From: Geosiphon pyriformis
Lineage: Eukaryota; Glomeromycota; Glomeromycetes; Archaeosporales; Geosiphonaceae
Direction of reading: 5' to 3'
DNA length: 64,000 bases
Assembly (NCBI GenBank): GCA_016748015.1
Contig: JAAOMT010000572.1
Span: forward strand, 223,650 to 287,649
Shown: positions 1-64,000 of the stretch, one piece after another
Position numbering within the stretch: the stretch's first letter is position 1
Layout: each line of letters opens with the position of its first letter
The notes under the pieces: model-generated
What the model was told of the DNA's origin: nothing
The model's database searches: none
The model's input: the letters and a program-made list of their open reading frames with translations, nothing else
Position numbers and translations under genes: made by a program

Positions 1-2640
1 GAGTGTCGTGAAGGTTATCGACTACATTTTTGTAAGCAAGAGTTTGTTATCTGCTTTGGCTGGTCATAAAGTCACTTCTGTCTCTGATTTCTTTAACACT
101 AATCATAATGCTGTTCTGGTTTTTGTTGGTTTAGGTGGTCTCTTGAATTCCTATCTCAATAGTGAGCATAAACAGGCCAATAAGGATAAGTGGAAATTCA
201 AGATCAAGAATGTGGATGCTAATAAGTGGTCACACTTTAGGGAATGGTTTTTAGACAAGTTCTTAGAAAACATAGTTTCATTTAATGATGTGAAAGTTAA
301 TAGAAATTTGGATGCCATATGGATGGATCCTTAAAAATATGGTCTTTTACTTAACAGATAAAATGTTTTCTAGACATTGGTTTAGTGAGTTTAATTGTTT
401 GAAAAATAAGCTGTTTTCGAAGTTTTTCAAGTTGGAATTGTTGGTGGTCAAGTTGGTGAAATGTTTGAGCTTGGGTCAGGAATCAGATGCTGTTCGCTTC
501 TTTAAGGTGTGGTCTAATCTTGATAATAAGGGGGCCTTCAAAGCGTGCACAATGTTTGATGATAATGAGAGCAAAGTAAGCATTCTTCAACACCTATCAA
601 GAGTCAAAAAATTGTACTGAAAGTCTAAATACTATGAGTCTAAGATGGCCAGAGATATTTCAATCAGAAGAGCAATAAACAAACAAATAAAAAACTTTAG
701 CTCCAATAAGGAACTTATAATCAAGAGTGTTTTGGATTGGCCATTCAAAAAAGTTGTACTAGACCATCTAATATTGGACAATGAGTTAATTTTGGAGTCT
801 AAGGAGGTCAAATCTGCTGTTAATGACATCATAGAAAGATGGACGAGGAAACAGGTTGCTCCCATCTCTCTGCCTGTTTATTGGTCTAATTAATATGCCT
901 TCTTGGACCATGTTAGTGATGATGCATTCTTAAAGATCATGAATATAATTAAATCGAATGAGTGTCTCTTAGTGGTCAAAGAACTGTCTAATAGAAAAGC
1001 TGCTGGCATGTCTGATATTCTTAATGAGCTTTGGAAGCATGAAGATGCTTAGATTCTGGATGGTCTGCTTGACATTCTTAATGTGTGCTTAAAGTTAAGG
1101 GCAGTTTTTTCACAGTAAAGGCAAGCCTGAGTTTCCATAATACCAAAGTCCTATAATTGGAAAGGAACACTTACCAATACCAGACCAATAGCTTTGATTG
1201 AGACAACCAGGAAGATACTGTTTAAGGTTCTGTCTGACAGAATATCTCTGGCTTGTAGTGTTTCTGATGTTCTTTGTGGAGACAATTTTTCAGTTTTAAA
1301 GGGTACATCTACTCAAACTCCTATCTTCACTATTGATTCTATCATTAAAAATGCACTTAAGAAGAACAGGGAGCTGTGGCTGGTGCTTCAGGATATACAG
1401 AAAGCTTATGACTCAGTCGAGTGGCCCCATCTGTGGAATAGTCTAACTAGGATCAAAATGTGCCCCCATTTTATTGACTTTTTAGAAATATACACAATAA
1501 TCAGACCAATTAGGTAATGACAGACTTTGGTCTAACTGATGAATATGTTGTTTATGATGGGTTGGATCAAGAGGAAGTTTTTTCACTATTGTTGTGAAGG
1601 ATCTTTTATGACCCTCTGCTTTGTGAGGTCAAAAAGCATGAACAATTGTGCAGCTATAAGTTGAATTCTAAATTTTTTACCAGAACTGGTAGAGCTGACC
1701 CTAAGGGTAGCAGAACCTTCTTTTTTGCAGCTGGTGCCTTTGTGGATAACACTATTTGGGTTGGGAATTGTCTGGTGGCCACACAATGCATTTTGAACAT
1801 TGTGAGTGAATTTTTTTTAATTAATGATATTGCTATCAACACAAACAAGACAGTTGTCATTCTTATTAATCAAAGGGCCAGAGAGGTTTTTTTGTCAATC
1901 AGTGGCTCTAAAATTTCTATTGCCAAGAAAGATATGTCTTACTGATACTTGGGAATTTTTTTTTCTACAGATGGCCTATCTAAGCCAAGTTTGGCCAAAG
2001 CCTATTCGGATATCAGGTTCTTTTCAAATATAGTGTTAAGGAAGGTTGTTACTGAGAAGCAATTTTTGTATTTGGTCTCTGCTGTTCTGCAGCTTATAAT
2101 TGGTTACAGGCTACAGTTTAGTTGTATCTCTAAGAGTGTTTGTAAAAAATGAGACAAAATGTTGAGGAAGGGGTTAAAACTCAAGGCCAATCTACCCAAG
2201 GATTTTCCAAATGAGGCTTTGTATCATCTGGAATTATATGGTTTAAGAACTTTTAAACAGATGTTGGCTGAAAATATATTGGCTGGCTTGGTTGTGTTCA
2301 CGAATGCTGGTAGAATTTTTGGTAAACTATTCGAGCATAGAGCCATGGAATTACAAGCCACTAACTGAATGCTCCAGCACTCTCTAAAAGTTCCGATCAA
2401 TTTGCTGATTGATCCCACAAATTGTTTTTTGGCTGGTGTAACATGTGTTCTCAAGTTGTGTAATCTCTCATTGGGTGGTGATCTGCCTGATGTTTTTCAG
2501 GCCAAGAATAGTATTGCAGTTTTGGATGTGCTTGGTTTAGAGTCTTATTTGTGTGTGGCAAAGTTTCTTAGGAAGTATGGCATAGTGTTTGTTCATCAGC
2601 TTTTGGACTGCCAAGGTGCTTGTTTTGAGTAGAACACTTT
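1..2640 (+). pseudogene. LINE-1 ORF2: endonuclease end and reverse transcriptase
   Basis: Broken reading frames together give the end of the endonuclease (8-160), a linker (170-900, with PFKKVVLDHLILDNELIL) and the reverse transcriptase (about 1190-2160). The RT shows PIALIETTRKILFKVLSDRI, LVLQDIQKAYDS (first catalytic Asp) and AGAFVDNTIWVG, where the family has FVDD. The second Asp of that catalytic pair is therefore Asn here (AAC at 1748-1750). Stops and frameshifts separate the blocks near 620, 894, 1055, 1516, 1944 and 2151. The thumb and linker continue to about 2630. It has no usable start and is non-functional. Confidence 0.88.
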
Positions 2641-2659
2641 TCGCAGATAGAAGAAGCTG

Positions 2660-3946
2660 GACCCTAGAGGCCTGGGTTCTGTCTGGTTTGTCTTGTTAGT
2701 TGAATTTATCAAAGGAAGCAATTTGTCAAATTGTGTGGCATTGTCTTATTGTTCAGCTCTTGCTGACTCTTCTTGTGACTTCAGTTATGTTAATGAGCAT
2801 TTGCTGAATTCTGATTTGAGTTCTGTGACCGTTTATACAGATGGTTCCATCAAAGATTTGGGTTCATTGGATGCTTGTGGTGGTGCTGCCGCTTACTTTC
2901 TGGATGCAAACGTTAGTATTGGGGTCAAGGTAGATGGGTTGTTGTTCTCAACTCTAGTGAAACTGCAAGTCATTGCACTTGTTTTAGAGTGTGCACCTGT
3001 TTTTCAGTCTGTTAATTTGTTTATTGACAGTCAGACTTCACTGGACTTGTACAAATCTAATGGTGGTGTGTTTAGTCCTGATTTTTGTGACAAATACTGG
3101 ATTGGGAAGGAACATATTCACCATGTTATCTCTAAAAAAGGCTTGTCAGTTACTTGGAACAAAGTCAAGAGTCATTTTGGTGTTGTTGGAAACAAATGTG
3201 CTGATTTTTATGCTAATGCCGCTGTTGTTTCTAAGTTCTTTCTGCCTCTTGTGGTTCCTTATTACTTTCTCAAAGTTGAAGACAGACCTGTCTCCAGAAA
3301 TGCTTGTCATGTTGCCAAAAAATTGTTTAATGCTGTTCACTCTGTTGGTTGGGAAGCCAAATGTGTTGGTAGCTTTGTTAGTGTGGGTTTTTGTGACTAT
3401 TTTGATAAGGCCAAAACCTTTTGTGTTTGGCATCCTGATGGCAAGATCAAATCTGGCTACACCAGTAGTGCGTCAGTGATACTTTGGTTATATCTCATAA
3501 AGGCACTCTACCACCATTTACTAGTGACCAAAAAGAAAAGATTGTACAATCCAAGATATCCAAGTATTGTCTGCATTTGGTGTGAGTTGGTGAAAGACTC
3601 TGATCACGTGTTTTTCTGCACTTATAATGCCAATGTTCGGAAAACTTTGTTGTCTGATACTTCTATGGAGTGGAATGTGGTACTGGGAATTTTTGCTGAT
3701 AGAAATACGATTGCTAATTCGCTACATAAGGCTGGATCTTCCATCAATCTATTTACAGTGCTGGTTAAAGATTTTGTGTTGAAAGACTGGGTGGCTGACA
3801 TGGTAAGCCATTTGGGTGCTGGTTTTGGTAGAAGTACATTGATTGTCAATTTTGTTTGTCATTTTGCTAAGAATCACAGGTCAGCCATTTGGATACCAAT
3901 GGCTAAGTTGAGATCTTATTATGAAAAGCATAACCTTCTGCTATAA
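2660..3946 (+). pseudogene. LINE-1 ORF2 C-terminus: RNase H and CCHC-like end
   Basis: A continuous open frame (2693-3946, 417 codons) that is the natural continuation of ORF2, not a separate gene. RNase HI motifs: VYTDGS (first Asp), LFIDSQTSLD, VKSHFGVVGNKCADF. The catalytic Glu expected in LVELQ is Lys (LVKLQ, codon AAA at 2960-2962, one G-to-A step from GAA). After RNase H there is a Trp-rich region (FCVWHPDGKIKSGY) and CIWCELVKDSDHVFFC, a C-x2-C-x7-H-x4-C-like element typical of the end of these LINEs. The frame is intact but the active site is not. Confidence 0.87.
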
Positions 3947-4138
3947 GACGGCTTTTCCTTTTCTTTGGTGTCTAGTCTGTTTTTTTTGTGGTCTGCTGGG
4001 TCAATCTGAGATTTCGGTTTCAAGTTGGGTGTTTACATGTGCTTCAGGTTGCACCTGTGCCTTACAAAATCGGACTTTGGTTTCTTAAGTGGTTTTCCTG
4101 TAGCAGAAATTCTGGATGCGTAGTGCTGCCTTGGTTGG

Positions 4139-4252
4139 CCTGAGTGGCTAGTCACGTGTAGAAAAAACATGTGCCATGCTTAATTTAGATTCTGTGTATT
4201 CTATGTACTTAGGTAGTGGTTGGGCTGCACTCATAAAATCTTTAATAAAAAA
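4139..4252 (+). repeat. LINE 3' tail with A-run (copy 1)
   Basis: A block beginning CCTGAGTGGCTAGTCACGTG and containing TACTTAGGTAGTGGTTGGGC ends in an A-run at 4242-4252. The same block recurs at 34715-34815 (end of LINE copy 2) and at 40959-41075 (tail only). Conservation outside the coding region suggests it is the 3' sequence recognised by the element's reverse transcriptase (inference). Confidence 0.85.
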
Positions 4253-4684
4253 AAAAAGAATAATTGTTTAAGTTTATTATTGTGTTTAATTAAAACAATT
4301 ATACTAATAATTATGTTGATTTAATAAAAGTAGTTATACTATTAATTAGTAATAAATTTAAAAAAAATGTTAATATTTTATGGTTAACTTTTTTATAGTA
4401 TTGTATATTATAGTTAAATTTATTAAGTTAGAATATTTAATAAGTTAATTATTTATGTTTCAATTTTTTTTGTTGTATAGTTAAACCAAGGCTTAATAAT
4501 TTGTTATTACTAAAAATTTGGCACCAAAAAGATATTTATCTCAATAGCTAGTAGTTTAAATTATTGTTAAATATTTTTGTTTAATAATTGAATAGTTTTA
4601 TTTTGCTAAAAAAAGTGTTTTAATGACATATATTATTATATATTCTTTGATATTATTGTTTTTTTAAGAAAAAACAATATTATT
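4253..4684. other. AT-rich, no gene
   Basis: Very AT-rich sequence following the A-run of LINE copy 1. I see no coding frame, terminal repeat or RNA gene here. Confidence 0.6.
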
Positions 4685-5530
4685 AGTAGAAATTTAAAAT
4701 ATTATTTAGCATGAAATTATTCTTATAATTTTAATAATAATTAATATATATTATTAATTCAATTTATCACCTATTATTTTATTAAATTGTTTAAATTACT
4801 ATTTAATTAATAAACTGATTTATATAATACACAAATTGTAATGATTAAATTACACAATATTTCGAATTATATAACATTTAAGAATTTGCTAAAATTTATA
4901 AAAATTCATTAAAATAATTAATAGTTTACTAAAATACTTAATAGTTTATAGAAATAACTTGTAGTTTGCCAAAATATATTTTTAATTTAGTAAAATAATA
5001 GCAAAAAAAAGTGTAAATTTATAAACTAGTATTACAATAAGTTATATAAAAGAAAACTTTTTTTTTAAAAAAATATTTAGCTAGAATTTATCTTTATTTA
5101 AAATATTTTTTTTAGTATTAATATAAATTATTTCAATAAAAACTATATTAAAAACAACAAATTTATAATTATTTTGCTTAAAATATCTTAAATTTTAACT
5201 AATATTTTAAAATTAATTATTATTAATTTTAGTAATTTGTTAATAACTTTAAACTTAGACAAAAAACAATTTCTTAACAAAAAAATTTTTCTTCTATATT
5301 TTTTATATTTTATTTTTATTTTAAAAAAAATACATTAAAATAGCCTACAGACAAAATTTCTGTAAAAGAATTAACTTTTATAGCAAAATAACCATATATT
5401 TTTAGTAAGTTTCTAAACAAATACTTTTTAAAAAAGAATTGACTTTTACTACAAAGTAATTATATTAGTAATTAGTATAAAATTGGCTATTTTATTTATA
5501 AATCTAACAATTTAAATTATAGGAGATAAT
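4685..5530 (-). repeat. Long dispersed repeat P, inverted copy
   Basis: The reverse complement of this block aligns along its length with other stretches of the window: its outer part (4690-5000) with 9730-10050 and 26290-26550, its middle (5050-5300) with 9390-9660, and its inner part (5341-5510) with 14230-14400. Shared words include TTTTAGTAAACTATTAATTA and TAATCATTACAATTTGTGTA. It is non-coding. Its size would fit an LTR of a degraded element, but the orientation of the copies does not make a simple LTR pair. Confidence 0.75.
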
Positions 5531-7600
5531 TTAAAAATAAATTCAATTATTAAAAATTAACAGCAAAGCAACAACAATATTTAAGAAAAAAGACCAAAAA
5601 TTTTTAGTAACAATATATAAATAATGTTTATTTTATATTACATAAAATATACTAAAATCTAACTATTAATACAAAACAAAAAAAAAATTGGTTTTTTTAA
5701 ACTTGTAAATAATAACAGTTTTTGTTTTTTTTGAAAAATATTTGTACTTTATTTTAGGTGAAACATTGTATTCAACTATGTTATAAAAAGTACTTTACTA
5801 AAAAAAATTGAATTAAAAAAAAATTGAAATATATTTTATTAATATGTATTTTATAATTAGAATATGTATTTTTCATAAGATTCAATTTTAAATACAAATT
5901 TGTGAACTGGCTTTGTTCAGTAAAAAACTTTAGAATTGGTTGAACAGATAAATTTAATTAAGTTTTAATTCTTGTTTTAGACTAATTAGATAATAAGTTA
6001 TATATATATTTAAATATAAAAAAGTTATTTATATAATATATAATATATATTTTATTACAATTATTATTAAATTTATTATTATTGTTATTAAATTCATTTG
6101 AAACTAGATTTGTTTTGGTTTTTAAAATTTTGTTTTCTTTTTTTAGTTGAATAATATATGATAAAATTTTTATTATAAGTTTTTTATTTTTAAAAATTGA
6201 TTAATTTAGAACTAATTTTAACTTGTATATTATATCAAAATTTAAGAAAAGTAAATAAAGAAAACAAATAATGATAAAAAAAAGAAATGATAGTAAAGAA
6301 TATAAATAATAATGAAAAAAACAAAAAAATAATAATAAAGAAAATAACATTAATAATAAAATTATTCAAATTATAATAAAGTTATTACTTTTTTTTACAT
6401 AAATATAATAATAAAATTATCTATTTAAATTATTACTATTTACATAAACAATAAAATTATTATCATTTTTATATAACATAAATTATAAAATAATCTAAAT
6501 TATATTCTTTTATTTTATTGAATTTAAGACTTAAATATCAATCTGAATTGTTTAAAATAAAACCAAAAAAATTTTTTGTGTTTGTACACAATATTGAAAA
6601 AACAATATAAAAAATCTTAAATTATTAATTACAAAATTTACAAAAATTAAATATTACAAAAAAGAATATAAACAAAACAATTCAGATTTGAAAAGTTATT
6701 TAAGTTTGAGTATTTCTGATATTAAAAAAAATTCAAACAATAATTTTGAATTTTAATTATTGAGTATGTCTATATAAAGCAAATAATTTTTTATTTAATA
6801 ATTATAAATAATAAAAAAAACAGTTTAAATATTTTGGTTAAAGAAATATTTTCTATGCTAATTAAAAATATATATGTTTTAAGATTAAAATAATTTTTTT
6901 ATAACTGTTTTGGTGTTTTATTGTTAGTTATTTTAGGTATTATAATAATTAATAACTAATTGGCTTTTTTGTAATACTTTTTAATTTGTGTATTATAAAT
7001 AAGTTGATTATTAAATATTGTTTTATTTTGGTTTTGTAATATATAAAATCTGTTGTTTAAAACTTTGTTGATTATAAATAGTCTTTTTTATTAACTTGAA
7101 AATTTGTTACCAAAAATATTGTTTCAGTTTAATTTGTATTTAAAAACCAAATCACTTATACTTAAAGAAAGTGTTTTATAAATTTTTTTTCTTAAGTTTT
7201 TCTTGAAAAGTTTTTATCTTTTTATAAACAATTATTTATGTTTCTACTAAAATGTTAAAAATTGTTTTAAGTCTTTATTGTAAAATGTTTTTATAGTTAA
7301 ATTCAGTTATTTTTTTAAAGAATATTGTTTTAATATCTGTTTTAATAAGTAATATTACTATATTTTTATAGAATAAGTAAAAGAATTTATAACCAGTTAT
7401 GTTATAATTTACTGTTTTATAAGTAAAAAAAACTGAAAATAAAATCTTGTTTTATAGATTGGTTTCTTTATTGGTTTTTGCTAGAGTTTTATAAAATGCT
7501 TAATTAAAATATTTTACTAATCTATTAGTTTATAGAGATAAAAAAAGAGAATTTGTAATATATTCTAAGTTTTTTTAATAGTTTTTTTATTAATAAATTA
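5531..7600. other. AT-rich stretch, decayed element interior
   Basis: About 2 kb, T-rich on the + strand, almost without CpG and with no open frame. By position it would be the 3' part of the minus-strand gypsy remnant that follows (after integrase), but I found no motif that proves this. Confidence 0.4.
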
Positions 7601-9330
7601 AGAAAAATTCTTTTTTTATTTAAAAGCAATTTTAAAAACATCTATATCTACATATGATATTTTCATAAATAAAATTTGTAATTAAAATAACTGTTTGGTT
7701 TAATATTGCTCTGGCTTCTATTTATTTTGTTAAATAATCAGTTGTTGTTATAATATATTTATTTCTATTAAAAATTATAGTTAAAGACCCAATAATATTA
7801 ATTTTAATTCTGTCAAAAAATTAACCAACAGATATAAAATAAATGTTTTTTTTTCGATTGAATTTTTCTTTTTATTGATAGGCATTATAAATTTTAATAT
7901 ATTTTGTTATATTTTTTTTTAATATTGATTAGTAATATTTTGCTAATATCTTTTAAATAATTTTGGTCTTCTAAAATATTTTGCTAAAGAATTAATATGT
8001 ATATTATATATTACAATTTTTTTTTCTTAATTTAAATAACTTTTTGTAACCAGTTAAAATTTTTTTAATTCTTTTTATACAATTAATTTTGACAAATCAA
8101 ATAAAAATTTAATTGTTTTTGCAAATGTTTATTTTGCTATTAATTATATTTCAATGGATATTGTTTTTTATCCAAAAATTTGATAAATTCTAAATAGTTT
8201 TTTAAGTTTATTTGTCAATTATTGATTTAAATAATTAATTAATAATTAATTTAATTGATTTTTACTAAATAACTAATTAATATAGAGCATTTGCATTTTG
8301 TTTATTTATTTTTTTTCAATATTTAATATCATACTCAAATTTAATTAAGTAAATAATCTAACAAGAAAACTTTTTATGATTTGGTTTTTTTTTATTTTTC
8401 AGCCAAATTAAAGCTTAATAATTAGTATATTTATTGAATTTTTTTTATAAGATATTTATTTTAGTAATTAGTAATTATACTACTGTTAAACATTTTTTTT
8501 TGGTTATTGTGTAATTTTTTTTGTTTGTTTTAGGGTTTTATTATTATAGGCTATGACTCATTCTTTTTTTTATCTTTTTATAATAAGATAGTACTAAAAA
8601 AAATATTAAAGGCATTAATATAAAAAATAAATGACTTGTCAAAGTCGAATTGTTTTAAAATTAGTTTAATAATCAGTTTTTTTTTAAAAGTTTTAAATAC
8701 TTTTTGTTGAGTACTTTAATAATAATAAACATTTTTCTTTAGAAGTTAATTAAATAGATGTGCAATTTTAAAGAAATTTTTAATGAATTTATAATAATAT
8801 AAGACTAATCTTAAAAAAATTATACTTTAAAATATTTATTGATTGTTTAAGTTTTTGTACTTTTTTGATTTTAACTGAATTTAAAAAGATTTTATTTTTT
8901 GTTATAAGATATTTTAAAAACTGAGTAGTGTGTTTTTCAAAAATAATTTGATGAAATTGATTTTAAGTTCAATATTTTTTAAAAAATTAAAAACTTTTTA
9001 AAGATATTATAAATATTTATCTTATGTTTTTGAATATACAATTATATTATTTAAATATATTAAACCAAATTCTTAATGTTTTAGTCTGAATACTTTATCT
9101 ATTAATCTTTAAAATATAGATAAAGTATTTATTAATCTAAAAAACATTATTGTAAATTCATAAGTTTTATATTTTATAATAAATATGGTTTTTTTTGCTA
9201 ATAAAATCTATTTTTATTTGTCAAAATTCAACAGTTAAATCAATTACAATAAGATAAGTGAAGCTTTCAAATCAATCAAGAGTATTATTAATCTTAGGAA
9301 AAAAATATATATTTTACTTGATAATTGTAT
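7600..9330 (-). pseudogene. Ty3/gypsy RT-RNase H-integrase remnant
   Basis: Read on the minus strand from 9330 downward this is a stop-riddled gypsy pol. RT: YKTYEFTIMFF, then GLIYLNNIIVYSKT at about 9060-9020 (family: YLDDIIVYSKT, so both catalytic Asp are Asn, codons at 9046-9051). The end of RNase H is at about 8350-8290 (FEYDIKY then NKQNANAL, compare the usual NADALSR end). Integrase core start is at about 7830-7690 (NIIGSLTIIFNRNKYIITTT then DYLTK), followed by a FLYEQII-like stretch. The RT-RNase H-integrase order identifies Ty3/gypsy rather than copia. No functional frame remains. Upstream gag/protease cannot be joined because a copy of repeat P begins at about 9380. Confidence 0.78.
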
Positions 9331-9379
9331 TTAGTTATTAGTAATTTATACAAAATTGTTATTACTAAAAGTTTTTCTA

Positions 9380-10060
9380 TCCTTTTTTGAATATTGTTAA
9401 TATATTAAAAAAGTTATTTTAAATTCAGACTTAAAAGTTACTAATAATTTATTAAAATTAGTAATTAATTAATTTCAAAATATTTTGTATAAAATAATTA
9501 ATTTTGTAATAAAAATAGGTAAAAATTTTTATATTTTCAAAATAAGTTTTATTAGAATTAATTTATATAAAAAATACTAAGAAAAATATTAGTTTTAATT
9601 AAGATAAATTCTAATTAAAATATATTTTCTCAAAAAGAAAAGCTCTTCTTTTATATAACTTGTTCTAATACTTTTTTATAATCTAATATTTTTTTTTTCT
9701 AATATTTTGACAACTAAAAATACATTTTGTTAAATTATAAGTTATTTTTGCAAACTATAAATTATTTTAGTAAACTGTTAAATATTTTATCAAATTATTA
9801 AATATTTTGGTAAATTTTAAAAGTTATATAGTTTAATATATTGCATAATCTGATCATTATAATTTAGTTTTATTTGTGTTTTGTACAAATCAAATTATTA
9901 ATTGAATAATAATTTGGATAATTCAGATAATTTTATAAGATAATAAGTAATAAATTAAAATAATAATATATGTTAATTAATGATAAAAATTATAAAAATA
10001 ATTTTATATTAAATAATATTTCGAATTTTAGCTGGTAATATAACCTTTTTCTCAAGATTA
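9380..10060 (+). repeat. Long dispersed repeat P, direct copy
   Basis: Matches the reverse complement of 4690-5300 over about 650 bp. Recognisable shared pieces are AGATAAATTCTA followed by a TTTTATATAACTT segment, and TTTTAGTAAACTGTTAAATA. The equivalent of 5341-5510 is not evident before 9380, so this copy seems incomplete on its left. It sits between the RT remnant of the minus-strand gypsy and a possible gag remnant further right. Confidence 0.72.
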
Positions 10061-12727
10061 ACTTTATTAAAATTCAAATATTGTCTATAATTTCCAGATA
10101 ATAGTTCAAAATTATTAAAAAAATTTTGTCTAAAAATTATTGAAATTTCAGTTTTGTAAGCTTTCTAATTCAATTTTGTATTTATTATTTTTAATAAATA
10201 ATAATATATTAAAAACATAACATTTTAAACACTATTAATTATTACAAAACATGATGTATTTTTTACACAATTGAATATTTATTTGTTTTAATTATTAAAT
10301 TTGAGTTTTTTTTGAAGAGTAAACATAATTAAAAGTTAAGTAGTAAAGTTTAACTTTATTTTTATAATTAAATCTGGCTAATTTTATTATGTATTCAATA
10401 TATTCTGTTTTTTTTATTTAATAAACATCTTTTTGAAATCTTTTATTAATAAGAATTATAGTTAATTCATAAATTATTTTAGTATTATATAAGTAATAAT
10501 AGAGTTTGTTAAGTGTATTATTATATACTACTATGAATAGTGTTTTGTATTTTACTTTCTTAAAAATAAAAACCATATATTGACAGATTTAATTGCAAAC
10601 TTTTTTTATTGTAATATTAATTCAGTTGTATTTTTTAAACAGTAATTCTCTATATGTAAAACAGAATATATTGTTTTATTTTTTATTTCATTTTGGACTG
10701 TTAAATTATTTTTGGTAACAGAATTTATAATAATAGCAAATGTAAGTTTTATATTTTTTCTCTAATAATATACAAGCTTTTATAGATAAAAACTTTTTGT
10801 TACAACTTTTGTATTTGAATAAAATATAAGGTGGTTGTTTTTTTAGTTCTAATTTTAAATATAAAACATACCAACTATTAATTTGTTCAATTATAAAAGT
10901 AGATAGTTAACTGGTTTTTTGGGCCATAATAATATTGGTTGTAATGTAAATGTTTTAAATAACTATTCAGTTTTTTAGTCCAATTAGACCAAAAGTTAAG
11001 TGCCATATAGATTTTAGTAATTGGTTTTTTTTTTCTTTTTTAAATTTGAAAACCAAGACTTTTTTTAATCATTTGTTAAAAATATTACAAATAACTAATA
11101 CTTTAGTATATTATTTTTGATATAAAATTTTTAATTCTTGGGTTTCTCAATTCAAGTTTGTATTGGTTTTGAAAAGCCAATTATTTTCAACAAAAACTTA
11201 ATATTAAAATACATTTATGACTAAAATCTTAATTAAATAATAATTTTATTAATTATAAAAAAAAATTGTTGATTTTTTTACTAAAATTTTTTTTATACTA
11301 TCTACTATAACAATTATATTTTGAACAAACTAATCAATAGTTCATTAAAACTATTGTATTAACTGATAAATAATAATACTTTCAGTAAATTTATTGTTTA
11401 AAATTAAACAGATTGGTTTTTTTACTATTTTTGTTTCTGTATACATAATTGTAATTGCTTTTTGTTTATTAACAACTGTATTGTTAAGCAAGAATAATAA
11501 TTTATTTGTTTTAAATTCAAATAAAAAGATATTTAATAAATTGGTATTTTTAACAATTTTTGCTAGTAAAATAATATAATATTATGTAAAAAGTTTTGTT
11601 TTAGTGCTGCAATTTTATCTTTAAAAAATGCAGTTTGTTAAAAATTCTGTTTTTTAGACATTGTTAAATAATTTGGTTGAGTGTAAAAGTGATTAAATTT
11701 TTGTTGATTTTGATTTTGGAGAACTAACTAATTATTAAGATTAGATTAATTGTTGTTTATAAAAAACTAATTTTGTAATATAAATTGATTATATTAAATA
11801 ATTTTTTTAGCAGAAACTTGATACTATTACACTAATAATAGTTGCTAATATTATGAAGATTGTTAATACTGCTGTTGTTATTAAATTAATTATAAAACTG
11901 GTTGGTAATAATTATTTTGATTTTGTAATCTAAGTAAATAATATGCTAATAGTAAAAGTAAATAATAGGATTGTTAAGATTAGGAATAACATTAATTATT
12001 TCTTAGTTGCTAATCTTTTTGTAATTTTCAGCAATCTTGTTTTTAGCATCTTGAGATTTCACAATAATAGTAGTTTTAAGATTAGTTGTTAGATAATAAA
12101 GAGTTTTTTTGTTTTTAGTATTGAGATAGTTAATATTTTTGTTAATTAACAAAATATGTTTCAACTTTTTTAATAAGTTAGTCAATTTTTCTTCAATAAT
12201 TAAACTAATTTTTCTAATTACAAAGTTAACAAGCTTAATATAATTAACTTTTTTCATAGTTTTTTCATAGTTTTTAATATAGACTATAACATGTAATTAA
12301 ATCTTCTTAATAAGTTTATCTTTTAGTTTAACAACAAATTGATCTAATAGTTAGATATCTAAGTAATAGTTATTTTTTTTCAACTGTTTAATTCTTTAAA
12401 GAAATTTGTTGAACTTTTTAAGATAAATTATAACAGATTTAGCAAATTTCTGTTTAATGTTTTAAAAGTAATTTCAAAGAATAATTAAAATTTTTTTGTT
12501 AGTAAACTGTTTAAAAAAAGCTTTAAATGCTAACTAGTCAGCAAAAAATGCTGCTAAGTTTTCAAATCATTTAGCTGTGGTTTTTTGTAAAAAGTAAAAA
12601 ATTGTTTTTAGCATTTTTGTTGCATTTTATTCATTGACATTTTTGGTCTTAGTGACTTTGTCAAGCTATTTTTGAAAACTGGTTTTAAAGTTTTCTTCTA
12701 AAAATTCAGAGATTTTTGTAATATAGA
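10061..12727. other. AT-rich region without a defined gene
   Basis: About 2.7 kb of AT-rich DNA nearly free of CpG. On the minus strand 12257-12003 is an 84-codon open frame starting MKKVNYIKLVNFVIRK, rich in Lys, Ile, Leu and Asn and probably helical or coiled-coil. It may be a piece of the gag region of the minus-strand retroelement, but I recognise no domain. No RNA gene seen. Confidence 0.4.
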
Positions 12728-12729
12728 TA

Positions 12730-13333
12730 CAGAGGGTGTCCAAAAGTTTCCGAACAAGATTTTATTTAACAATAATATTTATTTTTTTATAAAATAAAAC
12801 AAAATAAACAACACATTTATAATTTTATAGTAATTTTCTAAATTTTTCCATTAAGTGTTACTAAACGTTTAAGTCGGCGATATTTTTGGTGAGTAAATAA
12901 ACGTGGACGTCCTGAACGAGGTCTTGAATCAATTGAACCAGTTTCTTTAAATCGTTTTATTGTATCCGAAACTGTTGTCAAGCTGCAATTGACTATGTTG
13001 GCAATATCACGATATTTCTTGCCATGCTGTTGTAATAAGCATATAGTATTACGTTGAGCAATCGTTAATTCTTTTTTTGCTCCCATTTCGTTTTAATAAA
13101 AACGACGAAAAAATCTTATATGCGCGTTACATTTCATTTTTATAAAAAAACGAGTATGAATAAAATCGATTATGCGCGTCGCGAAAAAACATTATACACG
13201 TGTTTAAAAAATAAAAAACGCGTAATTAAATAATTAACTAACTTAATTTAGTAATAAACTCGTGCTTTTCTAATTATTCAAGCATGTGGAATGTTACTCC
13301 AAAGTTTGTTCGGAAACTTTTGGACACCCTCTG
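12730..13333. mobile_element. Tc1-type element, internal deletion derivative
   Basis: A 604-bp element bounded by perfect 28-bp inverted repeats beginning CAGAGGGTGTCCAAAAGTTT and flanked on both sides by TA (12728-12729 and 13334-13335), the classical Tc1/mariner target duplication. Inside is only the N-terminal DNA-binding part of the transposase. The interior keeps many CpG sites (for example around 13120-13230), unlike the surrounding CpG-free DNA, so it inserted after most of the local decay. It cannot move itself but has the ends needed to be moved by a full-length relative. Confidence 0.95.
12838..13086 (-). pseudogene. Tc1-like transposase N-terminal fragment
   Basis: An 82-residue frame, MGAKKELTIAQRNTICLLQQ at its start, then HGKKYRDIANIVNCSLTTVS and SIDSRPRSGRPRLFT. 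This is the first paired-like helix-turn-helix of Tc1 transposases with the GRPR-like hinge following it. A full Tc1 transposase is about 340 residues with a DDE catalytic domain; here the frame stops at LVTLNGKI about 80 bp from the inverted repeat, so the whole catalytic domain is missing. If translated it would bind the element ends without cutting (inference). Confidence 0.9.
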
Positions 13334-13335
13334 TA

Positions 13336-14229
13336 GTAACTATTTCTTTTTCTTTTTTGTTTTTTAAGTTTTCACTTTGTTCTGATTAATTTTTTTTACT
13401 TTCTAAATTTTTTGAATGATTATTTTGATTTTTTGTTAAATAATTAAGAAGATTAATACTGGTTAAAATTGGTTTTACTGTTGGGTAAAACTTTTAGATA
13501 ACTGAAAATTTTTTGGTCTTAAGAAATAAATAAGTAGAAAATTTGGTGTTTGTAATTAAGCAAATAAAATTGGAAATAGTACAATTGAAAGTAGTAATTT
13601 AATATTTTGTTTCTTATTTAGGTATTTGCAAATGTTTGGCTGTAATTTTTAAAGTATTATAGATAGTTTTGAGGTTTTATTTTTGTTTTTGTTTTTCTTT
13701 ACTGTTTTCTGGTTCAAATTCTAAGTTAAAAAAGAATTTAGATTGTATAAAGTATTTTTTTTCACAATATTAGATAATATTAAAGTCGAGTTCTTAAAAG
13801 TAAGTGTCAAGTGTTTGGCTGTTGAAATTTTTAGTACTTAAACAAAAATAGTATAGCAAGTTTTCATATAGCTTTCTTTTAATTTTAGATATCTTGTAAT
13901 CTTTAAAAAGATAGTTATTAATATAATTTTCAATGTATTAGTAAAGTGTCTTTTTAAAAACTTTGATTCCATCTGAGATGTTGAATTTCTGGTTACAATA
14001 GGTGTAAATCAATTAATAATACTCTAAAATAGTTGTGTTTGCTAAAGTTATTACTTTAAATTTATTGCTGTGTTAATTTATAAAAAAGCACCAAATATTA
14101 CTGGAAATTTTTGATCTTTTTTTTAAATGTTGTTGTTATTGCTTTGTTGTTTAATTTCTAATTATTGAAAGCTGTTGAATCTTTAATAACTGAATTTATC
14201 TTCAAATTATTTCTTATAATTTAAACTGC
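13336..14229 (-). other. Possible gag remnant of minus-strand retroelement
   Basis: On the minus strand about 14000-13690 gives a mostly open but interrupted frame (FNISDGIKVFKKTL, DYKISKIKRKLYENLLYYF, FEPENSK). Its layout, a helical segment followed by a charged tail, is gag-like and the strand agrees with the gypsy pol remnant at 9330-7600. No zinc knuckle is visible. This is a weak assignment from composition and position only. Confidence 0.3.
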
Positions 14230-14405
14230 TAAGCTTATAAATAGAATAACCAATTTTATACCAATTACTAATATAGTTATTTTGTAGTAAAAGTCAGCTC
14301 TTTTTCAGAAAATATTTGTTTGAAAGCTTACTAAAAATATGTAGTTACTTTATTGTAAAAGTCAACTTTTCTACAAGAATTTTATCTGTAAATTATTTTA
14401 ATATA
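14230..14405 (+). repeat. Repeat P, inner segment
   Basis: Aligns with the reverse complement of 5341-5510 (shared words include CCAATTTTATACCAATTACT with one change, and TTTGTAGTAAAAGTCA). It stops about 40 bp before the 5' LTR of the plus-strand gypsy element. Another part of the same repeat follows that element's 3' LTR at 26270, which suggests the gypsy element landed inside a P copy. Confidence 0.65.
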
Positions 14406-14445
14406 TATAATAAAAAGAAGAATTATAGAATTCCAAAATTTCAAA

Positions 14446-15136
14446 ATTCCAGAATTTTTTTCAAAGAAATTAAAAAATTTTAAAGAATCTTGTATAACAC
14501 GAATTATGTATATATAGCAAGAGTATTAAAAGCAGAAAAAATAATTCAGATTAGTTCAAAACAGTTAAAAACAAATAATTATCTAATAACTTTCTTTTCA
14601 AAAGATGGTTTTTTATAACTTAAATAGAAATATACTTATATTAATAAAATATTTATTATTATTCAAATCCATGATCACATTAATTAATTAAAAAAATATT
14701 AATTATTTCTATACTATTAACAATCTATGCTAATAGAATTTAATACTTAATTATATTGGACCAATAGCTCTTAATTATGGCTATTAACAAGATACTAATT
14801 TTTTATTTTTTTTTATTTTTTTTTATTTTTATTTTTTTGTTGTTTACTAATTAATTAAAAAATTAAGTACTAAATAATTGACATTAAGGATAATCTGGTA
14901 AAAAATTTAGGAACAAAGATAGAAAACTTAAGAATAGCTTATCAGAAAGACATAACTATCAGAAAAAACCAGTTATCATGCTGAAAAAAAAAATTCATAA
15001 AAAAAAACTATCAATTAAATCTCTGTTTATTTTACAAAAAACTCAACCAAAACTTTCAGACTTCAAAATCTTTAAAATTATTATTATTAACAACTATTGA
15101 ACATTAAGTTATAAGTTTGTTATTTGTTTTAACACC
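14446..15136 (+). repeat. 5' LTR of plus-strand gypsy element
   Basis: Starts around ATTCCAGAATTTTTTT and ends GTTTTAACACC. It shares with the 3' LTR the segments AATTAATTAAAAAAATATTA, GAAAACTTAAGAATAGCTTA and TAAGTTATAAGTTTGTTATT. Its stretch ATACTTAATTATATTGGACC (about 14741-14760) shows what the equivalent site in the 3' LTR looked like before the TTAA element inserted there. Confidence 0.85.
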
Positions 15137-17330
15137 CCAAATAATTACTTGTAATATTTGGTGCTTTTTGTAAAATATAATCTAACAGAAACTAGCATCA
15201 ACATTAACTATTCAAAAAAGTAACAGACCAAAAAATCAGAGAAAAAAATCATTTAGAATTCACAAAATCTTTATTTCAATATTACCAAACTTATTTTGAA
15301 CTAACAAATAATTATTGGTCAGCAAAATCAGTCTTTAATTTTTACATAAACAAAAAATTATATATTATTTGGAAAACCAAGAAGATTCAAAAGCTGTTCT
15401 CAAAAATTCTACAGTAAATTACTCCATAGTACTATATTTCCACAAAATTATTTGTTTATCTTATTAATTACAAAGATAAATTGAGAAATTAAGAATTACA
15501 CTCAGCAGAAATTTTTTATTATTTTTACAGACAAAGATAAAAAAAAGTTATAAACTCTAACAAAAACACCAAGAAAAATACAACAACTTACTTAAAAGAA
15601 ACCAAAAGATATTTTACTTATATACTTATTTTACTATTATATATTAGAAGATATTATTCATATATTATCCAAATTCATATTATTATTAACTGCAAAAATA
15701 TTATTATTCAAAATATTGTTCCAAAATAATTAAAAAAAAGCCAAATTATTAAAAATTTATAATGATTTTTTTAAAGGATTTAAATTACAGTCAACAATCT
15801 CATTAGAACTTTAATTACTACTACTTCAACCAAATTTTAGATTTACTAGTAATTGAACAAATACTAATTCAGAAAAAAAAACAGTGATTAAGAAAATAAT
15901 AATCAAAATTTGATCTCAAATAATCTGAAAATCCAAACTTCAATTGTTTAAACTTAGCAAAACTTAAACAATTCAAATCTTACTCCTATTTTTTAACAAC
16001 ACTTATCTTTAATTATCCTGATTTATTAACTGTTAGTAGTATTAATTTCTATTTAGCAATAATTACAACAATAACAACTTGCACAAATGACATATATACC
16101 AATCACTAAACTTGAAAAATTTACTGGTAAAAAAAACAACATTTAAGAATAACTAAACAATATAACAAAAGTTATTATAGCTAATAGATAAGACAACACT
16201 AGAGCATTTTAAGTAATTTTCTACTTCTTATAAAATATAATTGACTTATAATACCAGAATTTTGTTAACAAATTTTAAGATTTTAATATATTTAAAACTG
16301 TGTTTTTATAATATTTTAGCAATTATAATAGCATTAATTATTTGTTAACTGGCTTTACCACTATTAAACAAAATAATAACAAAGCAGTTACTACTTATTT
16401 GGAATTTTTTCATAGAAATTTGTGCCAAATCTAAGCAATCAATGCTAACTACTTTATAGTACTACAAATACTAAATTAATTTATTTATGAATTATATAGT
16501 AATTTGTTATTATAAATACATTTAATACACCCAAATATCTTTTAAGACACAATTATACACACCAGAAATTTTGAATTGGCTGAATTCAAAGCCAATTATG
16601 CCCAAATTATAAATTTAGTAATAAATAAATTATTTTAATTAAATACCAAATTGAAACAACTTGGTAAAGCTATTAATAAGAAAATTAAAAAATATTTAGC
16701 TAACAACTAAATAATTTATTAGTCTTTTCAACATTGTAATAATTAAAGAAACACAAATCAGTTTCAGAATCAATTATATTTAATACTATTATTTATGGCA
16801 AATCAATTATGGCAACAAAAAATGTAAAATTGCTACTATTATAATAAATAAGATTATCTAAAAACAGATTATTACTTAAAATTAAGTAACCAATAATTAA
16901 AAAACCAATATAAAAACTCTAATTGCAGATTTTAAACTTCAAATTATACTCAGAATTAGGAATAATATTAATATTAAACCCCATATTAATTAATAATACA
17001 ACAATTTATATATATCTTTAATGTATTAAGCTTCAATATCTGTACTCTATCAATTATAATATACCAACTGATTTTTAGTTTATTGAACCAGTTATTAAAA
17101 GCATTTTAACAAAGTTCAAGAAGTAAGTACACCTAAATCTGAATTTCCAGAGCTATTTAAGTCTTTTAGTTACCTCAAAAAACACTTAATCTAACAATAT
17201 AAAACAGCCAAAACAACTACTTATTAATAATATTTTACCAATAACAGTCACTAAAAATGAATTACTTGTAGCCATATACTTTTTCAAATTAGAAAAATCA
17301 GTAATAATATTTCTATTTAGTAAAATTATT
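15137..17330 (+). pseudogene. Gag-like region of gypsy element
   Basis: Between the 5' LTR and protease lies about 2.2 kb of A-rich DNA with stops in all frames. By position it is gag. I could not make out a zinc knuckle or capsid motif. A short inverted sequence (CAAATAATTACTTG...ATATTTGG) directly follows the LTR where the primer-binding site should be, but I could not match it to a tRNA end. Confidence 0.4.
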
Positions 17331-17880
17331 CTCAATGCTAAAACCAATTATTGTAATATATACTGATGCCAAAGTCAATAGCCAATTTATTAAACTAATT
17401 CTTAATAGCAAATTAGCAAACAGCATTATTACAATTTATGAATCAATTAAGTTGCTAAGTTGATTATACTGCCAATACCAGAATTATTACAGTCAATGAA
17501 GCAACCAAAATTTTTATTGGTAAAATCAATAACTTTCTATTTAAAGTTAATGGTATCATTACACTTATTAAAGTTCTTATTATAGAAACCATAAAATATT
17601 AAGCTCTTGTTGATAATAATTGGCTGTTTAAGACCAATTCTATACTCGACTAGAATATTTAAGAGCTATAGCTCAGTCAAAATAATTAACATACTTAAGT
17701 ATTATTTACCTACAGTCACTTCAAAATAATCCAATCACAGCCACTAATAGAATTCAAAAAAAAACAAACAAATCTATCTGAAAAGTCTATCAAGTTTTGT
17801 GGACTAAAGATAAATACAATAAATTACCACCAATACTCTCTTAAAATAACAAGAGAAAAGAAAAAAAAAAGACAAATTTC
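17330..17880 (+). pseudogene. Retropepsin-like protease of gypsy element
   Basis: The frame around 17360-17450 reads YTDAKVNSQFIKLILNSKL then ANSIIT, matching the retropepsin start VNG...LDSGS.SSIIT. The catalytic D-S/T-G is N-S-K here (AAT at 17404-17406), so it is dead. Downstream, GIITLIKVLIIET and ALVDNNWLFKTNSILD fit the second half of this protease class. Several stops interrupt it. Confidence 0.75.
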
Positions 17881-19980
17881 AAGCTACCACTGCTACTGAA
17901 AAACAACCAATAGTTAACATATATTATACTCAATCTCAAAACCAAAAAAACAATCATTTTATATTCTATTTAAATACAAAAACTATAAGAAAAAGCTTTT
18001 ATTTATGGAAACTTGAATTTTACTTAAAGAAAACTATAAAACATATACTTATTACTACTATAAAGCATACTACAAAAAACACTTTGGATATCTAAAATAA
18101 CAAAAAAAGTGGAACAACAAATCATGTTTTACTTGTAAAGAAATTTTATTTAACAAAAGAATATGAAATAACATTTTTGGTTATAAAAAATATAATATAT
18201 TATGTTAATACACAATTTTTATTAACAACTAAATAAGTAAAAAAATGCCTTTTAATATTACATAAAACAAAGCATTTTGCTATTTGAATAGTTATTTACA
18301 CAATAAAAACAAAATTTGGTGAATGGCAAATGCCAAAGTTAAAAATGTTTTATTTAGTAAAATACTTATTATTAAAACTAATTCATCAGAATTTATTGAA
18401 ACTATTTTTATTTCAAATCTTAACATTTTTGTTAATATTCTAAACAATCCAAAACAATTTTATAAATACTATCAAGATTTAGCACTCACTTAAGAGGAAC
18501 AAGAGCAGTATTTAGAACATTTAAATATTAAAATTTGTAAACATTGTCTAATTTTTAGTGACTTTGAATATTGTAATAATTATGATTTTATCTAAAATTT
18601 ACTATTATATATGATCTATTTAATTTCTGATAAGAAAAAACCAATTAGCAATTGTACTTGGAATCAGAATTGAAATTTAATTCCAATTTAGACTTTAATA
18701 ATAATAACAATAATAGATCCAATACTATTTACAATGACAATCACAATAATAATAATTTAAATCTTAATTACAACTCCAAACAATATATCATGCTTCCAAA
18801 TCTTTTAAAAAAGCAGAAACTTAAATAGTTTAGTAATAATAATAAAAGTATTATGCCAAAATGCATATATAATATTAATATAGAGTTTGATCTTCAATAT
18901 TTAAGCAAAACTGTTATCAAATTGGAATCTTATTTATGTATTAGTATAGATTTAAAAATAGCCATAGAAATTCTAATAACAATAATAGTCCAATTAGTGT
19001 CTAAATCTAGTTTAGTAAAAAGAAAATTAATATCAGAAAAAGAATAATTGATATAAAATATATAGAAAATATCATTATAATACTTCAAAATAAATCAAAA
19101 AAAGCATACACAATTGAACCAAATGAAAAATTAATACAAACAATATTCTTATTTCTAGTAAAAATAACTCAGTTAATATTAGTAAAAATAAGAAAAAAGT
19201 TAGAAATTACAACAAAAGAGATAAATAAATTTGAATTCATGAGTAAAATAAAGGTACCAGTTAATATAATGAAGAAAGAAATCATTAATCAGAAAGAAAT
19301 TATTTTTATCAATCAATCAATTTTTATTTCACTTTATAACCAGTATATACTAGTCATAAAGAGAAAAGTAAGAGATTAATTCCAGATTTTTGAAGTAGAC
19401 CCAACTATTTGTGAATCAGAAGAGATTGTCATTACTAATCTCTACATACCAGCCAAAAACCACAAACATATTAAGATCTTAATATACAATACAACCAGAA
19501 ATCCAATAGAAATATCAAGCAGAACTACTATTGAATACTTAAACACTAAAGTTAAAAATCAAGCACCAATTACTATTCCAGATTTTTTACAACTTTGTAG
19601 ATATATAGACATTATATTACTAATAATTTATAGATAAAAAAAATACTATTTGCTACAATCAGAACAATTAGAGCAAATAAACTTAAAAAACTTAAATCTA
19701 CTTTAATGTATATAGCTTAAACTATTATTCAACAATTTTACTAATATATTTGCAAGTAAAAATAAATTTGGCAGAACTAATATTATTTAATATCAAATCA
19801 AAACTGGAAATACAATACCAATAAAACAAAGAACATACTGAGTATCATTTACTAACTATAAGATCATTTGTTAAAAAATCAACTAAATATTAAACAATGG
19901 ATTAATTCAATTATTAATGAATTTATAATTATTATTAATAGTACTTGTATGAAAAAAAAATAAAAAAATCCACTTTTGTA
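17881..19980 (+). pseudogene. Protease-to-RT spacer of gypsy element
   Basis: Mostly stop-riddled A-rich DNA. At about 19381-19600 the frame FQIFEVDPTICESEEIVI, LYIPAKNHKHIKILIYN, IEISSRTTIEYLNTKV is recognisable as the beta-rich segment that precedes RT in many gypsy polyproteins. A 64-codon plus-strand frame at 18853-19047 has no recognisable domain. Confidence 0.55.
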
Positions 19981-21010
19981 TAAATTATAGAAAATTCAAT
20001 AGTTTTATGTATAAAAACAGCTATTTAATTTCACAGATCCAAAAATTATTTGATGCTTTTGGAAGAAAAAATGGTTTTTAATATTAGACTTAAATAATGC
20101 TTACTAATAAGTAGTCATAAATTCAATTAACAAAGAAAAGACAGTATTTACTATAAAAAAAGAACTTTAAATTTGATGTTATGCTTTTTGGCTTAATTAA
20201 TATTCCAGCTACTTTTCAATGATTAATAAAAATCATTTACACTAGACTATTATAAAAATCAGTAGTAGTTTACTTGAACAACACTAACATGTTCTCTAAG
20301 ATATTTAATAACCATTTCTATTATTTTTAAAAAGTGTTTGAAAAGTTAAAAAGAGCCAAATTAAAATTGAATACTACTAAATACTTCTTTAAGAAAACAG
20401 AATTCAAGTTTTTGGAACATGTCATAAGCAAAAACATCATCAAAATAGATTTAGACAAAATCGAAATAATTAAAAACTTTTCAATATTAACAAACTTAAT
20501 AAAACTAAAGACATTTTTGGAATTTGTCAGATATTACTACTACTTCATTCAAAATTTCTCCAAACTGGCTTAATTATTTTATTAGCTCTAAGCAAAAAAC
20601 ACTAAATATGAATAAACAAAAAACCAACATAAAGCTTTTAATATATTGCAAAAAAAACTTATTTAAGTTTTAGTATTAATCTATTCAGATTACAGCAAAC
20701 CATTTATTATTACTACTAATATATTGAATTAGCATTAAAAGCAATGCTATCACAAAAAAAATCAAATATACAAAAACATTCAGTAATATATACTAATTAA
20801 AGTTTAAATTCAGCTAAAAAAACCTATAAAACTTTAGCACTAGAACATTTAGCTATTTATTGAACTGTTATAAAATAAAAAAAATACTTTAATCAGAAGT
20901 TTAATATATACACTAATTACAAAGAATTAATATCAATCCAAAAGCAAAAATTTAGAATTATCACTATTTAATTATACTATATATTATAAAAAAAATAAAA
21001 AATAAAAATG
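19981..21010 (+). pseudogene. Reverse transcriptase and RNase H of gypsy element
   Basis: RT motifs in order: a FLILDLNNAY-like block (about 20075-20105; catalytic D of LDL kept), FDVMLFGLINIPATFQ (about 20175-20220), VVYLNNTNMFSKIF (about 20265-20305; catalytic DD is NN, codons 20277-20282), then an open stretch 20334-20573 with FEKLKRAKLKLNTTKYFFKK, FLEHVISKNIIKIDLDKIE and FVRYYYYFIQNFSKLA, which are the conserved thumb/connection features of Ty3/gypsy. An RNase H-like region follows to about 21000 with many stops. Inactive. Confidence 0.88.
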
Positions 21011-21239
21011 CTGATAATTTGTTATAAATAAAACAAATATAAAAAAAATTTCAACTCAAAAATATTAATAACTTTAACATTATATTAATACTCAACAATT
21101 AAGAAAAAATTATTTCAAAAAAAACAAAATTACATAAAACAACAATCAAAATATTTTATTATTTACTAAAATATATTATATTAAAAAAACAGAAAAAATT
21201 TAGACCAATTATTCAGAATAATTATAAAACCAAAGAAAA

Positions 21240-22250
21240 AAACAATACTATTTAACATACATTCAAATTCAATTACAGAACACTTCTATAAAGAAGCAAC
21301 CATAGAAAAAACCAGAAAAAGATACTATTGACTATTAATATATTCAGATATTATTCAATATGTTCAAAATTGTGATGTTTGTCAAAAAAGAGAAAGAACA
21401 AATCATTAAAACTAATTAAAATGGGACAATTATTTAATTGAATTAAAATTGACTTAGTTGAATCACTAACTATAATCAACAAAAGCAATTAATATATAGC
21501 AGTAATTATAAATTATCTCATAAAGTAACCAAAAGCAAAAACAAATCAAAAAGCAAATACAAAATTCATAGCTGAATTCATATATAAAAATTTGATTTGT
21601 TAACATAAATATCCAAAAAAATTATTATCAGACCAAGAAACTCACTTTGTAAACAGAACATTGACAAAATTAAGTCAAAAATTTGGAGTTAAGAGACTAT
21701 TATTATCATTATATTATTTATAAACAAATAGCTTAGTTAAAAAGTTTGATAAAATATTGTATAATATAATAGTCAAGATTAGCCAAAAAAATTAAAACAA
21801 ATGGAATTTGTTTATATTATCAATATTATTTGTTTATTAGACAATAAAGCAAAATATCATACAAATAACACTATTTAAATTAGTCTATAATAAAACAACC
21901 ATATTATTAGTTAAGATAAAAATCAATATATATCCAACTGAATTAATAACAAAAGCCAACTTTTAAAAAACATTGTTAAAAAGAACATATAACTTAATAA
22001 AAACTTTAGAAAACAAAAGATAAAAAGCAGTTAATAATATATAAAAGTTATAAAAAAAACAAAAAAAATAACATAATAATCAGTTATCAAATAAACCAGC
22101 CAAATTTAGAATTAAAAACAAAGTACTCTTATATTATATTAAAGCAGAAAAACAATAGAATAAAAAATTTGATCCTAAATAGAACAACCTATTTTATATT
22201 AAAGAAATTTTGAGAAATAAAGCATATAAATTAAGATAAAACAACAAAAT
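21240..22250 (+). pseudogene. Integrase of gypsy element
   Basis: An N-terminal zinc-binding motif is visible: HFYKEATIEKTRKRYYW, DIIQYVQNCDVCQKRERTNH (H...H...C-x2-C). The core follows at about 21440-21700: IKIDLVESLTIINKSN, YIAVIINYLIK, LLSDQETHFVNRTL and KLSQKFGVKRLLLSLYY, fitting the first two acidic residues of the D,D-35-E core. At the Glu position the frame reads SLVKKF, so the last catalytic residue seems lost. Several stops. Confidence 0.82.
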
Positions 22251-23216
22251 TTTAGTCAAAACAGCATATAGTAATTAATTAAAACTATATTACAATATAA
22301 TATTATCTTTACCAATAATATTTTACAATTGAAAATACAATAAATACTAGTCTAACCAGATAAATTCTACAAAATCTGGAACCAATTATAATTATTGATA
22401 TAAATACATCATATTAATTTACCAAAACAGTATAAAAAACACTAATACATACAATAAAAGCAATAAAAAAATGAAAATTACAGACAATATTTACTTTTTA
22501 GCTCAACAATTATTTTAATTCATCAAACATCAAAAATTAAACATGAAAATTACAATCAATTAACAAATAATACAATATAAAAACACCAAAAAAAAACCAA
22601 AACTCTAATATAAAGTACCATATAAGATACATATAAAGCCCAAAAACATAGTAAAAAAAATAATAGCAAAAGTAAAGATGTTATTAAAACTACCAAAGAC
22701 AATAATATTATATAAAAAATTAATAAAAAAAAATTGAAAATGGTAAATACAACAATTTTTTAAAAACTTTTGTTATTATTACCTAAAAAAAAGCTCAATA
22801 TTTAGAATTTGTATACTAATAAAACCAGACAGATGTTTAATATAACAATATTATAGCAAATAAAACAATTTGTGAAGAAAAACAATTTATTCACACAGAT
22901 ATAAGCAATATACTGATTACAAACAGAATTTTATAAATGTCCAAAAATACTATTACACTTAATAATAAATACAATAATTATTAATCAATTAAGAAAAATT
23001 ACTAATTCCAATTCAAAAAATTATAAACTAAATTGCTCAAGTAATTTTAAAAAAAAAATGATAAAATTAATCTAAAAAGAAGATTTAAAAGAACTAAAAG
23101 ATTTGAAGAAATCATAACAAAGCTCAATATTAAAAAAAAAAATATTATTACTTATAAAAATAAAAATCATAATAGATAAAAAATAGTCAATAAGAAAAAA
23201 ACATAGTAAAAAAAAA
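22251..23216 (+). other. 3' end of gypsy interior, no motif
   Basis: A-rich sequence between integrase and the 3' LTR with no readable domain. The purine-rich run just before 23217 (AAAAAACATAGTAAAAAAAA) is where a polypurine tract should lie. Confidence 0.4.
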
Positions 23217-23520
23217 ATTCCAGAATTTTTTTTAAGAAATTGTAAGATTTCAGAATTTTTTTTAAAACACAAATTATATATATATAACAAGAATATTAAA
23301 AACAAAAAAGTAATTCAAATTAGTTCAAAACAATTAAAGACAAGTAATAATTTAATATCTTTTTTTTAAAAAGATAGTTTTCTATAACTTAAAATAAAAA
23401 CATATCCATATCAATAAAATATTTATTATTATCTAAATTCATAGTCATATCAATTAATTAAAAAAATATTAATCACTTTTATATTATTAATAATTTATGT
23501 TGATAGAATTTAATACTTAA

Positions 23521-25893
23521 TTCACAGATCGGTTATGATCAGGTGTGTAACACATAGTAAAATTTTACACAGATCTACTATTAGAAACACCGAACACTGG
23601 TTTTTTATGCTATTAGCAGCTATTGCATTGATCAAAGCAATTAGTGATACAAATATGCAGGCCTCTCCGAAAATGGTAAATAAAGACATGTGCACAAGAT
23701 AGTAGCAATTTTGCTTTTTTTCGTGGCTTTTGCTATGTAGAAAACCAGCATTTTTGCTTCCATTCATATAGTAAAAATTATCAGTATTCAACGATTCAAA
23801 ATTTTCACAGTCAGTAATATGCCTTTTTTTGGAAAAAGTGTGAAAGCTTACAAAGATCTTATAATTATAGCACACTTTATTGGCTTTATTACACCCACAC
23901 TCTCTTTTCTGTTGAGCAAATTAGAGTTAATTGAAGTGTTTTTCTGTTATAACTTGGCAGCTGTTTGTTGAGCTTACATAGGAAAGTGATTAACCACACC
24001 TCCATTTATTGTTTTATCATCTTGATTGGTATGTTCAACAGTTTTTTTACAGAAAAAATATGGCCAAAAATAAGAAAACTGAAACATAATGAAAATGGTA
24101 TCAATTTTGCAGGTGGTTTCCCTTATTATTTATTTTCTATAACTATCATATCTCCTAAAGAACTTCAGTTCTACCAATTTCTAACATTTGTCGTGCTTGT
24201 TCATTTGCAGTATCTTTAAAAGCATGAGAAAACCTCCCAATTCAATTTTGGATCATATTCACTTTTGGAACGTCTTTCTGCACAATTTTTCCTAATTCTA
24301 CAAATCTCATAAGTTCAACTTGCATTTCTTTTGCTAACATGTGATCTCGAAGGGTTGAATTTTTATTTATAAAAAAACTTTGCAACAACATATTTATCTT
24401 TTTTGACATATGTTTTCCCTTTCTCTTTCCACCCATTTTCTGATTTTGTTTTAGTGCCCATCCTTTTGGTAGTGGGTATTCTTGATCGATCAGACTATGA
24501 TTCTTTTGATTAAAATTCTATATAAGACTTTGTGAATACAATGAAGAGGCTTACCTCAGGCTGAAAGCAGTGGCATCTTAATTTATATTTTACAAATATA
24601 AGGTTGATATCAAACAATCTTATTATTTTATTTAGAATCAATTTAAGAAAACACACTGACCTCGTGATCTTTTTTTGGCCTCTCCAATAGTCAGTTCTAT
24701 CATTGATTGATTTCCAATATCATCTACTCTTTGAGTATTCTCTAATTAAATTTAAAAGTAATATTGGTATTATTTACATTATTGTTGCTACAAATGACTT
24801 TCAGATTAGATCTACTTGACATCCATGGCATTTGCATCTTCCAATCAATGAGATTTTCAGTATGCTCTGAAAAAAAAGGTTTTGGTCTAACAATCTCTGT
24901 ATTACATAAATTTGCTACAGCTGCTGGTGAATAATTCTCCAATCTAACATTTGTATAGGGATTTTTCTTGACTTGATCTGCTCGTCAAAAATGCATTTCA
25001 GTATATTTTCATTACTCCATTCATTTGGTGTACATACAAATGATTTTTTATAATTCATTAATTGAAATAAGAATTGTGTATCAGGATATTTAATACCAAA
25101 AAGAGTTTCTTCATTGTATTTGATAAGAATTCCTAATTTTTTTCAAATGTTGTTGGGTGTTTCGCCTTTAATTGATCTAATACATGTTTTATCTTGATAT
25201 ATATGTAAATAACAAGTAGATTTGTTAATTTCTTGTACAATGAGTCGTTGTTGTCCACTTATCTTTGTCATTATTGTTGAGATATATCCTGTTCCTGCAC
25301 CATAGTAATTTTTGAAAGATAAACATCCAATTGAATTAATAACAATTGTATGTTTGTCAACTTTCAGAAATAATAGTACAAATGAAATGTTTTGTTAATT
25401 TCTGAACAAGAGCTTTATTATTGAAACCAAGGATTGAAAGACCCGAGTATTCTGTCTTAACACCAAATATACTTTGATACAAAGTATTGATTGCAGTCGA
25501 AGGTGAGTTTTCAATATTACTAGATTCTGAACTATTAGTACAAATAAAGCCAGGTTTCTGACAACTAGTTTGTTTTACTATTGTCATTATAAACTGTTGT
25601 TTGTTTAGTTTAAAACCAACACACATATACAGTCGGTAAGGTATAGTAAAAACCTCATTTTTAAATTGTTTTTGAATCCACCAATTCCGAGTAAACAAAC
25701 CATAATGTGTTTCAGAAATAATAAGACCTTTGTCAAGGAGGTTTACAGTATATTGTTGACTTTGAGCCATATTATGACAAATGTTAAGAAAGACAGAACA
25801 TTTAAAAACAAAGAAAAAACTATAATAAGTATAACCGCTAAATTTGATTATTATTTGTCGATCATTTGAACATGGTAATATCTGATCTGTGAA
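23521..25893. mobile_element. DNA element with TTAA duplication and TIRs
   Basis: A 2373-bp insertion in the 3' LTR. It begins TTCACAGATCGGTTATGATC and its other end, read inward on the minus strand, begins TTCACAGATCAGATATTACC: 10 identical bases, then about 14 more partly matching. It is flanked by TTAA at 23517-23520 and 25894-25897. The uninterrupted 5' LTR shows that one TTAA-type site is the pre-insertion state. TTAA duplication is known for piggyBac and Kolobok superfamilies, but the ends do not start with the usual piggyBac CCY and I see no recognisable transposase. It carries one decayed minus-strand gene. Probably non-autonomous. Confidence 0.85.
24155..25770 (-). pseudogene. Decayed spliced gene carried by the TTAA element
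   Basis: Starts MAQSQQYTVNLLDKGLI at 25770 and is open to 25357 (137 residues: ISETHYGLFTRNWWIQKQ, FTIPYRLYMCVGFKLNK, TIVKQTSCQKPGFICTNSSE). A +1 shift then gives VDKHTIVINSIGCLSFKNYY, GAGTGYISTIMTKISGQQ and SIKGETPNNI-stop-KKLGIL with LFGIKYPDTQ; the stop is TGA, one step from Trp. After further shifts come ELTIGEAKKRSRG with a GT donor, and a last exon from about 24510 (PLPKGWALKQNQKMGGKRKG, then LRDHMLAKEMQVELMRFVEL, VPKVNMIQNWIGRF) ending at 24155. The GETPNNIW...LFG part resembles an FYRC-type module, weakly. I recall the family as multi-copy in Glomeromycotina (unverified). Not a transposase I recognise. Confidence 0.6.
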
Positions 25894-26269
25894 TTAAATA
25901 CATTAGACTAATAGCTTTTAATCATAGTTATTTTATTTTTTATTTTGTTTTCTTTGTTGTTTACTAATTAATTAAGAGATTAAGTACTAAGTAATTGACA
26001 TCAAAAATAGCTTGGTAAAAAACCTAGAAACAAGAATAGAAAACTTAAGAATAGCTTACCAGAAAAGTATAACTGTCAAAATAAACCAGCTACCATGCTG
26101 AAAAAAAAAATTTATACAAGAAAACCATTAATTAAATCTCTGTTTATTATACAAAAGACTCAACCAAAACCTTTAGACTCCAAAATCTTTAGAATTATTA
26201 TTATCAACAACTATTGAACACTAAGTTATAAGTTTGTTATTTGTTTTAACACCTTAAATAATCTGTAAT

Positions 26270-26550
26270 AGTAAACTACTATTTTGTATTTTAGTAAACT
26301 ATTAATTATTTTAATGAATTTCTATAAATTTTGGCAAATTTTTGAATATTACATAGTTTAAAGTATTGTGTAATCTAATCATTACAATTTGTGTATTATA
26401 TAAATTAAATTATTAATTAAATAATAATTCAGATAATTTGATAAGATAATAAATAATAAATTAAAATAATAATATATATTAATTAATAATAGAAATTATA
26501 AAAATATTTTTATGCTAAATAATATTTTAAATTTTTATTAATAACAACAT
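26270..26550 (+). repeat. Repeat P, outer segment
   Basis: Closely follows the reverse complement of 4690-5000 (TATTTTAGTAAACTATTAAT, TTTTAATGAATTTCTATAAA, TAATCATTACAATTTGTGTA with one or two changes). It starts right after the 3' LTR of the gypsy element; with 14230-14405 it looks like the two sides of one P copy, with about 0.35 kb of the middle missing. Confidence 0.72.
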
Positions 26551-27185
26551 ATTTTAAGATTATATATTTAATTATTATTTTTTGTTTACTTAAATTTATT
26601 AAAATAGTTTTATATTTTATTTTAAAAATTATATTTATTAAAAATATTAATATTTAAACTATTTATATTATTAAATTTTATTATTTTGAATTTAAATCAT
26701 TAGTAATATTAGACAATAAGTTTATTTTAATAAGTTAAAGAGTAAAATTGTCATATATATATAGTTTTATATATTTTTTTAATTAATTATTAAGTTTATA
26801 CAAGTTTATAAACTTTAAATCAAATTTAAACTAAATTCAGATTTGTTAAAAAGATTTAATTTTAAACTCAAATCAAATTTATTTTGAAAATTAAGTTTGG
26901 TTTAATTATTCAAACCAAATTTAAACAGTATTTAAAGTTTAATTTAGTTTAATTTATTAGATTTTTATCTAATTATAGTTTTAATTATTAGTATTTTTGA
27001 TTTTTGTAATTTATTTATAATTAAAAAGTATTTAATAGAAGTTAAATTATTTATTATAAATGTTTTTACAAATAAATTATTAAAAAAATTAAATTTCTAT
27101 AATATAGCCAATAAAGCTATTATATTTTTTAATAATTTAAATTTGAATATTAATGTTTAAGTTTTTAGTATTATAGATAAATAAT
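26551..27185. other. AT-rich, no gene
   Basis: About 0.6 kb of AT-rich DNA before LINE copy 2. Repeated AAATTTAAACTAAATTCAGA-like words occur around 26810-26940, but I see no coding frame or clear repeat family. Confidence 0.5.
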
Positions 27186-27338
27186 TCATAAAATAAAAAC
27201 TTCTTTCTCTTTTTTGTCCAGAAATCCCTAAAAAAGAGTCTAAAGTTTTTTCTGAAAGAAGTTTTTACAATTCAATACAATAAATTTAAACCCTTTATTC
27301 TTGACTACAAAGCCACTGTTGACTATAGTATTGCTGTT

Positions 27339-28890
27339 ATGAAGAAGACTGCTAAAGTTTCTGGTTTTAATAATGACTTTAAACCTATACTTCCAAGGAA
27401 AAAGAGAAGGAATGGTGTTTTAGAAGATGGTTCTAGTGGTAAGAATATTGGTTCTAAGGTTCAGATTAATTACTTATGGAGTTTAAAGACTGGTAACACC
27501 ATTGAGTTTAATAGTATTGATATAAAGGAAGAATGTCTGATAGAAAAGACCAGTTTTAATTATGGTAAAAGTGGTGTTCTTGTTGGTGGAGATCCTAATC
27601 AAATACCTACTGGTTTAAAGATCAAAACCAAAAAAACATTAGGCAAGCCATTGGGTAAAATTAATTTTTCATTAAGCAATGTTGAAGATGATGTTCTTTT
27701 GGATGCTTTATTGGAATTCTCTCTACCTCTAAAGAATTTGGTCAACATTTTTGTTCACAAATCTTTTGCTTTGAATATTGAATTAGACAAAGTGGTTGGG
27801 AAATCTTCTTAAAAAAAGCTTCAAGTAATTAGAAAGTTGTTTTCAAAAATCAATAGTTTTGGAGGGATTTTTACTCTCTCAAGGTTTGCTGAGATCATCA
27901 GAGTGACATTTACTTCTGAATTAAGTTTGGTGCAGACTTTTGAAAAAGCTGAAGAAGTGAATATTTTGGTTAATGCTGATCTCAAGAAATCTACTGAGCA
28001 TTCAGATCGGGCTGTGGTATTGAAAAAAATCCCAGTTGGAACATTAGTTGAGGCTGTGCATGCTGCACTATCTGAATTTGGGTCAATCAAGTCAATTAAG
28101 ATGCAATTGATGAGGCTGTGACAGAAAGCAGTTATTAAGTTTGATCAGATAGATCATGTTAATTTGGTCACAGCAAAATGGTCTATCCTAATCAGAAAAG
28201 ATGCAGTACATGTTGCTAGATCTGATATAGACAAAAAATTATGGAATGTGAAAGACAATCATAGGGTGCTGTTCTATACTCTTCCTGTGGGAACAAATAC
28301 TCATGACATTTAGGATTTTATTGGTTCTGTGGATGGGAAAACATGTATAATCAACTGGTATCCTATCATATATGCCTGGGCCAAATGTGTCATTGTTTGT
28401 TTTAATTCAGCTGAATTCTTGGATGCTGTTATGAGAACCACATCTGTTGAAAGAGACCAATTTGTAGTGATCTTATTTAGATTTTTCTAAGTGTACCAAG
28501 TATGAGAAAATAGAGCATACATCATTGGACTATTCTATGAGTGGGAGTTTGTATTCTGGCAAGCCATCTTATATGTCACTTTTAAACATAGATAAAAGCA
28601 GATTGGCTGCCATCTATTCCAAGTGTTCAGCTCCTATTGCTTGTCCTGTTGCTTTTGATGAGATTTTATGAGCAAAAATAGCTGGTGGATCTTCATTCTC
28701 TCCCCTTTTTGTGAAAAATGGTTCAATCAATTCTGGCTTCTCTTTGGAGATGAAGCCTACCCTTCCTGTTACATTTGACATTAAAAAAAAATTTGCTGTT
28801 TTGGAAAGCAGTCTTACTAGCCTCATGGAACAGATTAGTAAGTTGGCTAAGAGATTGAATTCACTTGTGCCAGTAGTTTCTTAGCCTAGT
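27339..28890 (+). pseudogene. LINE-2 ORF1
   Basis: The first open frame, 27339-27812 (157 codons), has a basic start (MKKTAKVSGFNNDF, PRKKRRNGVLEDG), then KTKKTLGKPLGKINFSLSNV and LKNLVNIFVHKSFALNIELD. After a stop the frame continues with TFTSELSLVQTFEKAEEVNI and AVVLKKIPVGTLVEAVHAAL then SEFGSIKSIKMQL, which looks like an RRM-type fold typical of ORF1 proteins. Later pieces contain a Cys/His region around 28495 (SKCTKYEKIEHTSLDYSMS, degraded) and a helical end with LESSLTSLMEQISKLAKRLN. Predicted RNA-binding partner of ORF2. Interrupted by at least four stops. Confidence 0.82.
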
Positions 28891-29139
28891 CCTGAATGTC
28901 AGCTGCTGGTGACCCCTCTCATCACAGAATCAGGTGGGCAATATAGTGATGGAAGAGGACTTGAGTGAAGCCACTAGTGGTAAGGCTGCTGCACTTCTGA
29001 ATTTATCTTTTTTCCCTAATATGGTCAAATTTAAGAATATGTTGAAAGATTTTTCTACTTCAGTTTTGAGTTTGTTAGCTTGTCTCAACAGTTTAGTCTT
29101 GGCTGATAGTATGCACCTCCAACTTCCTTTTCAATAAGT

Positions 29140-29444
29140 AAGTTAGCCTGAAAGTTTGCAACTTGTAATGTCAGAGGCATAAACAATCCTGCAAAGCAAG
29201 AGGATATTGTGCATTGGCATATAAAATCTAGGAATATGGTCTTGATTGTTACTAAAACAAAGTTGAGATCTGGTTGTAGATCTTAGATTATAAACAGGTT
29301 TGATGGTGTCAAAATTTTTTCATCTGGTTTGAACAAAGAATTTCTTGGTGCTGGGATGGCTATTATCATGAACAATTTTTTGGCCTGCCATGTTTCTAAA
29401 GTTAAAAAGATCTCTGGTCAGTATTACAGTTTAAAAATTTAATA
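29140..29444 (+). pseudogene. LINE-2 endonuclease, first part
   Basis: Reads FATCNVRGINNPAKQEDIVH, then SRNMVLIVTKTKLRSGCRS-stop, FDGVKIFSSGLNKEFLGAGM and HVSKVKKISGQYYSLKI. This is the start of an AP-endonuclease-like fold: the N of N-V-R-G and the TETKL motif, in which the catalytic Glu is Lys here (TKTKL). The frame ends where the insert begins. Confidence 0.8.
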
Positions 29445-30304
29445 GGAATTATAAATTAGCCAATCATGAAATAGCACAGCAACAATTTATAAAAAAAAAT
29501 GATTTACAAATAACAGCAAGCACTATTTTACAATAGCAGCAAGCATTATTGTACAATAATAGTAAATACTATTGTGCAAAAGCAACAAGTACAATTTCAC
29601 AATAGCAGCAAGCATTATTTAGAAATAATGGAAATAGAGTATTACAAGACGTTATTTTATAAAACAATAATTATATATATATCAATCTGAGTGAGTAATG
29701 ATCAGACTTCTACACAGTATATTTTGGACAATAGTTTTTAATAATGAAGAAAAACAGCTTCAATTCAAAACAACAAATATCTAAATTAAATCTTATTCAA
29801 AAAGAATTAATAAAAATAATAAATTAAATAAACATCACAATTACAAAATTAACAATAGAATTCACATACCCTCTCTAGTGAATGAAACTATTATTCCATC
29901 TTTGAATCCTTTGGAAAAATAATCTCTGATCAAGATTATTTATGTGGTTACTAATTAAATTGAAAAAGCTTTATTATATACTTAGGAAAATCACGAAAAA
30001 GCCATTAACATTCCATGTTTTTAAATTAGAGAAACACATTAGACAATTGCAAAGATAGCCTCAGAGAAGACCCCAAACAGTGAGTAGATTTTAAATTAGT
30101 CTCTGAAAAGGAGTACACAACATATAAAAACAATTAGAATTAAAAAAAAGACTTATATTACAACATCAAGAGAAAACTTTCAGTATATTATCATTAATAT
30201 CCAACACATAAAATAGAAGAACTTACAAGAGACTAATTGCAATTAAAACAGGATATCAACAATTAAAATATACCAAGAAAACACTCCCATAATATCAGGT
30301 TATT
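29445..30304. mobile_element. Unclassified non-coding insert in LINE-2 endonuclease
   Basis: About 860 bp separate LKI (end of the left endonuclease part) from FFKSKLSVTV (right part), which are adjacent in this family. The insert has no coding frame. Its left third holds a 23-bp minisatellite (29508-29624), followed by a TATATATAT box and further A-rich DNA. Size and the TATA-like stretch would suit a solo LTR or a non-autonomous element, but I could not fix its ends or a target duplication. Confidence 0.6.
29508..29624 (+). repeat. 23-bp minisatellite, five units
   Basis: Five consecutive units built on AATAGCAGCAAGCATTATT plus four bases; units 2 and 5 are nearly identical and units 1, 3 and 4 are variants (for example AAAGCAACAAGTACAATTTC). 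It lies entirely inside the insert that splits the LINE-2 endonuclease. Confidence 0.75.
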
Positions 30305-31640
30305 TTGGTGCATTTCTTCTTCAAGAGCAAACTTTCAGTTACAGTTTTGGGTTTTTATGCTGGTGTATTCTCTAGAACTAAGTTTGGTCAGGCTATGGAA
30401 GTAAATTTTTTTATCACAAAAGCTCTGAATTCCAGTATTTTTGTGGTCTTGGGTGGTGACTTCAATAAAAATAATTTTAAGAAAAATGCAAGTTTTAGGT
30501 TTTGTTTAGATCTGGGTTTGGCCAATTCATTTGGTACACACTTATCAGTTAGGACTCCTACATGAAGCAATTTAAGGAGTGCTAAAAAAACAATCGATTA
30601 CATTTTTGTCAGTGATAGTTTGTCTTTAGCAGTTGTTGGTCAGATTGTTGCTTCTGTTTCTAATTATTTTAATACTGACTACAAGGCTATTGTGGTGTCA
30701 ATTGGTCTGGATGGGCTTTTGGATGTTTAATTAAATAGTTTGTGCAAGCAAGTTAATAAAAATTGATAGAAGTTTAAGATTGTGGATGCAGACAGTCCCA
30801 AATAGACATGTTTTAAGAAGTGTTCTTCAGTTAAGTTTTCTTCTGTGAATAATGAGTTTTTGGTCACTGATGCTGGTGGGGATTTTGATTCTATGTGGTT
30901 TTTGTTGGTGAGAGTGTTGGTCGATGCAGCTAATAAGACATTCTTTAAACATTGGTTTTATAAGGTCAAATGTTTTTTTAACAAACATTCTTCTAGATTT
31001 TTTAAACTAGAACTGCTGATTGTTAAATTAGTGAAGTCTCTTCAGTCTGGTGATGCTTTTAGGACTGGTTCTCTTTTTAATGCTTGGTTGATTGCTAATG
31101 AAAATAAGGCTCTTGAAGTTTGAAATATGTTAAATAATAGTGTCAATAGCACAGAAATTTTTGTTTGTTTGTCCAAGTTTAGAAAGAGTTACCATTGTTC
31201 CAAGATACATAAGTTTAAAGCTGCTGAAGCTGCTGTGATTAGGCATACTATTAATAGAAAAATAGAAAATTTTTACACAGACAAAAGCCATATGATCAGA
31301 AGTATTTTGAATAAATTTTTTTACAAAGTGGTCCTTGACTATTTGATGGTAGATAATAAATTAGTTTTAGATCTTGGTAAAGTTAAATCCAAAGTTGATG
31401 TGATAATGAAAGAGTAGACCAGAAAGTAATCAGTGTCTGTACCTTTTTCTGCTCCTTGGACTTGTCAGTATGCTTCTTTGCAATATGTGAATAATAATGC
31501 TTTCTCTAGTGTTATAAACATTATTGGTTTTGCTAAGCTTCTTCAGGTTGTCAAACATTTACCAAATAGAAAGGCTGCTGGTCTTAGTATTCTTAATGAA
31601 TTGTAGAAGCATTGTAATGAGGTCATTTTCAGAAGCTTGT
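30305..31640 (+). pseudogene. LINE-2 endonuclease second part and linker
   Basis: Open frame 30305-30565 with LGFYAGVFSRTKFGQAMEVN, IFVVLGGDFNKNNFK (the GDFN motif of AP endonucleases) and LDLGLANSFGT; then KKTIDYIFVSDSLSLAVVGQ and NYFNTDYKAIVV. The linker follows with SRFFKLELLIVKLVKSLQSG (30990-31040) and FYKVVLDYLMVDNKLVLDLG (31320-31380). Interrupted by stops near 30565, 30730, 31123 and 31417. Confidence 0.82.
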
Positions 31641-31689
31641 TGGATCTCCTAAATTTGTGTCTAAGGTTGGGTAAAGTTCCAGTTTTGGG

Positions 31690-32700
31690 AAAGAGAGCAT
31701 GGATCTCTATAATAACTAAACCTTATGATTGAGATAATGTTTTGACAAACATCTGTCTTATTGCTCTGCTGAAAACTGCTTGCAAGATCTTTTCTAAGAT
31801 TCTCTCAGATTGGATTTCTTTTGTTTGCAGTAAGTTTGAGGTGTTGTGTAGGAATAATTTTTTCATTCTTCATGGTACCTCTACACAGTCTCCCATTTTT
31901 GCTATTGGTTTAGTAATAGAAGATGCTTTAGAAAAAAACAAAGAAATTTGGTTGGTTTTGTAGGATATGCACAAGATGTATAACTCAATTGGCTGGCACC
32001 ATTTGGAGGCTAGTTTGCAGCACATCAAAATGTGTAACAGATTCATTAGGTTTTTTGGTGAGATTCATAAAGATAGGTTGAACCATGTTATGACAGATTT
32101 TGGTCTTTTGGATGATTACTAGATACTGAATAGTTTTGATCAAGAGGAGGTGTTTTTCTCCCTCCTTTGACAGATCTTCTACAACCTCTTACTGTGTGAG
32201 ATTAAGAGACAGAAGAATATATGTGGCTACCAGATTGATACCAAGTTTGTGGCCAAATTGGGCAAAATAAACAATATGGGTGGAATGATATCTTTCTTTG
32301 CTGCTGGTGTTTTTGTTGATGATACTATCTGGGTTGGAAGTAGTCAGGCTGTCACACAATTTATATTGGATGTTGCCAGTAATTTCTTTGTAATTAATGA
32401 TATTTCGATTAATAATGACAAAACAGTGACTATTTCCATTAACCAGAGAGTCCAGAATGCTGCTTTTAAGATCAGTGAATTGTCTATATCAATTGTCAGA
32501 TGTGGTATGCCTCATAGATGTTTGAGTATATTCTTGTTAACTGATAGTTTGTCCAAATTCAGCTTGGCTAAAGCTCAGTCTAACATCAAGTTTTTTTCTA
32601 ATATGGTACTATATAAAGCTATTTCAGACAAACAGTTTATATATTTGGTGTTAGCTGTTCTTTAAGTCATTGTCAGCTATCATACTCAGTTTAGTTTTGT
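31690..32700 (+). pseudogene. LINE-2 reverse transcriptase
   Basis: NICLIALLKTACKIFSKILS, IWLVL-stop-DMHKMYNS (the stop at 31962-31964 is TAG, one C-to-T step from CAG), FFAAGVFVDDTIWVGSSQAV (catalytic DD intact, about 32300-32330), ISINNDKTVTISINQRVQ and a thumb region ending about 32665. Unlike copy 1, the catalytic pair survives, but the frame is broken in several places. Confidence 0.87.
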
Positions 32701-34699
32701 CTTCTTTGCTGTTTGTCAACACTAAGATGCTCTGATTAAAAAAGGCTTCAAGTCAAAGACTGGTTTGTCTTGAGATTTTCTAAGTAAGATACTTTATCAT
32801 CTTTTACTTTATGGTCTAAAGACATTCAAACAAGTTCAAGCTGAGAAGAAGTTTGCTTCTGTTATAAGTTTTTCTAATTCTTCTGAAGTTGTTGGTTGGC
32901 TTTTTAAGTATTATTTCCTGGATTTGCAGATTTTAGATTGGACCTCTTTTAATCCCTTGCAGTATCCTGTGAGGCTGCATATTGGTCTTTACAACAATTT
33001 TCTGGCTGGAATAGTGCATATTTTTTTGAACAATAATATTTCTATGATGAACAATTTGCCTTGTGCTTTTCTTAGTCTTGGCAAGTATCCTGTTTCTAGT
33101 ATTTTAGAGTCTTCTTTGTACTATGATTGGATCAGTTTTTTGAAAAGATTTGGTGTAGCTTTTTGTGATAGACTTTTAGACAAATGCAGTAAAGTTCTGA
33201 ATTGGTAAACATTCTGACATTAGAAAAGACTGGATCCCAGGGAACCTGTGTCTTCTTGGTTTATCTTAGTATTAAAATTCTTGTATAATAAAATTTTTCT
33301 GTCAACACCACTCAATTGTAAATCTTTGGTAGATATTAATAATGTTTTGTTTTTGGATCAATTTTTTAATGTTAAGAATGGTCTGCTTGAGGTCTGGTCA
33401 GGTTTTATTTCTGTTTTTACAAATGGTTTTTTGAAGAAATTGGGTTCTGTTGATGTGACTGGTGGTGTTGTGGCGTTCTTTCCTAAGATTGGGTTGAGCA
33501 TTGGAGTTAGAGTAATGGGTCTTTTGTCTTTTATGATGACTGAGTTGCAGACTGTTGTTTTGGCACTAAAGTGTGTACTTTTTTTTTCTTTGGTGGAGGT
33601 GTGTTTAAACAGCCAAGCTGCTTTAGATGTGTGTGTTTTAGAATTGAAATCTGGTGGCTCTAATTTTTGTAATTGTTATTGAATAGAGAGGAAGCATATT
33701 GCAAATTTGATTATTCAAAAAAACATTTTTGTAAGCTGATTAAAGGTCAAAAGACACTCTGGTGTGCTGGATAATGTTTGTGCAGATGTATTGGCATGCA
33801 CTTCTACTTATTTTTCTTTGCTGCTGCTGACCAATGTGCATGAATGCTTTTTAATAACTAATGGCATGCCAATTTCTGGTAATGTTCAGTATTTTGTCCA
33901 GGACATTTTTAGATTTGTGAATCACATGTACTGGAAAATTGGTCCTGGTTCTAAGATTCTGAGTGGTTTTTCAGTTTGTGATATTGATTGGATTAGGACC
34001 ATGGCTGTTTGGCATCCAAATTTGGGTATGCTGTCAGGTTCTAAAAGTAGAAATTCGGCTGATCTGCACTCCTATTTTATAAAAGCTGTGTATAGCAGAC
34101 TGTCTGTTGCAATTAGAAAAAGACTTTATAACAAGAACTACTCTGGTGTTTTATGTTTGCACTGTGAAAAAGTTAAATTCTCTGATCATGTGTTTACATG
34201 TAACAAAGAATTCGTTTTCTATAAGGAGATTCTTTTCAAATGTGTGTCAGTTTGGAGGTCTTTGGCTGGCTCTTATTGTCCAACTCTTTCTGTGGTCTTG
34301 GAATCTCTTATCTTGTGTGTGTCTAATATCGGCCTATATGCTCTTTTCTACAAGAGCTTTGTGCTCATAGAGTGGTTTAAAGAAACCATGCAGATATTTG
34401 AGAATTGCAAAGAGGCTGTCCAAGTTCTGGTTAACTTTGTGCAAAATGTGGATGTGTGTTACTGTTTTGAGTTGTGGGAATTCAGGTCCAGGTTTAAAGC
34501 TAACATGGAGAAAAACAACTTGGTCAGTGACTTAAGAGTGTTACCAGCGATATATTGCAGCTCAGTGCAAGGTTTGTTGAATGGCACAGTTAGATTGATT
34601 GGTATTAATGATTCTTTTGGAGTGAATTTTGGTTTCCATAAGCCTTGGTTGTTTTTTTCTGGTTTGGTTAATATGGTTTCTGTTCATATAAATGTGTAA
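32701..34699 (+). pseudogene. LINE-2 C-terminal part: RNase H and Cys/His end
   Basis: The linker (32924-33208, SSILESSLYYDWISFLKRFG) leads into RNase H (33248-33682), where VYTDGS has become VFTNGF (AAT at 33422-33424) and the middle DSQ has become NSQ (AAC at 33608-33610); the Glu of TELQ is kept. The last frame 33764-34699 is open for 311 codons and contains AVWHPNLGMLSGSKSRNSAD, LHCEKVKFSDHVFTC (C-x2-C type, Cys/His) and the family C-terminus FHKPWLFFSGLVN. RNase H is inactive. Confidence 0.86.
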
Positions 34700-34714
34700 T
34701 GTCACTTGAATTAG

Positions 34715-34815
34715 TCTGAGTGACTAGTTACATATAGTAAACACATGAATCACATTTAGCTGGGGTCCATAGTTTTGGCTCTGTATACTAGGTAGTAATT
34801 GGGCTGCACTCAATA
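34715..34815 (+). repeat. LINE 3' tail (copy 2), no A-run
   Basis: Begins CTGAGTGACTAGTTACATAT and ends TTGGGCTGCACTCAATAG, the same tail as at 4139 and 40959 with about 20-25 percent difference. It passes without an A-run directly into the minus-strand LINE copy 3. Confidence 0.83.
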
Positions 34816-37800
34816 GAATTAGACCAAATCTTAAACAAACTTCCATGCACATTAGAGAACTTTTTAGATATTAAAACATCCAATTCATGTAATCTATAGG
34901 CATCTGCAGATCCAACTATTAAAGAATTCATTACACTTAAAAACTCAGATGTCAGCTTGAATTAAAAAAACACAAAGCTGTTAAAATCCAATTTTTTCTA
35001 CTTCTAAAATGTTTTTTAATCTATAATACTTCTTTTTTTGTTCAGAAATTTGTTACCAAATGCAATACCAAACTGTTTTAAAAAAAAACAAAACTATAAT
35101 ACAGGATTTTTCCCAAAATATTAGACATTGAAATTCTATCTAAACCACAAAAAACACTGAACAAATTGTTTATCAAAGATAAATTATTGTCCAAAAAAAT
35201 CTTAATCACTCTAACCAAAAAATTTTTAACTGGACTAACACATAACTTGACAGAAAATTACAAAAAATTTAAAGAAAACCATCCCAAAATTTGCAAATCC
35301 AAGAACTTATGTTTAAACAAACACCCAAAAATACTCAGTATATTGAAAAAAGCAATCAATAAAGCCAATTTTCTTTTAGACTGTACTTTCTCAAAAAGTT
35401 TTAAATCATATAAAGATAAATAATGTAGAGCCTTACAGAGAAAGTTATATAACAAATTAGTTTTGGCTTTAAAATTTTTTCTAATCATCATATTTTATTT
35501 ATAACACATACTTGATAAAACAAAACTAAACTACAACTGATAGCTAATAATGAGCTGTAAAACAGCTAATACCAAATAAGAAAACTGTTTATTCATAATC
35601 ATTTTTTTTAATAGCACATTAGAAAAAAACCTGATATCTGCAAAAGTCTAAGCCAAACTAGACTTAGAAAAATTTTTAATTGACAAAAAAATACCCAAGT
35701 ATCTGTGTGGTTTATCTTTTTTAGCAATTGAAATTGGCTGGCTATTAATCAATAGTGAAGCATTCTTAATATCTTAATTAATAGAAATAACCAACATCTT
35801 TTCATTATTAATAGAAATATCATTAATATTAAAAAACTCATTTACAATATTCAAAATGTACTGCATAGAAGCTTGGCAACTTTTAATCTAAATTGTATTA
35901 TTAATGAAAACACTAACAGTAAAAAATAAAGTTTTTTCATTAACAGTCTTAATCCTATCAGTTTTGATCACAAATCTAATATCAATTCAATATCTATACA
36001 AGTATTCATACCTTTTAACTTCACACAAAAATGGGTTATAAAAAATTCTCCAAAAAAAAAGAAAAAAAACTTCACTTTAATTCAACTTATTATGTATTCT
36101 GTAATTATTTGAAAGCCCAAAATTAGTTATTACTCTATTAATTCAATTTTTATGTCTGTTGCTGAAAAACTTAATTAACTTATTATATATCTTAATATAT
36201 TATAAGCTAGTTCTTAAGTAATGCCATCTTACTGAATCATAAGTCTTTTGCATATTCTGTAAAACTAATTAAAGCTTCCTATTTTTCTCCAGTATATCTT
36301 TAACCACTAACCCAATGGCAAAAATAAAAGACTGAATTAAAGTATCTTTTAATATCAAAAAGTTGTTTTTATAAAGAATATTAAATTTGCTATATGCTAA
36401 GAATATTCAATACAAGAAAATTTTAAACAAGATTTTTTTAGCTGTCTTAATCAATACAATAGGCCAAGTATTTGTTAAGACACCATTCTACTTATAAGGT
36501 TTGGAAATCATAAAAATTTATGCTTTTTTCTAAAAAACTGGAATTGCATTCAAAGTCAAACACAAATTCAGCAATCAAAAAAAATTTTAATATCTTATTA
36601 CTACAATATTTCTAAAGTTTATTGAATATTTCTAACAATTCAGCAGTTTTGTTATTTGGCAAATTACTAACTATTAAAGTTAATTTTTTTAAATCAATCT
36701 TACTTATTATACCAAAAAAAACACTATTATCTATATATTTCAAAAGCATATATTGATGAAACCAAAGCTTAAACATTCTTAGAAACACTGGCCACTTTCT
36801 TGTCTACTTTTTTATAATCTCATCAACTTTGAGCTTTATCTTCTTTGACTTTACTACTAATTTATTTCCCACTATCAAGTAATTCAATACAACTTTGCAA
36901 AAAAATTAGTTCAAAATACTCTTTGCTATCTATTCTTTGTCAAAGCAGAAATTTTTCATATAATATTCAATTGTTTTCTTAATAGCTGTATTTTTAAATA
37001 TTTTTAATTCATAATATTTAAACTGTTAATACTTTTTCTTAACCATTAACAAATGTCTAATAATATTTATTGATCTTATACTACTTTGAACCATATTGGC
37101 AATCTTGGACACCTTAATATTATCAACTAACAACCAAATATTGACAAGATACTCAAACTTTAACAGATTACCAGAAAATTATTTTTTTATAATCTTAACT
37201 ATAAACAGTTTCAACTTAAAAAATCTTGATAATAGTTTGTTTTTTACATAATTATACTTACTATACTAATGTTTAAAGAACACCATATTAGCAAATTGCA
37301 CCATAGTCTTTTTTAAAATCTTTTATATTACATTCAAATTACCACAATATTCTATTATCTCAAATATATTAGACTCTACCAACAATTTAACAGAAGTGCA
37401 TTTTTTGAATTACATCTATTTAATATTATTAGCATCTTTAATCTTAAACTTTCATTGATTCTGATTAGTTTGCTTATAAATACTATTAAAACAAATATTC
37501 AAAAAACCATTTAGACTTATTAAAACTAAAATTACTTTATGATTAATATCAAAAAAATATTAATCTTATAACTTGTGACCACAAATATTAGATTTTCATT
37601 CACAAATATAAAATCCAACATTTTTTTAACACTCTTGAAATTGCTTTAAATAAAAATTTTATTCAAAAAATGTCTATTGAAAACATTAATCATACCCAAA
37701 TCCAAACAAAACTTGAAACTTACACTTTTTTTAAATCTATTCTTATTAAAATCTTTACTTAAAACCATAAAAAGACTAGAATTAACTGCTTTGGAAATAA

Positions 37801-38300
37801 TAAAGTTAATAATAGAAGTCTAATTAAACTGTACATTAGCAAAAATCTCAGCATATAAACCCAAAATTGTAACTAAAACTTGTCTTTAAACAAAAACCAT
37901 ATAGAAATTAAATGATTTAGAATCTTATTTATCTTAGAAACATAATAAGTCAAAAAACTGTTTATAATTATGGAAATATCTGTACTAAAAAAACCAACAT
38001 CTAAACCAAAAATAAAAATTCAAATTCTATTAAACTTATTCATAATTTATGGCTTAATATTAGGTCTTAATTTAGTTTTTGTGATGATCAAAATCATATT
38101 TTCTGATTTTATATGCTAATGAACAACATTTTTTTACTTAACAGAAACATTAAGACCATAAATGTTGTATGTAACAACCTTTTAAATCAGACCTGTTATT
38201 GAGAAAAATAAGACTCTAACCTCAAAACAAGATTATCAACTTTGGCTGAAAAGCTCATAATTGTATTCAAAAGACTCATTAAGTTGCTTTCCAATTTAGA
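34816..38300 (-). pseudogene. LINE-3 ORF2 remnant
   Basis: A decayed endonuclease-RT frame. The readable piece at 35491-35258 (77 codons) aligns with LINE-1 2159-2400 (RKGLKLKANLPKDFPNEALY) and with the LINE-2 linker. The last readable residues, DVLISKKFSNVHGSLFKIWS at about 34890-34825, match the segment just before RNase H. Everything after it is cut off at the junction with LINE-2. Confidence 0.7.
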
Positions 38301-38390
38301 AACTACTGATAAGTTTAAAAACACTGTTCTTATAAGAGTTTTATTACAAGTAAATACATCTGAACTCTTACTTATTACTATAATTACTTC

Positions 38391-40034
38391 TTAATTCTGT
38401 GATAAAAGGGTCATTAATAGCTGACATCCAAAGCTAGACTGAGAAACTATTGGTCCAAGTGCATCCAATCTTTTAGCCAAGTTGTTGACTTGCTTTGTAA
38501 GGCTGGTAAAACTGTATTTAAGAATAGCAAACTTATTGTTTATGTTCAAAAAAACCAGTGGGAATGGTTTAGCATTCAAAGATAAACCAATATTAAAAGA
38601 AACTAAAAACACTATACAAGAAGTGAAATTACCAGCAATCTGTACTCAAGTCTTTTCACCAAATAAAACCAAATAAGTAATTGGTGTTTGCTTCTTTTTA
38701 TATATGTTTGCCAGATAAATTTGATCTTAAAAGATAACCAACCACTTACTATAACTGCTTAAATTCTCACCTATTGAACATATACTAAAAACATGACTAA
38801 AATAATTACAATAAGCACAATAACCCAAATAAAGACCAGCTTAGTGTAAATTTACATTCCTAAAAACTGGTGTAAAACCAATAACAGTTTTTTTGGAAGC
38901 TTTATTAGCAAAACAAACCATAACACATTTGTTACACATATATGAACTTGAATTACAACCAATAAAACAAGTTTTTTCATTATATAATTTCAACAAACAA
39001 AGTATACAACAAAGTTTAATGTAGATTTCTTGATATTTATAATTATTTATTACTAATTATTAAAGTTACATACATAAAATCTTTTTTCATAAAAATAGAC
39101 CACTTAGATGCAATCAAATTAGCAATATCTAATGACTTAAATTTTATTAGAGCCTTTTGTCAAAGACCAATTAATTGTATTTTAATTGAAACAATCTTAC
39201 TAAATTTAGAAAAAACTGATTCTACTGCCAATTTGAAAAGATTTAATGAAATTTTCTTGATGATTACTTTTTGATTGAACAGTTGTTTGTTTTTTTAATA
39301 TCAATATTAACTAAAATTTTTTTACTAATTGCCAATTTTTAAGCTCAATTTTAATATAAAAAAAATCTAATAATTCCTAAAAATTTTAAAGAAATAAAAG
39401 CACTTTTAAAACTGTCAACATAATAGAAAATTTTTTTAATTGTTATTAATTTATTATTATTGGTTTTGCTAAGTACAACAGATAACTTAATATCTAAAGT
39501 AAAAAATTTAATTGGTTCAAAACTTTGTTTTTCCAGAACACATAACTTAACTAAAGAAAACAGCTTAGAGCCAGCAAATTTGGGAGAAAAAAAAACCAGA
39601 ATATTATTATTATTACTCATATTATTAAACATTAGAGCTTTTGGTAGATAACTCAATATATATGTTTGAGTATAAGTCTTTCTTGGCATGATTTTGTTCA
39701 TATTTTCATCACCCACAAAAATATCCAAATTTACATAACTGGATTCTTTTACAATTGTGTTTTTCATATTTTTTACATCCAAAAAACTGCTAATACTATT
39801 TGTAATATTATCTACATTACTTTTTTAAAACACTACAAATTTAATGTCAGAGCCTTTTAAATCTTTCAAACTTATAGGACTAGTAAACAAGTCAATTATA
39901 ATACTACTAGCTTTAGGTTTTTTTGGTTTTTTATAAGATACATCATAAGAGTAGACACTTTCTACATGTTTTTTTTTGGTGCTTAAACAGGTTTTCAAAC
40001 CAGTCAAGCCAGAACTTGAACCACTAGTAAACAA
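38391..40034 (-). pseudogene. LINE-3 ORF1
   Basis: Three open pieces (40034-39825, 39782-39351, 38612-38391) correspond in order to LINE ORF1: a basic, low-complexity start with KKPKKPKAS, a middle rich in Asn and Lys (ESSYVNLDIFVGDENMNKIM, SPKFAGSKLFSLVKL), and the helical end LNINNKFAILKYSFTSLTKQ. The nucleic-acid-binding centre (39300-38700) is too decayed to read. Confidence 0.7.
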
Positions 40035-40040
40035 GTCTGC

Positions 40041-40958
40041 CAGTTTTATTGCAACAAAAAAAGGTGTATTGAAAGAAATAATTAAAGTAAAAAATAAAAA
40101 AGAGAATAAGAAAAGTTATTTTTTCAGCAATTTTAAGCTCTTATTATAATTAAAAAATCAATAAAAAAAGAGTTTTTTTTAAAATTAAATCATTTAAATA
40201 TAATTGATAATAAAGTTGCTAATAAATTAGTTAATAATATTATTTACTTATTTTTATATGTTTTAATCATAATTAATAAAAGTTTTTTTTAAACAATAGA
40301 AAAAATATCTTAAATAATACTTATTAATTTGTTTATAATATTTATTAAACAGTTAATTATGCTTTATAAAAAACTAATTTAGATATTAATATAATTTTTA
40401 ATAGTATAATTAAAAATATAAATTAGTATTATATATTATAGTTCAATATTTAAATTTACATATAAATCAAATTTTATTAATAAAATTTTAATTAATTTAT
40501 ATATATATTTAATAAAATTAATCTACAAATATTTTTTTATTGTTGTTTAAAAATATTTATATAATAAATAATATTCTAAGATTTTTTGTTTTTATTATAA
40601 AAATATCAAAATTTTAAATTATGTTTTTACATACAAATTGAATTTTAATATTTATCTAAAGTTGTTAAAATTTTTTTGATTTTTAAGTTATATTTATTAA
40701 TATCTTATTTTTGTTATTTTTAGTTCTATATTTATTTACTTCTAATATTTTAATAATACTATATATACTATTATATATAAAAATTTTGTTATTTTTAGTT
40801 CTATATTTATTTACTTCTAATATTTTAATAATATTATATATACTATTATATATAAAAATTTTGTTGTTAATATCTAGTTTGCTAAAATATTATTAATATT
40901 TAAAAATATTAAATTGATTTGTTTTTATTTAATATTTTTTTTATATTATATAATAGAG
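40041..40958. other. AT-rich with a 75-bp tandem duplication
   Basis: No gene. At 40711-40863 a 75-bp unit (starting TTGTTATTTTTAGTTCTATA) occurs twice in tandem with one or two differences. The 61-codon frame over it simply repeats a 25-residue hydrophobic unit and is a by-product of the duplication. Confidence 0.6.
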
Positions 40959-41075
40959 CCTGAGTGACTGGTCATGTATAAAAAGAGCATGAGCCACACT
41001 TAATTTAAGATCCTGTTTGATCTTATGTACTTAGGTAGTAGTTGGGCTGTATTCATTAATTAATAAAAAAAAAAA
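40959..41075 (+). mobile_element. Tail-only LINE/SINE-like insertion with TSD
   Basis: A 117-bp insert made only of the LINE 3' tail (starts CCTGAGTGACTGGTCATGTA, contains TACTTAGGTAGTAGTTGGGC, ends in a 12-14 A-run). It is flanked by AATAGAG at 40952-40958 and at 41076-41082, as expected for a target-primed reverse transcription product. Either an extremely 5'-truncated LINE or a short non-autonomous element using the LINE tail. Confidence 0.85.
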
Positions 41076-41082
41076 AATAGAG

Positions 41083-41286
41083 AATTATAAAAAAAGATAT
41101 AATTTTATAAATTTAAATATAAAGTCACAATAAAAAAGTGGCTCGGTTGGTAATAATATATTTGTTTCTTATAGTTTGTATAATTTAATTAATAATTTAT
41201 CTATTAAGATAATTTATATATTTAATATTATTAAAATTTTTATAGTTATTTAGGGTTAATATAATAAGTATCTATTTTTTTTAGTC

Positions 41287-41319
<33 letters not shown>

Positions 41320-41815
41320 TAAATACATAGTATAATTTTGGCTGAATTAAGTAATTAATTATATATAGTAAATATTAAATAGTTTTTATAATAAAAATTA
41401 TTATTAATAATATTATTAAAATTATTATTAAATATTATACTTAAAAGTTTTAATCAATTTAAAACCAAATAAAAAACTTATTTTTTAAATATTTAAGCAA
41501 AAAATTGTATAAAAATTTAATAATTGAAAATAAAATAATAAATAAAAAAATTAAAACTTATTTAAGTTATAATATTTAATATTAATTAATAAACAAAAAA
41601 TAAAAATATACATAAACTTTATTAATATAAATAATTTATAAAATAATAACAATAATAATTTTTAAATATTAGTTAATTTAATATTAATTATAAAATATAA
41701 AAACATTATTTTTAATTAATTTAAGATTGTTATATTTTTATAAAATCAAGAAATCTTTGATAAATAAAATTTATTAACCAAATAGAATTTAACCACATTG
41801 GTATTTAGCATATAG
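41083..41815. other. AT-rich, (TAA)n, no gene
   Basis: Contains a TAA microsatellite at 41288-41320 and otherwise featureless AT-rich DNA. A tRNA A-box-like word (GTGGCTCGGTTGGTA at about 41140) has no matching B-box. The CpG-free region ends near 41760-41815. Confidence 0.5.
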
Positions 41816-41851
41816 ATCACGTGATATAACAATTGAACAGACTATTGTGTA

Positions 41852-41930
41852 CTGGCGCAATGTATCTGATACCTGTATTTACTTGTCGAATGGGCGTTTA
41901 TCTAGTTCGAATCACTTCTCCCCATCTTTT
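41852..41930 (+). other. Possible Pol III promoter boxes
   Basis: TGGCGCAATGT at about 41853 resembles an A-box, AGTTCGAATCA at about 41892 resembles a B-box at tRNA-like spacing, and CTTTTTG at about 41925 could terminate Pol III. I could not fold the sequence into a tRNA: the T-stem does not pair and no acceptor stem is found. It may be a tRNA relic, part of a SINE or chance. Confidence 0.2.
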
Positions 41931-42421
41931 TGTGAGATTTTCCAGCTTTCTATTATTTTTAATATACACCATAAATCAGTTTCCTTGGATTGGTTACCCC
42001 CTGAGAATTCTCCTCGTAAGAAGGCAATAGACCCCCTCCCCTTTTGCTTATCACAGCAGATAGGCATTTAATATTGTTTTCTAGCTTATGAATTATGCTA
42101 TAAAAAGGCTGAAATTAAACGAATTTTGACTCATTGTAATAAATCCTCCCATCTTGGATTTTAAAACTGAAGTCTTTGATGGTGGGTTTTATTTGTACTG
42201 AAAGTATTTTTCAAATCACTTTTTCAAGTTAATTCTGCGCCTTTCCACGTGTGTTACAAAAAGGCCGAACTGAACCGGTGAATTGTCTTGCATATTTTCG
42301 TCGCTGCAGTTCTTTGTTGGTTTTCAGACTAATAGATAATACCTCGGAAAAAACTGTGACTCCCCCAAACTTCCCTTCTCTCCCTCTATTACCCTTTTTT
42401 TTTTAACAATTGTAACTAAAC

Positions 42422-43993
42422 ATGAGAGAATCCAACTTTTCATTCCCTTCTCAAAATCGTGCATCCGTGTGTATAACATCTGCTCTTTATGACAGAAGAG
42501 CTTTGGATTGCACCGCCATCTTACCTTTAATAAACTCTCTTACACATCTCACATACCTTACAAGTACGTCTCCTCGCATCCGTGAGATTCTAACTATGGA
42601 TGGAGGCTTAGAACGTTTGGTACGCATTTTAAAAACGACCAAAGCTAATGACAAAAGAAGTGGCTGGAAGTGGTCTATGGCGTTTCAGTGTGTTGCTAAT
42701 GTTGGTGTGCGTGGTTCCGAAGCTATTAGAACACGAGTGGTGGAAGCTGGGATGGTGCCAGTAATTATTACTGTTTTGGACAATTTCTTAAGGACTTTGG
42801 ATCACGTTAGACTGGAAAAAGAACAACAAGTCGTTGCAGCTCCTTCTCTTGCTACTCAACAACCACTATTAATCACGAGCAACCCTTTGCCTCCAGCTCC
42901 GCTTTCTGGGCCTTTTGTTGCTACTATAGATACTGGTAATTCTTAAAGTATTTTTCAGAACATCTGGATTTGGGTTAAGGATTATTTTTTAAAATCTGTT
43001 ATAAAACGCAAATTAATTTTGCCTTTCTTTTTCGCTACTTTGATAAAACATATCGATTCTGGATTCTTTGAATTTCCCTTTTCTCTATAACCTGACCAAT
43101 CCTCACCAGCAGCGGCATCTACAAGCCGATTATTGACAGCTTTGAATTCTAACGGGACCACGCATTATGATATAAGATCCTCTGATGATGCGAGATCAGA
43201 CGTAGCATCGTGGGGTTCAGTTGCAGATACGGAAGAGGGAGCTTTAACCACTGCGGTACCCCAACTTCCCTCGACAGCAAATGGTACAACAAACACCAGT
43301 ATACCCTCCAACTTCCGATTATCACAGCCTTCAAATAATACTGCCAATCCATCGAATCCCGCATCTTTCGATATCGACGTTCTTTATCGTGAAGAAGACA
43401 TTCTTTTGTCGCTTCAATTACTAGCTTATCTGTCAAAATATCCTCAACTGCGTTCCACCTTTCATTCATCTTATCCTCCTCATAATGTCTTCTCTCTTGT
43501 GGAAAAATATACTCATCGTTTACATCCTCAGGAAATTCAGTACTGGGCCGGAGTTATTATGCGCAACGCTTGCCGAAAAGATGAAGCTCGTGGTGGAATT
43601 CGCCAATGTGCTTACATGTCTTGCGGCAAATGGGAGAGTTTTGCAAGGGAATTTGCCAAATGCCGAAGGTGTCGTAAAGCTAAGTATTGTTCAAAGGCTT
43701 GTCAATCGAAGGCATGGAGCGAAGGTCATAGATGGTGGTGTATGGAGCGGCATGGTCACGGAGATTCAGAAACCCATCAACACCCACAATCGAACAATCA
43801 AACCTCTACAACAGCCCTAGTGACAGCGGGACATCGCTCCCGCAATACAAATATTAGTCACATGACCGAAAATATTATTAATAGATCAGGTGTCAACCAT
43901 GAAACTCCAAGCACCCCATCCACGGGTCCTTCTTCCGGTACAGCAACACATAATCGTAGATCTGGGTCCGGGTCTTCTCTTTTGGTTTCATGA
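42422..43993 (+). CDS. mub1: MYND-finger protein, Mub1/SamB family
   Basis: Two exons, 42422-42935 and 43110-43993, give 465 residues. The start MRESNFSFPSQNRASVCITS is the conserved N-terminus of this fungal family, followed by an armadillo-like helical region (SPRIREILTMDGGLERLVRI). Exon 2 carries low-complexity Ser/Asn/Pro sequence, then DVLYREEDILLSLQLLAYLS and the MYND zinc finger at about residues 338-382 (CAYMSCGKWESF, CRRCRKAKYCSKACQSKAW, then H and C), ending in a disordered tail. In yeast Mub1 works with the ubiquitin ligase Ubr2 and Rad6 to degrade the proteasome-gene activator Rpn4; in Aspergillus SamB affects morphogenesis. The intron donor is GTAATT; the acceptor is tandem CAGCAG, so one Ala may be alternately included. 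The first gene after the transposon block. Confidence 0.93.
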
Positions 43994-44939
43994 TTGATAT
44001 CAAAGGGGAATGGGCATGCAGGCATAAGGGTCTTGCCAGATTCATATGTTTGTTTATTGGCAAATACAATGCTTGTATATGGTAAAAGGTCGTCGCTATC
44101 GATGATTTCAGCTTCCTTGCCGATTTTTGCTCATTTCTCTAGTCTGATTTGGATAATTTATCATGTTACTTGCTCATGAATCATGCGGGGAAAACGAGAA
44201 GTGTTTATGAAAATTCCAAACAATTCTATCTATATATATTTTCATTTTCTGTTACACGCTCAAGTAGATTATAGCCGCTTTCCAGCGTTTTATTCTCTAT
44301 TGCAAAATCTCTTCACGCTTTCTTTGAAAATTTTATTTTGGGCCAGGCTCTATGTTCACATCGGCTCCTAGGAATTCTTGTGATGCACCATTTGGAGAAA
44401 CATTAACTTCTCTGCATTCAACGCAATTTCACATCGCAAATAGTCTTGTTTTTCTTGTTGCATTTGTTCCTGTTTTGGTTATAGGTGTCGCAGATATGGA
44501 AAAGCCGTTCGCCGCATGATTATTTCGATGTGCATATAGACAAGTTCTAGCAACAATTTTGAAAATTCTTAATTATCTGTTATTACTTTACTGCCATCAT
44601 GCATATTTCATGATTCATCGGGGGTCTTTACAAATTTAATTCTTGTCAAACTAGCAAATGGTGAACGTAGGAAATCCAAAACTTGGATATCATATTAAAT
44701 TATATGATACTAAACGACTTTACTTAGATTACAATCAATTATAATTTTATATCCAATAATATTCCACTGAAATTCTGAAAGTGATGTTTTCAAACATTCA
44801 ACTTGGCCTATTTGAACATCAGATTGCGTGAGAATTAACTTTAATAAATACATAAAGCTATCTCAACAACAGTTAAACAACTGACATATGAATTCCCAGC
44901 GTCCTCAAGATTTTCATAATATTATGTTTTAGTGTTGTT
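43994..44939. other. Intergenic between convergent genes
   Basis: About 0.95 kb between the 3' ends of the Mub1-like gene (+) and the Spc34-like gene (-). It contains CpG and balanced composition like the gene region, but I see no coding exon. Confidence 0.5.
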
Positions 44940-46820
44940 CTAGGCATTCCATAGATTGGTTCTGACTGGGCTGATCTTGTCTGAGCGATCAATGACTATC
45001 AGACGATTGGCAACAAGCATGTAAACCGCAGAAATTCCATCCGCGGCTTTCCATCCTTGATCGCAAGCCGCCTGACTGATCTTTTCTTTTAGTTCATTTA
45101 TTGGGATTTCACCACCGGCATCTCGGATAATTCGCAGAGCGATTGCTGAAAAGATGATTTGTGACTTGGGAGTATCACTTCGTTCATCAATCTGAGCAAT
45201 TCCATCGATCAATGAGGTATTTACTCCCCTAGAAAAGTGGCTCATCATTTAATGCGGAAAGAAATTTGGGCATGCTTGACGAACACAAAATATTACCTCG
45301 TAATATCAATATCCAGATTCAATGTCTCGCACCTTTCATGGTCATTCAATAATTGCTGCAATGTCGCAACTGCTGTAGACTTTCACCATACCAAAATAAG
45401 AAGGGTGCTAAATCAAGACAGATCTATCCAAAAATAATAGATTAATACGTACCATAATATGGTGCATTCGATGATCCTCCTCTGAGTTTTCATTTTTTAC
45501 CAGCTATCAATTAGCAATAAGGGCATCGTTAAAGAAGCAGCGATTGACAGAAATAATTTGAGAGACTATTTACCTCCGTTCTTTTTACAATTGCCTCGTA
45601 TTTTTTTTTCATCCGAGCAAAATTATTTTCTGTTTCTTGGGATTGAGCTTCGCTCAAGCCCCTCAATTGTACATCTTCATTAATTTATACCACATATGGA
45701 GAACGGGTTCCATAAACTTTAGAAAAATAACGAATCATGAATAAATTCTCACCTAGTTCTTCCAATATTTGGCGTTTTTCTGCAATTTGGAGCTATTATA
45801 GATTTGAAACAGGAGAATTATACGAAAAACTTTCCTTAAAGCCTTACAATCAAAGACTTGATTTGGACGAAACCTGAGCTTCATCTGGCTCCATTGAGAA
45901 AGTATCCATACGCGAGTCTAAATTATTTATATCATGTTCAACTGCACTTTTTTTTTCAGTTTCCAATCGTGCATCAAGGGAGTTAAGCTATATGCAAAAA
46001 CAAAATAAGTAATGAGAAACTTGTAAAGGTATTGTTTTCATAAAAAAAAAAGGTTCAACCATGTCTCTGTGCTCCTCGATCAATGATTCTAAAGCAAATA
46101 TTTCTCTCTGTTCATGTTGTATTTCTTCCGCAAGAATTGTTGCCTCGATCCGCTGAGACACAATTTCATTGCCATTGGATTCCGTTTGGTTATACAGATT
46201 CTTAAATTTCTCAAAATCTTTTTGTTGCTTAGTGCAAGTTTTTGAACATTTTATCAATATTTGCGATCGCAGAAATAAAGCAGTTTTTAAATTATTTGGA
46301 AAATTTTATGTTACCTTTTCTTTAATTGATTCCAGGCTATCTATTGAAGAGGTTATTTCTTCATGGCGTTGATTTAGTTGAGAAATATACTCCTTTGCTT
46401 TTTCCAAACCACTAAAAAATATAAATCTTTGAGCCACTTTCTATATTGGATTAGTAATGAAAAGAAAAAATACCATATTTGAGCTAAAACGTTGGCACCA
46501 CGTATTAACTTATCAATGGTTAAAGGGCCAGGGCCGCGAAGGGGAGTCGGTGGTTCCAGCTGTGGTCTTGTACTATAGAAGAAATTACTTTTAATTGTAA
46601 GGTAAGAGACTCATTTTCGTAGTTGAATGAAATACCTTGAAGATGCCCCTTCATCTACCAAAGTGAATAGCTTTCGCTCGTGGGTTAAAGCATCACGAAG
46701 TGAGGCTCGGGCGATAACTGGGTCTAGTAAAGCTTCTACATGACCACGGCCGTTTCTAAAATTCAACGCAGCTATTTTGTTTGAAGCCTCAAATAATCTT
46801 TCAAGTCGCTCAATAGGCAT
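44940..46820 (-). CDS. Probable DASH Spc34-like protein with extra C-terminal domain
   Basis: Ten exons with good GT-AG sites and continuous frame: 46820-46636, 46572-46474, 46411-46315, 46227-46060, 45987-45874, 45792-45753, 45674-45574, 45503-45453, 45355-45297, 45228-44940; 400 residues. The N-terminus (IAALNFRNGRGHVEALLDP, ARASLRDALTHERKLFTLV) and TIDKLIRGANVLAQI resemble Spc34 of the fungal DASH/Dam1 outer-kinetochore ring, which couples chromosomes to microtubules. Residues about 115-300 are charged and heptad-like, probably coiled coil. The last about 75 residues (IIFSAIALRIIRDAGGEIPI, ELKEKISQAACDQ, LVANRLIVIDRS) look like a winged helix, which yeast Spc34 (about 295 residues) lacks. 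The Spc34 call rests on pattern memory; any other coiled-coil kinetochore or spindle protein is possible. Confidence 0.55.
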
Positions 46821-47115
46821 TATTGATGTTTAACTTGAGGAATTCAAGCGTGTCATTATAGTTAAAAAGTCGCGTCTATCTTCTATCAATATGTAGAGTA
46901 TCACAAAATTATCGAACATTCTAGTGGGATCCAATACTAGTCCAATTTTTCAAAGATATGCTGCCCTCAAGTGAGCCCATTCATTTCAAAAGTTTCCAAG
47001 CACTTTGCAGCTGAGAATATTCGCACAGTTAAAGTCCTTTGCTAAACGGAGGATTCAGTTCAACCAGAGCTAAGAGGAAAATAAAAAATATAATAAAAGA
47101 CGTATATTATTGAAA
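46821..47115. promoter_or_regulatory. Shared divergent promoter region
   Basis: Only 295 bp separate the start codons of the Spc34-like gene (-) and the Hikeshi gene (+), so both promoters must lie here or overlap the neighbour. I can point to no specific transcription-factor site. Confidence 0.6.
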
Positions 47116-48145
47116 ATGTTTGGTTGCATTGTAGCCGGAAGACTGGTGGGTATTATTTGTACCTTAATGCGAAAGGGATCAAATTTGGTGGTTTGAAGTT
47201 CGATTTATCTCATTGGTTCTGGAAAACCTATCCTTTTTTGGAAAATTTGAGGTTAAGTATTTAATGGGGCAACCTTATAGTTACTTGGACGCGAAATAAT
47301 TTGCAAGCAGAAGTATGGATCAACGCTGTAAGAGACCACAGTTTAAGGCTTCCCAAAAGCTACGACTTTCTGAATTGGTGATTAATGTATTTTATTATTT
47401 TATTTCCGGAAAGATTCAAACCAATTTACAACAAATAGATACCAATAAATTTGTTTTTGAGCTACCAGATGCTTTAACTATCAATCATATCGTGGTATTT
47501 CTTCTTGGAACGGTTCCTTTTGAACCAGGCTATGCTGCTACGGTTCATTTCTTATGGCCAGGGGGAGAAGATGGCTGGAAACTATTGGGCATGTATGTTT
47601 TACAATTTAATTAGTTTATAATCAAGAAATTGACGCATTGATCAATTTAGAAGTTGATTTATAACAATTATTCCTTCTATGTCAGGCTGTCCAATGAAAA
47701 ACCCAGCGCAATTTTTCGCTTGAGAGGAGCAATAATACCTTCTGGAACATCTTCAACCTCTAGCATTACATCAAAATTACTCACAGAAGGAACCTCAATG
47801 GATCTCAATGAAGATGCTTTTGTGCCATCCCAAATAACTGCAACTTTAGGTATATCTATTGAGCCAATAACGGTTGTGGAAACTGCGATCTCAGCAATTA
47901 CAGCCCAAATATCATATCCCCCTGGTGGTCCTGATAATTTGAGTCAAGTAGCGATCAACATATTGAAAAATCTTTATAATTATGTGACTTCCTTTGCCAC
48001 AACATCCTTACCTCTGGGCTTTCAAAATTCTCATCAATCTTATATTCCGTTAAAAGTTTTCCAGGACTGGTATGATGGGTTTGTGAGAAAAGTTAAAATT
48101 AATCCTGCGTTGGTGTTGAAAGGTGACAGGGAAAATGGTGAATGA
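47116..48145 (+). CDS. OPI10: Hikeshi/Opi10 family protein
   Basis: Three exons: 47116-47145, 47414-47592 and 47686-48145, giving 222 residues. The start MFGCIVAGRL is the conserved opening of this family, followed by FVFELPDALTINHIVVFLLG, EPGYAATVHFLWPGGEDGWK and LSNEKPSAIFRLRGAIIPSG, which are hallmark segments. Human Hikeshi (197 residues) carries Hsp70 into the nucleus during heat stress by binding FG nucleoporins; yeast Opi10 was named for an inositol-excretion phenotype. The C-terminal half (VAINILKNLYNYVTSFATTS, PLKVFQDWYDGFVRKVKINP) fits the family C-terminal helices. The first exon of 30 bases is too short to be seen as an open frame by itself. Shares its upstream region with the Spc34-like gene. 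Confidence 0.95.
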
Positions 48146-48333
48146 TTCTTTGGTGCTCTAACACGATTTTAGGTAGCAGTGATTTTAAAAAGCTTTGTTC
48201 ATGCTAAAGATTACAAAGTCATCTTAAGTTAATATGACAGTACATATTATTGGCTATAGCATTTAGGCAGGATTACAAAATATACTATTTAGTCAGGAAT
48301 GTCAATGGATAGCACAGCAACTCTGTGACTGTC

Positions 48334-51300
48334 ATGTTTGGCTTAAGCTGGCAAAAAGCAGAATCCACGACAAAGAATAATGACATTAGCCCCAACAGTA
48401 AAAATGCCATTCCGAGAATAGGTTCTCTCGATCTCTCTGACTTCCACATCCCAGGTCTAGAGGAAGAACTTGATCCAAATGTTGAATTTAGTGACGCCGA
48501 TCTTGTAGACCCTGATTTATTGGTACCTTTGAAAGAGATGAAATAAAGTCTTTAAATTTCAGAATTTATATTTATCTACTCTCTTTGATTGCCCAAGGGA
48601 GAGTTACAAGCTCTGAGTGGAAGTTCTACTCCTTCCTCAAAAATTAGGACTCAAAAGCAGTTTCAAGCGGAGCTTCCACCCTCAACTGCCACTTTAAAAC
48701 TCGACATCGAAACCTTAAATTCCCTGGCTGGAGAAACCGAGGTGGAGGCAGTACTTACAGAAGACGACTTCAAGGATCCCACACTGTTAGTAAGTTGTAT
48801 TTTCCAATTCGGTTTGATTAAAGTGTGTGCCTTGTTTTTGAATTCACTTAATCATTTTGTATTATTATTATTCTACCTTGAAAGAAAGAATTGCATAGAT
48901 TAGGTTCTCAGAGTGATGAACATGTTAATCAAAAAGATTTTCAAAATGTGGCCGCTAATAGCGATTCAGCTGGGGATGCTCTAATTTCAAAATCATTGTC
49001 TTTAGAAGCTAAAGAACAAAAAGAATTAAAATCTCTCAGAGTAGATACTGAGAGCATCAAAAAAGATTTCATAGGTAGCCAGACATCGACAAATAAGAGC
49101 GAATACATTGTTTCTGATAAAATTCACTCATTGAGCCTGAACGAAAATAACGAGCTTGCCTTGGATGATAAATTAAAAATTGATGATCCAGAAAAATTAA
49201 TAAATTTTATCCAGCAAGAAAAACTTGAGGCAGTTAGGAAGAAGAGAGCTGGGGATAAAGCTGGTGCATTAGAATCCATCAGAGTCTACAAAAGATTGGA
49301 AGCAAGACGCGTTGAAATATTAGGACCGACGATTTCTCAAAGTTCTTTTGAAAAAATTCCAAAAGGTCTTGTTAATTCGACTAATGATATCAAAATGGGA
49401 ACTGCTGCTAATGTAGAAAATAGGGCATTCGGCGCCAATTCAGAAATCCAGGAGGGAAACCTAAATGAAGGTTTACAAGGGCAAAACCCATTAATTATTA
49501 AAATAAAGCAACTTCAAAAACAGTATAAAAATGCGGCGATCCAATATAAGGACTTGAATAACATTCCAAAAGCGAAAGAAATGCTATCAACATCTCAAGT
49601 ATTATTGAAGTCGTTTAGAGTTTTAGAAAAGGGAGGTCATTTGCCCGAGGGCTGGCTCATGCCTACAGAACCTGATCTACCGGAGGAAATTCATTTAGAA
49701 AGCCAATCACCTTCACCAACACCTAAAAGAAGCTCACACAACATTGACACACCCGTCCCAATTTCCTCTAGGATCGATAACCCTGTTATAAACATGCCAT
49801 CTTTAGCAGAACTAGAGGCGCCATTGAGCACGGTAGGCACTTATTTTTATTTATTTTATTTTAGCATAATTAACAGCCAGTGTCAGATCAGTAATATTCT
49901 AAAGGCTTCCATGAAATTGAAAATTAACAATATTGCCTGTCTCACAACATGTGCGTAAATCCCATCTCATACATGCGATAGTAATATTAAAAGAAAAATG
50001 ACCAAAATATACGAATAGAAACCCATTATTTGTATACCTTTTTTAGATGTCTATAATAGAACAATACGAGCGACTTTTAGCCCATCTTCGAGATCAGATT
50101 ACTTCTTGTTCCAATATAATCTCGGAGTTTCAAAAAGATGGAGATAAAAAAAACGTGGCCTTGTTCACAAACTATAAAAAAGAGTTTTCCTGTGATCTGG
50201 ATTCCTTATCTTCTTACCGAATCCACGGAAAGGATATTCCGGCCTATCATTTTCAACAAATTCAGTACAGCGCTAAAAATTGTTGCTACGAATTAGGCGA
50301 GAATGACCTAGAGGTATGCATTGACCGAGGCATTAATTTGGGTAATAAAGAAGTGAGTGGTCGGGATGTCGAAGCATATGTGAGTTGGGATATCGGTTGG
50401 CCAACAGATGGTACCTCTACAGCATCAATTGGGAAAGGAGATACCTCTGTTGCTAAGAAAGGCATGGATCCTGGTAAGCTAGAAATAAACACATCCTTCT
50501 CCCTTTACAAAATCTGATTTGCAAATTTTGACATTTTCATCATTAGAATTTAATTTCAGAAAGATTTTAATGATTGATCGTAATGCCCGACCTTTTCAGA
50601 GACATTTGGAACGCAAAAAAGCGACGTTCGAAGTTTTTCATTATAGGGGTTTCTTACGAAAAGCCATTTCGCTTGGCAAAGTTCAACTGAAATTGGATCA
50701 ATTATTGAGGAAGCCTGAAATTCATGAAATAATTGAAGTAAGGGTTAGCAATTCTGAGATAAACTTTGTTTAAATGCTCCTCTTAACATATATTCTCTTA
50801 CTTGAAAAATAAGCTTTCGGAAGGCGGTCGCCGATCTACCGGTGGTAAGATAGAGGTACGACTACGACTCCGTCGACCAATTTTGAGGGATGAAAGTGTG
50901 ACCAAAATCCTCAAATGGGTGATCATTGACGAATTCCGGACTAGCAATTCTGCACTCGCAAATCTCAGAAGCCCGGCATCTTTGAATCTACCCAAATCGA
51001 CCGCAACCAATTCAGTTATGAATTCCGAATCAGGACCGAAAGACATGGACCATTTATCAAGAATGAACCAACAGCAAAAAACAGTGCAAAATCCAATCAA
51101 ACCTAATGCCGAATCGAACACTCCGAAATCTATCGTAAAAGATAGTCTCAGTTATATTTCCACGGAATCAGGTTCTCGAGCGCAGACACAAGCTGGAATA
51201 AATTCCCCCACCTCTAATCGAACAGAGGTTATTTCGGAAATCCGCCCTCCTGATACAATGACTAAGACGGCAATTAATTCTGCAAGCCAAAAACAGGAAG

Positions 51301-51755
51301 AATTAGAACGTGCTGAAGAGGAACTAAATAAGTATGAATTTTGAGAAGAAAGCTGTTTCTTTTTATTCATTAACCTAAAATTTTGATTTTATAGTGTGGA
51401 TAACATCGTTTCAAATCTTGTTTTGGAGCATGAAATAAACCTTGCGAATAATCTCATTTCTTCATTGAAATCACAACGCAAACCTATACCCGAAGACTTG
51501 ACGGATCGTAAACAGGCATTGGAAATAAAAATGAATCTTTTGATTATTCAAGTACAGACTGGGCAGCTGACCATGGAGAATTATTTGAATCAGGTAAGAG
51601 CAAGCATCATTCAATTCAAAAAGCTCGCATTAGTTTTCAAGCAGGCGGGCAAAATTGAGGAAGCGAAACGGGCTTTAGGAAGAAGCAAAATTATGGATGG
51701 CGAAGTAAAAGAAGCAGAGGAGGCTATAGCAAATGGAGCTTATGGTGATGAATAA
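48334..51755 (+). CDS. CC2D1/Lgd-like DM14 and C2 domain protein
   Basis: Seven exons: 48334-48522, 48598-48789, 48885-49832, 50047-50473, 50547-50737, 50814-51331, 51395-51755; 941 residues. The start MFGLSWQKAE resembles CC2D1 N-termini. Two acidic DPDLL.EL-type motifs are at about residues 59-66 and 123-130. DM14 repeats lie at about 228-280 (LINFIQQEKLEAVRKKRAGD, ALESIRVYKRLEARR), 328-385 (KIKQLQKQYKNAAIQYKDLN) and 444-500. A C2 domain follows at about 525-675 (DLEVCIDRGINL, RHLERKKATFEVFHYRGFLR, GGKIEVRLRLRRPI), and a final DM14-like helical end (NNVDNIVSNLVLEHEI, KKLALVFKQAGKIEEAKRAL). Animal CC2D1/Lgd binds ESCRT-III CHMP4/Snf7 through DM14 and limits its assembly in endosomal sorting. 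The exon 5 acceptor CATTAG was chosen because it alone keeps frame and the C2 motif. Confidence 0.93.
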
Positions 51756-52390
51756 TGAATAGGTATAACTTTATTTAATAATGCCATTCCGTATTTCGGG
51801 AAACTGTCATTAATTTTAGTTCCAATACAGTTTACAACCAAAATCATTATTTTAATGCATTAAATTAATATGATTACTCGTATAAAGGATTTTTTTCAAT
51901 TTACATAGAACTTTCCAAGAGAATTATTGGATTTTTGTTATTGTCTCTTTAGGTCTGAATTAAATTGCATATTACTAACTCTATTTAGACAAGTTTAAAG
52001 GTTAGTGTACTGGGGGGAGGGGCAATGTATAAGATTTCAATATTTGCAAGAGATACTTCATGTTTGGATTTTTATAATTAAAGTGATTCATTTCATAAAG
52101 TGGTAAAATAAAGCTGTCTCCGATGTAAGGTACAAATTTCAACTTATTCATATTACATAAGGAATTTGAAGAATCCCTAAGAATCAATTATGTAGAACTT
52201 TGAGAATAATGCTAATTTGGGTGAAAAGCCCAGTAATATAACTCAACTTCCTAATGTTCTTGCTACTTGGGATTCCCTACTAACACGATTCTATTGATAA
52301 AGTCAATAATATTAGTAAAAACACAGAAAGCACATAATGTGTGAACTTTTGCCTGAAGTTACTAGGAACTACCCATAGCTTTTGAACATT
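51756..52390. other. Intergenic between convergent genes
   Basis: About 0.63 kb between the 3' ends of the CC2D1-like and macrodomain genes. No exon or RNA gene recognised. Confidence 0.5.
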
Positions 52391-54634
52391 CTACAATGAT
52401 GATTTGGATTCTTCAGAATTCTCATTTTCGGATGCTCCAGTAGTAGATTTTAACGGGGAGCGATTAACTTCGGGCGAAGTAGAAACAATTGGAAAATACT
52501 CTATATGAACTGAAACCACCGTATCAGGTACAGGCTCGTTTATTTTATTGATGCAAGACTTCGTCACATCCTCTGATTCTGGGGCGTTACTTTGGGACTC
52601 TTGATCCGAGATTTGATCCTCGGGTACATGATTAAATCTCACGTCCTCAGAGTCCAGGGGCGTGTTACTTTTACTAGTGTCTTCTGGTTCGGTTTTAATT
52701 TTGGCTGAATATGACCCAGATAGGTGGAAATTCTTCATGTCGTTTATATTATCATCAGTTTTCAGACTTTTGACTTCCATAGTCAAATTTTCTTCTTTTA
52801 TCTTAACATCAGTTTCCTGACTTTTGCCTTCGTTAGTCAAATTTTTGTCTTTTATATTATCATCAGTTTTCAGACTTTTGACTTCCATAGTCAAATTTTC
52901 TTCCTCATCTGGCTTTATTTCCATATCCATTTTGTCATTCACATCCCCAATCTCCCGATCAGTCGTTCTGATTTCAGTGGCATCGGCCTCTTTTTTCTCG
53001 TTTTCCTCTTTTTCCTCGCTTTTTTGCTTATCTTCTATTGGCGACGGCGGGGGCGGAAAGATTTGGGGAATTAGCTTTTCATAAGCTTGCTTATTTTCGT
53101 TTTCGAAAACGCAAAAGATGATTCGATCAATCTAAGGAATTTAATATATTAGATTTCTGAGAATCAGTCCTTAACTGAGAATCCGAGTCAAAATAAAAAA
53201 CATGCCTCCTCGAGATTCTCTTGGGCTTCAAGCCATTTTCTGACAGTCCTTAGAGCAACCTGACCGGCCGCATTTCTTGGATAGCCATATACACCTGCCA
53301 AAAAGCCAGAGTTAGCTATTTTTTGCTAATTCGTCAAAGTAACTACTCTGGCTAAAATATTGCCCAGTCTATAAATAGGAGAGATGAAGCACTTCTTTAC
53401 CTGTACTAATATTTGAAAATGCCTTCGATTCATCAAATGTTTGAATGTCAGCATTTTGGAAGTACATAAATATTTTGATAAAGATATTGAAAAAATACAT
53501 ACAATACTTCGGAGGTTATTTTCTCGGAAAAGCTCTAAACAACGTTTATAGCACATATGTAGGGTAGAAGGATCTTCGCCAATAGGCCCCACCGTGTGAA
53601 TGACATCTATTTTTTGAATGGATAATCTCTGAGAATATTGCAGTATAGTGGAAAAACGACACTCATCCAAAAGAAAAATGCATACGTTTACATGGGAGTT
53701 TATGTCCTAATAAAAAATTGGAGAAAATTGAGAAAATTGAAAAATATAGAATCACCAACAATGATTTAATAATACCCTTACCTAGAGTTATTTTTGCATC
53801 CTACCATGAAGTATAATATAATAATTTCTAAGATAATTCTTTGTTTTTAAGTTTGCTGAACGCGAAAATCAAAGATTAAAACATACACCAGTATCACAGC
53901 CTCCAAGGGTCACACATTCACGCTTTAATCCTGATCCGGCAGCTCTGAAATCCGCGAATTGGCATCAGTAAATTAAAATGGTAAAAATTTGATAAAACCT
54001 GAGCCAATCAAACCTGTGAATAGCGCCATCAACTATCATGGGTTTTTAAGATGTCATTATTTCACAAGTAAAATAAATAATATTCAAATTTGCCCAAAAC
54101 TTACCCCCACCACCACCTAAAAGAGATTGATTGGCCGCGTTCACTAGATTAATGGGGTTAATCAAAATTTAAGAGTTCTTTGAATATACAGAGCTATAGA
54201 GGCTTCCCTACCTATGGCGTCAACTTTCATCCGGGTAATATCTGTTTGACTTTGATTGAGCAATAATGAATTGAGGGTAAGTCAAGTTCGAAATTTTGGA
54301 AATAAGACGAAAAAGCGTTTACATCAAAGATATCTTTTCATTAAGCTTATCGTTATATTCAAACATGTCTACAATTTGCAAAAAAACTTTAGGAGTGAAA
54401 GAAAATTCTCGAGTCAAGCAAAAATAGTGTTTACTGACAAGTTTGTCCTTCAACGGGGGGGCCTCGAAAAATTCTATTGCTTTCATAAACTTCTTTGAGA
54501 GTTGAGATTTCATGCAATTCAATGACGGGCATGGCTTGTTTGGTTGTATAAAAGCGTGAAAGTACTTTACAAATGGCACCTTGAAGAAATTTTTTTTTGT
54601 ATCTGTTGGAATTCAGTTTAACCAAATAATGCAT
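52391..54634 (-). CDS. MacroD-type macrodomain protein with acidic tail
   Basis: Eleven exons: 54634-54435, 54249-54212, 54143-54105, 54032-54014, 53944-53887, 53800-53782, 53706-53686, 53606-53503, 53422-53401, 53294-53206, 53131-52391; 449 residues from the first ATG, 415 from a second ATG at 54532. Macrodomain: TDITRMKVDAI, VNAANQSLLGGGGVDGAIHR, AAGSGLKRECVTLGGCDTGD, AKITLGHKLPCKHVIHTVGP, NISTGVYGYPRNAAGQVALR, IDRIIFCVFENENKQAYEKL. These are the ADP-ribose-binding loops and catalytic-site residues of MacroD enzymes, which remove mono-ADP-ribose from proteins and deacetylate O-acetyl-ADP-ribose. After IPQIFPPPPSP comes a tail of about 230 residues rich in Glu, Lys and Asp. The long N-terminus (KLNSNRYKKKFL, CKVLSRFYTTKQA) is basic and could target mitochondria. 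The tenth intron seems to use a GC donor. Confidence 0.9.
52735..52900 (-). repeat. Coding repeats in macrodomain protein tail
   Basis: The tail contains ENLTMEVKSLKTDDNI twice, separated by the related KNLTNEGKSQETDVKIK, i.e. three about 21-residue (63-bp) units. A recent in-frame tandem duplication in a disordered acidic segment. Confidence 0.85.
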
Positions 54635-54852
54635 GACAAATTTTTAAGAACTTTAATTTAAGCTTCATAGCTGGGGTTCCATTGGTCAAGTAATTACGAG
54701 GATAATAAATTGATCTCTGATTCAGTTTTTAATGGAGTTAAAGCATGTGGGATATAGGTCAGGGACGGTTAAGTGTCAAGGATGTAATATTATTTTTTTT
54801 CTGGAGAATAATCAATTAAGAAGTTAACACTTTTTCTTATAATAAGAATAAT

Positions 54853-54910
<58 letters not shown>

Positions 54911-56454
54911 TACTAAGAATAATTACTAAAGAAAAATATTAAAAATAGTATTAAATTTTTTTTTAATATACATGAATTGTAATTAAATTTTTTGTAATGA
55001 ATATTTTGTATTGTATATTTTGTACAAACTTTTAAACATATATTAAATACATTAAAAACACAATTATTTTGAATTTTAAATTTTTTAAAATAAATATTAA
55101 TTGATAATTAAGAAATTTTATTTAAAAATATCAATAAAATTATTATTGAAAAAATTTTATTATTATTGTAATGTTTTTTTTATAAATTTATATTAAATTA
55201 ATTTTTTATAATTTTTTAATTGAATTAGAAAATAATTAATAATTATAAATTCATATTAAAATTCATATTATAAGTAATTTAATTATAATAAAAATTAATA
55301 ATTTATTTTAAATTAAATTTATTAGATTAATAAAAACCAGACTTTTGAAAATTTTTCTTTTTTTTTACAAATTATCAATAATCAAATAATTTGAAAAAAA
55401 AGTATAATAAAATTCTTGAATAATCAATTTTTTATTTTAAAATTTGATCTATGGAAAAGAATTTGAATAAAATTGTAATTAGTGTTTCTTAATGAGTTAT
55501 AAATTCTTTGTATTAATTTATTATTGAACATTGTATTATTAATTGTCAAAAAATTAATTTGAAGATTTTAATTTTTATTATAAAAATATGATATAATTTA
55601 GAAATATTTAGAATATTAATAATTTTTTGTATTTTTGAGGAAAGTTGAATATTTGGTTTCATTGAAACTTTTATTGACTTTTTGTGAACAAAAGATGTGT
55701 TAAAATCTTCAAAATTAAAAATTTTGTTTTTAAATTTTGTTTGTATGTATTCAAGGTTATTTGCATTTTGTTTAAATATTATGTTTTACAATTAATCAAA
55801 TAAGGTTATAATTTTAGAACAAGACGGTGCAAAAATGAATAAAAATATTTACTAAAAAACTTATTTTGCGGAGTCTAGATGGCAGATGTAAACTTCTAAA
55901 ATAGGGAACAAAGTTTTCAACAAACCTTTTTTAATTTAGATTATAATAATTTGGTAAATAATTCTATTATTAGAAAGATATATCAAAGTTTTTTTTTTAG
56001 ACAAAATTTGAAACAAAACTAGTTTTAATAAGATTTTTCAAAATACAGTATATGAAATTAAAATTAGAATTTATATATTCCAAAGATGAAGAAAAATTAT
56101 TTAGATTTTTTAAATTATTGAAAAATATTTATAATATCTTAAAAAAATTATATATATATATATATATATATAAATTGAAAAAATTTTTCTTTGTGTTTTG
56201 AAAAAAAAAACACTTTATAAACATTATTTTCTGACACACAGCTATTTATAGCGCGTTGATATTTAAACAACTAAATTCTGAACCAATTTGAAAATTTCCA
56301 TTACAAAATCGAATGCTATCATCAAAAAAGTCTATAAATGTTAACAAGATTGCTAAATTTAGCATTTTCGGCTTTAACAACTCCGAGGGAATATCTTTTC
56401 CGTTTTAATAATTTTATTTAGAGAGTATCAAAAAAAAATTGAGTACAAAAAATC

Positions 56455-56494
<40 letters not shown>

Positions 56495-57508
56495 GTTAAA
56501 CATGTTTTAAATTCTTTGTTAACTAAAATATTAAAATTTCTGTCAAAAAATGGGAATTTTAAAAGCAATTAAAATCTGAAACTTTTTTCATGATAATTGA
56601 TAAAAAAACCTTATGACAATTGGTTTTATAATAGGTTAATTTAAAAAATATATATATTAATTGGGAAATTTCTTTATAACAATTATTTTTATAAAAAAAC
56701 ATTATTCGATTTTGTGACAGTGTCAGGTGGTATTTAATATTTTATTAATTCAAAACATCATTTCCAAATTCATTTTTGAGAAAACATGATACTATATAGA
56801 TTCCAAATCGTTTTAACAAAAAATGATAATCAATTTGTATTTCATTCCAAATTTACAAAACAAAAGTACTAAAACTCTTTTTCCGATAAATTGCTCTTCA
56901 ATTTGTGCCAAGGGTAAATGTTTAAATGGGAATCATATTAAAAAGTCATTTAACCAAAAAAACATTGGATTAAAAAATAATTGCCGAAAGTTTATAACAT
57001 ACTACTGTTAAATTGTTTCATGAGAGATGGAAACTTCAACTTTATCCCTTAAAATATGTTTTCTTTTTAAATTAATTTACTTTTCATGAATCAAAAAATT
57101 GTGAATCCATACCATGAGTAGCATTTTTCCTTGGTTTTAAAAAGAAATTAATATATTATTATTTACAAGATGGGTTTGAAATTGGTTTAAAATTTAAATA
57201 TATATTTTTGAATAGTCATATTCGAATATTTCTGTTTATTTTAAATTTTCAATAAACAGTCGTAACAGATTAATTCAGGAATCAATTTAAATAATGGACA
57301 TTTTTGGATTTTGTAAATGCCGAATAACAAAAACAAGAATAGACTAAATAAATTCAAAGTAATGCCGAAGCTTGTTAAAACAAAATATAAAATTGATTAG
57401 AAATCTCGGACTTTACAAAGCGGCCTGATGCAATATCTTTTTAAATTGTAATAATTAAACATGAAATAGAATCATGGTAATTCGAGGAAAATTAGAAATA
57501 GGGAGGGG

Positions 57509-57546
<38 letters not shown>

Positions 57547-58397
57547 GGTGAAGGGGGGGGAAGGGAGATGGTTTCAAAGGAATCTTTTATTTTTCAAAAG
57601 AAAAAAGTTCAAACTAATTTGAGATTGGCGGAAAATTTTTGCACGTGTTGGATCGATTGAGATCATTGAATAATGAAAAAGAAATTTATCGAATATTTCT
57701 TGAATGTTTATGGGATTAAAAAACCCTCCCCCCCGAATTTAGGAAGAATCTTTTATTCCCAATTGATTGAAATAATGGCCCTGATCAAAACAAACCTCCC
57801 AAAGCCTGGGAGCTTCAAAGATCTCATTGATCATATGATGATCGAAAAATATCTTGAACTATTTTTGATCAAAAAAAAATTTTACTTGATTACTAAATTC
57901 CATCCCCATTGATGTGAAGCCTAAAGTAAAAAGAATTTTTTTTGATTAATCTTCAAAATCGATAGACAAAAATTTTAAATTGAGTTCAAATATTTGGAAA
58001 TTGTTTTTTTCCGATTGTTAATTCTCCAAGTCATTTTTGGCATTTGTTATGAACATTTCAAATGAATGAATCAATGAATGAATGCATGCATAATGACACT
58101 TTTACCAGATTCGAATAAAAGTTTTTTTTTTTATTGCTTCTAAATGCCAAGTTAAAATGTGATCACTTTTTAAATTAAATTAAAAATTTATTTTTGACTC
58201 TTTTAATTCAAAAATTTATTGTAAATGGTGTAATTTAAAGATATATTGAATCTTGTATTTCAAAAAATATAAATAAGAAAGCTTCCGGCATCTTTCAAGT
58301 TGTAAACCTGGAAAAAAGTGAATAAAAAACTTTCTTTTATTTGAATTATACCATATTATTGATAAATTATTTTAAAACATAAATATTATTAACTGAA
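54635..58397. other. AT-rich intergenic DNA with microsatellites
   Basis: No convincing gene in about 3.8 kb. Contains (TAA)n at 54843-54910, (TA)n at 56149-56172, (TAA)n at 56455-56493 and a (AGT)n then (GGT)n tract at 57508-57550 followed by a G-rich run. A 62-codon frame at 56823-57011 has no support. CpG is present at moderate level, unlike the transposon block. Confidence 0.5.
57673..57912 (+). CDS. Small unrecognised ORF
   Basis: A 79-codon frame starting MKKKFIEYFLNVYGIKKPSP with IFYSQLIEIMALIKTNLPKP and SFKDLIDHMMIEKYLELFLI. It has ATG, stop and a plausible helical pattern, but no recognised family and no splice context. It may be a fragment of a decayed gene or chance. Confidence 0.2.
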   Translation: MKKKFIEYFLNVYGIKKPSPPNLGRIFYSQLIEIMALIKTNLPKPGSFKDLIDHMMIEKYLELFLIKKKFYLITKFHPH

Positions 58398-58522
58398 CCT
58401 ACCTACCTACTTACCTACTTAGCTACATACCTACATACCTACCTACATACATACATACATACATACATACATACATACATACATACATACATACATACAT
58501 ACATACATACATACATACATAA
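58398..58522 (+). repeat. CTAC/ACAT microsatellite
   Basis: About 125 bp: imperfect CCTA/CTAC/TTAC units followed by some 20 near-perfect ACAT units, ending 2 bases before the start codon of the Myb-like gene. Confidence 0.95.
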
Positions 58523-58524
58523 AT

Positions 58525-59145
58525 ATGACTCGTGGAAATGTTATTTGGACTCCTGAGGTAATTAATAGAATGTAAAATCTTCCAAGTCTTTTTACGAAAT
58601 TTTCAAATCGTAAATTTTTTCAATTAGGAGGATGAATTTCTACTTCAAATTTATACAAAGCAGCATAACAGAAAAGTACGATTTCAAGAAATTTCTGAAA
58701 AGTTGCCACAACATACCTCGAAATCTTGTCGTGAAAGATGGATATTTCATATTGATCCCTCAAGTATAAAAAATATCAGAGTTTTTTTTTAATAATTCAT
58801 AAATATCTTTACATATTATTTTAATTAATTAATTAATTTTTTATTATTCATTCAGTTAATCATAAACCACTCACACGATTTGAACAAAATTATATATTGG
58901 CACAATCATCATCGAGTGCTTCACCAAACTGGGTCGGTATAGCAAAAAGACTTTCGAGAAAAGATTCTCGAAGAACACCATTACAATGTAAAAATTTTGT
59001 GAATAATCGACAACGAAGGATAAGATCTATTCTCGGAAGGTTGCGAAAAAAATATCAAAAAGATCCGAATCGATTTAGTCTGGGATTTATTTTAAATCAC
59101 TCAGAGGAAGATGAAGAAAAGAGGAAAGATTTGAAAATTAATTGA
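58525..59145 (+). CDS. Small Myb/SANT DNA-binding protein
   Basis: Three exons: 58525-58557, 58628-58763 and 58856-59145, giving 152 residues. First Myb-like repeat: NVIWTPEEDEFLLQIYTK, then VRFQEISEKLPQHTSKSCRE followed by RWIFHIDPSI (Trp-spaced helices with C-R-x-R-W). Second: PLTRFEQNYILAQ, NWVGIAKRLSRKDSRRTPLQ and CKNFVNNRQRRIRS. The arrangement is that of an R2R3-like Myb protein without a long activation domain, ending in a basic/acidic tail (KKYQKDPNRFSLGF). Likely a nuclear DNA-binding protein; targets unknown. I recall similar short Myb proteins as a family in Glomeromycotina (unverified). The phase-1 intron between exons 2 and 3 restores DPSINHKPLTR. Confidence 0.82.
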
Positions 59146-59158
59146 TGGAATCATTTAA

Positions 59159-59330
59159 AGTTTTCAAGGAACTTTTTAACTTATTATTTAATAGATTCAA
59201 CTCAATGAACTTTTAACTTATATTTTAACATATATTCAACTCAAGGAACTTTTTAGTTCATATTTTAACATATATTCAACTCAAGGAACTTTTAGCTTAT
59301 ATTTTAAAATTCAATTCAAGAAATTAAGAA
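59159..59330 (+). repeat. 48-bp tandem repeat after Myb gene
   Basis: Three and a half to four units of about 47-48 bp built on ATTCAACTCAAGGAACTTTT followed by TTATATTTTAACATAT. It starts within 15 bases of the Myb stop codon, so it would be part of its 3' UTR. Confidence 0.85.
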
Positions 59331-60376
59331 ATATTGATAAGTATTTACTAAAAAATAAGTCTAAGCTTATGAAACCAGAACATTAAATAAATAAGAAATT
59401 AGGGAATTTATTAGTGTAAAGCAATTAATTTTTAAGAGAAAAACTTTGATTAAATAAAATTTTTTTTTGAAACAGTTTAAATAAATGCTTTTATTTTATT
59501 TTATTTTATTTTTTCTAAATATTATTAAAAGTCCAAATCTTTGTATAGTTAGGAATAATTATTATTTTCTTTTCAGAAAAATCTTTTGATAAAAGTACGA
59601 TATATTTAGTTTTATGTTTTCCCGTTTTTAGATCCAAATAATCAAAAATTTGATATGCTTTTATTAGTAAAAACGAAACTGATTTCAAACTAATTCTTTG
59701 GCACAACTTTTATTAGATTAAAGATTATTGTAAAAATAGATCTTTATGTAAAGTTAATTTTTTTGATACGAAAAATACAAAAATATATAAAAAATTCGTT
59801 TTAAAAATTATTTTAATAGAAATTCTAAGTCGAAAGTTATAATAGATTTAAAATGAACTTTAAATAACATTATAAAAATAATCAAAAGTTTCAATTAATA
59901 AATTAAATAGGATAAATGCATCGTGAAATGATATTAACATTCTTTTATATATATAAATAAAAGAATGTTAATAATCTAAATGAAGAATGTTATGAAAAAT
60001 GGTAATAAAATATTTACATCAGTACATTTATAAAATTCTAAATAAATCAGATATCTAATATATATACATATACATATTTTCTTTTAATTTAACGAAAATT
60101 ATTTAATTGAAAAAAAATCTTAAAAAAGAACAAAAAAAAGATATTTATATTCATATTTGTTTTCAATCTTTAAAAATAAAAATAATAATAATTTCTAAAT
60201 AGTTTATTGAAAATTATCTATGTTATTTTCCATAATTTTGATTGAACTATCAATAGTTAAAAATGATTGCTTTTTTTTTTTTAAAAAAAAAATGTTTTGT
60301 AAACACAATTACAAGAGATTGTTTTCTTTTTTTTCTTTTAGTATTTATTCAAAATTTTATTCATACATTATCGTAG
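59331..60376. other. AT-rich, no gene, perfect palindrome
   Basis: Contains (TTTTA)n at 59490-59514 and a 40-bp inverted repeat at 59933-59972 (arms ATTAACATTCTTTTAT). Frames in this stretch have no recognisable domain. Confidence 0.45.
59933..59972. repeat. Perfect inverted repeat, 16-bp arms
   Basis: ATTAACATTCTTTTAT, 8-base AT spacer, ATAAAAGAATGTTAAT. It could form a hairpin or be the relic of a small inverted-repeat element. No coding context. Confidence 0.85.
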
Positions 60377-60466
60377 AAAAAATAAAAATAAAAATAAAAA
60401 TAAAAATAAAAATAAAAATAAAGATAAAAATAAAACTAAAAATAAAACATAAAAATAAAAATAATA
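60377..60466 (+). repeat. (AAAAAT)n low-complexity tract
   Basis: About 15 units of AAAAAT with a few changes. The 83-codon frame across it (KIKIKIKIK) is a translation artefact. Confidence 0.95.
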
Positions 60467-60751
60467 ATTGAACTTTCCCAAAAACTAAACAATTCATTAA
60501 TTTGAAATTTGAAATAATAAGATTTTTAACTAAAATATTTATACATATTTAGTTGAAAATAGTTTTATAGCTTATAATATGCATGAGGTTTTATCAGTTA
60601 TTTTCATGATATTTGGCTTATAATTTCTTGATTGTTTCGATGAAAATTATTTTTCGTAAATTCTTCGAGAGAGAACTTCTATACAAGAATCAATGCAAAA
60701 CAAATACAGCCAGCTCTATATTGAAGATATTATAAATAAAATAAAAAAATA

Positions 60752-60753
<2 letters not shown>

Positions 60754-60800
<47 letters not shown>
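60754..60800 (+). repeat. A47 homopolymer
   Basis: Forty-seven consecutive A on the + strand. Too long for a normal intergenic run; may be a retroposon tail or a microsatellite. The length in the assembly may be inexact. Confidence 0.9.
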
Positions 60801-60805
<5 letters not shown>

Positions 60806-61275
60806 TTTCTATTGTATAAAGCTTTATATTACGATTTGCAATTAATCACGTTTTGCTTTGTAATTATTTCTAGTTCTTTCCTGAAATCGTGCTTCCCCCG
60901 CAAAAAATAAATAAATAACCCCTTATCTGATATTCATAATTATTCTAAAAAACTTTATCATTTTATGACCTATTAATTAATGATACTTTCTAACTCAAAG
61001 GACTCTTAATTTGGAGATTTTTTCAAAAGTTCGAATTAGATATCACATCAATAGTTCGTAAAAATTGTTTCAATTCCTTCAAGTTCCTAAAAGATATCGT
61101 TTTTTTTCCTGAATAAATTACTTTAGAATTTTCCCTCCCATTTAACAAGTACTTACAAAAACCAAAATCCTTTTAAGAGTTATCTCGTTTAAATACAAAA
61201 TAAGAATTTGATAAATTAGTTTCAATTGTTGAGGTGTTCAGTACAAGACTTGAAGGTTCAGTTTTGTTTTATTGA

Positions 61276-61276
61276 C

Positions 61277-61313
<37 letters not shown>

Positions 61314-61342
61314 ATAACTAACTAACTAACCAACTAACCGAC
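61276..61342 (+). repeat. (CTAA)n microsatellite
   Basis: About 16 units of CTAA/ACTA with single changes (TAAATAACTA, CCAACTAACC). Confidence 0.92.
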
Positions 61343-64000
61343 AAATTAAAGAAAGAAAGTAAGGTTACAAAGAGAAAGGAAAAAGATGTCATGGCAAGTT
61401 ATAAATAAAGTGGTAAACAACGAGTAACAATTAGAATTGTGCCCGATTTCTTAAAATTACCTCAAATATGAGTACACTCGAAGAAGAATTAGATGTGTGA
61501 AAACTTAATAATGTTAAAATCGGATTTTTAATGTGCTAGTCATGCTTCCTAGTCTTTCGTCTCCTTTTACAACGAAATGCCCTTTAGAAGATAATCGAGC
61601 ATATTCTGAAATTTGGCAAGAGATATTCATTTATCTCACAGAAACTTGATTTATAATTGCTGGTTTCCCGAAATCCGTTACTCCGCAAAAGAAACGTCAA
61701 TATTTTACAAAAGCAATTCAAAACCTGACACAAATGTGTGGGTTGGTCAAAAGTAAAAAGTAAATCGAGAGATTCAATTTAACAATCTAACAAAAAGGTT
61801 TTGTGAGAAAAGCAAAAACCGAGACATTTTTTTACTTTGTTATGGAACAAAAAGCTTTTGTGAAAGACATAATTTAAATTTTCTTTTTTCACTAATTTTC
61901 TTATAATCATTTATAGAGTTATACTTGAAATAAATAAGCGGATGCCTTTGTTCAAATTTTTTTTGAACTTTATAAAAGCACTTGCCAAAGCTTTCGCTGT
62001 TTACAGGCTAGAAACAAAAATTAGCTCCTAGCTTCCTAAAATTTAGTTTCAATTCAATGTATCACTTTGTACTTATCTTCGTTCTTTATTGTTTTTTCAT
62101 TGGCAACTGAAGCTAAACTAAAAAATATAGACTATTTCATTGGATATAACTATAATACGTCAGAAAAATCTTGTGAACAACTCTTCAACATTTATAATTG
62201 CTGCACTTGTCAAAAATTTACTTTCTTGTCCTAGGCTAACCAATTTCAAGGCTGCTGAAATTTGAATGACTTTATGTATTCTGATAACATTGGTCTTTTA
62301 TCTGATTCTGCCATTGAAAAAGCATTCTCACAATAATGTCATCTTCAAATTCTTGGAGTTTTACATAAAAAAATTGAAATTGTTTGATTGAGACGAGAGT
62401 GGGCCGAAGAAAAACGAAACTTTCCCTATTGGAGAAACTTGAGCCGCTTTGTATACTCTAAATCTAAAAAAAATTATTTTCTCTGTTCAACCAATCTGGC
62501 TAATGATATGTATCTATAGTTGTATACTCGATTAATTTTTTGGTACATGCCTAATAATTTCTCTTTTAAAAATTTCCTTTTTTAATCCTGAAAAAAACTG
62601 TAAAATTTTGTATAAAAGTCTTTAGACAAAAAAAAAGTAGATTCAAATATAAGCGATATCACACGCGATAACCATGCTTCCTATTACTTTTTGTACTCAC
62701 CCCCACAAATTGAAATAACATATTATAGTCTTTTTAATAAACGAGGCCAAAAAGTGCTACTTTCTAATGAAACAATTTGCAGTGATTGTTTCAAAAAGCT
62801 TGCCACTTCATAGATTGATTATCTCCAATAAAATTCACCTTCAATTCCGAGTTTTCACATCTTTATGTTTAATTTCTAGAAATAAAAATTATTAACCAAT
62901 AATAGCATATATCGAAACTATAATAAAATCTTTCATTTTTTAATTAAAAGCCAGTAATTCTTACATTTCAGAAAAAAAAAATTAAAGAAATGTAATAAAT
63001 TAAAAAATTTTTTTTTTTCAAAATGCCATTAAATTACATAATATAAATTCATTTATAACCAACTTTTTTTAATCTTTCTAAAATTTCAATATTATAATGA
63101 TTCTTAATGCTTTTTTTAAACTTTGAATAATAATTAGTTTAATGAATATAAACTTTGGTAACAGAAAGTATTGCCTATTAAAAATTCTAAAATCTTAATA
63201 CTTTTATTTTTTATAAACAAACTTTTTGATAAGTAACAAAAAACTTATTTTGACATTATGTACTACGAGAATTTAAGGCTAATACTTGCCACCTTCATTG
63301 AATGTAACCTAATTCAAATTAGAAACATTTTGGGATTTCTTTATTAGGTGGCTTTTTTTAGAAGTTCACAGTATTAAAAATATCACTAAGATTTTCTACT
63401 CTTTACCAATTATTGTTGTTTAGAATACAAAAATTATTCAACATTTTGAGTTGTGAAAATCCCCCAAGATTTAGAATTTTTTTTTTGAAAGTTCTATGAT
63501 TGAAAATTGCAACATTCTCAAAAATTAACTGGCTTATCGCGGTAATTTATAATCTAACATGTGGGAAACGCATATTATAATACAAAGTTTCTTCACTTGA
63601 GGAGAGCGTCGTAGCCTACATAATGAAGAACTTGACTTTTTTCGACCTTGAGAACAGAGTTATGTTCCTGGGTTTCTTTAAAAAAAATTTTGTCTACAAG
63701 GGGCGATAAATTTAACTGTTAATCTTTGAAAGACATGGCAGTCGAGGGAAATTCCTATGTCAATATTTTCTTCGCCTGTGGTATTAAGATCTCATTATCT
63801 CGTAAACAAACAAATTTGTTACTGAAAGGATGGAGAAAATCGACGAGTTATTTTTTTAGAATCTCCTAGACAAGAGAATTCGGTTGGACTTTTAAATTGA
63901 AGAATTTTATATAATTGGTTGTTATGGAATCAATTAAAATCATTCTGTTGTTTCGAAAAATCAGCATTCAATTTTAGGGTACCCATCATATGATCATTAT
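61343..64000. other. Intergenic, no gene recognised
   Basis: 2.6 kb of AT-rich DNA with CpG present. No open frame above 60 codons and no motif in shorter ones. If genes are here they would have very short exons that I cannot see. Confidence 0.5.

Follow-up and report, generated by a model that had tools for sequence, protein, structure and literature searches.

A TTAA-flanked insertion in a retrotransposon LTR as a probable internally deleted copy of a larger DNA transposon

A mobile element inserted at positions 23521-25893 of a 64-kb stretch of DNA (the whole stretch analyzed, 64,000 nucleotides, hereafter the window) is very probably a non-autonomous copy, shortened by an internal deletion, of a roughly 4.4-kb DNA transposon that moves by cut and paste, targets TTAA and has its own transposase gene. 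The mechanism is an ordinary one, while the kind of transposon is possibly new. What appeared to be an element carrying a gene is now seen as a transposon whose transposase gene has lost its middle.

Insertion site and element ends

The element lies in the 3′ long terminal repeat (LTR) of a decayed Gypsy-like retrotransposon, and both of its flanks match the 5′ LTR of the same retrotransposon (14443..15160, plus strand, bounds approximate), which bears out the nesting claimed in the initial annotation. To the left, the 3′ LTR (23214..23516, plus strand) aligns over 23214-23522 with 14443-14752 at 83% identity. To the right (25898..26270, plus strand), positions 25928-26302 are 85% identical to 14813-15178. 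The outer bounds of both parts are approximate, and the stretch between 25898 and 25928 was aligned to the 5′ LTR by eye. Between the two LTRs there are decayed frames of Ty3/Gypsy appearance, one of them resembling a reverse transcriptase by eye.

The 5′ LTR also provides the empty-site control that the same annotation had pointed to. It contains a single TTAA at this place (14747-14750) and reads TACTTAATTATATTGG; the filled site reads TACTTAA, then the element, then TTAAATACATTAG. Removal of the element together with one TTAA gives TACTTAAATACATTAG, which equals the 5′ LTR site in length and aligns with it without a gap.

The coordinates of the element are exact. It spans 2373 bp (23521..25893, with its gene on the minus strand), as defined by the sequence and by matches elsewhere in the genome, and it starts TTCACAGATC and finishes GATCTGTGAA. 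The terminal inverted repeats, which read TTCACAG...CTGTGAA, are TTCACAGATCGGTTATGA on the left (23521..23538, plus strand) and, in minus-strand reading, TTCACAGATCAGATATTA on the right (25876..25893, minus strand). They are flanked by the two copies of the target-site duplication, neither assigned a strand: a left TTAA at 23517..23520, identified from the sequence, the empty site in the 5′ LTR and the left ends of related copies, and a right TTAA at 25894..25897, identified from the sequence, the pattern search in the window and the right ends of related copies. The matching inverted ends and the TTAA on each side were thus correctly described at the outset.

A pattern of TTAA plus these ends occurs twice in the window compared with 0 times in 100 shuffles. 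In the genome assembly (124.7 Mb, 406 contigs, with the window on contig C165) the same pattern has 22 matches compared with 0 for the reversed control. A chance inverted repeat is ruled out by these two controls.

TTAA is present at all 11 readable left ends (14 loci looked at, window included) and at all 12 right ends readable by script (15 loci looked at, window included). A thirteenth right end with TTAA was read by eye in locus L054, and in L047 and L053 the right end is rearranged. Since the outer T and A are kept at the family's ends against a background in the window of 40% (T before TAA) and 41% (A after TTA), TTAA is a strict target. Inverted ends, a target-site duplication and an element-free empty site are what is generally expected of a cut-and-paste transposon with terminal inverted repeats (TIRs), as are insertions at several unrelated sites, which are found here in that the flanks differ among copies.

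Copies in the genome

A search with the whole element returned 29 matches, the window's own included, with one or both halves of the element found on 14 other contigs. Twenty-one of the 22 end-pattern matches are ends of copies already found in this way (the window's two included). The remaining one, C384:256854, probably represents the other end of the C384 copy, a position that would fit if about 25 kb were nested in that copy.

The two halves of the element (1-1419 and 1420-2374) lie about 2 kb apart in C251, C384, C318 and C386 and 3.9 kb apart in C203; in C397, C361 and C247 the distance is 12-33 kb. In L063 (about 1770-5000), the break is followed by a frame resembling a retrotransposon gag (by eye). 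In L058, the flank of the C397 copy contains a piece at 3302-3842 (minus-strand reading) that resembles a pogo/Tigger-type transposase by eye (LLLLDNAGFY...TTSHLQPLDA) and stands where the TTAA element's left end would be expected. An insert within L048 contains a unit similar (by eye) to a tandem repeat at 29486-29634 of the window, where five copies are spaced at 23 bp.

The window copy is interrupted by a deletion joint at 24935..24944 (no strand), at which about 2 kb including a DDE-like core is gone. The joint, TTAGATTGG followed directly by AGAATTATT, is identical in the window copy and C182 and is found with two substitutions in C175. Because the three copies have this joint in common while their flanks differ, the product of a single deletion apparently transposed on at least two further occasions, and the window copy appears to form a non-autonomous subfamily with C175 and C182. 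The initial description of the insert as a TTAA-type DNA element, suggested to be non-autonomous, holds. GGA is common to both breakpoints (by eye), which fits microhomology at the deletion. Other internal deletions are found in C363 and C142, the latter also being inverted inside.

The gene and its missing middle

Three parts of a gene can be followed on the minus strand of the window copy. The N-terminal part (24939..25770) starts MAQSQQYTV at 25770 and was delimited using tblastn with nine other copies and a relative in C399. It is followed by a piece at 24787..24939 (ENYSPAAVANLCNTEIVRPK...), which lies just C-terminal of the DDE-like core in longer copies and matches residues 346-396 of four copies that read through the core. 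The third part is a basic C-terminal segment in an open frame at 24242..24517 (PLPKGWALK...GGKRKGKHMSKK...), which probably follows an intron and would belong to the same transposase gene.

The gene is broken in the window. Relative to other copies, a 2-nt deletion at about 25381-25394 disrupts the frame, and the stop at 25143 is TGG changed to TGA, so that the breaks are not all introns. The intron-containing gene first described may still have introns near the C-terminus.

No single piece of the gene, the C-terminal segment included, matched a Pfam family above the cut-off. A weak match to the FYRC domain was seen in three of ten N-terminal sequences (A3 alignment, window 25770-24942, minus strand; best E 0.0049); it falls below the Pfam cut-off where a score is shown and serves as a lead only, by which the N-terminus could be chromatin-binding.

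Nine other loci contain a central stretch that is absent from the window copy, and this stretch is the middle of the same gene. Nine loci (C251, the query's own, counted) have a DDE-like core at ≥70% identity, and two distant loci have one at 45-48%. In four of the nine core loci (L046, L058, L061 and L049), a single 398-codon frame runs through the core and across the right breakpoint. It passes from a Cys/His-rich stretch to the motifs IIIADYKM, SDN..HYHN and GEAKTIID (best-kept forms) and on into the segment found in the window at 24939-24787. L047, L048, L055, L050 and L060 have frame shifts along the gene.

At the left breakpoint, the C399 relative (45% and 32% identity in two pieces) has a related gene that runs on across it by eye, which indicates that the window copy lost sequence. 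Because longer copies continue the same gene through the core, the gene in the window corresponds to the N- and C-terminal remains of that gene. It is most likely the element's own transposase gene, left as two broken ends after loss of its catalytic middle. The initial annotation had called it a non-transposase gene, a label that the DDE-like middle of the longer copies does not support.

The assignment of the core draws on its motifs and on two AlphaFold models, both of low confidence, in which strands and helices follow the RNase-H order b1b2b3-a-b4-a-b5, with D49 on b1, D131 after b4 and E166/D172 after b5. The order of the motifs and the predicted secondary structure fit an RNase-H-like core, for which we infer DDE chemistry. 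Fold searches returned weak matches, none of them significant, among which some were RNase-H-like (Argonaute, RNase HI, Hermes transposase and RuvC) amid many unrelated ones. Searches of PDB sequences with A1, A2 and A3 returned no match with an E of 0.1 or lower, Pfam searches with 6 and 11 core sequences gave no transposase family above the cut-off, and scans of viral contigs and genome contigs, which may omit records of this genome, gave no relatives.

All DDE-like cores found contain stops, and the family may be dead in this genome at present. Stop-free N-terminal pieces occur in C363, C182, C399 and C368, and an intact N-terminus is possible somewhere in the genome.

Decay of the copies

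Differences among copies are dominated by transitions, which make up 8429 of 8817 differences (96%, with 388 transversions) over all 21 pairs of seven copies (L046-L051 and the window copy), the pairs not being independent of one another. Individual pairs differ by about 10-13% in transitions compared with 0.4-0.7% in transversions. The two LTRs of the host retrotransposon differ by 85 transitions and 15 transversions.

Where C was assumed to be ancestral (columns in which two or more copies have C), CpG was hit most (44-57%), followed by TCA (37%), with GCT, ACT, GCA and ACA lowest (12-17%). The four read-through copies contain 58 stops. Of these, 48 can be accounted for by a transition, another copy having the corresponding sense codon; 8 others are shared as stops by all four copies, and 2 fit neither description. 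Judged by sequence, this pattern would fit either repeat-induced point mutation (RIP) or strong deamination of methylated cytosine, a RIP-like C-to-T process in which the data do not separate the two. The G+C content of the window is 14-17% in some blocks (4001-12000 and 40001-42000) compared with 36-41% in gene-like blocks (42001-54000), a two-speed pattern compatible with C-to-T mutation directed at repeats.

According to a passage in Dallaire et al. (2021, PMC8647823) that cites Venice et al. (2020), neither Gigaspora margarita nor Mucoromycotina species had detected RIP signatures, so that a RIP-like process would be unexpected if the host is an arbuscular mycorrhizal fungus. Neither Glomero nor Rhizophagus occurs in the main text of a survey of RIP over fungi (PMC12543289). 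The transition-dominated divergence of the copies makes RIP-like action in this organism testable.

Further observations concern the window and the assembly at large. A 431-codon open frame at 2651-3946 of the window, in a block of 36-39% G+C, has an RNase-H-like start (VYTDGSIKDLG, by eye) and probably represents the terminal part of a LINE-type element. In the assembly, a universal SSU rRNA motif has a single exact match (C320:1045433-1045452, near the contig end) and the AML2 primer has none, by which the host may be other than a typical species of Glomeraceae.

Discussion

Under the reading that we prefer, the full-length element would carry one long gene, on the minus strand in the orientation of the window, whose product would comprise, from N- to C-terminus, an N-terminal region, a Cys/His-rich stretch, a DDE-type transposase core and a basic C-terminal region. 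About 2 kb including the core would have been lost at one joint in the window copy, presumably by faulty repair. Transposase provided in trans by full-length copies would then have cut at the remaining ends and pasted the element into a TTAA, with duplication of that TTAA.

We file the element as a TTAA DNA transposon whose ends, by description, fit neither piggyBac nor Kolobok. It may belong to a TTAA-targeting DDE superfamily apart from these two, with ends of the TT...AA type and a long transposase of several parts that is unknown to Pfam. Its non-autonomous copies would keep the two ends of the gene, its many broken genes could pass as an expanded host family, and its copies would be undergoing destruction by heavy C-to-T mutation of repeats in a fungus. 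We offer this tentatively, at somewhat less than even odds. If it does lie outside both superfamilies, the transposon would bear on how TTAA targeting evolved and might serve as a tool, and the ends and core motifs provide a means of finding intact, possibly active relatives.

The element could instead be a Kolobok or a piggyBac that looks odd through decay, which we consider unlikely. Either would account for the TTAA target and its duplication, the inverted ends and the DDE-like core. The ends of piggyBac start CCY, whereas those of the window element start TTC, a discrepancy already recognized in the initial annotation, and the Pfam matches listed for the 6 and 11 decayed core sequences (E 1 or 5) did not include the piggyBac transposase domain, nor any transposase family above the cut-off. 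As characterized in a section of PMC9587614, Kolobok is known in fungi and has TTAA duplications, 5′-RR...YY-3′ ends and a C/DxxH signature; the termini here are 5′-TT...AA-3′. The C/DxxH signature was not seen by eye between the second D and the last acidic residue of 11 decayed cores, in which decay could hide it. Rhizophagus irregularis has been screened with profiles for Kolobok, piggyBac and Sola-3 among others, and the relevant part of that report (PMC11075540) names none of the three among its new families. Our literature search found no paper linking an R. irregularis transposase with TTAA and Kolobok, nor one linking Rhizophagus DNA transposons with TTAA and terminal inverted repeats.

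It is distinctly improbable that the element is Tc1/mariner-like, with duplication of a 2-bp TA, ends ATTCACAG...CTGTGAAT and a strong preference for T-TA-A. Duplication of TA within a strict TTAA target yields the same filled and empty sequences as duplication of TTAA and is indistinguishable from it at such sites. The 34 residues between D131 and E166 equal the DD34E catalytic spacing of Tc1, and one core sequence has a weak match to DDE_3 (E 0.11-0.13). Tc1/mariner elements, in contrast, duplicate TA with no further target need, whereas all 23 readable ends in this family have the outer T/A, an outcome for which TA-only targeting would give a probability of about 0.4^23. None of the readable ends lies at a TA that is not part of TTAA.

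It is very improbable that the 2.37-kb form is ancestral and that the 2 kb present elsewhere is a later nested insertion with a separate transposase. The 2 kb is missing from three loci at exactly one point, and the GGA at both breakpoints would fit a 3-bp target duplication, but it fits deletion microhomology equally well. The single frame spanning the right breakpoint in four copies, the homology of the C399 relative across the left one (by eye) and a joint that does not keep the reading frame of the C-terminal part all argue for a deletion.

We give the least credence, close to none, to the suggestion that this is a gene-mobilizing element whose ends took up an unrelated host gene and spread a gene family: the window copy taken alone does show a gene with no recognizable transposase, but other copies have the same gene, the longer ones with its DDE-like middle, and no different cargo lies at 21 of the 22 end-pattern matches. 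The initial annotation placed the gene of the window in a family expanded in Glomeromycotina; if that family is indeed this gene, plain transposition of the transposon itself would be the simplest cause of such an expansion.

An internally deleted transposon has close precedents. Besides piggyBac and Kolobok, Sola3 is a third TTAA superfamily, and the element resembles it in its target. Ds of Ac and KP of P are internally deleted, non-autonomous DNA elements. The window element differs from them in that its parent gene is of an unclassified transposase kind, and it resembles them in retaining the terminal parts, in having lost the middle of the transposase gene and in carrying one joint at several sites.
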